NCBI GenBank assembly: GCA_938008185.1
Contig: CALLLR010000181.1
Span: forward strand, 1 to 45,149
Direction of reading: 5' to 3'
From: an uncultured Saprospiraceae bacterium
GTDB lineage: Bacteria > Bacteroidota > Bacteroidia > Chitinophagales > Saprospiraceae
Length of the DNA stretch: 45,149 nt
Positions 1 to 45,149 of this stretch are shown here, one piece after another; position 1 is the stretch's first letter; each line of letters starts with the position of its first letter. Under the pieces are notes generated by a model. The model did no database searches and had not been told where the DNA came from. It was given only the letters and a program-made list of their open reading frames with translations. The position numbers were made by a program, and so were the translations under genes.

Positions 1-1
1 G

Positions 2-223
2 GAGGCAGTAATTTTACAGCTGATCAAGGCAGAAAATCCGGAGTTATGCCGTAGCATAATGAGGAATTTTCTAACGCAGAGCAGATTTAAAATTACCAGT
101 CCATATGCTCAATTAATTTATGCCCGAGGCACTAGTGCCTCGGGCAATACAAAAGGTAATTTACTATGTGTCAGCCTTTTGACATTGCAAGACCTAATAA
201 GTGGGTATTTTAATACGTATTAA
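2..223 (+). CDS. Possible 3' end of a CDS truncated by the window edge (EAVILQLIKAENPELCRSIMRNF...)
   Basis: Open frame from base 2 to a TAA at 221-223 with no start inside the window; no recognised domain. Confidence 0.25.
   Translation, partial: EAVILQLIKAENPELCRSIMRNFLTQSRFKITSPYAQLIYARGTSASGNTKGNLLCVSLLTLQDLISGYFNTY
121..146. repeat. 26-bp perfect palindrome TGCCCGAGGCACTAGTGCCTCGGGCA
   Basis: Read directly; sequence equals its own reverse complement. Confidence 0.9.
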
Positions 224-327
224 AGCTATCTTTACGGTTTAACCGGAATATTTCATGAAATAACTTTTACCGAAGCTGCGCAATTCCTAATAGGTCGCGT
301 AATTTCATTCAAATCACTTTATTCTTT

Positions 328-3165
328 ATGAAAAAAATATGTTTACTGTTACTTGCCGCAATTTTTACATTGCCACTGGCCGCTCAACTCAATATGACCC
401 TGCGGGCGGAAGTTAATTTTCCACAACGACTCAATGACATCTGGGGGTACGAAGCAGATGGCCGCGAATACGCCCTCGTAGGTTCGGCCACGGGTACCGC
501 CATTTTTGACATCACCGATCCCGACAATCCCGAAGACAAAGGATTCCTGCCGGGCCCCGAATCAATCTGGCGGGACATCAAAGTTTGGGATACCTACGCG
601 TACGTAACCAACGAAACGGGTGGCGGAATCAACGTCATCGACCTGAGCAATCTCCCCGGTCAGATTACCGAGGCCGATGCCTTCCGGTGGGAACCATTTA
701 TTGTTGAACTTGGCGACCAGCTCGGTCCGTGTCACAATATTTTTATTGATGTTGATGGCGTCGGTCACCTCTCGGGATGTAATCTGAACAATGGAGGGGT
801 ATTCTTTATCGATCTGGCCACCGATCCGGCCAACCCGACTTATATCGCCGCGGCACCACCCGTGTATTCACACGATACCTATGTCCGTGACAATAAACTT
901 TACAGCTCGGAAATTTTCGAGGGAGACCTCGCTATCTACGACATCACCGATCTCAATAATGTCCAATTATTAGCGACCCAGCCAACCCCTTTTGATTTTA
1001 CACACAACGCCTGGTTGAGTGACGATAGTAACGTGGTCTTTACCACCGATGAAGTGGGTGATGCGCCCGTTGGTGTCTACGATATTTCCAATCTGGATGA
1101 TATTCAGGAACTGGATCAATTCCGGCCACTCTCCACCATCAATCAGGGCGTTTTACCCCATAATGTATTTGTGTGGGATGACTTTTTAATTATTTCCTAC
1201 TACACCGATGGTTGTATCCTGGCCGATGCCAGTCGCCCCGGTAATATCATTGAAGTTGGAAATTTTGATACCTTATTGCCCGGAGAAGAAGGCAGTGGCG
1301 CCTGGGGCGTCTATCCTTATTTTACGAGTGGCACCGTGGTCGTCTCCGATATCAATCAGGGATTTTTTGTGTTAACTCCCAACTACGTACGGGCCTGTCA
1401 CCTCGAAGGAACCATCACCGACGCCGTGACCGGTGCTCCGGTAAGCGATGCCCGCGTAGTCATTGGTTCTTCACAAGTCAATTTTGCCAACAGCTCGCTT
1501 TCGGGCGAATACCAAACGGGACAAGTACTGGCTGGAAACTTTACGGCTACTTACTCACACCCTGGTTACGAAACTGCCATTGTTAATGTTGAATTGGAAA
1601 ATGGTGTTTTGCTCATTCAGGATGTTGAATTACAACCGTTGGCCACTACACAGTTTACCGCACAGGTCGTAGACGCCGTAACAGGTTTGCCCATTACCAA
1701 TGCACAGGTAAGTCTACGGGGACAAAGCTTGACAATTGAAGATAATACGGATGGAAACGGAAACATTTCGCGCCCACTTGTCAATGGCATTTACGAGGCC
1801 AGTTTCGCCATCTGGGGTTACCACGAAAAAATTGTCACGATACAAGCTGAATCCGCAGAGACTACCATCATAGAATTAATCCCTGGTTTTAAGGATGACT
1901 TTATCTTTAATCTGGACTGGGAGGTAGCCAGTTCTGCTTCAGGTGGTATCTGGGAAAGAGGAATACCCGTAGGAACCTTTGTGGCCAATAACCCCGTAGC
2001 CCCCGGTAATGATATTGCCGGAGATCTGGGCGATCAGGCCTACGTAACTGGAAACGGTGGTGGCTCCGCCGGTCAGGATGACGTAGACAACGGATTCACA
2101 CGATTGACTTCCCCAGTTATGGCGTTGAGCGGTTACACCACTCCGGAACTAAGTTTTCACTATTGGTTTTTTAATGATTTTGGAAATGGTCAGCCCAACG
2201 ATCAGCTGGAGGTTAAAGTAGACAACGGTATTACCCAGACAACGATCGTCACCTTTGCCGGAAATAATGATGGCTGGAGCCCAAGAATTAAATACAACCT
2301 GGCGGATTTCATTGCGATTACCGATAATATGAGAATTATCTTTGAAACCTCAGATCTCCAAAATTCAGGGAACGTAGTTGAAGCCGGCATTGACGGATTT
2401 TTAGTAAGAGACGCCGCAGAACCGCAGATTTTCACTACTTCCGCCACCTCGGGCTGTAATCCTTTTGAAATTAATTTTACCGACCCCAATGACAATACCA
2501 CCGAATGGTTGTGGACTTTTGCGGGAGGTAATCCAACAACTTCCACCGAACAAAATCCGGTCATTACCTATTCCGATCCTGGTGACTACCAGGTAACGCT
2601 TAATACCTCCACTCCGAACGGAACATTTATGTTAGCACAAACCATCAATGTGACTACCTTCTCAAATCCAACGGCAGATATTGACTACGAGGTAGTAGGA
2701 GGAGGACAAGTGGTGTTTAGCAGTAACGCCACCAACGCGCAAAATTATACCTGGGACTTTTTGGATGGAACGATCAGCACCCTGCCAAATCCCATCCATT
2801 TGTATCCCGGACCCGGTGTTTATGGTGTCGTCCTTAACGTCTCAAACGCTTGTGGTTCTACCACCACCACCGAAGAAGTCGTCATCATGGTCACCAATAA
2901 TGAGGAGCTTACGCAAAATCTGACCGAGATGAAGGTTTATCCAAATCCTTCCGCCACGGAATTTCAGGTAGCCATTGACTACCAGGCCAATTACCAAACT
3001 GGGCGCTTGCTGGTCTACGATTTTATGGGCAGACTGACCGAGACGGTTAACTTTGAAAACCATGGTTTAACTTCGGTCGGGCAAAATTTAGCCGCTGGTA
3101 TGTACGTTGTTTTGGTGGAAATTGACGGAGAAACCATCGCGTACGAAAAACTGATAAAGCAATAA
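328..3165 (+). CDS. Choice-of-anchor-B/LVIVD-repeat secreted protein with carboxypeptidase-regulatory-like and PKD domains and a T9SS type A sorting domain
   Basis: Signal peptide; LVIVD-like repeats (ALVGSATGTAIFDITDP, AYVTNETGGGINVIDLSN); PKD motif (ITYSDPGDYQVTLN); C-terminal KVYPNPSATEF...AAGMYVVLVE. Confidence 0.85.
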   Translation: MKKICLLLLAAIFTLPLAAQLNMTLRAEVNFPQRLNDIWGYEADGREYALVGSATGTAIFDITDPDNPEDKGFLPGPESIWRDIKVWDTYAYVTNETGGGINVIDLSNLPGQITEADAFRWEPFIVELGDQLGPCHNIFIDVDGVGHLSGCNLNNGGVFFIDLATDPANPTYIAAAPPVYSHDTYVRDNKLYSSEIFEGDLAIYDITDLNNVQLLATQPTPFDFTHNAWLSDDSNVVFTTDEVGDAPVGVYDISNLDDIQELDQFRPLSTINQGVLPHNVFVWDDFLIISYYTDGCILADASRPGNIIEVGNFDTLLPGEEGSGAWGVYPYFTSGTVVVSDINQGFFVLTPNYVRACHLEGTITDAVTGAPVSDARVVIGSSQVNFANSSLSGEYQTGQVLAGNFTATYSHPGYETAIVNVELENGVLLIQDVELQPLATTQFTAQVVDAVTGLPITNAQVSLRGQSLTIEDNTDGNGNISRPLVNGIYEASFAIWGYHEKIVTIQAESAETTIIELIPGFKDDFIFNLDWEVASSASGGIWERGIPVGTFVANNPVAPGNDIAGDLGDQAYVTGNGGGSAGQDDVDNGFTRLTSPVMALSGYTTPELSFHYWFFNDFGNGQPNDQLEVKVDNGITQTTIVTFAGNNDGWSPRIKYNLADFIAITDNMRIIFETSDLQNSGNVVEAGIDGFLVRDAAEPQIFTTSATSGCNPFEINFTDPNDNTTEWLWTFAGGNPTTSTEQNPVITYSDPGDYQVTLNTSTPNGTFMLAQTINVTTFSNPTADIDYEVVGGGQVVFSSNATNAQNYTWDFLDGTISTLPNPIHLYPGPGVYGVVLNVSNACGSTTTTEEVVIMVTNNEELTQNLTEMKVYPNPSATEFQVAIDYQANYQTGRLLVYDFMGRLTETVNFENHGLTSVGQNLAAGMYVVLVEIDGETIAYEKLIKQ

Positions 3166-3270
3166 GCCAGTATTACTCAATTGGCACGGAACAGCACGTT
3201 TACTAAACCTCTGAGATCAACCTGAATACTATGGTACAGATTTCCAAAGGTTTGGTAAACGTTTTTTAAA

Positions 3271-3361
3271 GCCCGTTTGCTGGTTAGCTAGTTAGCTTCT
3301 CTCATACGTGAAATATGATAAAGGGAAGCCAACTAGCCAACAGGCAAACTAGCTAAAGGGC
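3271..3361. repeat. Imperfect inverted repeat/hairpin element, copy 1 (GCTNGTTNGCNAGTTAGC family)
   Basis: Left arm gtttgctggttagctagttagcttctc pairs imperfectly with right arm gggaagccaactagccaacaggcaaac; related to 20547-20622. Confidence 0.7.
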
Positions 3362-3499
3362 AAAAATACCTACCAATTAAACTTTTTAGAGTAAACTCAC
3401 TAACAATCTGATTAACACCTAATTATAAATATAATATTTTAATTATAAATTTGAGCAAACTGATTAGACACCGTTAATTGAACACCCCATACCACCCGA

Positions 3500-4816
3500 T
3501 CAAAAGTCCTCCGCAAACACCTCTCCCCCATTTGCCCGTACACTTACCGACAGGCCATTGATAAAAAATAAAAACAGAATAACCGCAAAAACAAAATACA
3601 GATCATAGATCGTCAAATTTGAAATGCTATTGTAATTTAGAAAATAGTAAACAGAAATACCGATACTTACCATAGTACCCAGTACCTGCATAATTTTAAA
3701 TACAATTTTTTCCCAAATGGCTCCCAAAAATGGAATCCAGCCAAATAACAATCGCAGCGGATTTCCAAAAATCGCAAATCCGGCCACTACAAAAACCAAT
3801 CCTATAAAACGCAATAGCACAAACATCTTATCATTCGACCGGTGCACTATTTGGAACATCTCTTTTACGGTCTGGTCACCCGAAAAAAGCATCCCAAAAT
3901 CTCCGTACGGAGAATGCCGGACACCACCACAAGGAAGTTCGGAATGAATAAAAAGATCGGAGTTGGATTGGGGAATAATCATGTTACGCGATTTTTCTCC
4001 GACCACCGTATAGACCTCCGTGGGCAGGTACCAGTACTCTATCCTCGTATCTCCGATTTGTGGATTATCCGGCATTCCATTGCCCAGGTAAAGCGAAGAA
4101 GTTTTGGTGCGGCTGCCACCATAAGAAGCTTTGCTAATATCCGTTTTGAGTTGATCCCCCGGACAGATCGCCGTATTCAGCGTATCCAGGATCATGTATT
4201 CTACGGAAGAAAACATATCTTGCCGGAGCGGTAACAACCGATAATTAAGGAGGGCTTTGCGGAATTTCTCGTGTAAAATATATTGGCCCATCAGGATTTC
4301 TTCCTGCTCAAACAATTGAGGTTCAGCCGCTCTGGTTTTGGGATTTTCGTGTCCCTCCCGGATTTTAAATCGATCAGAATTAATTAAAGTCCGGCTCCAT
4401 TTTTTCGAGTAGGTGTACGTTTTTTCGGTCGTTTCCTCTCCGTTCGCCGTCCGCTTTTTTCGCTCACTTTCCCGTTCAAACCATTGGTAACTATATACCT
4501 GCCGGTAAACTTTAATAGCATCGATTTCCAAATTAAATTGCTCGTCCCGATATCTCTCCCCCGGCGAATAGACCGTTCCCACGTATCTGAACACTTCCCC
4601 CACCCGTGCCTCCTCTGGACTTTCCACCTCGTGAATAACGACGTTGAGGGCATTGGTTGTTTTGGCGTGTTTGATTTCTCCGTGCTTTAAAGCAAAAAAT
4701 CCCGCGAAGACAAAAATCGGGGCAAATATCAACCCGGCAATCGCCCCTGCCATTCGTTGTGGCCAGCTGATTATAGTTTTTTGAACAAATTCATCCATGT
4801 TTTCGGTAATCGTCAT
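3500..4816 (-). CDS. TMEM43 family membrane protein
   Basis: N-terminal TM followed by VVIHEVESPEEARVGEVFRYVGTV-type TMEM43/LUMA sequence and C-terminal TM helices. Confidence 0.75.
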   Translation of the reverse strand: MTITENMDEFVQKTIISWPQRMAGAIAGLIFAPIFVFAGFFALKHGEIKHAKTTNALNVVIHEVESPEEARVGEVFRYVGTVYSPGERYRDEQFNLEIDAIKVYRQVYSYQWFERESERKKRTANGEETTEKTYTYSKKWSRTLINSDRFKIREGHENPKTRAAEPQLFEQEEILMGQYILHEKFRKALLNYRLLPLRQDMFSSVEYMILDTLNTAICPGDQLKTDISKASYGGSRTKTSSLYLGNGMPDNPQIGDTRIEYWYLPTEVYTVVGEKSRNMIIPQSNSDLFIHSELPCGGVRHSPYGDFGMLFSGDQTVKEMFQIVHRSNDKMFVLLRFIGLVFVVAGFAIFGNPLRLLFGWIPFLGAIWEKIVFKIMQVLGTMVSIGISVYYFLNYNSISNLTIYDLYFVFAVILFLFFINGLSVSVRANGGEVFAEDF

Positions 4817-5015
4817 GTTTTATGAATGGACGAAATGATACCATTCAAGTTTTTAACGGTTGGCAGACCATACAAGTTTCAAAATGAGAACTAGTGCACG
4901 GAGCACCAAACCCTTAATTATTCTTTAAAATCAAACAGAAAAGTCTAAAATTTAATATCTTGCTAGCTAACTCAAAAAGATAACCTGATAACTGAAGAAA
5001 ACGACTCTGAATATC

Positions 5016-6380
5016 ATGGCGCTTAAAAACACTATCATTCTCCTACTATTTTTATGTTCTGCGGTTTCTTCGCTATCAGCTGCGGATCCTTATTTCCATA
5101 GTGTCAAACCTCGATCCGGCGATAATATCTATCGTTTTCTGGCCAGATATAAGCTGGAAAAGGCCAATTGTAACCTGGAAAAGTTTTACGATCTCAACGG
5201 CCTGAATTCCCAAAGTAACCTTAAAACCAACCGATCCTACAAAATTCCCGTCTTAATTTACGACTATAATGGCAAAAGCATCAAGACCACTTTGGGTATT
5301 GATGGCTGGGAAAAAGCGCTACGGATCAAACGCTATAATGAGTATTTAAAAGCCAAAAATTTACGACGTCAGACCATCGCCAACAGCAGCATCCTTTGGG
5401 TGCCATACCACGAACTCGACTGCCAGGGCGGTCCCGGTAAAAAGGAAAATCCGGTCGTCATCAAACCGCCCGTCAACCTCCCGCCCCCCAATCTTCCCGA
5501 GGATACCCCAACGGTGGACGAACTCCTAACTGATTTACAAAAAGAGGCCATCGCCGAAAGTGAAAAGACCAGAAGAGAGCGGTTGAAAAAAATTGAAAGA
5601 GAGGCCAATCTGGTCTCTGACACCAAACTCGAAGCGGACACCCGCGTTAGTGGCTACCGGAAATTTCCCATCTTCGGAAAAAAATACGCTTATATTCCAC
5701 AGGTAGACAACAAACTTCGTGGCAAGGTTTTTTACGTGGTCAGCGGCCACGGGGGTCCCGACAGCGGCGCCATCGGCAAGAGTGGAAAATACAACCTTTA
5801 CGAGGACGAGTACGCCTACGACGTGGCCCTTCGCCTGGTACGGCACCTGCTCTCCCACGGCGCACTCGCCTACATGATTACCCGAGATCCGGACGACGGG
5901 CTTCGCGACGCAGAAATTCTAAAAGGGGATGTAGATGAATATTGCTGGGGAAATTATAAAATTCCACGCAGCCAAAAGACGCGACTCTACCAACGATCCG
6001 ACGCCGTCAACACCTTGTACGAAAGACATAAAAAGCAAGGAATTAAAGATCAAACCCTCGTCTGTATCCACATCGACTCGCGTAGTACCAAAGAAAATAC
6101 GGACGTTTTCTTCTACTACTTTCCCGGCTCTACCAAAGGGCGAACGCTGGCAAAAAATTTACACACTACCTTTAAAGCAAAATATAAAAAATACCGTTCC
6201 AAAGGAAATTATCATGGAACCCTGAGTGGGCGTGATCTCCATATGCTCCGGGAGGTAAAACCCAATTCGGTCTTTATCGAATTGGGGAATATCCGTAATA
6301 GCTACGATCAGCAGCGTTTTCTAAAAGCGACAAACCGGGAAGCGCTGGCAAAGTGGCTGTACGAGGGATTGTGCAAATAA
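5016..6380 (+). CDS. N-acetylmuramoyl-L-alanine amidase (amidase_3 family) with N-terminal LysM-like region
   Basis: Signal peptide; VVSGHGGPDSGAIG, E in EDEYAYDVALRL, CIHIDS, and C-terminal VFIELGNIRN catalytic/zinc motifs. Confidence 0.85.
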   Translation: MALKNTIILLLFLCSAVSSLSAADPYFHSVKPRSGDNIYRFLARYKLEKANCNLEKFYDLNGLNSQSNLKTNRSYKIPVLIYDYNGKSIKTTLGIDGWEKALRIKRYNEYLKAKNLRRQTIANSSILWVPYHELDCQGGPGKKENPVVIKPPVNLPPPNLPEDTPTVDELLTDLQKEAIAESEKTRRERLKKIEREANLVSDTKLEADTRVSGYRKFPIFGKKYAYIPQVDNKLRGKVFYVVSGHGGPDSGAIGKSGKYNLYEDEYAYDVALRLVRHLLSHGALAYMITRDPDDGLRDAEILKGDVDEYCWGNYKIPRSQKTRLYQRSDAVNTLYERHKKQGIKDQTLVCIHIDSRSTKENTDVFFYYFPGSTKGRTLAKNLHTTFKAKYKKYRSKGNYHGTLSGRDLHMLREVKPNSVFIELGNIRNSYDQQRFLKATNREALAKWLYEGLCK

Positions 6381-6542
6381 AAAATAGATAATTTACCAAA
6401 CAAACCGTTTTAAGCAAAAAACCGTCAAAGTTTATTATATTCATTTAGAACAGTTTAGGATTTTTTCCGTTATACTTGTTCTATGTATGGAAGTTGTTTT
6501 AAAGCAGCTTCATTATTTTTTAACCACCTAAATTTATTTTTT

Positions 6543-7409
6543 ATGAGATTTATCTTTACTAGTATGTTAGCCTTATTTTTAACCACCTCGACTGTTTTTG
6601 GTCAAAACAGTGTAGACGTCGACGTCTCTCAGAACTGGATTGCCTTTATGAATGTATTTGAACTTCCTGCGAATGGAGGTGGATACGCATTCGGTGATTT
6701 CTGGGCGTTAGATGATGTAAAAACCGTTCTCAATACAGCCGACAATACCATCACGCTACAACCAAACTTTAATACCTATGCCGGTAACCCAACGGATCCT
6801 TTTTGGGTGGATCAAACCACGATGTTGGGAAATAAAGATATGGAAGCCAATACCTTTGTTGAACCTGGTGAAACATTTAATGGACAGGATCTCGTTTTTT
6901 CTGGTAATGTGATCTCTTCTACGCTGGCAGAAGGCTATGCCGCCCGTTTTTTCATCAAAGCGCTTGACCCGAATAATGGTTTTGCTGATGCACTCGGTGG
7001 TACTAAAATTATAGATTTACCCGAAAGTGGACCATTTACAGTTAGTGCAACGGGTGCTGAATTAGCGGCAGGATTAGTGATCCAGTACGGTTTTATTATC
7101 CGTGGTACAAACGCTAACCCCGCCGACGAAGCTGCTTTGGGAAATGTCGTGGTCGGTAGTTTTTCTACTTCTACCGAAAACCTGGAAAATCTTGCTAAAG
7201 CATCGGTTTATCCTAATCCAGCTAATGACCTGTTGTCCATCACCAGTGAAGCTTTGGTCCAGTCTTACGAAATTAAAAATTTGACTGGTCAATTATTAAT
7301 GAAAGGAACTGACACTCAAATTAATATTGCTGATTTAACCAGCGGTATGTACGTAGTGACCCTGGATTTAGGAGACCGAAAAGAAGCAGTAAAATTTGTA
7401 AAGAACTAA
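6543..7409 (+). CDS. T9SS type A sorting domain-containing secreted protein
   Basis: Signal peptide MRFIFTSMLALFLTTSTVFGQ favours start 6543 over the ORF start 6483; C-terminal ASVYPNPANDLLSI...TSGMYVVTL. Confidence 0.75.
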   Translation: MRFIFTSMLALFLTTSTVFGQNSVDVDVSQNWIAFMNVFELPANGGGYAFGDFWALDDVKTVLNTADNTITLQPNFNTYAGNPTDPFWVDQTTMLGNKDMEANTFVEPGETFNGQDLVFSGNVISSTLAEGYAARFFIKALDPNNGFADALGGTKIIDLPESGPFTVSATGAELAAGLVIQYGFIIRGTNANPADEAALGNVVVGSFSTSTENLENLAKASVYPNPANDLLSITSEALVQSYEIKNLTGQLLMKGTDTQINIADLTSGMYVVTLDLGDRKEAVKFVKN

Positions 7410-7421
7410 TTAGTTTTATTT

Positions 7422-7448
7422 TTTACAATAAGAAGTTCTTATTGTAAA
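7422..7448. terminator. Perfect inverted repeat TTTACAATAAGAA-G-TTCTTATTGTAAA after the 6543-7409 gene
   Basis: 13-bp arms read directly, 12 bp after stop codon. Confidence 0.5.
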
Positions 7449-7463
7449 TAGCTTATTCAAAAG

Positions 7464-7508
7464 TCCAGCGAATAATAATCTGAGGTTTATTGTACGCTGG
7501 ATTTTTTT
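7464..7508 (+). terminator. Rho-independent-like terminator TCCAGCG...CGCTGGATTTTTTT
   Basis: 7-bp outer stem plus inner TAATAA/TTTATT pairing, followed by T-run. Confidence 0.65.
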
Positions 7509-7614
7509 ATTTCAAGCTTAATTTTTCGGGTAGCCCGATCCAGTAACAAGCGCCGCAAACCATATTAATCTGGAATAAGAAAACAACGGATAAGACCATC
7601 CACTTAAAATCCTC

Positions 7615-8160
7615 TCAAAAAGTCCTCAACGTAAACGAATCCAGATACCGTGTCGCATGATCCCGGGTCGCCACCGTGTTATTCGCCCGAACCTGTAAAA
7701 TGTACAACCGATTTTCCACCATCAAGGCTCTGAACTTTCCCCATTTTTTTCCTTCTTCATAACTCACTTTCCAGATTCGCCCCGGATAGCCCGCGTAGTT
7801 CTGCTCCGATTCGTACAGCAGCGTACCACCTATTCCGGCGACCATATTGGCGACGGTCGAATCAAAATATAAGGTGGTCAGTTCCGTGCTGTCAGAATGC
7901 AGCGTCCCCGTCGGATATTCACAATGACTTAAAGAATAAATTGCAGCCAGACTGTCTGCCTTTTCCTGATACACCAGGTTATTACAAAAGATAGGTCCAA
8001 TCGCCGTTCCCACCGTATCCAGCGTATTCGTCAGCTTTCCCGGTACCATCACACTGAATTTTTTATCTTTCGAAAGATGATATTCCCAGTCCGTCGTTTG
8101 AAAACTGTAAAGCATCGCTGCCAGACAGACCAAAAAAAGAAGGGAAAATTTGTTTTGCAT
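7615..8160 (-). CDS. Hypothetical exported protein
   Basis: 181-aa ORF with signal peptide (MQNKFSLLFLVCLAAMLYSF); no family recognised with confidence. Confidence 0.65.
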   Translation of the reverse strand: MQNKFSLLFLVCLAAMLYSFQTTDWEYHLSKDKKFSVMVPGKLTNTLDTVGTAIGPIFCNNLVYQEKADSLAAIYSLSHCEYPTGTLHSDSTELTTLYFDSTVANMVAGIGGTLLYESEQNYAGYPGRIWKVSYEEGKKWGKFRALMVENRLYILQVRANNTVATRDHATRYLDSFTLRTF

Positions 8161-8322
8161 AGTTTAGATTTATTTGAAAAAGAACAACGGCAAGATGGAC
8201 TGAATATAAATACTTTGCGACTTAGTGGCCATTTAATTTTGGCCAGTACTCAACTCTTTATTAAACGTCAATCAATATTTTTTAGTGTAAAAAAAATATC
8301 TAAATTTCTCTTCATTAGAACC

Positions 8323-8388
8323 GACCCGCCCCAAAGGTATGGGAAATTCTAAACATTGATTAAAAACTTGTCCCCTGCCGTTAGGAAG
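8323..8388. repeat. Dispersed intergenic repeat, copy A (core GGGAAATTCTAAACATTGATTAAAAA at 8341-8366)
   Basis: 25/26 core bases identical to 44724-44749; both copies followed by GTTAGGAAGT. Confidence 0.75.
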
Positions 8389-8416
8389 TTTACCCTACAC
8401 GGCTTATCTTCGCAGT

Positions 8417-9592
8417 ATGTTAAAAATTTACCAAATTTACTTATTCCTGTTCTATGTTCTCCTGACCGTTGGAACGAGTTGTCAGTCTGAACCTGCAACC
8501 ACCAACCGTGCTTTTGGAGAGAATACGGCCGTCCCGATTTCCGAGGATTCTGATTATCCTGAATTACAGGAATCCTGGGGATTTATCAATACCGATGGAG
8601 AATTGGTGATTGAAGGAAAATTTGACGAAACCCGTGGCTTTAGCGAAGGACTGGCCCTGGTGAGAAATGGCGACAAATGGGGATATATTGACAAAAATGG
8701 GGACATCGTCATTGCTCCAAAATTTAAGTCGGCCTGGTCTTTTGCGGGAGGTACCGCACGAGTGATGGATTTTTCTGATCACCTGGGACTCATCGACCAA
8801 AAAGGAAACTACGTCCTGCCTTCCGAATATACCGAAATAAAATCGTACGCGGAAGGATTAATTGCGGTCAAAAAAGATTCGCTTTTTGGTTACCTGGATC
8901 AGGACGGAAAAACGGTCATACCACCCACTTTTATCAGGGCCTGGAATTTTCGGGAAGGGCTCGCCAAGGTAGCCCTCGACGAAAAAATTACCATGATTGA
9001 TAAAACGGGAAAACCGGTCTTTAAAGCAACTTACCAACGCATCGGAAGTTTTGCCGAAGGACTCGCAAAAGCAAAATGGGAGAACAAATTTGGTTACCTA
9101 AATAAAAATGGCAACACCATCATCAAGAACCAGTTTGATAATGCCGGAGATTTTAACCAGGGCATTGCCGTAGTCGGAATCGGAGAACAGTACGGACTGA
9201 TTGATCAGAGCGGCAAGTTTGTCGTAAAGCCCCAATACCAAACTATTTTTTACGCAGGCAATAATCGCTGGGTAATCGTGGAGGACGCTAAATTTGGTCT
9301 CATCAATCAAAACGGAGAAATAGTGACCGATCCCGTTTATCAGCAAATTTATACTTTTGTGGAAGGACGGGCAATTTACCAGCGCGACGATCTTTGGGGA
9401 TACCTGAATCTAAACGGCCAGGAGATTACACCGCCACAATACGGACTGGCCTGGAGTTTTCAAAGTGGACTGGCCAGAGTTGGTTTTCGTCGGGGCATTG
9501 GGTTTATTGATACGACCGGAAATCCGGTCATTCTTCCCGACTTTTCGGACGTACGGGACTTTCAGGAAGGTCTGGCAACAGTTAGATTATAA
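8417..9592 (+). CDS. WG repeat-containing lipoprotein
   Basis: Lipobox VGTSC; repeated WGYIDKNGDIVIAPKF, FGYLDQDGKTVIPPTF, FGYLNKNGNTIIKNQF, WGYLNLNGQEITPPQY. Confidence 0.9.
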   Translation: MLKIYQIYLFLFYVLLTVGTSCQSEPATTNRAFGENTAVPISEDSDYPELQESWGFINTDGELVIEGKFDETRGFSEGLALVRNGDKWGYIDKNGDIVIAPKFKSAWSFAGGTARVMDFSDHLGLIDQKGNYVLPSEYTEIKSYAEGLIAVKKDSLFGYLDQDGKTVIPPTFIRAWNFREGLAKVALDEKITMIDKTGKPVFKATYQRIGSFAEGLAKAKWENKFGYLNKNGNTIIKNQFDNAGDFNQGIAVVGIGEQYGLIDQSGKFVVKPQYQTIFYAGNNRWVIVEDAKFGLINQNGEIVTDPVYQQIYTFVEGRAIYQRDDLWGYLNLNGQEITPPQYGLAWSFQSGLARVGFRRGIGFIDTTGNPVILPDFSDVRDFQEGLATVRL

Positions 9593-9704
9593 AAATTCGG
9601 AGCAAACCCTCCTCAATACTGAACAATTCGCTAAAAGATACTTTTTAGTAACTTGACAATCCCATTGTCATATTTATTTTAAAACGCTAATAAAACTATT
9701 AAAA

Positions 9705-10628
9705 ATGAAATTCAATTTCCTCGCTTTTTTACTAATGATCGGACTCGCGGTAACGAGCACTTCCTGTGCTAAAAAAGCGCTTGCTGCTCTCCAAACCGAG
9801 CTGGACAATACCAATGCGGATCTATCCAAAAGAGATAAAGATCTGAAAGAATACATGGACAAGTTAAATGCCTGTAACCAAAATCTTAAAGAACTGGAAG
9901 GCAAACTAAAAAATGCCGAAAGTAATGTAGCGATCCGAACTGAACAAATTGAAGACTTGAAAGAACAAGTAGCGGATGCCCGTAAATTGAGAGACAAGCA
10001 GTTGACGCAAGTAGGCGACCTGACCGTCCTTTCTCAGACCGCTAACGCCAACATCGGTGAAACGCTGCAACAATTAGAGCGAAAAGACAAATACATCAAC
10101 TTGCTCCAAGCCGCAAAAACCAAAGCGGATTCGATCAACCTCGCACTGGCCGTTAATTTAAAAAGTGTTTTAAGAGATGGTATTGATGACAAAGACGTGG
10201 ATATCAAAGTCGATAAAACCGTCGTATTAATTAATCTTTCGGACAAAATGCTTTACACGAGTGGTAGCGCAACGATCACACCCCGGGCAGGAGAAGTGCT
10301 GCAGAAAATTGCCACCATTATTCAGTCCCGACCAGAATTTGAAGTGATGGTAGAAGGATATACCGACAACCAGCCAATTAAAAATAGCTGTATCGAAGAC
10401 AACTGGGATTTGAGTGTCAAACGTTCGACTTCCGTGGTTCGGGCTTTACAGAAAAATTACGGCGTAGATCCTAATCGTCTGATCGCCGCCGGACGTGGAG
10501 AATACAACACACTCGCAGATAATTCTACCGTCGAAGGTCGCGCTACCAACCGTCGAACACGAATTATCATTATGCCTAAACTGGATCAATTTTACGATTT
10601 ATTGAACCCAACCAAGGTGCCTAAATAA
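9705..10628 (+). CDS. OmpA family lipoprotein with N-terminal coiled coil
   Basis: Lipobox STSC; heptad-rich N-terminus; OmpA motif VEGYTDNQPI...LSVKRSTSVVRAL...AAGRGEYN...NRRTRIIIMP. Confidence 0.9.
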   Translation: MKFNFLAFLLMIGLAVTSTSCAKKALAALQTELDNTNADLSKRDKDLKEYMDKLNACNQNLKELEGKLKNAESNVAIRTEQIEDLKEQVADARKLRDKQLTQVGDLTVLSQTANANIGETLQQLERKDKYINLLQAAKTKADSINLALAVNLKSVLRDGIDDKDVDIKVDKTVVLINLSDKMLYTSGSATITPRAGEVLQKIATIIQSRPEFEVMVEGYTDNQPIKNSCIEDNWDLSVKRSTSVVRALQKNYGVDPNRLIAAGRGEYNTLADNSTVEGRATNRRTRIIIMPKLDQFYDLLNPTKVPK

Positions 10629-10665
10629 TAAAACAATGAGGAATCGTTTTTGAAAAAATACAGAT

Positions 10666-10705
10666 AAAACACTCATTTTCGTCTATGGACGAAAATGAGT
10701 GTTTT
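10666..10705 (+). terminator. Rho-independent terminator after the OmpA gene
   Basis: 18-bp perfect stem AAAACACTCATTTTCGTC / GACGAAAATGAGTGTTTT, TATG loop, T-run. Confidence 0.9.
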
Positions 10706-11045
10706 TTTTATAAAAAAATTTTAATGCCGTCAAGTACGGCTACACATTGTTATTATTCCCCGAATCTTTATCCCTTTTTTAAAGCAAAAAAAGACCAAAA
10801 TTAAAGCCTAACTAGTTAATAATCAATTTCTTATAAAATATCATACAATTAAGCACTTTCCAGATAATCTAAACCCATCTACGTTATTTTATTGTTAAAA
10901 TAATTAAATTTTATTTTTTCCATATATAACTCAACTTAAAAAAGGTCCTTTTTAATTTGGAATACTGCTTTTTTTACCTAAAATTTGCGTAGAAATTGTT
11001 TAAGAACAACACATTCAAAAATTTTATTTATAAAACATTATCATT

Positions 11046-11354
11046 ATGGCTAAGCAATTAAATTTTAAAAATACCAAAGACGTAAGCTTCAAGTGGATTG
11101 AGCAGTTATACAAAGACAGCTACCAAACCAAATGTAAGGTAGTAGCGGTTATTCGTGCCAAATCTAAAGGTAAGCCCTGGAGAGACATTACAACTACCGA
11201 CTCTGCTCCTAAGTCTGTTGTTAAGTTAACCGGTGAGGGATATGATGAAGTACGTTTGGTAGTTAATACAGGCGGCGACGATCACACGTATATCAACGTT
11301 CCAACGAACGAACTACACAAAGACTATAAATTTCCTAAGCCTAAAAAGTCTTAA
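11046..11354 (+). CDS. Small conserved-looking hypothetical protein, 102 aa
   Basis: Well-delimited ORF between long AT-rich leader and a strong terminator; basic ends, no family recognised. Confidence 0.7.
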   Translation: MAKQLNFKNTKDVSFKWIEQLYKDSYQTKCKVVAVIRAKSKGKPWRDITTTDSAPKSVVKLTGEGYDEVRLVVNTGGDDHTYINVPTNELHKDYKFPKPKKS

Positions 11355-11377
11355 CTTCATAAATAAAGATTCGTTTA

Positions 11378-11419
11378 AAAAAAGCAGTTTATCACTTTAT
11401 TTTGGTAAACTGCTTTTTT
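11378..11419 (+). terminator. Rho-independent terminator AAAAAAGCAGTTTA...TAAACTGCTTTTTT
   Basis: 14-bp complementary arms with T-run. Confidence 0.85.
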
Positions 11420-11545
11420 GTATTGAGGTGTTTAATCGTTTACTTGTTTATTTTGCTTTAAAAAGTGGTTTGTCGAGCAAAGACGCAAAGAAGCATCAAC
11501 CAGCGAAGCGATTCAACCAGCGAAGCACCTCACCCCCCACCAATC

Positions 11546-12808
11546 CTACGGATACAACAAATACCGCGCTCTCACTTTCCTGAACGCCGCAAGCCCCAGC
11601 TCCCAGGAAGTCTCGATCTCCTCCACCGTTTTTCCCGCAATAATATCCTTTCTTAAGGCATCTGTTCCAGCAAGTTTATCAAAGAAATTATTTTTCAAAA
11701 AGAAAGCTTCCTTATCCGGAAAAAAGCGATAATAGTCAATCAGATAATTCAAATCCAGGTAGCGTTTCCTTAATTCAAGAAGCGGTTGCGGAGACAAATT
11801 ATAACCATAGCAAAGCTTATTTTCGTGTTTCGGATATTTGGCGCCAGCCATTGAAACGGGGGTAAATTCAAAATCTCCACCCGAGTAATCCGGATGTCCA
11901 TAAATCTGAAATTGCAGATTCGTTCCCCGTCCGGCACTGACCGTCGTTCCTTCCAGAAAACAAAGCGATGGATACAAATAAATCGCGCGCTGATTCGGTA
12001 AATTCGGAGAAGGTTTGATCGGTAATTCGTAGGGACGATCGTGCGTATAGTTTTCGCAGGCAATCACCGAAAGGGCGCATTGAACTCCGTTGGCCAACCA
12101 GCCTTCGCCATTGACCATTTCTGCGTACTCCCCCACCGTCATCCCATGGACCACGGGAACCGGGTGCATCCCCACAAAAGACTGATAAGCGGGTTCGAGC
12201 ATCGGTCCGGCTACATAGTGTCCGTTGGGATTGGGACGGTCAAACACCCAAAAATCTACTTGTTGCTCGGCGCAGGCTTCCATCACGTAGTGCATCGTTG
12301 AAATATAGGTATAGAACCTGGCGCCCACATCCTGAATGTCAAAAATGATTAAATCCAGCCCAGCCATTTGCGCTTTGGTGGGCTTCTTGTTTTTTCCGTA
12401 CAGCGAAATGATGGGTAATCCGGTTTTGGGATCCGCCCCGTTTTTAATTTGTTGGCCGGCATCCGCAGTGCCACGGAAACCATGCTCCGGCGCAAATATT
12501 TTTTGCACGGCGATATTTTCGGAAACCAGCCAATCTACCAGATGTTCTCCGTTAACCGTAGAAGTCTGATTGACAATCAATCCTACTTTACGGCCCCTAA
12601 GCTGACTGAGGTAAGCACCAGTCCGTTCGGCTCCAACCACGATGGAAGCAGAAGCAGCAGGCGGGGAAATTGGGTCTTCCTCCCTGGGCGTCATTTCAAC
12701 GGTGGATTCTTTTTGGGAGCCCGCCATCTCCGGCGGAGAACATTCCGTATTTAGTAACATACCAAAACAGAAAAACAGGATCATATTAAATTTGAGTAGC
12801 AACCTCAT
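11546..12808 (-). CDS. namZ: DUF1343 domain-containing lipoprotein (NamZ-like exo-beta-N-acetylmuramidase)
   Basis: GLIVNQTSTVNGEHLVDWL, FAPEHGFRG, DIQDVGARFYTYISTMHYVMEA, FDRPNPNGHYVAGPML, EGTTVSAGRGT; lipobox LNTEC after M39 supports a start at 12808 rather than 12922. Confidence 0.85.
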   Translation of the reverse strand: MRLLLKFNMILFFCFGMLLNTECSPPEMAGSQKESTVEMTPREEDPISPPAASASIVVGAERTGAYLSQLRGRKVGLIVNQTSTVNGEHLVDWLVSENIAVQKIFAPEHGFRGTADAGQQIKNGADPKTGLPIISLYGKNKKPTKAQMAGLDLIIFDIQDVGARFYTYISTMHYVMEACAEQQVDFWVFDRPNPNGHYVAGPMLEPAYQSFVGMHPVPVVHGMTVGEYAEMVNGEGWLANGVQCALSVIACENYTHDRPYELPIKPSPNLPNQRAIYLYPSLCFLEGTTVSAGRGTNLQFQIYGHPDYSGGDFEFTPVSMAGAKYPKHENKLCYGYNLSPQPLLELRKRYLDLNYLIDYYRFFPDKEAFFLKNNFFDKLAGTDALRKDIIAGKTVEEIETSWELGLAAFRKVRARYLLYP

Positions 12809-12965
12809 AATTGTTTCACGTTTAGAATTAATTTTTCTTCGACTTCTTTTATTTAACGAATGAAATCCATTTTGATTTTGGCAGCTGAACTTGCCACTCG
12901 GACCAAAAGCCAAGATATTCATTTATTTTTAATGAATACAATTATTTTTCTTCGAATTTAGTCCG

Positions 12966-12973
12966 TATCTTTG
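12966..12973 (+). promoter_or_regulatory. Bacteroidota -7 element TATCTTTG (TANNTTTG) upstream of 12984
   Basis: Exact match to the TANNTTTG consensus. Confidence 0.5.
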
Positions 12974-12983
12974 TTAAGTACGG

Positions 12984-13760
12984 ATGCCTCGTCCGCCTAA
13001 ACCTCCACAAAATAAACATATGATCAAAAATCTTCCCCGCTGGATGAACTGGTTGATAAAAACCACCAGAGGCAAAACCGTTGGGGAGATCGCTGGCGTA
13101 TTTCCACCTGTTTTTGATCGGTATTATAAAATCTACCTCCCGTTTGCCTTTGCGGATAAGTTTCCCGAGGATACCTACCCTGCCATGCCGGATTCAGTGG
13201 ATGATATGAACGCCCGTGCGGCCATTGGTAAGATATTTTTTGACAATAATCATTGGGAAAAAATAAAGCCGGACTTCCTCCGTCCCGTTTACCTGCGAGA
13301 ACTCGCCGAAATTTACCAGGTTCCTTTTTCGGAAACCTTGGGTGTTCAGGAAATCTACCGTAAACTCGGCAAAAAACCCATCCAATTACAACGGTCTATC
13401 GATTACGAAGTAGCCGTCCTTGACAAAATAGTGGAATGGCTGGGTCCTGAAAAAAAGGTGAGACAGTTCGACTACGGCAACTTTCAACTGGGTAGTCTGC
13501 ATACCGCATACCAGCAAGACTGGATCAAAGTAATCAAACTATCAGATTGGCTGGTCACCTTCAGACAACAAAATGAACTGCTCAATCAGCCTTTTCCTTA
13601 TCTGAGCGCTTATTTATTCCCACCTAAAAAAGATTGGTGCATCGCAGCGGGCAATCGACTCGGTGGACATTTTCTGCTCATCGGCCTTAATCATCCTGCC
13701 GGAGAAGCCCTGGAAAATCTGAAAGGAATAGAAGTGGAAAGACTGACCAGCCGTTATTAA
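12984..13760 (+). CDS. Hypothetical protein, 258 aa
   Basis: ORF with coherent soluble sequence; true start may be the downstream M at 13020. Confidence 0.6.
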   Translation: MPRPPKPPQNKHMIKNLPRWMNWLIKTTRGKTVGEIAGVFPPVFDRYYKIYLPFAFADKFPEDTYPAMPDSVDDMNARAAIGKIFFDNNHWEKIKPDFLRPVYLRELAEIYQVPFSETLGVQEIYRKLGKKPIQLQRSIDYEVAVLDKIVEWLGPEKKVRQFDYGNFQLGSLHTAYQQDWIKVIKLSDWLVTFRQQNELLNQPFPYLSAYLFPPKKDWCIAAGNRLGGHFLLIGLNHPAGEALENLKGIEVERLTSRY

Positions 13761-13845
13761 TTTTTCGGATCTCCAGTAAAATTTCCACCCCTTCCTGCCA
13801 CGTCTTTTACTTATCGCGGAACTTCCCCTCCCATCAACTGACCCA

Positions 13846-13860
13846 TTCCCAAAATGAGAA
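13846..13860. promoter_or_regulatory. Candidate activator site O1 (TTCCCAAAATGAGAA), copy 1
   Basis: The 17-mer ATTCCCAAAATGAGAAT (13845-13861) is identical to 31650-31666; near-palindrome TTC-N9-GAA. Confidence 0.6.
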
Positions 13861-13863
13861 TCG

Positions 13864-13878
13864 TTCCCGTTTTAGGAA
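13864..13878. promoter_or_regulatory. Candidate activator site O2 (TTCCCGTTTTAGGAA), copy 1
   Basis: TTC-N9-GAA, 18 bp downstream of O1. Confidence 0.5.
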
Positions 13879-13931
13879 AACATTATTTAATACAATAAGT
13901 CTAATTTACTGATAATCAATTTTTTATATCA

Positions 13932-13946
13932 TGGTATTCTTTTGGA
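13932..13946 (+). promoter_or_regulatory. Candidate sigma-54 promoter TGGTATTCTTTTGGA
   Basis: GG-N10-GA; GG 87 bp from O1 start; about 40 bp upstream of the 13986 ATG. Confidence 0.45.
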
Positions 13947-13985
13947 GTATTGTTCAAAAATACATACTTCTAAATTACCAGTACC

Positions 13986-16900
13986 ATGAATACCACACAC
14001 CAAACATCAGAAGAATTAAAAGAAATAATAGAGTCTGAAGAGCAAAATATTCCCTCCTGGTTTGTTTTCCTTTTAGGCTGTCTTATCATTTTCTTAAGTT
14101 GTATTGAGGTTGAAGCTCAATCGATCAGTTTTAACAATGGAGTTCCCGGCCAACTTATGGTCTGTGAAAACGGGGAAAACTTTACGGTAGAGTTTACCAA
14201 TACGTCCAACGCTGTCTTAAACAATTTGGACATCCAGATTCTTTTTCCAGATGGAATAGAATACGAAACAGGTAGTTTGACAGATCATTCTGGTGCAAAT
14301 GTGCTGGAGAATAATATCTCGGACCTTTCGGCTGTTTCTTTCTCTGCCGATAATTTAAACAGTGGAAATAACATCCATTTTTCATTTATTGCAACGGCTA
14401 GTTACGATGCCTACACTGGTCAATTAAATGGTACCATCTTTTCTAATCAGGTCGTTGTCAATTACACAGGAGGATCAGAAACGGATGTTACCGATGCCTA
14501 TAACATATTTTATCCAGCTCTCTCCATTACTCAGGTAAATCCAATGGCCTCCACCGTCTTCGTAGGGGGAAGTTTTGATCAGGTCGTTACGGTTGTAAAC
14601 GGAGGTTATGGTTCACTCTCGTCTTTTGTATTAAAAAATACCTACGATGAAAATCTATCGCTGGATGCCATCAATCTTGGAACTCTAAATAACGACCGAA
14701 CAGAAATTATTTTTTCTGCAGCTGATTTTGTTAACATTGGTAATGGGGATGGTCGTTTTGACCAAAATGAATCGCTCGTGATCACCCAAACCATGACGGC
14801 GAATGGCTGTAATAATAGTCAAAATTGTTTAACTGCCTATTGGGGATGTGACAGTCAGACAAATTCCAGTAATCAAAAGTTTCCATTTACAACCGTATCG
14901 TTATTCCCGCCGAATCTATCCATCATTCCATCTGCCAGTTTTGCATCTTGCGTAGATGGATCGGCAGATGTTCAACAATTAGCCATTACCAATAATGGAA
15001 CCGGTCCAGCCAATGAAACCCAAATTGAAATCTTACCACATTCCAATAATCAATACACCCGTACAGCAGAAGAAAGTATTCGTTATTCCCTCAATGGTAA
15101 TATTGCTTCACTGGTCCCCATCGCCACTCAACCCGCTACCGGATATGGCTGCCTGGGAAGTAATCCAATTGATGGTTTTACGGTAGGTTTACCGACGATT
15201 CAACCGGGAGAAACTCTGTTTTTAAACTGGGATAATTATACTTGCACCACGACTTCTTGTGCTAGAGTGCAATACGTTGGGTGGCAATACAACGGACAAT
15301 ATACCGATATGTGCGATAGCCGGACTTATGATTTTTCTGGTGTAGGACAAGACAATAATATTAAAAATCTGTCTACTTTTTTTGAATCTCCTTCCGATTT
15401 AGTGGATGGTCAAACGGGGACTTATACTTTGAATATCAACGCAGCTACCTTCAATTTACCCGTCGGAACAGCTCCTTATTTCGAAGCGGTTTTTGATATT
15501 CCGACTGGATTATTATGGAGTGGCCATGCGGAAGATTTAGAATTTGTTAATAGTCAATATAGTTGGCCCGCAGATCAATTAAATTATGATGCTGCGACCA
15601 AAAAATTATCCGCTCGATATGACCTGCCCATTCCCGAAAATTTTAATCTCAACCATTCGCAATTTAATTTAGATCTAACCGCCGATTGCGTCCCCAACAC
15701 AAATTGGGTAACCGTTGGAATGCAATTATTTCACATCATGGATACAGATTGTACCGCTCCCTACCGGATTGCCATGACCTGTCGGGAAACACCCGAAACC
15801 CAATTGCATTGCCCCGGCACCTGCGAACAAGGGATGGTCTTTAATGGATTCGACATCTACAGAACCAGTACGGGACAATCCGATAATGACCTGGACGGAC
15901 TGCCCGACGCGACTAACAATCTGAATATGTCCTTGATCAAATCCAAACGGATCATGACCAGCGACACCTTTAAAACTACTTTTATTGGAGAAGTAAAAAC
16001 GTCTGCTAACTTTCCAGATTGGAGCTACGGATATGCTCAATCTAATATTCCTTTTGGTGATGAAATAGATATTTTGTCCGCTCGTATCGAAATTCTGGAT
16101 AAAAATACCGGACAGACTATTTCTTGCGACAATGTTCCATTCTCAGAAAGCCTGACTGGTGGGATTAGAACGGTTAATTTTGACTTTAGCCCAGCTACTT
16201 TAGCAGGTTCAGGTTGTGGAATATTCGCTGATTTTCAATTGGAAAACGAAGATGAGGTTAATTTAATTGCTACCTACAAAATGACCGGAAACATCGGCGG
16301 AAACGCCGAACAAAAAATGATTACCAATGATTTTTACCTCAGCAACACGCCCAATGGCTCCGCGTATCAATGTAATGACTGGAATGGAAATTTTACGGCT
16401 GTCGGATATTTTTATACTACGTGGAAATCAGAACAGTATAATGTTACAACCTGTACAGAAACCATCTACCAAAACTATTATATGAGTATTGGTGATTGCT
16501 GTACTAACTATTCGGGTGGAAATATGTTTCCCTACGAATACCGGAATTGGTCACATCTGGAAACCTTTCGAGTTGAAATTCCTGCTGGCTACGCTTTTGT
16601 CAATGGTGCTGTCAAACAATGGAGAACTAAAAATACCAATAGCACTGTTTTAGAAACAACCAGTATTACCCCTGATACTATTGTTGGCACTACCCATATT
16701 TTTAATATGGATGGGTATTATATAAAAAATGGTGGTGAACTAAATTATTCTGACGACGGCTATAATGGTCAGATTACCCTCGAAATAAAACCGGAATGTA
16801 CGGTTAATCAAGCCGCTAATTTACCGATTGACTATTATTTTTCCTTCCGGGAAAATAATGTTCTGGGAGGAAATTTTACCGCCGAATATACGGGCCAAAC

Positions 16901-19900
16901 AGATTTCACAAAATATCACCAGGCGAATGTCATTCCTTCTTCTACCCTTCCCGCCCAGGATGGAATCACCGCTTCGGTTTCCTGGGATTTAAACATAAAA
17001 AACACAAAAGCACAGGCTACGAATACCTGGTTTTACCTGAATGATGAAAGTGGAAATATTACCGTTCAGGAAGTAAAAAATAATCAAACGCAAGAGGTTT
17101 TAGTCCCGGTGAATGGCTTTTATCAGCTAGGCAACTTAGCGCAAGGAGCAATACAGAATTTTCAAATTTTAGCTACCTATAATTCCTGTGATTTATCCAC
17201 CCTGCAGGTAACATCCGGGTCCGGCTGTGAAGGTTATCCAGTAGCATTGGCGGATTTTTCTTGCCAAACTAAAACGCTGGATCTGACACTGGCTCCGCAA
17301 CATTCTGAATTACAGGTCAGACTTGCTAATACGGTAAATCCACTGGACGAATGTAATAACCGCATCACCGTGGAGATTGAAATGCTAAGTTCAAAGTTGG
17401 CCACCGTAGATAATCTGTTCATCGATATTATTCCTCCAACAAGCCAAACGGTGACAATTGAAACTGGAAGCACAGAGGTCTTATATCCTTCTTCCCAAAA
17501 CTACTTCCCGATCACTGATCCCATATTACAAAATGACCGTTATACCATCAACGGTTCAGATCTGGACCCAATGATAGGTGATCACGGCTTAATCGGAGTA
17601 ACCGATTTGACAGCAAACAAAGTCCGCGTAAAATTCAATTTATTATTAGCAACTAATTATCGACCAGGTGAAATTATTTACTTCGAAATAGGCGGCCAAA
17701 GACCTTGTGGTAATCCTCTGCCTACGATCACTTCCGCTTTTGATCCCAATGCCAGTTTCGGCAAACCTGAACATATTGGGTTGGAAGCCATCTCCGATGC
17801 CTGGGCCACTGCCTGGGGCGATTATGATAATGATGGAAATGTGGACTTATTCGTAACCAATTATTCGCCGGATACACCAAATTTATTATACCACAACAAT
17901 GGAAACGCTACTTTTACGCAAGTAACCACCGGGCCAATTGCTACCGATTTGGCTAGTTCACTGGCAGCTACCTGGGGCGATTATGACAATGATGGCGATC
18001 TGGACCTTTACGTTGGTAATAATATTGGTGATGAAAATTTTCTTTACCGAAATAACGGAGGAACTTTCAGCCGGATCATGAGTGATCCAGCCGTCACAGA
18101 TAAAGGCTACGCGCACGGAGTAAGTTGGGTCGATTACGACAATGACGGATACCTGGATTTATTTGTTACTGATTATTTTTCTACTCGCTTTAACCATCTA
18201 TACCATAATAATGGAGATGGAACTTTTGAAGAATCCACCGGCTCTGCCCCTACCCTGGAAGCTGATTTTTCCGTCAGTAGTAGTTGGGGCGATTATAATT
18301 CAGATGGATTGGTAGATTTGTTTGTTTGTAACACTCAGGGAAATGACAATAGCCTTTATAAAAATCTGGGGAATGGAAATTTCTTGAAAATAAATACGGG
18401 AGATATCGTAAATGATGAGGCCAATTCCGTAGGAGCCAGTTGGGGTGATTATGATAATGATGGTGATCTCGATCTTTTTGTAGCCAACGCCGGAAATCAA
18501 AATAATCTTTTATACCAAAATAATGGAGACGAAACTTTCCTCAAAATAAATACAGGAGCCATTGTAAATGATGGGGGCCATTCCCACGGAAGTGCCTGGG
18601 GCGATTACGACAATGACGGTGACCTGGACTTGTTCGTTGCCAATGATCAAAACCAAAACAATTTTCTTTATTCCAACGATGGGAACGGCAATTTTATAGC
18701 GATTACCAATGACCTTACCCAGGATTCCGGACAATCGTTTGGAGCAGCCTGGGCAGATTATGACAACGATGGAGATATTGACTTATTCGTGGCAAATCAC
18801 CAGTTAAACAAAAATTTCATTTATCAAAATTCAAGAGGAAGATGTCAAAATAAAGCATGCGTTACCCTGGTAGGAACCAATTCTAATCGTTCTGCAATCG
18901 GTACCAAAATTCGCGTAAAGGCAAATATCTACGGAGAGAATGTTTGGCAAATGCGCGAATTATCCGGCCAGACCGGAGGCGGTATTGGTGGACAAAATGA
19001 ACTCAAAACAATTATTGGTTTGGGAGACGCTACGTTGATTGACTCGATGATTATAGAATGGAATTCTGGCTACCGACAAGTTTTAACCAATAAAATACCA
19101 GATGATTGTTTTGTTATTACCGAAAATCAGGGAAGTGAAATTTGTGGCGTAGCTTATTATGATGAAAACAAAAATTGTACGCAGGATTCCGGGGAAAGAG
19201 GAATTCCCAATATGAGAATCGTCCTCCAACCAGGTAACCTGACCGCCGTCACAGATTCCAATGGAAGCTATCGTATTTTGGCCGCTCCGGGTGACTACAC
19301 CATTACACAAAACACCAATCAAACCCAGTGGAATCCATCTTGTACCGAAGCATTCAATCTGACCGTAGTAGGTATTGGTAATAAGTTTTGTGGAAACAAT
19401 TTTGCGGATACCGCAGCTTGTCCTCTACCCGATCTTCAGATAGATATTTCAACTACTGCCCACCGGGTAGGATTTGAAAATCTGATTGCGCTGACCTACC
19501 AAAATTTAGGTACCAAAAAATCTACCAATACAGAATTAAAAGTAAAATTTGGGGATTTTATTACACCCGTTGAAAGCTCTGTTCCATGGACCAGGGTCGA
19601 AGGAGAAAACACTATTTGGGAATTAGGTAACCTGGAATCTGGCGAATCTGTAACCATCTATGTAACTGATTCCGTTTCCACCAATGCCGTTATTGGAGAT
19701 AACCTGCTCCTCGAAGCCACCATTGAGGCGACCGAACAAGACTGTGATATTACGAACAATACTATCCTGGATAACCAACCAGCCGTAGGGGCAATTGATC
19801 CAAATGATATTGCAGTGAGCCCGGAAGGATTCATCGAAAATGATCAGGAATTGATTTATAAAATTAGATTCCAAAACGTTGGAAATACCACCGTCTCTAC

Positions 19901-20474
19901 CGTCAGAATTGAAGACCAACTTCCGGAAGGCCTGGATATAAACACACTGAAAACTGGTTTAACCAGTCATAATTATCAATTCGAAATTCAGGACCAAAAT
20001 CGTTTGGTTTGGACCTTCGAAAACATCAACATGCCGGATAGTCTCACCAATGAAGCCGCCAGTCACGGATTTGTTTTCTTTAAAATCAACCCGATAAAAG
20101 ATTTAACGGACGGAGAAACACTTAAAAACAAGGCATCTATTTTCTTTGATAACGTGGCCCCGATTGAAACGAATACCGTCGTAAACATCATTGGTAAGGC
20201 ACCGGTGCTTACCTACTCTTCCGAACAATTGCAAATATTTCCAAATCCAATGTCCGAGCAGTCGAATATTCGAATTGTTCCATACGAGGGGGAAAACATA
20301 AATATCGTTAGCCTTAGTGTTTTTGATTTATTGGGCAAAAAATTATTTGAAAAATCAGAAATTCATACGACTACCTTCCAATTGAAAAAAGAAGATTTCC
20401 CAACGGGGCACTTCCTCCTCAGAGCCTTAGGTGAAAACGGCCAATGGTATTCCGGCAAAATTCTCATTCGGTAG
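13986..20474 (+). CDS. Giant (2162 aa) secreted surface protein: DUF11-like repeats, FG-GAP/VCBS repeats, ASPIC/UnbV domain, SdrD B-like domain, T9SS type A sorting domain
   Basis: Seven WGDYDNDGDLDLFVAN-type repeats; GTKIRVKA...ELSGQTGGGIGGQNELKTIIGLG...IEWNSGYRQ; GVAYYDENKNCTQDSGERGIPNMRIVL; C-terminal LQIFPNPMSEQSNI. Confidence 0.9.
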   Translation: MNTTHQTSEELKEIIESEEQNIPSWFVFLLGCLIIFLSCIEVEAQSISFNNGVPGQLMVCENGENFTVEFTNTSNAVLNNLDIQILFPDGIEYETGSLTDHSGANVLENNISDLSAVSFSADNLNSGNNIHFSFIATASYDAYTGQLNGTIFSNQVVVNYTGGSETDVTDAYNIFYPALSITQVNPMASTVFVGGSFDQVVTVVNGGYGSLSSFVLKNTYDENLSLDAINLGTLNNDRTEIIFSAADFVNIGNGDGRFDQNESLVITQTMTANGCNNSQNCLTAYWGCDSQTNSSNQKFPFTTVSLFPPNLSIIPSASFASCVDGSADVQQLAITNNGTGPANETQIEILPHSNNQYTRTAEESIRYSLNGNIASLVPIATQPATGYGCLGSNPIDGFTVGLPTIQPGETLFLNWDNYTCTTTSCARVQYVGWQYNGQYTDMCDSRTYDFSGVGQDNNIKNLSTFFESPSDLVDGQTGTYTLNINAATFNLPVGTAPYFEAVFDIPTGLLWSGHAEDLEFVNSQYSWPADQLNYDAATKKLSARYDLPIPENFNLNHSQFNLDLTADCVPNTNWVTVGMQLFHIMDTDCTAPYRIAMTCRETPETQLHCPGTCEQGMVFNGFDIYRTSTGQSDNDLDGLPDATNNLNMSLIKSKRIMTSDTFKTTFIGEVKTSANFPDWSYGYAQSNIPFGDEIDILSARIEILDKNTGQTISCDNVPFSESLTGGIRTVNFDFSPATLAGSGCGIFADFQLENEDEVNLIATYKMTGNIGGNAEQKMITNDFYLSNTPNGSAYQCNDWNGNFTAVGYFYTTWKSEQYNVTTCTETIYQNYYMSIGDCCTNYSGGNMFPYEYRNWSHLETFRVEIPAGYAFVNGAVKQWRTKNTNSTVLETTSITPDTIVGTTHIFNMDGYYIKNGGELNYSDDGYNGQITLEIKPECTVNQAANLPIDYYFSFRENNVLGGNFTAEYTGQTDFTKYHQANVIPSSTLPAQDGITASVSWDLNIKNTKAQATNTWFYLNDESGNITVQEVKNNQTQEVLVPVNGFYQLGNLAQGAIQNFQILATYNSCDLSTLQVTSGSGCEGYPVALADFSCQTKTLDLTLAPQHSELQVRLANTVNPLDECNNRITVEIEMLSSKLATVDNLFIDIIPPTSQTVTIETGSTEVLYPSSQNYFPITDPILQNDRYTINGSDLDPMIGDHGLIGVTDLTANKVRVKFNLLLATNYRPGEIIYFEIGGQRPCGNPLPTITSAFDPNASFGKPEHIGLEAISDAWATAWGDYDNDGNVDLFVTNYSPDTPNLLYHNNGNATFTQVTTGPIATDLASSLAATWGDYDNDGDLDLYVGNNIGDENFLYRNNGGTFSRIMSDPAVTDKGYAHGVSWVDYDNDGYLDLFVTDYFSTRFNHLYHNNGDGTFEESTGSAPTLEADFSVSSSWGDYNSDGLVDLFVCNTQGNDNSLYKNLGNGNFLKINTGDIVNDEANSVGASWGDYDNDGDLDLFVANAGNQNNLLYQNNGDETFLKINTGAIVNDGGHSHGSAWGDYDNDGDLDLFVANDQNQNNFLYSNDGNGNFIAITNDLTQDSGQSFGAAWADYDNDGDIDLFVANHQLNKNFIYQNSRGRCQNKACVTLVGTNSNRSAIGTKIRVKANIYGENVWQMRELSGQTGGGIGGQNELKTIIGLGDATLIDSMIIEWNSGYRQVLTNKIPDDCFVITENQGSEICGVAYYDENKNCTQDSGERGIPNMRIVLQPGNLTAVTDSNGSYRILAAPGDYTITQNTNQTQWNPSCTEAFNLTVVGIGNKFCGNNFADTAACPLPDLQIDISTTAHRVGFENLIALTYQNLGTKKSTNTELKVKFGDFITPVESSVPWTRVEGENTIWELGNLESGESVTIYVTDSVSTNAVIGDNLLLEATIEATEQDCDITNNTILDNQPAVGAIDPNDIAVSPEGFIENDQELIYKIRFQNVGNTTVSTVRIEDQLPEGLDINTLKTGLTSHNYQFEIQDQNRLVWTFENINMPDSLTNEAASHGFVFFKINPIKDLTDGETLKNKASIFFDNVAPIETNTVVNIIGKAPVLTYSSEQLQIFPNPMSEQSNIRIVPYEGENINIVSLSVFDLLGKKLFEKSEIHTTTFQLKKEDFPTGHFLLRALGENGQWYSGKILIR
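17811..18798 (+). repeat. Seven tandem degenerate FG-GAP/VCBS coding repeats
   Basis: Recurring (A/S/T)WGDYDNDGxxDLFVxN encoded by tgggGcgattatgacaatgatgg variants. Confidence 0.9.
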
Positions 20475-20546
20475 CCTTTAGGCTGATAATGGTAACGTAA
20501 ATAAACTTGACACGAGTCCTCCTGTTTTTTTTCGTAGAGATGATCA

Positions 20547-20622
20547 GCCGTTTGGCTTGTTCGCTTGTTGGCCAGTTAGCCCTCTTTTTAAGTAAAAAGA
20601 GGGCTAACTAGCTAATCGGCGA
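20547..20622. repeat. Imperfect inverted repeat/hairpin element, copy 2, with perfect 17-bp inner stem (20574-20590 / 20593-20609)
   Basis: AGTTAGCCCTCTTTTTA-AG-TAAAAAGAGGGCTAACT; outer arms resemble 3271-3361. Confidence 0.8.
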
Positions 20623-20663
20623 AAATTCCCAAAGACTCATGTTGTTTATTTTATATTCTCCGT

Positions 20664-20678
20664 TTCTAAAAATGAGAA
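20664..20678. promoter_or_regulatory. Candidate activator site O1 (TTCTAAAAATGAGAA), copy 2
   Basis: 13/15 identical to the 13846 site; GTTTCT/AGAAAC palindromic arms. Confidence 0.6.
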
Positions 20679-20681
20679 ACC

Positions 20682-20696
20682 GTATCAAATTGACAA
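20682..20696. promoter_or_regulatory. Candidate activator site O2 (GTATCAAATTGACAA), copy 2
   Basis: 10/15 match to TTCCCAAAATGAGAA, 18 bp downstream of O1. Confidence 0.35.
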
Positions 20697-20749
20697 TGAA
20701 TAAATTAAAAAACAAATCATAACTAACTGATTTACTGCACTTTAATGAT

Positions 20750-20764
20750 TGGCCATACCTTTGA
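20750..20764 (+). promoter_or_regulatory. Candidate sigma-54 promoter TGGCCATACCTTTGA (overlaps a TACCTTTG sigma-A-type -7 match)
   Basis: GG-N10-GA; GG 87 bp from O1 start, same spacing as copy 1. Confidence 0.45.
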
Positions 20765-20801
20765 TTAGACCATTGTATACATAATCAATCATCTAACAAC
20801 C

Positions 20802-21968
20802 ATGAATCACACTAAAAGAAAACTAGCCATAATAGGCACCGTTGGGGTGCCTGCCCGCTACGGAGGATTTGAAACCCTGGCGCACCAATTGGTCAAAAAT
20901 TTAAATAAAAAATATCAACTCACCGTATATAATAGTACCAAACATTACAGTTCGAAGGAAAGAATTCCTTCCTGGAATGGAGCAAAGATTAAATATATTC
21001 CATTATCCGCCAATGGTATTCTTAGTATTCCTTACGATATCATTTCCATGATCCACGCAGTATTATTTTGTGAGGTCCTGCTGATTTTAGGCGTATCGGG
21101 TTGTCTGTTTTTACCCATCATAAAATTATTTTTTCCTTTTAGAAAAATCATCGTAAATGTTGACGGACTGGAATGGAGACGCGCCAAATGGTCCAAACCT
21201 GCCAGGTTCTTTTTGTTAGGTAGCGAAAAAATAGCGATCAGGTTTGCGGATGAAATCATTGCGGATAACGCGGCTATTCAAAAATATGTTTTCGACCGAT
21301 ACGGTAAGGTCTGCCGTTTAATCGAATACGGAGCCGACCATAATCAGTCCAGGGCTTTCCAACCAGCAACGCTGAAAAAATTTCCTTTTTTAAAAAATAA
21401 ATATGCTTTTAAAGTCGCCCGAATTGAACCAGAAAATAATGTCCATCTGATTTTAAAAGCATTTGCAAAACAAAATAAACTACCCATTGTGGTGGTAGGA
21501 AACTGGAAAAACAGCGCATACGGTCACTCTTTACTAAATGAATTTAAGACGTTCCCCCACCTGCATTTACTGGATCCAATTTATGAACCTCATTTACTGA
21601 ATCAAATCCGTTCCAATGCAATATTTTATGTACACGGACACAGCGAAGGAGGTACCAACCCTTCACTGGTCGAAGCCATGTATTTAGGTTTACCGATTCT
21701 TTCATTTGATATTATTTACAATAGAATTACTACCGAGAACGAAGCGGTTTATTTTGGAACTGAAAAAACACTGGATATTTTATTAGAAAACCTGGATCAA
21801 CTCAACCCAACACAGATGGCCAGTCGATTGGCAGCGGTGGCCAATCGCAGATATTTATGGTCGGTAATCGCTGACAAGTACAGCCTACTCGTCAGTGGAA
21901 GCTCCCGTGTTGAAGAACCATCTTTTGATTTTGAATTACCCGTAAAGTTACAAAGAGCTATTGCTTAA
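20802..21968 (+). CDS. DUF1972/glycosyltransferase family protein (rhamnosyltransferase-like)
   Basis: N-terminal KLAIIGTVGVPARYGGFETLAHQLV typical of DUF1972 glycosyltransferases; C-terminal GT-B motif HGHSEGGTNPSLVEAMYLGLPI. Confidence 0.85.
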   Translation: MNHTKRKLAIIGTVGVPARYGGFETLAHQLVKNLNKKYQLTVYNSTKHYSSKERIPSWNGAKIKYIPLSANGILSIPYDIISMIHAVLFCEVLLILGVSGCLFLPIIKLFFPFRKIIVNVDGLEWRRAKWSKPARFFLLGSEKIAIRFADEIIADNAAIQKYVFDRYGKVCRLIEYGADHNQSRAFQPATLKKFPFLKNKYAFKVARIEPENNVHLILKAFAKQNKLPIVVVGNWKNSAYGHSLLNEFKTFPHLHLLDPIYEPHLLNQIRSNAIFYVHGHSEGGTNPSLVEAMYLGLPILSFDIIYNRITTENEAVYFGTEKTLDILLENLDQLNPTQMASRLAAVANRRYLWSVIADKYSLLVSGSSRVEEPSFDFELPVKLQRAIA

Positions 21969-21988
21969 CCCACTGGAATCTTTTTACT

Positions 21989-24316
21989 ATGATAAAATTT
22001 ATTTACACATTACTCTTAATACTATTCACTAATTCGATCTCAGCCCAACTGGTTACCACCGTAGCGGGACAAGCCGAAATAGCCGGAACGGCTGACGGTG
22101 CTGCTTTTGACGCTACGTTTAGCAATCCCCACGGCATCGCCATCGATCAAAATGGAATCGTTTACGTAAGTGATAGATTTAGTCATACTATTCGAAAAAT
22201 AGAGCTGGATGGAACCGTTTCTACCATTGCGGGATTTCCGGGCATCTCTGGCGAACAGGATGGAAGTTCAGACCTGGCTCTTTTTAACGAACCGTGGGGA
22301 CTTTGCGTCGGACCGCAAGGAAATATTTTTGTAGCGGATACGCGTAACAATAAAATTCGGAAAATCACCCCCGAAGGAGTGGTAAGCACCGTCGCAGGGT
22401 CCGGTAATTACGGTACCTCCAATGGAATGGGGACCGCGGCTACTTTTGGTAACCCAACCGGTATTAAGGCGGATGCCCAGGGCACCCTTTACGTAGCAGA
22501 TCACCTTACTCACATCATCCGAAAAATAGATTCGCTGGGATTTGTAACCACGCTTGCCGGGAAACCCTATCAGACGGGAGATGTCGATGGTACGGGCAAT
22601 CAGGCCTCGTTCAATCGCCCCTACGGTTTGACCCTCGACAACGATGGAAATATTCTGGTGGCGGATGAATGGAATCATAAAATCAGAAAAATCACGCCCC
22701 AGGGATCGGTTACTACCGTAGCTGGAACTGGAAATCTAGGTCACCAAAACGGACTCGCCTCATCTGCCGAATTCAACTACCCCTGGGATATGTCGGTAGA
22801 TTCGTCGGGTAATATTTTTGTGGCAGATGGTTATAATTATTTGATTAGAAAGATTACGCCAACGGGACAGGTTTCTACCTACGCGGGTAGCCTGGAAATG
22901 ACCGGAGCGACGGACGGAGAAGGTACCAATGCCCGTTTCAGCGGGGCTACTTCCATTGACTTTTCACCAGTCACCAAAGAGTTATACGTTGGAGATGCCT
23001 ATAACAATTTGATTAGAAAAATAACAGATCTTGAACAAGATGTCTCCATTCATCTGCCTTCTGGTAATCCAATCGTTTGTGAGGGAGATTATGTTTCGAT
23101 AAATGCGCATCCGAATATCTATACAGCCTATCATTTTTACGTCGATAATCAGGTAGTTCAAAGCGGTTCAGATCCAGTTTTTGAAACCAATCAATTGACC
23201 CCTGGAAACCATACTATTCAAGTTTTGGCGGCCGATAATTCAGGAACTTCTTCTTCCAATGAAATCACCGTACAAATAATCGCTGCTAATATTCCAACCA
23301 TTACAACGGTCGGTCCAACCCAATTTTTTGCGGGTGACTCGATTGTTTTAATTGCGAGTTTTGGTAATGAATATTTTTGGTCTACCGGTGCGACCGCTCC
23401 TACTATTTCCGTTTTTGAATCGGGCAGTTATACCGTAGAGGTAGAAGATACCAACGGATGCACGGGTACTTCAGCACCCGTTGAAATTATGGTTCAGGAA
23501 AATCCGGATGCGGCCGTTATCACCCTGTCCGGTGCAGCCACTTTTTGTAAAAACGAACCAACCAGCTTAATCTCAAGTTCTAACCAAAACAATCAATGGT
23601 TAAAAGATGGCTGGGCGATTAACGGGGCCATTGCGCCCACCTACGTGGCTGATGCTACGGGCACTTATCAGGTTCAAGTGACGCATCCTTCGGGAATCAT
23701 AACAATTTCTGAACCGGTAACCATGACCGTTTTGCCCGCCCTGGAAGTTGACTTTTCCGTGTCGGAGATGGAAGGTACCACGGCGGATAGTTTTAGCTTT
23801 AAGGTTACTAATCCGACCATTGCAGCCGTCGAATGGGTATTCGGAGATGGAAATATTTCTAATAATTTCGATCCGGTCCATCAGTACGAAACGCCAGGTT
23901 TTTATACCGTTGAACTTCGTGCGACCAACGAGAACGGTTGCCGGGATACGTTGATTCAAACAGAGATGTTACAGATCAAAGAACCGGAGGAGGAAAGTCC
24001 CGTAATTGAAACCCCTTCCATTCCCAACCCTACGATTAATGAACGTGATTTTTTTATTCCCACTGCCTTCACCCCAAATGGAGACGGAGAAAATGATCTA
24101 CTATACGTGCGAGGAACCAATATCATGGTAACCCATTTGATCATTTACAACCAATGGGGAGAGCTGGTTTTTCAATCATTTTCCCAGGAATATGGCTGGG
24201 ATGGATTGGTTGCTGGCAAAGCCGCACAGATTGGAAATTATGTTTATCTCTTAGCATATACCAATGAAGAAGGTTTACAAAAAAAGGAAACCGGGCATAT
24301 AACTCTGCTCAGATAA
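21989..24316 (+). CDS. NHL-repeat secreted protein with PKD domain and gliding motility-associated (T9SS type B) C-terminal domain
   Basis: Repeated GVVSTVAGSG...ANPTGI...GTLYVADHLTHIIRKI; FFIPTAFTPNGDGENDLLYVRG...IYNQWGELVFQ...GWDGLVAGKAAQIGNYVYLL. Confidence 0.9.
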   Translation: MIKFIYTLLLILFTNSISAQLVTTVAGQAEIAGTADGAAFDATFSNPHGIAIDQNGIVYVSDRFSHTIRKIELDGTVSTIAGFPGISGEQDGSSDLALFNEPWGLCVGPQGNIFVADTRNNKIRKITPEGVVSTVAGSGNYGTSNGMGTAATFGNPTGIKADAQGTLYVADHLTHIIRKIDSLGFVTTLAGKPYQTGDVDGTGNQASFNRPYGLTLDNDGNILVADEWNHKIRKITPQGSVTTVAGTGNLGHQNGLASSAEFNYPWDMSVDSSGNIFVADGYNYLIRKITPTGQVSTYAGSLEMTGATDGEGTNARFSGATSIDFSPVTKELYVGDAYNNLIRKITDLEQDVSIHLPSGNPIVCEGDYVSINAHPNIYTAYHFYVDNQVVQSGSDPVFETNQLTPGNHTIQVLAADNSGTSSSNEITVQIIAANIPTITTVGPTQFFAGDSIVLIASFGNEYFWSTGATAPTISVFESGSYTVEVEDTNGCTGTSAPVEIMVQENPDAAVITLSGAATFCKNEPTSLISSSNQNNQWLKDGWAINGAIAPTYVADATGTYQVQVTHPSGIITISEPVTMTVLPALEVDFSVSEMEGTTADSFSFKVTNPTIAAVEWVFGDGNISNNFDPVHQYETPGFYTVELRATNENGCRDTLIQTEMLQIKEPEEESPVIETPSIPNPTINERDFFIPTAFTPNGDGENDLLYVRGTNIMVTHLIIYNQWGELVFQSFSQEYGWDGLVAGKAAQIGNYVYLLAYTNEEGLQKKETGHITLLR

Positions 24317-24363
24317 GGTACTCCAATTTTTAGAAGTTGTTTAACACAAAAAAATAAAGCAAA

Positions 24364-26013
24364 ATGAAAAGCGCCATTTTAATAACTTTTTTCAGCTGTT
24401 TAGTATATTTATCTTTGGGTCAGGACGCTCATTTTTCACAGAGTGAATTAAATGCCAGCGCACGAAATCCAGCCATGATGGGCATCATGTCGTCGGATCA
24501 TAAACTAACAGCGAGCTATCGGTCCCAGTGGGCAAGCATTCCGAGTGCCTACCGAAATATTTTATTGGCCTACGAGAAAAAGGGCAACAAATTTTCCTGG
24601 GGCACGCAACTATTACAGAATGATGCGGGGAAGGTATCTTTAAAAACAACGCAGCTCATGATAAATCTTGCCTACCGGAAAAAATTATCCGCCCGCGGTG
24701 AGTTTTTATCAATTGGCGCTAGTGGCGGAGTTATTCAGCAAAAATTTGATCCTTCTTTATTCTCTTTTGACAATCAGTACATAGCGGAAACAGGCTTCGA
24801 CCCTGGTGCCGCAAATAAAGAGACCTTTTTAAACACGACTCAGTTCTTACCCAGTGCCACCGTAGGAATTATGGTTAGTAAATATTTTAATAAAATTAAA
24901 GGTTCCGGTGGATTATCATTTGCTCATCTCAACGAACCTTCCAGTCAGTTTTACGAAACCCTGCACGAAAAATATTCGATGCGGACTTCCCTTTTTGCGA
25001 ATGCGCAACTCCCCATTAAAGAACAATTAAAAGCAGAGATTCATCTGTCATGGAATAAACAATCCGTGGCTACCGAAAAAATAATAGGCGCTAAATTAAA
25101 ATATCACTTAAATGCAGAAAACAAGCTGACGGGTGGTATTGCCAACCGACTTCAGGATGCCTGGATTATTGAAGGAGGCATCACCTTTTCAGCAAGTGCA
25201 TTAACGATTAGTTACGATATGAATAACTCTCCACTTAATGTAGCCACAAATAGTCAAGGCGGATGGGAAGTTACCTTCTCTTATTTGTTTAACAAAAACA
25301 AAAAAACCAACGCAATCAACGCCAATTTTGAACGACTCAACGAAAAACCTTATAAGGATTTAGTTACCTCAAAAATACCAGATAGTGACCTAGATGGAAT
25401 TCCAGACAAGATTGATGCCTGTCCCAACTTATACGGAGAAAAAGAAAACAGTGGTTGTCCCGTAAACACCAAGGATTCTGATTTTGACGGACTCCTTGAT
25501 CACGTAGATAGTTGTCCCTTCTTAAAAGGATCGGCAGCTATGGGTGGGTGTCCTGATTCGGATAAAGACGGAATTTCCGATCTGAAAGATTATTGCCCAT
25601 TTTTGAAAGGAGAAGCATCTAACAATGGTTGTCCGGTAATGTCCAAAACAGATCATCAGCAATTTTTAAAAACCAACGCTATCAAGGTGGTGGTAGAATT
25701 CGCTACGGACAAATCAGACATAAAAGTTATCTATTACCAAGATTTGAATGACGTAGTCGATTTTTTATTAGAAAATCAAACGGCTAAAGCTTTCATCACG
25801 GGGCACACCGACGACGAAGGAGATCAGGCTTATAATTTTAAGCTGGGAGAAAGGAGAGCAACCAATGTGATGGAATTTTTCTTGAGCCGTGGTGTATCGT
25901 TTCAGCAATTGTCCATTGTATCCTACGGAGAAACAAAACCGACCCGGCAAAACCGAAGTGCTTACGAAAAAGCAAAGAATCGGCGAGTAGAAGTACAAGT
26001 ATACGCTGAATAA
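24364..26013 (+). CDS. PorP/SprF-type T9SS outer membrane protein fused to thrombospondin type 3 repeats and a C-terminal OmpA domain
   Basis: QDAHFSQSELNASARNPAMMGI...YRSQWASIPSAYRNILLAYEKK; DSDLDGIPDKIDACPN repeats; ITGHTDDEGDQAYNFKLGERRATNVMEFF. Confidence 0.88.
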   Translation: MKSAILITFFSCLVYLSLGQDAHFSQSELNASARNPAMMGIMSSDHKLTASYRSQWASIPSAYRNILLAYEKKGNKFSWGTQLLQNDAGKVSLKTTQLMINLAYRKKLSARGEFLSIGASGGVIQQKFDPSLFSFDNQYIAETGFDPGAANKETFLNTTQFLPSATVGIMVSKYFNKIKGSGGLSFAHLNEPSSQFYETLHEKYSMRTSLFANAQLPIKEQLKAEIHLSWNKQSVATEKIIGAKLKYHLNAENKLTGGIANRLQDAWIIEGGITFSASALTISYDMNNSPLNVATNSQGGWEVTFSYLFNKNKKTNAINANFERLNEKPYKDLVTSKIPDSDLDGIPDKIDACPNLYGEKENSGCPVNTKDSDFDGLLDHVDSCPFLKGSAAMGGCPDSDKDGISDLKDYCPFLKGEASNNGCPVMSKTDHQQFLKTNAIKVVVEFATDKSDIKVIYYQDLNDVVDFLLENQTAKAFITGHTDDEGDQAYNFKLGERRATNVMEFFLSRGVSFQQLSIVSYGETKPTRQNRSAYEKAKNRRVEVQVYAE

Positions 26014-26149
26014 AGTCCGAGAATGAAGCATTCCGAGGGAGGACGCTTAGTTAAATACTTTTTTATAAAAGTTGTTCATCCGTTAATTAGTTTGTCGGTC
26101 TCTTTTATTTTACGTTAGAGGTAATTTACAATACAAAGAAGAAAAGGTC

Positions 26150-26157
26150 TATTTTTG
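26150..26157 (+). promoter_or_regulatory. Bacteroidota -7 element TATTTTTG upstream of the XdhC-like gene
   Basis: Exact TANNTTTG match about 28 bp upstream of ATG. Confidence 0.5.
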
Positions 26158-26185
26158 CGGAAAAGGATGTAATAGACTTTAGAAA

Positions 26186-27298
26186 ATGAAAGAAATAAGA
26201 AATATTATCAATACCTATGACCAAATCGATTGGACGAAAGAACAGGCGGCTCTCGCTACGGTGGTAAGCGTAGAAGAATCAGCCTATCGACGGATTGGTG
26301 CCCGTATGTTGGTACAAAGTTCCGGAACCTGGATTGGTGGAATAAGCGGAGGTTGTCTGGAAGGAGATGCGTTAAAAAGAGCCAATGCTGCGATTTTCAA
26401 GAAAGAACCTTCCATCGTCATTTATGATACGATGGACGATGATGATCACCAAATAGGCGTAGGCTTGGGTTGTAATGGACGTATCGAAGTACTGTTCACA
26501 CCAGTCAATCCTAGTGATAAGCATAATCCGGTGGAACGTCTAAAAACCATCCAAGAGAAAAGAACACCGTCAATTTTTTATCAGGTAATTAGTCTGGAAG
26601 AAAAAGAGATCCGCAAAATGGGCTTATTTGCCAATGAAAACCAGACAGATATTTTTGTAAATTCCTTGGGTATTTCAAAAGAAAATTTGCTTGAAAAAAC
26701 AGCGCTGGTGCACCAGCGGAAAAAATCAAAGGTATTTAATTTTGTAACCACGACTGGCCAGTCTATCTCTATTTTAATCGAATTTATCCGTCCTGAATTA
26801 AGACTGGTTATTGTCGGTGATAATTATGATGTGCACGCTTTTGTGGGAATCGCCAAAGAGTTGGGTTGGGAAATAAATATCGTAGGTTTAAGACGAAAAT
26901 TAGACAAATCCATTTTTAGTTTATCCAAAAAAATGCTTCCCTACGAACAAGCCAGAGATTTAGTTATTGACGAATATACGGCAGTGGTACTGATGTCTCA
27001 TGATTATAAATGGGATCTGGAAATGTTGCAAATATTCTTAAAACAACATCCACCCTACCTTGGCATGCTGGGACCTAAGAAGCGGATGTTAAAGATGCAA
27101 ACGGAACTACAAGCAGATACGGAGCCTATCAATTTAAAAAATTTAAGCTTCTTTTATAGTCCCATTGGGCTGGATATTGGCGCCGAGTCCCCCGAAGAAA
27201 TTGCACTTTCAATTGCGGCTGAAATTATCGCTCATTTCAGAAACAGATCAGGCAATTTTTTAAAACTAAGGTCAGGAACCATACACGAAAGAACCTAA
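26186..27298 (+). CDS. XdhC/CoxI family protein (molybdoenzyme maturation factor-like)
   Basis: ALATVVSVEESAYRRIGARMLVQSSGTWIGGISGGCLEGD; GVGLGCNGRIEVLF; C-terminal LGMLGPKKR...PIGLDIGAESPEEIALSIAAEI. Confidence 0.9.
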   Translation: MKEIRNIINTYDQIDWTKEQAALATVVSVEESAYRRIGARMLVQSSGTWIGGISGGCLEGDALKRANAAIFKKEPSIVIYDTMDDDDHQIGVGLGCNGRIEVLFTPVNPSDKHNPVERLKTIQEKRTPSIFYQVISLEEKEIRKMGLFANENQTDIFVNSLGISKENLLEKTALVHQRKKSKVFNFVTTTGQSISILIEFIRPELRLVIVGDNYDVHAFVGIAKELGWEINIVGLRRKLDKSIFSLSKKMLPYEQARDLVIDEYTAVVLMSHDYKWDLEMLQIFLKQHPPYLGMLGPKKRMLKMQTELQADTEPINLKNLSFFYSPIGLDIGAESPEEIALSIAAEIIAHFRNRSGNFLKLRSGTIHERT

Positions 27299-27312
27299 AT
27301 TTCAGGTAGGCT

Positions 27313-30171
27313 TTATATCATTGCAAACCGGTTAAGCTCATTTTCCAGTAATGAATAAGCCATTCCTGAATCAAATTTTAGGATACCAATTTGTAGACTT
27401 ATTTCCTCCTCCAGGTAGCTGTTCATTTTAATGGATTTTTCAATTTCAAGGGCCAGCTTATTTTGTTCCATTAGACCTACCATCATATAATTTGTTTTGA
27501 TACGGTGGGCAATACTCGCGATATTATCCCAATTTTTACTTTCTAGTTCTTCATCCATCCGACTCAATGCCACCGGTATTTCCTGCAAGAAAAGTTCGAT
27601 CATCTCCCGAATAAAAGTTTCGTCGCCGCCGGACATTTCAGTTAGGTAATTAAAGTTGAATTCAATCACTTTATTTTTTGAAAATTCGGAACAGGATTCT
27701 GAAGAAATATTATCTAGTTTGATATTCAGCCATTTACCCAGCTGCATCTTCAGTTGTTTGGGAGAAAATGGCTTGGTTAAAAAATCGTTCATACCAGCGG
27801 CTAAGGCCCGATTCTTTTCGTCTAACAGGGCCGCTGCGGTCAAGGCGATGATGACTGAATTCTGATTTATATTATCAGTATTTACCCGGATAGCAGTGGT
27901 AGTTTCACAACCATCCATTTCGGGCATATGAATATCCATTAGGATAATATCATATTTTTTCTCCATTGTTTTTTGGACTGCTACTATTCCGTTAGAAGCG
28001 ATATCAAACTGACAATCCCAAAGTTCAAGAATTTTAATAATTAATTTTTGGTTCATCGGATTATCTTCGACAACCAACAAACTGATATCTTTTAAGGCTT
28101 CGGAAATTTGGTATTCTGCATCTTTTTCGGTGGATATTTCTGTCTGTAAAATACCTGAGTCCAAAAATGGAAGCACAATATTAAAAATGGATCCTTTATT
28201 TTCGGTACTTTCTACTTCGATGGTACCACCCTGTAATTCTACCAGATTTTTTACGATGGTTAATCCAAGACCAGTTCCGCCAAATTTGCGGGTAATCTTG
28301 ACATCCGCCTGTTTAAAATTTTCAAATATCTTGTCAAGATGCTCCTTTTTAATCCCGATCCCAGTATCGTGCACCTGAAATTGGATGAGATATTTTCCTT
28401 CGGTAGCCGCAACCAGTTTTGTTCTTACGCCGATCGTTCCTGAATTGGTAAATTTACTGGAGTTACCCAGTAGATTTGTCAGAATTTGAATTAGTCGAAC
28501 GGAGTCTCCAATTAAATAATTTTTGATGCTGGGATCCGAATCCAAATCTACATTAATGGGTTTGCCGCGCACCTTAAACTGAAAGGTTTGCTGCATAGAA
28601 GTCAGGACTTCCTGCAAATTGAATGTCCGCTGTTCAAACTCCAACTCGTTGGCCTCAATTTTTGAGAGGTCCAATATATTGGAAATAATCCCCATTAAAC
28701 TATCCGCAGAAAAGCGCAATGAATCTAAATATTCCCGCTGCACATCAGAAGGATCGGTATCGTACAGCAGATGCGTCATACCAATTACGGCGTTCATTGG
28801 CGTTCGTATTTCATGACTCATATTAGCTAAAAATTGTTGCTCTGCTAATTGAGCCTGCTCCGCTTCCTGCTTAGCAGAAATCAAATCCTGTTCCGCTCTT
28901 TTACGCTCCGTAATATCCCGAACAAATCCACTAAAAAAGTGTTTTCCACCCATTTGAATAGGCGAAATACTTAATTCTATCGGAAATTCTCTGCCACTTT
29001 TATCCAACGCAACAATCTCAATTCGGTTATTGATCACTGCTCCACCACCCGTTTTTAAAAAACGTTTCATACCCTGTTCGTGCGCCGTTCGGTATTCCAT
29101 TGGCACGATAAAATCACCCATTTTTCTACCCAGAATTTCTTCAGCTGTAAAACCAAAAATTTTAGTAGCTTGGTTACTCCAGGCGATTACCTTGCCCTCT
29201 TCATCAATATTGATTACAGCATCAAGCGAAGCATCAATAATTTTACGTAACATAAGTTCACTTTCCCGTACTTTGGTCTCTGCCAATTGTTGGTCCGTGA
29301 CATCCGTAACAGTTCTCATTGTACCAATCACCTCACCCAGAGGATTTAAATAAGGTGAAGCATTCAGTCGTCCAATCCAAGGAGTACCAGACTTATGAAG
29401 ATAAGTGACCAGCAAATTCTTTAGTCTGCCTTTCTTCTTTTTGTAAATATTTCGTTCAATATTTTCCTTGTCTTCTTCTTTAAGGAATAAATTAGCGGCC
29501 GTTCTATCCAATAGTTCCTTATTGGAAAAACCGGTTAACTTTTCCATTCTTTTATTAGCGAACGTTATTCGCCCTTTTAAATCCGTTAAAATTATTCCTT
29601 CCGAAAGGTGTTGCACGACAAACCGGTGTCGCTCCTGACTCATTTTTAACGCCTGCTGCACAAACAGTCTTTGCTCTTGTTCAATTCTTATATTTTCGTG
29701 TGCGATACATCCCTTAAGTAGTAAGCCAAATTTTTCAATTACACTAAATAATTGATTGGCTTCAGTTGACTCAGTACCCGTAGGTTGAGATTTATATAAT
29801 TTTAGAAACCCAATATCGGCCAATTTAAAAATACTATAAATACCTTTTTCAATTTTTTCATCCTCCCGAATCTGTTTAAAATCAGGATGATCAAACGGAA
29901 TGATAAACTTATTTTCACCTGCCAGTTTGTTCCAGATAAAATGATTCAATTTAGTAGATCTACTAGCTACGATATCGGTTGGAGTCTCATAGATCAATTC
30001 CATATTACGATCCTCAAACAACCATACACTCGCATAACTCAGTTTTTTTCTGGTCATCAGAACATTTAAAAATTGCTGACAATTTTGGCGTAAGTTCAAA
30101 GAATTTCCAATTGAGAGAGACAACTCATACAACAATACAATATCTTTAACTGTAGAAACGTTAACTTTCAT
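27313..30171 (-). CDS. Cytoplasmic hybrid sensor histidine kinase: GAF-like, two PAS, HisKA, HATPase, receiver, Hpt
   Basis: FLANMSHEIRTPMNAVIGMT; GTGLGLTIVKNLVELQGG; VVEDNPMNQKLI...ILMDIHMPEMDG; Hpt AHRIKTNYMMVG; no transmembrane segment seen. Confidence 0.92.
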   Translation of the reverse strand: MKVNVSTVKDIVLLYELSLSIGNSLNLRQNCQQFLNVLMTRKKLSYASVWLFEDRNMELIYETPTDIVASRSTKLNHFIWNKLAGENKFIIPFDHPDFKQIREDEKIEKGIYSIFKLADIGFLKLYKSQPTGTESTEANQLFSVIEKFGLLLKGCIAHENIRIEQEQRLFVQQALKMSQERHRFVVQHLSEGIILTDLKGRITFANKRMEKLTGFSNKELLDRTAANLFLKEEDKENIERNIYKKKKGRLKNLLVTYLHKSGTPWIGRLNASPYLNPLGEVIGTMRTVTDVTDQQLAETKVRESELMLRKIIDASLDAVINIDEEGKVIAWSNQATKIFGFTAEEILGRKMGDFIVPMEYRTAHEQGMKRFLKTGGGAVINNRIEIVALDKSGREFPIELSISPIQMGGKHFFSGFVRDITERKRAEQDLISAKQEAEQAQLAEQQFLANMSHEIRTPMNAVIGMTHLLYDTDPSDVQREYLDSLRFSADSLMGIISNILDLSKIEANELEFEQRTFNLQEVLTSMQQTFQFKVRGKPINVDLDSDPSIKNYLIGDSVRLIQILTNLLGNSSKFTNSGTIGVRTKLVAATEGKYLIQFQVHDTGIGIKKEHLDKIFENFKQADVKITRKFGGTGLGLTIVKNLVELQGGTIEVESTENKGSIFNIVLPFLDSGILQTEISTEKDAEYQISEALKDISLLVVEDNPMNQKLIIKILELWDCQFDIASNGIVAVQKTMEKKYDIILMDIHMPEMDGCETTTAIRVNTDNINQNSVIIALTAAALLDEKNRALAAGMNDFLTKPFSPKQLKMQLGKWLNIKLDNISSESCSEFSKNKVIEFNFNYLTEMSGGDETFIREMIELFLQEIPVALSRMDEELESKNWDNIASIAHRIKTNYMMVGLMEQNKLALEIEKSIKMNSYLEEEISLQIGILKFDSGMAYSLLENELNRFAMI

Positions 30172-30209
30172 TTTAATAAATTTAAAACAAACAAATAGAT
30201 TAGAGTTAT

Positions 30210-31577
30210 TTAAGCTAATGTAGTGGTTTTTTCATTTTTCAACATCCGATAGATCGTTGACTTTCCGATATCCAGTTTTTGGGCGGTCTTATCAATATCG
30301 CTTTCGTATTTTTCTAAAAAATGGGTAATAATCAATTTTTTATATTGATCCATTGTCATCTCTTTAGTAAAAAATTGGGCTTCCTTTCGAGGGCTGTTAA
30401 ACCGAATATCCATTTCTGTAATTTGATCTTCATTAGTCAGTACTGCCGCCAAATCAATAATAGCTTTTAGCTCCCTGACGTTACCCGGAAAAGTATAATT
30501 CAATAATTTGCTTTTAGCTTCTTTAGAAATTTTTAGCGAGCCAAGATTATTATTTTTACAAAAATCCACTAGAAAAAAATCAGCTAATAACAGAATATCA
30601 TTCCCTCTATCCCGCAGCGGCGGCAAGGCAATAGGCAACCCCAATAATCGATAAAATAAATCTTCACGAAAATTTCCATCGCTGACCTCATCCTGCAAAT
30701 TTCTGTGTGTAGCGACAATGATTCTCGCGTCAAACGCAACGGTTTTTTCGGCGCCTACCCGCTGTATTTCACGCTCCTGTAAAACCCGTAAAACCTTTGC
30801 TTGCAGATTAATATCCATCTCTCCAATCTCATCCAGAAAAAGCGTTCCCTTATTGGCCAGTTCGAACATTCCTCGCTTTTGGGTATTTGCACCGGTAAAT
30901 GCCCCTTTTTCGTAACCAAACAACTCACTCTCTAACAATTCTTTTGGAATAGCACTCATATTAACCGCTACAAACGGTTGCTTTTTCCTAGAAGAATTGT
31001 AATGAATACTTTTAGCAATCACCTCTTTTCCCGTTCCAGTTTCACCGGTAATAGAAATCGTAATGTCTGTTTTAATAGCTTTTTCCAACAATGAAAATAC
31101 TTGTTGCATCGGTTTACTATTGCCAATAATACTTTTATCTACCTTATAATTTATTTCTAATTCCTGTCGTAGATTGTTGACTTCTTCCTTTAATAAATTT
31201 TCCTGTTTTATTCGATTGACGGCGTGCAGCAATCGATCATTGGTCTCACTATCTTTGGTGATATAATCGCAGGCTCCTTCTCTTAGCAATTTAATTGCAG
31301 TAGCAACATTCTGCTGGCTGGATAAAATTATTACCGAAATATCTTTATTGTAATTTTTTATTTTTTGCAGGACTTCTGATCCAGTCATATCCGGCAGAGA
31401 ATAATCCAAAGAAACAATCGAAGGATTAAGGTGCAGATTTTGTAAACACTCCTCTCCATTAGAAAAAAGATGAACCTCATGGTCCGGATTTAGTTCCATC
31501 ACATATTTCACCAAACGCTGATACATCGGATCATCTTCCACCACAAAAATACAGGTTGATAAAAATTTAGTTTTCAT
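30210..31577 (-). CDS. Sigma-54-dependent response regulator/enhancer-binding protein (REC-AAA+-Fis HTH)
   Basis: REC FVVEDDPMYQRLV; ITGETGTGKEVIAKSIH; ESELFGYEKGAFTGA; GTLFLDEIGEM; C-terminal HTH DKTAQKLDIGKSTIYRMLK. Confidence 0.95.
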   Translation of the reverse strand: MKTKFLSTCIFVVEDDPMYQRLVKYVMELNPDHEVHLFSNGEECLQNLHLNPSIVSLDYSLPDMTGSEVLQKIKNYNKDISVIILSSQQNVATAIKLLREGACDYITKDSETNDRLLHAVNRIKQENLLKEEVNNLRQELEINYKVDKSIIGNSKPMQQVFSLLEKAIKTDITISITGETGTGKEVIAKSIHYNSSRKKQPFVAVNMSAIPKELLESELFGYEKGAFTGANTQKRGMFELANKGTLFLDEIGEMDINLQAKVLRVLQEREIQRVGAEKTVAFDARIIVATHRNLQDEVSDGNFREDLFYRLLGLPIALPPLRDRGNDILLLADFFLVDFCKNNNLGSLKISKEAKSKLLNYTFPGNVRELKAIIDLAAVLTNEDQITEMDIRFNSPRKEAQFFTKEMTMDQYKKLIITHFLEKYESDIDKTAQKLDIGKSTIYRMLKNEKTTTLA

Positions 31578-31650
31578 ACAGCAACTGGATTTTGAAAATT
31601 AAAAAATCGAACTGACAAGTAATATAAAAGAGTCTAATTGTATGCCAAAA

Positions 31651-31665
31651 TTCCCAAAATGAGAA
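31651..31665. promoter_or_regulatory. Candidate activator site O1 (TTCCCAAAATGAGAA), copy 3
   Basis: Identical to the 13846 site. Confidence 0.6.
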
Positions 31666-31669
31666 TACC

Positions 31670-31684
31670 GTCTACTTTTTAGAA
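31670..31684. promoter_or_regulatory. Candidate activator site O2 (GTCTACTTTTTAGAA), copy 3
   Basis: 19 bp downstream of O1; resembles TTCCCGTTTTAGGAA. Confidence 0.35.
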
Positions 31685-31748
31685 CACATATAATTATTCA
31701 TAAATATTTATTGTCATAACAATCAACCGATTAACTATTTTTAAAAAA

Positions 31749-31764
31749 TGGCATTTTTACTGCC
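31749..31764 (+). promoter_or_regulatory. Candidate sigma-54 promoter TGGCATTTTTACTGCC
   Basis: TGGCA...TGC with exact GG-N10-GC spacing; upstream of EPS operon and beside the divergent sigma-54 activator. Confidence 0.6.
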
Positions 31765-31865
31765 TTTCAATAACTGCCGACAATAAATAAAATTTAGTAA
31801 CCTACAATCGTAAGTATGTTTATCCTATTTTCGGAGACTGCTTAAGGGTAGATTAAAAAATAGCC

Positions 31866-32609
31866 ATGTTAAGATTATGTTCTTTTCTTATTCTTATCTG
31901 CGGATTATCATCCTGTCAGACTTCAAATCCTATTTTTAGTAAGGTCATTGATCCGGCCTTAAATGATTCACTTGCCTTCAAATTTATGACCGCAGTGGAA
32001 CCCGTATTGAAGACGGGTGACAAAATCACCATGAGTATCTGGAACCACAACGACCTGAGCATTGGATCTGTCAACAGTGTTTACACGTCGAATGCTTCTA
32101 CTGGAAAATGGTTACAACTGGATGACGAGGGAAAAGTAAACCTTCCCAAAATCGGACGAACAAAAATATCTGGCCTTACGGTTAAAGAGTCCAATTATTT
32201 TTTGGAACAGGCTTATGCCGGTATTTTAAAAGATCCAATCATTAATATTCGGGTACTTAATCATTTTGTTACAGTGCTTGGTGAAGTTAATCACCCGGGC
32301 CGATATAGTTTAGACAACGAAACAATATCCCTGGTGGAAATACTGGGAGAAGCCAAAGGACTGACCAGCTATTCAAAAAATGAATCTATTGAATTAATTA
32401 GAATAGTAGACGGGCAATCCGTCAAATGGAATCTTGACCTTACCGATCTAGCCGCAATTCCCAGCAAAAATATTCTATTACAGCCCGATGATATCGTTCA
32501 TGTAGGAGCCACGAAAGCTAAAATTAATGACAAAAACTTAGGGAAAGCAAGTTTAATAACCAGTATCGTAACGGGACTTGCCCTCATCTTCTCCATATTC
32601 GTACAGTAA
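31866..32609 (+). CDS. Polysaccharide export outer membrane lipoprotein (Wza-like, poly-export plus SLBB)
   Basis: Lipobox LSSC; LKTGDKITMSIWNHNDLSIG; VTVLGEVNHPGRYSL; LLQPDDIVHVG; C-terminal TM. Confidence 0.9.
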   Translation: MLRLCSFLILICGLSSCQTSNPIFSKVIDPALNDSLAFKFMTAVEPVLKTGDKITMSIWNHNDLSIGSVNSVYTSNASTGKWLQLDDEGKVNLPKIGRTKISGLTVKESNYFLEQAYAGILKDPIINIRVLNHFVTVLGEVNHPGRYSLDNETISLVEILGEAKGLTSYSKNESIELIRIVDGQSVKWNLDLTDLAAIPSKNILLQPDDIVHVGATKAKINDKNLGKASLITSIVTGLALIFSIFVQ

Positions 32610-32674
32610 TTTCAACTAACCTATTTATGGTAACCTAAGTACACCGAATACAAAGTAATTGTCAAAAATTTAAC

Positions 32675-34972
32675 ATGAAAAAAGAATATCAAACCCTGAT
32701 CGTTCCCATCCTTAAAGGTCTTCCGATCATTTTGGCATTGTTGGTGGGTGCCATTATGCTGGCTTCCAGGCTGATCGTCTATACGGTACCTGAATATCAG
32801 TCTACGGGTTCTATTAAAATTGACAACCGAAATATTAACCTTGGAGATCTGGCCCTATTCGAAGAAGAGGGTCGAACCAAAGGCGCCACTTCCGTTGATT
32901 TTTTAACAGAAGTAGAAATATTTAAATCTAAAAAATTAAAAGAACTGACCTTAAAAAAACTGGATTTTGAATTAGAAATTTTCCGAGTGGGAAAAATGAA
33001 AATCACCGAATTGTTCAAAAATAGTCCGCTTAACATCGAATATAAAATATCAACCGAGGAGGCCTACGATCAAACGTATTATTTAAAATATACCGGAGCA
33101 AATGATTTTTTGTGGAGTAAGTCTAAGGACCTGTTTAAGGTAGAAAATCAACTAAGTTTGGGTGATACGGCAAAGATGAAGGGTTTTGATTTAATGATTA
33201 AAAAAAACGAGAACATTCTTTCCGAGCATCCATTCAGTCTGCGCGAAAATGATATTTTTGCTTTTAAAATCAACTCTCTGAGAGCACAAGTAAATGCCAT
33301 AAATACCAGTAATTATTTTGTTCGCTCCGTCGATAAAAAAATACAAATCATAAAACTTTATTATCAGCACAAAGTCTCCGAAAAAGCAGAAATTTTTATT
33401 AATACTTTGATGGAAACCTATATTGAGAATTGCAGAGATGAACACCAACAGGAGGCCGATAAAACCCTCGCTTTTATTGATGAGCAACTTGATTTGGTCA
33501 AGCAAAAGCTACGAAATTCTGAAGGCCGCCTCGTTAAATACAAAATGCAAGAAAGCATCATAAACATAAAGCAAGAAACCGATGCGACGCTTAAAGAAAT
33601 GATGCAATTAGAATTTCAGAAGGTAAACTATGACATGCAAAAAGGAGAATTAAAAAGAACTTTCGAACACCTCGCTAATGGAAATGACTTAAGAGATTTT
33701 GCACCCAATTTTGAGGCCTTAAAAGACCCCTTATTTAAGGAAGCTTTTTTAAAAGCACAAATCCTCGAAATGGCCAAACAAGATTTACTGATGAAGTATA
33801 CCCCACAGAGTGATGAAGTTCAAAATATTGAAATAAAAATAAACAATCTGCGTACATTTATTCACGAAAGTGTAAAAAATACGCTGGATAACATAACGGC
33901 TCGTCAGCAAGAAATGGCGGGGGCGATTGCTAGTATCGGAGATAATATTCAGGAGTTTCCGGATAAAGAACAACAGACTATGATTCTTCAGCGATCTGTA
34001 AAACTGAACGAGCAACTCTACACTTCTCTGATCGAAAAGCGAATGGAAATTGCCGTAGCTAAATCGGCAAATACTGTTTTCCACCAAATTGTAGATTCAG
34101 CCGAGGCCAGTAAAAATCCCGTCACACCCAACACCACCCTTTTATATGGCGTAGCCGTTTTCTTTGCGCTGCTTATTGGGATTGGGATTTCTTATTTGAA
34201 ACATTTCCTGACCGCGAAAATAAAGAATAAACATGAGTTAACCCAACTGTTAAACTTTCCACTGATTGGCAGCATTGCACAGGCTAGAAAAAAAGAAAAC
34301 CCCGTTAACAATCTGGGCAACCTCTACACTAATCTAGAATTGATGAAAGGAGAAACAGGTGTTGAAAAAAAAGTAGTAACCATACTTATTTCTTCCATGC
34401 TCACCGGAGAAGGAAAAACTTTTACCACTACCAACCTGGCAAAAATCTATGCTTCTATGGGAAAAAAGGTACTGGTTATCGATATGGACCTGACGGATAA
34501 TCATCCGGAATCTCTTTTTGGCGTAAACAATGAGATTGGCCTGGCGGACCTACTACAAAAAACCATTACCCCTTATCAGGCTATCCTAAAAACAGGCATA
34601 AAAAACGTGGACATAATTCCCAAAGGAGACTTATCAAATATCTACTCAGGAATTTTATTTACCCCGCAAACCAATAAATTTATTGATAAATTTAAGACCG
34701 AATATGACCTCATTCTAATTGATGCTCCCGCCGTCGGAATGGTGGAAGATGTTACCCTAATGATGAAACAGGTTGATTTTAATCTCGTCATTTTCAAAGC
34801 GAAAAAAACAAAACTGAAAACGGTTCATTTTGCCAAGGCTATTTTTGAAGAACATAAAACACCCAATATCTACGGTGTTTTTAATGGTGCAAAAACCAAT
34901 CGACACCAAGAATTTTTCAATACCATATCTGTCAAACAACGAATTTGGGAAACGGTACTTTCCATTTTTTAA
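32675..34972 (+). CDS. Wzc-like polysaccharide co-polymerase/BY-kinase-type ATPase
   Basis: Two TM segments flanking coiled coil; Walker-A SSMLTGEGKTFTTTNLA, VLVIDMDLTDNHP, LILIDAPAVG. Confidence 0.9.
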   Translation: MKKEYQTLIVPILKGLPIILALLVGAIMLASRLIVYTVPEYQSTGSIKIDNRNINLGDLALFEEEGRTKGATSVDFLTEVEIFKSKKLKELTLKKLDFELEIFRVGKMKITELFKNSPLNIEYKISTEEAYDQTYYLKYTGANDFLWSKSKDLFKVENQLSLGDTAKMKGFDLMIKKNENILSEHPFSLRENDIFAFKINSLRAQVNAINTSNYFVRSVDKKIQIIKLYYQHKVSEKAEIFINTLMETYIENCRDEHQQEADKTLAFIDEQLDLVKQKLRNSEGRLVKYKMQESIINIKQETDATLKEMMQLEFQKVNYDMQKGELKRTFEHLANGNDLRDFAPNFEALKDPLFKEAFLKAQILEMAKQDLLMKYTPQSDEVQNIEIKINNLRTFIHESVKNTLDNITARQQEMAGAIASIGDNIQEFPDKEQQTMILQRSVKLNEQLYTSLIEKRMEIAVAKSANTVFHQIVDSAEASKNPVTPNTTLLYGVAVFFALLIGIGISYLKHFLTAKIKNKHELTQLLNFPLIGSIAQARKKENPVNNLGNLYTNLELMKGETGVEKKVVTILISSMLTGEGKTFTTTNLAKIYASMGKKVLVIDMDLTDNHPESLFGVNNEIGLADLLQKTITPYQAILKTGIKNVDIIPKGDLSNIYSGILFTPQTNKFIDKFKTEYDLILIDAPAVGMVEDVTLMMKQVDFNLVIFKAKKTKLKTVHFAKAIFEEHKTPNIYGVFNGAKTNRHQEFFNTISVKQRIWETVLSIF

Positions 34973-35040
34973 AGAGGGTGGTTTCGTCTACTGTTTTATT
35001 AACCAAGTTCTAATTTAAATGCTAAAATTTTATCAAAAAA

Positions 35041-36303
35041 ATGAGGTTCTTAAATAAAATAACCAACGCTCCTAATTTTTCCAGAGGTATGGTGTTTCTG
35101 GATCAGGCAATGGTAAGTGGCAGTAATTTTTTGATTGGGATTCTCCTGGTTCGGTCCATCGGATTATCAGCATACGGTATTTTCACCTTATTGTGGATGG
35201 GCGTATTATTTGCGATGGGACTCCATCAGGCGTTTATTATCAAACCCATTTTATCCATCGCTCCGAAATTAGGAGGCGATGACCAAGTGGATTATCTAGC
35301 GGGCACACACAGTATTCAATACCTCACCAGTGGATTTTTTTTGATCCTTGGATTGTGTATCTACGGTGGTGTACAAATATTTTCCGATAGCGAATTCCCC
35401 ATTTATATTCCATTAATTAGTATGGTTATATTTTGTCAAACCATCCACGACTTTTACCGAAAACTTTACTTAATTAAAGATCATATTACCAGGGTTTTTA
35501 TGCTGGATTCTATATTATACGGAGGACAGTTAGCGGGGGTTTTCATATTTCTTATTTTAGGAAAATTAACGACAATCACTACGTTGCAAATTATTTTAAG
35601 TGCAAATATTCTTAGCGTTTTAGTTGGTAAATACAAACAGGAATTTTCATTAAAAAATTATAAAAAAATATTAATCAGACATTTTCACTTTTCCAAATGG
35701 TTGTTGGGTACTTCAATTTTACAATGGCTTTCAGGAAACTATTTTATTATTGTTGGCGCAAGTATTTTAGGTACCTCAGCCGTGGGCGCAATCCGAATGG
35801 TTCAAAATCTGATGGGCTTATGCCATATCTTGTTTTTGGTCATGGAAAGCATTATTCCCATCGAAGCAGCTCGACAATTTCAGGCGGAAGGTGGAAATGG
35901 TCTGATCCGATATTTAGGTAAAATTACCAAAAAACTGGGTTTGGGGTTTGGGGTTTTATTAGTAGTCATTGCCTTCTTTGCCAGTCCTCTGTTATCCCTG
36001 ATTTATGGTTCGGCAGCGGCGGACTATAGTTATGTTGCAGTGGCTTATGCCCTACTCTATTGGTTTGTTTTTTTAGGACACCCTTTTCGATTTTATCTAC
36101 GCACGATTGAAAATACCAGTCCTATTTTTTTTGCGTACTGTCTGGGCGCTTTATTTAGTCTTGGCTTCGCTTATATTTTATTAAATCATATGGGAATCTA
36201 CGGTCTGCTGTTTGGATTGATTTTCACGCAAATTATCAACGTAGGAACCTATTATTTTTTCTCACTGCGATCCAGTAAGATTACATTACAAGAAATAAAA
36301 TAG
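35041..36303 (+). CDS. Polysaccharide flippase (Wzx/MATE-like, multi-TM)
   Basis: About 12 hydrophobic helices, gene context. Confidence 0.8.
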   Translation: MRFLNKITNAPNFSRGMVFLDQAMVSGSNFLIGILLVRSIGLSAYGIFTLLWMGVLFAMGLHQAFIIKPILSIAPKLGGDDQVDYLAGTHSIQYLTSGFFLILGLCIYGGVQIFSDSEFPIYIPLISMVIFCQTIHDFYRKLYLIKDHITRVFMLDSILYGGQLAGVFIFLILGKLTTITTLQIILSANILSVLVGKYKQEFSLKNYKKILIRHFHFSKWLLGTSILQWLSGNYFIIVGASILGTSAVGAIRMVQNLMGLCHILFLVMESIIPIEAARQFQAEGGNGLIRYLGKITKKLGLGFGVLLVVIAFFASPLLSLIYGSAAADYSYVAVAYALLYWFVFLGHPFRFYLRTIENTSPIFFAYCLGALFSLGFAYILLNHMGIYGLLFGLIFTQIINVGTYYFFSLRSSKITLQEIK

Positions 36304-36308
36304 ATTTC

Positions 36309-37424
36309 ATGAAAATTATCCATATCGTACTTGGCAAAGCCAATCCGGAAAGAATGAATGGTGTCAATAAAGTTGCCTATCAATTGGCCACTGCTCAGAC
36401 CAATTTAGGCCACGAAGTCACCTTGTGGGGAATTGCCAATTCGTTAACCAAAAATTATCCTCCCAGAAATTTTAAGACCCAATTATTTAATCAGATAAAA
36501 AATAAACTGGCGCTGGACGTTAAATTAAAAGGTGCCGTCCGTAGTTTGAGTCAAGAGGCCATTGTTCATCTGCACGGAGCCTTTATTTCCGAGTTTTATC
36601 ATATCGCAAAAATGCTCAACAAAAAAAACATATCTTATGTTTACACCCCCCACGGTTCACTAACAGAAATGGCAATGACAAAAAACAGTACCGCAAAAAA
36701 AGCGTATTTTAACTTGTTCGAATCCAAGGTTATTAAAAATGCCAAGCAAGTGCAATTATTAGGCATCAATGAGTACACGTTCCTTGACACTCTGACCAAT
36801 AAAGCGCGTAAATGCCTGATTGCAAACGGTCAGGATCTCAATGAAATACCGGATTATCCAGAAAGAAAGTCGGCAGCACTAAATCCTGTTTTTGGATTTT
36901 GTGGTCGCCTGGCCCAATTTCACAAAGGCCTGGATTTAATGTTTTTAGGTTTTCAGAAATATCTGAAAAATGGAGGAACGGGTAGTTTGGAATTGATTGG
37001 AGACGGTTCAGACAAAGAAAAATTGATTCAATTGACCACCAATCTGGGGATTAGGAATCATGTCATTTTTCATGGTAAAAAATTTGGTAAAGAAAAGTAT
37101 GACCTACTCCATAAAATGGACGTTTTTTTGCATACTTCCAGAATGGAGGGATTTCCTACGGCAGTCCTTGAGGCAGCAGCCTTAAAAATTCCAACGATTA
37201 CGAGTGAAGCAACCAACATGAATGAATATATCAAAAAATATCGAAGTGGTTTTTTACTCAACGAAAATACACCGGAGGCCATTGGCCTGCAGATGAGGCT
37301 GGCAGCTGATTATTTCCATCAGGGTAAATTGAAGCAAATGGGAGATAACGGAAGAAAGATGGTGACTCAGCATTTCAACTGGCAGCTGATTGCTGCCCAG
37401 TTAGTACAAATTTACGCAGCATGA
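36309..37424 (+). CDS. Glycosyltransferase family 4-like
   Basis: GRLAQFHKGLDLMFLGF...LIGDGSDKEKL...FLHTSRMEGFPTAVLEAAALKIPTI. Confidence 0.9.
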   Translation: MKIIHIVLGKANPERMNGVNKVAYQLATAQTNLGHEVTLWGIANSLTKNYPPRNFKTQLFNQIKNKLALDVKLKGAVRSLSQEAIVHLHGAFISEFYHIAKMLNKKNISYVYTPHGSLTEMAMTKNSTAKKAYFNLFESKVIKNAKQVQLLGINEYTFLDTLTNKARKCLIANGQDLNEIPDYPERKSAALNPVFGFCGRLAQFHKGLDLMFLGFQKYLKNGGTGSLELIGDGSDKEKLIQLTTNLGIRNHVIFHGKKFGKEKYDLLHKMDVFLHTSRMEGFPTAVLEAAALKIPTITSEATNMNEYIKKYRSGFLLNENTPEAIGLQMRLAADYFHQGKLKQMGDNGRKMVTQHFNWQLIAAQLVQIYAA

Positions 37425-38677
37425 CTCCATCCGTAAAACCTAAAAAATATACCTGGCTGCTGATTGGGCTGACCATCATCATGGCCTTGCGAATTACCAG
37501 TTATTTTACCATTTTCCCCAGTTCCATCGGACTTACGAGAGTTGTAAAAGTGGGCATGCGATTTTTCCTGACCGGGTTTAGTATCCTCGTACTTTTGGTA
37601 ATGATCAAAAGGGTTAAAAAGTTTTCTTTTGCTTACGAAAACCATTTAAGCGGATTATTTTATTTAGGGTATGCACTTTTAGGAATCGCTTCCATTATTT
37701 GGTCGACGGATGTGATGTTTACTGTTTTGCAATTGATGATGCTCATTGAAAGCATTTTTTTTGTTATCGCTTTTTATCACTTGCTGGTACTCGGAGCATT
37801 TCTTACGCACGGCCGGGCCTCTTTTGCCAGAATTTTAGCCATCAGTATTTCCATCATTTCGGTTTGCTTCCTCATTGGATTGTACTTTGATCCATCTACT
37901 TTTTATCGGGATACGCACGGGGGAGCCGTTTCCAGGTTGGGTGGTTTTATTATCAATCCCAACGAATTGGGAATGCTGGCGGTAATCGGAGCCTCGATGA
38001 CCTATATCAGGATGAAAGAAGGCGCCAGTTTATTTTGGAATATTTTATTCTGGATAATTTGTATCACTGTCTTATTATTGACCCAATCAAGGTCCTCGCT
38101 CGGTGCATTTTTATTGGTAACGGGAATGTTTATTTTGCTGTCCAAAAGTGCATGGTTAAAACTAGGATCCGTTGGAATTGCCGTTTTGGTTTTGCCCATT
38201 TTGGTCCAGACGATTATCATTAAGGATGGAGACGTCGGGGAGGTGATGAGTATGACGGGACGGTTGCCATTCTGGTCTGATTTGATTACGTACGGATTCC
38301 CGGAAAGACCAATTCTAGGCTATGGATTTATGAGTATTAGCGATTCACCTTTTACCAACAAGTTTGACAGTATTCATGCCTACGCTGCTTCTATGACCCA
38401 CAATACATTTGTACAGGTACTCATAAATTTAGGGCTGGTAGGAGCTTTTATTTGTTTGATTCAAATGCTCTTAACATTTTTTGCGATCGGAAAAAGTAAA
38501 GATTTAAAACTAAAACTAACGGCCATTGCCATGCTAATTCCACTGTTGATCAATTCGGCGACAGAATTCGGAATTTTCGGGGAGGCCAATTATGGTATTT
38601 ATTTTTATCACCTCGTCATCCTGATGTTTATTGTCCAAAGTAGTTCTTCATCTTTAAAATCTATTACTCATGCCTAA
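37421..38677 (+). CDS. O-antigen ligase/Wzy-like polymerase
   Basis: Multi-TM; LTQSRSSLGAFLL and ILGYGFMSI...SMTHNTFVQVLINLGLVGAFICL motifs; ATGA overlap with upstream gene. Confidence 0.88.
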   Translation: MTPSVKPKKYTWLLIGLTIIMALRITSYFTIFPSSIGLTRVVKVGMRFFLTGFSILVLLVMIKRVKKFSFAYENHLSGLFYLGYALLGIASIIWSTDVMFTVLQLMMLIESIFFVIAFYHLLVLGAFLTHGRASFARILAISISIISVCFLIGLYFDPSTFYRDTHGGAVSRLGGFIINPNELGMLAVIGASMTYIRMKEGASLFWNILFWIICITVLLLTQSRSSLGAFLLVTGMFILLSKSAWLKLGSVGIAVLVLPILVQTIIIKDGDVGEVMSMTGRLPFWSDLITYGFPERPILGYGFMSISDSPFTNKFDSIHAYAASMTHNTFVQVLINLGLVGAFICLIQMLLTFFAIGKSKDLKLKLTAIAMLIPLLINSATEFGIFGEANYGIYFYHLVILMFIVQSSSSSLKSITHA

Positions 38678-40127
38678 CCACCAGGTATCCATTTCGGATA
38701 TTATTCTGATCAATAAAGTTATTTTTCCAACCTCAAAGCTGGTTGTTATCTACCTCGCAAACCGAACGTTGGATATTGATTTATCCAATGCGAGTAAAGT
38801 TTTGGTGATCAAAAATAAAATAGGGTTAAAGCAATTTACGGCCACCAATAAAATACTTTTTTCGCTCGTCAATTTTTCGGATATCAGCCTTTTGGATTTA
38901 AAAAATCAATCTTTATTTTTGGGTCTACTTGATTTTTCAAATACTACAACCGCTGGTTATCAAACCTATTCGTACCTTAATAATCCGGATGGTTCCATTC
39001 GTTGGTTTTTCCCAAAAGCCAATAAAAAAGCATGCTTTTTAGCATTGTATAATGGTTCTGGGTGGAAAGCCAGATTATTTGTGACGACCAGTAAATTATT
39101 AAATAAAATTGGCCGTTTGTCGATCCTTACCGATGGTCATTTCATGGTTTATTATCATCAGCATGATGGTTTTAAAACCAGTTTCCCAGAAGTTCCGTTT
39201 GATGACTTTGCCGTCTTTACTGGTACCATTGGGGAAAACCGAAAAGCCATTATTGCGCTATCAAGTGGTGGCAAAACGACTCAATTTTTAAAAATCCCGC
39301 TAACCGATGCGGCGATTAAATTGGTAAAAAACGAATTCTGTCAGCTTTTACACCTGGAATCTTTTGTGTATCATTCGACCGTACTTCCCGAAGTAAAAAA
39401 TCATAATCACCAAATTATGGTCAGCAATATTTCTCCTGAACGGAAAAGCGAAGATCAGCGGTGGTCCACCGTTCACTGGCAATCTCTGTCCGAATTATAC
39501 CGGAATACCTACCAATGCAAACCACTGATCAATACTCCGTTTTGGAAAACCATAGAAGCAGGAATAGCATTTTTTGGTAATCCTTTATTAATTAAAAATG
39601 GTTTATCAGAAGAGAAAATTACGTCCCTAAAAAATTACACAATTTCATTATTCAACCGTATTGATCCGACCAATATATCTGCTTTGGGAATGGGGCACGG
39701 CGACTTCACGCCTTGGAATATGTACGTTGGACAAGGTCGATTACACATTTATGATTGGGAAATGAGTCAACCGGACTATCCCTTGTTGTTCGATTTTTTC
39801 CATTATTATTTCCAAAAAGGAATTTTAATAAACAGGGAGAATTTTACCGACATACAAAAAAAACTGCAAAAACAATTTCAGCAAAAAGAGGCTAAACAAA
39901 TTTTAGCAACTTATCGTCTTGATAAACAAACCTATTATCGGCTTTATTTGCTTTATATTGTTTGTTATTATCTGCCTAAATATTTGGTGCAACCGAAACT
40001 TCACACACAGGTACACTGGCTGGTTTCAACGTGGCTGGAAGCCCTGGAAAATATTTATAATTCTTCTAATAATGAGAATCCTATCCCAAAATTAGACACG
40101 CCCCTTCCAGTGTCCACATCTAATTAA
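38670..40127 (+). CDS. Phosphotransferase (APH/choline-kinase-like fold) protein in EPS locus
   Basis: Catalytic-loop-like ALGMGHGDFTPWNMYV...LHIYDWEMSQPDYPLLFDFFHY; N-terminal region unassigned. Confidence 0.65.
   Translation: MPNHQVSISDIILINKVIFPTSKLVVIYLANRTLDIDLSNASKVLVIKNKIGLKQFTATNKILFSLVNFSDISLLDLKNQSLFLGLLDFSNTTTAGYQTYSYLNNPDGSIRWFFPKANKKACFLALYNGSGWKARLFVTTSKLLNKIGRLSILTDGHFMVYYHQHDGFKTSFPEVPFDDFAVFTGTIGENRKAIIALSSGGKTTQFLKIPLTDAAIKLVKNEFCQLLHLESFVYHSTVLPEVKNHNHQIMVSNISPERKSEDQRWSTVHWQSLSELYRNTYQCKPLINTPFWKTIEAGIAFFGNPLLIKNGLSEEKITSLKNYTISLFNRIDPTNISALGMGHGDFTPWNMYVGQGRLHIYDWEMSQPDYPLLFDFFHYYFQKGILINRENFTDIQKKLQKQFQQKEAKQILATYRLDKQTYYRLYLLYIVCYYLPKYLVQPKLHTQVHWLVSTWLEALENIYNSSNNENPIPKLDTPLPVSTSN
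40064..40078. promoter_or_regulatory. Candidate activator site O1 (TTCTAATAATGAGAA), copy 4
   Basis: 14/15 identical to the 20664 site; lies in 3' end of the 38670-40127 CDS. Confidence 0.5.
40083..40097. promoter_or_regulatory. Candidate activator site O2 (ATCCCAAAATTAGAC), copy 4
   Basis: 12/15 match to TTCCCAAAATGAGAA, 19 bp downstream of O1. Confidence 0.5.
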
Positions 40128-40160
40128 CTGGTAATCAGATAATTACAGTCCCACCAAATA

Positions 40161-40175
40161 AGGCACTACTTTCGT
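40161..40175 (+). promoter_or_regulatory. Candidate sigma-54-like promoter AGGCACTACTTTCGT
   Basis: GGCAC, GG-N10-GT; GG 98 bp from O1 start; alternative sigma-A -7 reading TACTTTCG. Confidence 0.35.
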
Positions 40176-40201
40176 TTTGTATTCATCAAACCATAAGTAC
40201 C

Positions 40202-41500
40202 ATGACCAATCAAAGAAAATTATTTATCCAATCATTGTTTACTGAACTTCAGGACAAAGACTATATCCTGTTAAAATCCATCGAAAAGCATATTTGTGCA
40301 ATTGATGAATCATCAGATTTGGATATTTGGTGGAAAAATGAGCAGGACGACTTCCTGGCCGATTTTGCCCAAAATCAATCCTGCGTAGAAAAAGTTTCCA
40401 GCCACCGCCAAAGTTTTATGAATCAGCTTTTTATTTTTTTTAAAGATGGCAGTTTTCTACAAATAGATTCCTTATATAAATTGATCAGAAAGGATTTAAT
40501 CTATCTTGCCAACGATTATTTAAAGACCCAACAAATAATCAGGAACGGTATCAAAACCTATACTTATTTTTGCCTTCTGGAACATCTTGTCTTGTTCAAT
40601 CATTTAAATTTTTCTGGTATTCCCGAAAAATATTTTCCCTACTTTGAGGAACTATCCGAAAAATCCTTAAAAACCATGCTCATCCACTTTAATCAAAAAT
40701 ACGGAACCAGCATTCCTGATTTATCTTCCTTAGCTGCCTTTCAACCGGACTTACGGAAGCAGCTTATCCAATACCTCGAGCAACGCAAAGCGAATCGCTT
40801 TTTGCTAAGGCTGTCTGCCAAAATCCAGTACGGGATGGATAGTATAAAAAATTTAAGTGACCAAAGAGGTTTTTTAATTTCCTTTAGTGGGGTTGACGGT
40901 GCCGGAAAAAGTACCATCCTGAAAGAAACCCGTCAAATACTAACTAAAAAATTTAGAAAAAAAACCGTTGTTATTCGCCATCGACCTTCCTTGCTTCCCA
41001 TCCTTAGTAGTTTTGTTTACGGTAAAAAAGAAGCAGAAAATCGATCTGCTACACGATTACCAAGAATGGGAAATAATACCAGTCGGCTAAATTCCCTTCT
41101 TCGGTTTAGCTATTATTACGCAGATTATCTGTTTGGCCGAAGTTATATTTTCATTAAATACCAATTAAGAAATTATATTGTTTTATACGATCGGTATTAT
41201 TTCGATTTTATTATTGATGGTAAACGGACCAATCTAAAATTGAATAAAGCCTTCCCAAAATGGCTATACCGCTTTGTACAAAAACCAAAATTTAATTTCT
41301 TTCTTTATGCTCCGGCAGAAATCATTTTAAAAAGAAAACAAGAATTAGAACCACAAGCTATTAAAACACTTACCGTCGGATATCAGTCCTTGTTTGCTGA
41401 GTTTGAGGAAGCATACGAACAACAATATTTCTCCATCGAGAATATTGAAAAAGAAAAAACACTCCATTTTATTTCTGCAAAGTTAGCTCAAGCCATGTAA
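40202..41500 (+). CDS. Thymidylate kinase-like P-loop protein with extra N-terminal domain
   Basis: Walker A FLISFSGVDGAGKSTILKETRQIL; IVLYDRYYFDFIIDGKRTN; FNFFLYAPAEIILKRKQEL. Confidence 0.8.
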   Translation: MTNQRKLFIQSLFTELQDKDYILLKSIEKHICAIDESSDLDIWWKNEQDDFLADFAQNQSCVEKVSSHRQSFMNQLFIFFKDGSFLQIDSLYKLIRKDLIYLANDYLKTQQIIRNGIKTYTYFCLLEHLVLFNHLNFSGIPEKYFPYFEELSEKSLKTMLIHFNQKYGTSIPDLSSLAAFQPDLRKQLIQYLEQRKANRFLLRLSAKIQYGMDSIKNLSDQRGFLISFSGVDGAGKSTILKETRQILTKKFRKKTVVIRHRPSLLPILSSFVYGKKEAENRSATRLPRMGNNTSRLNSLLRFSYYYADYLFGRSYIFIKYQLRNYIVLYDRYYFDFIIDGKRTNLKLNKAFPKWLYRFVQKPKFNFFLYAPAEIILKRKQELEPQAIKTLTVGYQSLFAEFEEAYEQQYFSIENIEKEKTLHFISAKLAQAM

Positions 41501-41501
41501 T

Positions 41502-42233
41502 ATGTTTAAGACTTTAATCGTAAATATCGTAAAAAAGAAAAATCCGGATTTTCAATTAGATCCGGCGGTTTCGAACTCCTTAATCTTTGAGCTAACGTTT
41601 CAAAAGTTGATTCAAAAATCCAGAATGTTAAAATTACTTATCCGTGGGAGATGGGTTAGAAAAATCTTTCTTGGAAAAGGCGTTCAATTTTTTAATCTGC
41701 CGAATATTGTTTTCGGTAAGTGGGTCCAACTCGAAGATCAGGTACAAGTCAGTGCACTGAGTCGTCAGCCGGTGGTCTTCGGAAATAATATAAAAATCGG
41801 TGCATTTTCAAGAATTATCGCGGCTACATCATTTAACCAAATAGGAGAATTTATTCGAATTGGGAATAATGTGGGCATCGGAGAATTCAGCTATCTGGGG
41901 GGCGGTGGTGGCCTGGAGATTGGCGATGATTGCATTATCGGTCAATATTTTAGTTGCCATCCGGAAAATCATAATTACAATAAAAACGATCAACTCATCC
42001 GGTCGCAAGGGGTCACTCGTAAAGGAATTAGCATTGGAAAAAACTGCTGGATTGGAGCAAAGGTTACCATTCTGGACAATGTAAAGGTTGGCGATAATTG
42101 CGTAATTGCTGCCGGGGCGGTCGTCAATAAAAGCATTCCACCTAATTCAGTCATCGGCGGTGTACCGGCCCGGATTCTCAAACCCACAGCCACTCGTCAT
42201 CAGGACATCAATTGGATTACCTCGTTAAACTAA
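41502..42233 (+). CDS. Acyltransferase, left-handed beta-helix hexapeptide family
   Basis: IGNNVGIGEFSYLGGGGGLEIGDDCIIGQYFSCHPENHNY...IGKNCWIGAKVTILDNVKVGDNCVIAAGAVVNKSIPPNSVIGGVPARIL. Confidence 0.92.
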   Translation: MFKTLIVNIVKKKNPDFQLDPAVSNSLIFELTFQKLIQKSRMLKLLIRGRWVRKIFLGKGVQFFNLPNIVFGKWVQLEDQVQVSALSRQPVVFGNNIKIGAFSRIIAATSFNQIGEFIRIGNNVGIGEFSYLGGGGGLEIGDDCIIGQYFSCHPENHNYNKNDQLIRSQGVTRKGISIGKNCWIGAKVTILDNVKVGDNCVIAAGAVVNKSIPPNSVIGGVPARILKPTATRHQDINWITSLN

Positions 42234-42247
42234 CGCAAACTTTTAGC

Positions 42248-43555
42248 ATGAAAAATAATATACCGACAATATTGATCACCGCCTACGCCGTCAATCCGTA
42301 CAAAGGTTCAGAGGATGGTACCGGTTGGAATATGGTCGCCGAGATTGCGAAACAACAAAAAACGGTGGTCATCACCAGAGAAAACAATCAAGAAGCCATC
42401 GAAAAATTTTTAAAAGAAAATTCCCTCTCACAGGTGGATAATTTAAACTTTGAATATTTTGATTTGCCCTACTGGATGCGATTTTGGAAAAAAGGAGGGA
42501 GAGGCGCCCTACTCTATTTTTATCTTTGGCAGATGGGTCTGGTATTTTTTATTCTTAAAAAGAAAATTCAATTTGACATTGCCCATCATCTTAATTTCCA
42601 TAATGACTGGACGTCCAGTTTTCTCTGGCTACTTGGCAAACCGCTCGTTTGGGGCCCCATCGGACATCATCCCGCGACTCCAAAAAAATATTTGATGGGT
42701 AGTGCCGGAAAAAAGGAGTACCTGCTTGATCGATTTAAATGGAACGTAAAAAATTTTTTTTGGAACGTTGATCCTTTTCTAAAAATCACCAAATGGAAGG
42801 CGAAAAAAATCATTACCATCAATAGTAGCGTTGCCAGTTGTTTAGGGCTTGATCCACATAAAGAAATCAGGCTGCCCGCCGTCGCAGCCAGTATTCCAAG
42901 AGACCACAAAGATCATTTTAATAGTTATTTAAATTCAAAAAATAATGAATTTAATGTTTTATCCGTCGGACGGTTTGTTCCGTTAAAAGGCTTTGATATT
43001 ACAATTAAATCCTTTGGACATTTTTACCATACGCAGGAATCTGCTGTACAAAAAAAATTACAATTAACCCTGGTCGGCAAGGGGCCACAAAAGCCAGCGT
43101 TGGTAGAATTAGTAAATTCGTTGGGGCTTCAGGAGGTGGTTCAGTTTATTGAGTGGATGCCCAAATCGGAACTGCACCGTTATTTCCGGACAGCTGCGCT
43201 CTTCCTCTTTCCTTCCCACGAAGGAGCCGGCATGGTGATTCCAGAAGCCCTGTCTTTTAATTTGCCGATACTTTGTTTTGATAATGAGGGGCCGGGAGAA
43301 TTGATGGACGATTCTTGCGGATTTAAAGTTCCGTACACAACGCCCGCAGTAAGCATCCTGAAATTTTCAAGATATTTAGATCTACTCTTTCACTCCGATG
43401 AAAAGCGATTTGCACTGTCGCAAGGAGCAGGAATTTATTTTAAAAATAATTTAACCTGGGAGAGAAAAGGAAAAATCATCACCAAAGCTTATCAGGACCT
43501 ATTATTTCCTGATCAGTCCCTAAAAACGACTTATACACCACTCGTCGAAGCTTAA
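42248..43555 (+). CDS. Glycosyltransferase family 4-like
   Basis: MKNNIPTILITAYAVNPYKGSEDGTGWNM favours start 42248 (ORF start 42212 overlaps upstream gene); FVPLKGFDITIKSF; FPSHEGAGMVIPEALSFNLPILCFD. Confidence 0.9.
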   Translation: MKNNIPTILITAYAVNPYKGSEDGTGWNMVAEIAKQQKTVVITRENNQEAIEKFLKENSLSQVDNLNFEYFDLPYWMRFWKKGGRGALLYFYLWQMGLVFFILKKKIQFDIAHHLNFHNDWTSSFLWLLGKPLVWGPIGHHPATPKKYLMGSAGKKEYLLDRFKWNVKNFFWNVDPFLKITKWKAKKIITINSSVASCLGLDPHKEIRLPAVAASIPRDHKDHFNSYLNSKNNEFNVLSVGRFVPLKGFDITIKSFGHFYHTQESAVQKKLQLTLVGKGPQKPALVELVNSLGLQEVVQFIEWMPKSELHRYFRTAALFLFPSHEGAGMVIPEALSFNLPILCFDNEGPGELMDDSCGFKVPYTTPAVSILKFSRYLDLLFHSDEKRFALSQGAGIYFKNNLTWERKGKIITKAYQDLLFPDQSLKTTYTPLVEA

Positions 43556-43566
43556 TTATCAAGACC

Positions 43567-44643
43567 ATGAAAAAAATTATCTGTGCGCACCTTTACAACG
43601 ATTACAGTGGCAGTCCTTTGGTACTATCCACCATCATCAAATCATTTTGCGCCAATGGCTTTGCGGTAGAAATTATAACTTCTACCGAAGCACCTGGTTT
43701 TTTATCTGATCTCAAAGCAAGGATCATTTCTAACAACTATAAGTTTGTCAATAGCCGGTATCTGAGACTGGTTCTCTTTTTAATTTGTCAGGTAAAGATG
43801 TTTTTTCAAACTTTACGTTACCGAAAAGAACCGGTCGTTATTTACGTCAATACTTTACTGCCATTTGGGGTCGCACTCGCTGGCAAACTCATGGGAAAGA
43901 AAGTAATTTATCATATTCACGAAACTTCTCTGAAACCACTTTTACTCAAAAATTTTTTAAAATGGATAGCTGCCAGTACCGCCAGTGAAGTTATTTATGT
44001 ATCAAGATTTTTAGCAGAAACAGAAAAGCTTCCGATCGTTTCGTCCAAAGTGATCTATAATTCCTTATCCGATGAATTTATTAAAACCGCAAAAGAAAGT
44101 TTATTACAGCCTGTCAACCATTCAATTTTCCGGGTATTGATGTTGTGTTCACTGAAAGGCTACAAAGGGGTTCACAGGTTTGTGGACCTTGCCAGGAAAT
44201 TACCTGCCTTAAGTTTTGATTTAGTTTTAAATGCCACATCAGAAGAAATTGATTTGTTTTTTAATAAAGTGGTATTGCCCAAAAACTTATATCTTTATCC
44301 TAAACAAAGTAATGTACATCCATTTTTTAAAAAAGCAAGCTTGGTTTTAAATCTATCCCATCCGGAAGAATGGATCGAGACGTTCGGGATGACGCTGATC
44401 GAAGCCATGCAGTATGGGTTGCCTGTGATAGCACCACCGGTGGGAGGTCCTGCAGAAATCGTAATCTCCGGATTCAACGGTTATCTGATTGATCAGCGAA
44501 ATGAAAAAGCCTTGTCCAATCGAATCATTCGCCTGGCAATGGATAAGCATGGCTACCAGAAGTTATCCAAAAATGCGATTCAATATGTAAAAAGATTTTC
44601 GAGAAAAAATGCGGAAAGCCGAATATTGGATTTGATTGGTTAG
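43567..44643 (+). CDS. Glycosyltransferase family 4-like
   Basis: GKKVIYHIHETSLKP; LMLCSLKGYKGVHRFVDLARKL; EEWIETFGMTLIEAMQYGLPVIAPPVGGPAEIV. Confidence 0.9.
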   Translation: MKKIICAHLYNDYSGSPLVLSTIIKSFCANGFAVEIITSTEAPGFLSDLKARIISNNYKFVNSRYLRLVLFLICQVKMFFQTLRYRKEPVVIYVNTLLPFGVALAGKLMGKKVIYHIHETSLKPLLLKNFLKWIAASTASEVIYVSRFLAETEKLPIVSSKVIYNSLSDEFIKTAKESLLQPVNHSIFRVLMLCSLKGYKGVHRFVDLARKLPALSFDLVLNATSEEIDLFFNKVVLPKNLYLYPKQSNVHPFFKKASLVLNLSHPEEWIETFGMTLIEAMQYGLPVIAPPVGGPAEIVISGFNGYLIDQRNEKALSNRIIRLAMDKHGYQKLSKNAIQYVKRFSRKNAESRILDLIG

Positions 44644-44703
44644 AGCTAGTCTGGAATTTGCCTTGGGCTGAAAGTCAGTAGATTAGGATTCTGACAAAGT
44701 GAA

Positions 44704-44790
44704 CTACCCCAACCCAAGGGTACGGGAAATTCTAAACATCGATTAAAAAATAACGCGTTTAGCGAGCTAAACAAGTATTTTGTTAGGAAG
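44704..44790. repeat. Dispersed intergenic repeat, copy B (core GGGAAATTCTAAACATCGATTAAAAA at 44724-44749)
   Basis: Matches 8323-8388; carries an extra GTTTAG-CGAG-CTAAAC hairpin (44757-44772). Confidence 0.75.
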
Positions 44791-44989
44791 TAAGTCTTAA
44801 AAGATATTGATTTTCAGTTAACAGAAATTTGGATATGCTCTTAATTGGGCTGCTGAATTTTTAAGAAACCATTTATTTTTCCATTGGAGTATTTGGGGAA
44901 GTCTGCCGAGGAGGGAAAACCAGGAAACAAAACAGCCGACCCAAGATGAATTGGATCGGCTGGTGAATTGTCTAATTTAGGTTCGGTGA

Positions 44990-45149
44990 TTACCGACGGT
45001 TGTATCCGCCGCCGCCGCCGTAGCCGCCGCCGTAACCTCCACCGCCTCCGCGGTTTCCGCCACCACCATAACCACCTCGGTTATTGTTTCTTGGTGCACG
45101 TGGTTCTGCTTTTTTCACAACGATAGTTCTACCGTCAAATTCCTGATCG
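44990..45149 (-). CDS. C-terminal part of an RNA-binding protein (RRM type, Gly/Arg-rich tail), truncated by window end
   Basis: Minus strand reads DQEFDGRTIVVKKAEPRAPRNNNRGGYGGGGNRGGGGGYGGGYGGGGGYNRR*. Confidence 0.88.
   Translation of the reverse strand, partial: DQEFDGRTIVVKKAEPRAPRNNNRGGYGGGGNRGGGGGYGGGYGGGGGYNRR

Follow-up and report, generated by a model that had tools for sequence, protein, structure and literature searches.

A very probable sigma-54 promoter with tandem operators at the exopolysaccharide export operon of an uncultured Saprospiraceae bacterium

Saprospiraceae are common in activated (wastewater) sludge. In the NtrC/NifA-type architecture of bacterial promoters, tandem activator sites lie upstream and a bend site is placed between the enhancer and the -24/-12 elements. 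In Proteobacteria, the PrsK/PrsR-sigma-54 system acts on PEP-CTERM/EPS genes (PMC1569441) and has been linked to floc formation (PMC9850573). Sigma-54 has also been viewed as a controller of the bacterial exterior with which EPS genes are associated, in a paper whose available text makes no mention of Bacteroidetes, the phylum of the present locus (PMC3162934). For Flavobacterium psychrophilum, the available part of one study describes a sigma-54 regulon (SM4 motif) with promoters before the sprB gliding adhesin operon, groES/groEL and dnaK, and reports validation of the sprB promoter by reporter mutagenesis, which supports sigma-54 control of surface functions in Bacteroidota (PMC9723704). 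In the literature searched, we found nothing on the regulator described below in Saprospiraceae and no description of a genetic switch for the Saprospiraceae matrix.

The window, that is, the whole stretch of DNA analysed, comprises 45,149 nucleotides of an uncultured Saprospiraceae bacterium. Its features around the flagged promoter are as follows.

27313-30171, minus strand: hybrid histidine kinase (PAS-PAS-HisKA-HATPase-REC-Hpt), encoded on the same strand downstream of the regulator and probably its partner
30210-31577, minus strand: sigma-54-dependent response regulator (REC, AAA+ with GAFTGA, Fis-type HTH), likely activator
31631-31648, minus strand: candidate divergent sigma-54 promoter TTGGCATACAATTAGACT toward the regulator gene, its -24 element abutting O1
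31651-31665, no strand assigned: operator O1, a TTCCCAAAATGAGAA dyad
31670-31684, no strand assigned: operator O2, GTCTACTTTTTAGAA (TTCTAYTTTTTAGAA in congeners), 19 bp from O1
31721-31733, plus strand: IHF-like site AATCAACCGATTA, matching WATCAANNNNTTR at 9/9 informative positions and followed 29 bp later by the -24 GG
31749-31764, plus strand: predicted sigma-54 core promoter TGGCATTTTTACTGCC of the wza-like operon, from direct reading, congeners and family-wide position
31775-31865, plus strand: predicted wza 5' leader, its first 30 nt strongly kept in congeners, with no significant fold in the window
31866-32609, plus strand: wza-like Poly_export/SLBB outer-membrane lipoprotein, first gene of the putatively controlled operon
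32675-34972, plus strand: wzc-like GNVR/AAA_31 chain-length protein
35041-40127, plus strand: remaining EPS operon (unknown, GT4, Wzy_C-like, unknown), from domain matches and synteny in congeners

In TGGCATTTTTACTGCC, the -24 GG at 31750-31751 is followed after N10 by the -12 GC at 31762-31763, within TGGCA and TGC elements. Sequence, coordinates and GG-N10-GC spacing are exactly as the first-pass annotation had given them, as is the distance of 92 bp from the O1 centre (31658) to the GG. Transcription predicted to start ~12 nt after 31763 would leave a leader of ~91 nt before the wza-like ATG at 31866, in agreement with the roughly 90 nt proposed earlier. As a bare motif the promoter is not significant in the window, where TGGCN8TGC occurs three times against 2.98 expected, which is chance level, and where 26 places exceed a score of 6 on a lineage-calibrated matrix that gives TGGCATTTTTACTGCC 5.8. 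The case therefore rests on comparison. Judged in this way, the flagged site is very likely to be a genuine sigma-54 promoter, through which the two-component activator encoded next to it turns on the polysaccharide-export operon.

The earlier placement of the promoter between a divergent sigma-54 activator and a wza-like gene is borne out by the domains of both neighbours. The regulator combines a receiver, a Sigma54_activat and an AAA lid domain, its GAFTGA loop is intact, and it has the make-up of an NtrC-type enhancer-binding response regulator (REC, Sigma54_activat with GAFTGA and Fis-type HTH), its Fis-type HTH being read by eye from IGKSTIYRMLK where Pfam reported no HTH match. An AlphaFold model from the single regulator sequence was unusable (mean pLDDT 38). 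The kinase is probably the partner of the regulator, a pairing drawn from adjacency only. In the EPS operon, 35041-36303 and 38670-40127 encode conserved proteins with no match in Pfam or NCBIfam. The source genome, a 64%-complete MAG in which rpoN was not found, encodes an HU/IHF-family protein; rpoN was present in 59 of the 61 genomes searched, including 6/6 congeners.

The leader has features of its own. The block TGCCRACARTAATTAAATAT-TAGTAACC at 31775-31805 (~+1 to +30) is strongly kept in congeners and partly retained further out, in the orthologous leaders of loci L016-L019, L082, L083 and L085, and 31807-31855 carries a ~30-nt insertion in the window relative to congeners. A hairpin ACACC-GAAA-GGTGT in the congener leaders was rejected, since it did not differ significantly from shuffled sequences and the window does not retain it.

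A scan with a dyad matrix built from EPS loci, in which tandem pairs were defined as dyads 17-23 bp apart, returned exactly four tandem operator pairs in the window (13846/13864, 20664/20682, 31651/31670 and 40064/40083), each preceding a matrix-related operon. All four have counterparts at orthologous places in congeners, and the four-promoter regulon suggested by the first-pass annotation gains support from both results. The three regions other than that of wza are as follows.

13846-13946, plus strand: second control region, with operators at 13846-13860 and 13864-13878, IHF-like site at 13914-13926, -24 GG at 13933 and -12 GA at 13945
20664-20764, plus strand: third control region, with operators at 20664-20678 and 20682-20696, -24 GG at 20751 and -12 GA at 20763
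40064-40175, plus strand: fourth control region, with operators at 40064-40078 and 40083-40097, IHF-like site at 40133-40145, -24 GG at 40162 and -12 GT at 40174

The second region lies upstream of the gene (13986-20474) for a 2162-aa T9SS protein with FG-GAP/UnbV/SdrD_B domains and a T9SS-type tail domain, and orthologous operators occur in congener G002. The third, upstream of a DUF1972 glycosyltransferase gene (20802-21968), is kept in congeners G002, G004 and G006 and showed no good IHF-like match at the offset used. The fourth precedes the operon starting at 40202, whose orthologue sits divergently beside the regulator in other Saprospiraceae. One more operator copy, nearly perfect (TTCCCAATATGAGAA at 19204-19218), was set aside as a coding coincidence because it lies within the giant T9SS ORF and no partner dyad passed the pair scan.

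The intergenic region also contains a minus-strand sigma-54-like site at 31648-31631, which had been missed by the earlier annotation. A supposed third dyad, TTCTAATTTTGTGCC, 19 bp upstream of O1, is better read as the reverse strand of this regulator-ward -24/-12 site. The site is kept in congeners, and we counted a TTGG/TGG-N10-G within 2-4 bp of the operator in 14/33 regulator-adjacent regions of the family. O1/O2 might thus mainly autoregulate the regulator gene, with control of wza secondary, the more so as TTGGCATACAATTAGACT outscores the wza site (8.9 against 5.8). We regard this as unlikely: relative to the wza promoter the operators sit at a usual enhancer distance but they directly adjoin the minus-strand -24, and the three other operator pairs stand before structural operons that are not next to the regulator gene. 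Because the minus-strand -24 touches O1, the bound regulator may limit its own transcription.

Counted from where the first dyad begins, GGYA in 40 operator-linked regions occurs at 87-92 or 98-102 bp and at none of 93-97 bp, and these two clusters, about one DNA helical turn apart, are found on the promoter side only. With a sigma-54 matrix built exclusively from 26 groES promoters of relatives and one best site taken per 200-bp region, the best site fell 86-103 bp downstream in 33/40 regions, compared with 3/40 in the reverse direction; the nominal binomial p of ~5e-24 is optimistic, since the loci are related and the 86-103 window was chosen after the distance clusters had been seen. A position 80-150 bp from upstream activator sites is conserved both in congeners and in the family regions. 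In 29/39 regions the highest-scoring WATCAANNNNTTR match precedes the GG by 19-20 or 29-30 bp, and the mean IHF-like score is 7.95 against 6.65 +/- 0.11 in shuffled spacers, which by sequence places an IHF consensus between enhancer and -24 at fixed phase. The distance shifts between orthologues as well as between operons: window operator 40064 stands at 98 bp and its counterparts at 87-90, and the wza operator of locus L109 at 88 bp and the others at 99-102. This 10-11 bp step is what a looped complex confined to a fixed face of the DNA would require.

The -12 element is less strict. Operator-linked promoters have GA in 14 cases, GC in 13, GT in five and other dinucleotides in seven, and a good -12 G is missing at several sites (AT in loci L132, L138 and L144). 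TTGGCAC-N7-TGA sigma-54 promoters precede groES in 28/30 relatives (L158-L187), with GA at -12 in 20/28, GC in seven and GT in one. On these counts, the G at -13 is kept in this lineage and the C at -12 is not required, so the other three promoters of the window are not weak on that account, and the main ground for ranking the wza promoter first is removed: it is the strongest core of the four, as had been claimed, only under the E. coli GC rule, whereas the -12 of the lineage reads G followed by A, C or T. The relaxed -12 may be visible already in class-specific sigma-54 logos, which have been published according to the available part of the source (PMC12316311). E378 of E. coli sigma-54 crosslinks to promoter DNA (PMC5505868), and Ile occupies this position in all 30 Bacteroidota RpoN proteins read. 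Ile cannot be the sole cause of the relaxed -12, because Bacteroidales-type groES promoters retain GC (TTGGTACGGTAGTTGC). In the Bacteroidota RpoN sequences (L045, L188-L190, L201-L230), R383 is retained, and the ARRTVAKYRE box, where shown, is intact.

These results bear on a second alternative, in which transcription of the wza operon starts at a sigma-A promoter of the housekeeping type (TTG / TAnnTTTG), the resemblance to -24/-12 is due to coincidence and a repressor uses the dyads as its operator. The chance frequency of the core motif in the window and the degeneracy of some -12 elements would fit such a reading, but TAnnTTTG, the Bacteroidota housekeeping -7 box, is absent from both strands of the intergenic region, the -24 GG is fixed family-wide at two dyad distances that differ by one helical turn, the regulator belongs to the class of AAA+ GAFTGA proteins that work with sigma-54, and the relaxed -12 is matched by groES promoters of the same order. 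We consider a sigma-A promoter very improbable here and retain the sigma-54 promoter.

Conservation ties the operators to the neighbouring regulator. Four congeners encode regulator orthologues 83-86% identical to that of the window together with the same divergent wza gene, and their orthologous promoter sites (TGGCACCTTTACTGC, TGGCACTTTTACTGC or TGGCATTTTTCCTGC) are found 100 bp away from the operator. Operator and GG are separated by 99-100 bp in the window and all four congeners, whereas the operator-to-regulator distance varies. In the alignment, O1, O2 (TTCTAYTTTTTAGAAC), AATCA-N6-TTAA, TGGCAYYTTTMCTGC and the early leader block are conserved and the DNA between them has diverged; the AATCA and TTAA columns of the IHF-like site are invariant. 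In G001 and G005, the congeners without a regulator orthologue, non-coding operators and the 40202 gene were not found, G001 being only 68% complete.

Further afield, a scan of genome contigs with the regulator alignment provided 80 loci, and the named relatives carrying the regulator are mostly Saprospiraceae MAGs. These loci contain 57 tandem operator pairs (5.3 in shuffles), most of them directly upstream of the regulator gene. Across the family, the DNA ahead of this regulator gene combines tandem TTCYCAWWWTGRGAA dyads with an IHF-like site of 13 bp and a -24 element. In 14/80 loci wza is the divergent gene; in ~17 others, orthologues of the 40202-hexapeptide-GT-GT operon are divergent from the regulator instead, several with a DUF1972 glycosyltransferase on the other side. 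The operator adjoins the regulator whether the divergent gene is wza or belongs to another EPS-locus operon, and is thus tied to the regulator. That the promoter is sigma-54 dependent but its dyads are bound by a regulator encoded elsewhere, the neighbouring one having another target, is also very improbable. The genome does encode further sigma-54 activators (four strong Sigma54_activat matches including 30210-31577), but throughout the family the operators go with the 30210-31577 gene, no matter which gene is divergent from it, and congeners without it lack them.

Together, the sites read from the sequence, with their spacing and conservation, and the genes around them back a model in which sigma-54 RNA polymerase would read 31749-31764 as the core promoter of the wza-wzc EPS export operon. 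The regulator would be phosphorylated, probably by the hybrid kinase as the signalling kinase, and would then bind the tandem dyads O1/O2 ~100 bp upstream. Occupancy of 31721-31733 by an IHF/HU-type protein would bend the DNA, so that the AAA+ ring could reach and open the closed complex. The same operator/bend/-24 module, with a bend site that is not clear at the DUF1972 glycosyltransferase promoter, would also serve three further operons of this matrix-building locus, which is conserved among Saprospiraceae: those of the T9SS giant protein, of the DUF1972 glycosyltransferase and of 40202. The four would form a single matrix regulon. We hold this whole reading, from the sigma-54 wza-wzc promoter and the divergent regulator on O1/O2 to the IHF-type bend and the four-operon matrix regulon, to be highly likely on the sequence evidence.

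Somewhat less firmly, we favour a broader proposal: that a regulator-kinase pair not described before, and common throughout Saprospiraceae, governs a dedicated matrix regulon of EPS export, glycosyltransferases and a T9SS-secreted giant protein via a stereotyped enhancer/IHF/-24 module whose -12 element no longer requires C. Sigma-54 promoters of this order are under-called by the classical GG-N10-GC rule, and if the need for C has indeed been lost in the lineage, standard searches by the GC rule miss many promoters. The analysis offers a named candidate activator together with its operator, a set of four target operons and a rule for recognising the promoters.

Compared with known systems, the regulatory logic is that already known from PrsK/PrsR-sigma-54. 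As there, an NtrC-type response regulator and a kinase are encoded near EPS genes, and an activator motif, a spacer and a -24/-12 sigma-54 motif, corresponding to motif 1 and the elements following it in that system, precede surface/matrix genes (PMC1569441). However, the regulator is not PrsR, scoring 369.1 bits against the TIGR02915 cut-off of 502.6, nor does the locus show the XrtA/PEP-CTERM-type kinase and export proteins of a PrsK/PrsR PEP-CTERM system: the top matches of the kinase are BarA/TorS-like, and wza and wzc fall far below the cut-offs of the XrtA-associated models. In contrast to PrsK/PrsR, the secreted targets here have T9SS-type C-terminal domains, a tandem TTCYCAWWWTGRGAA dyad accompanied by an IHF-like site serves as operator, and the phylum is Bacteroidota, for which the motif was not reported (PMC1569441). 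Tandem operators and a bend site before -24/-12 are shared with NtrC/NifA-type promoters, but here the IHF-like site and the enhancer shift together by one helical turn between operons, and the -12 C is not conserved. In the F. psychrophilum regulon, as far as the available part of the study extends, no binding site is given for an activator and the listed selection does not include EPS export (PMC9723704), whereas an adjacent regulator, an operator and an EPS operon are linked at the present locus.
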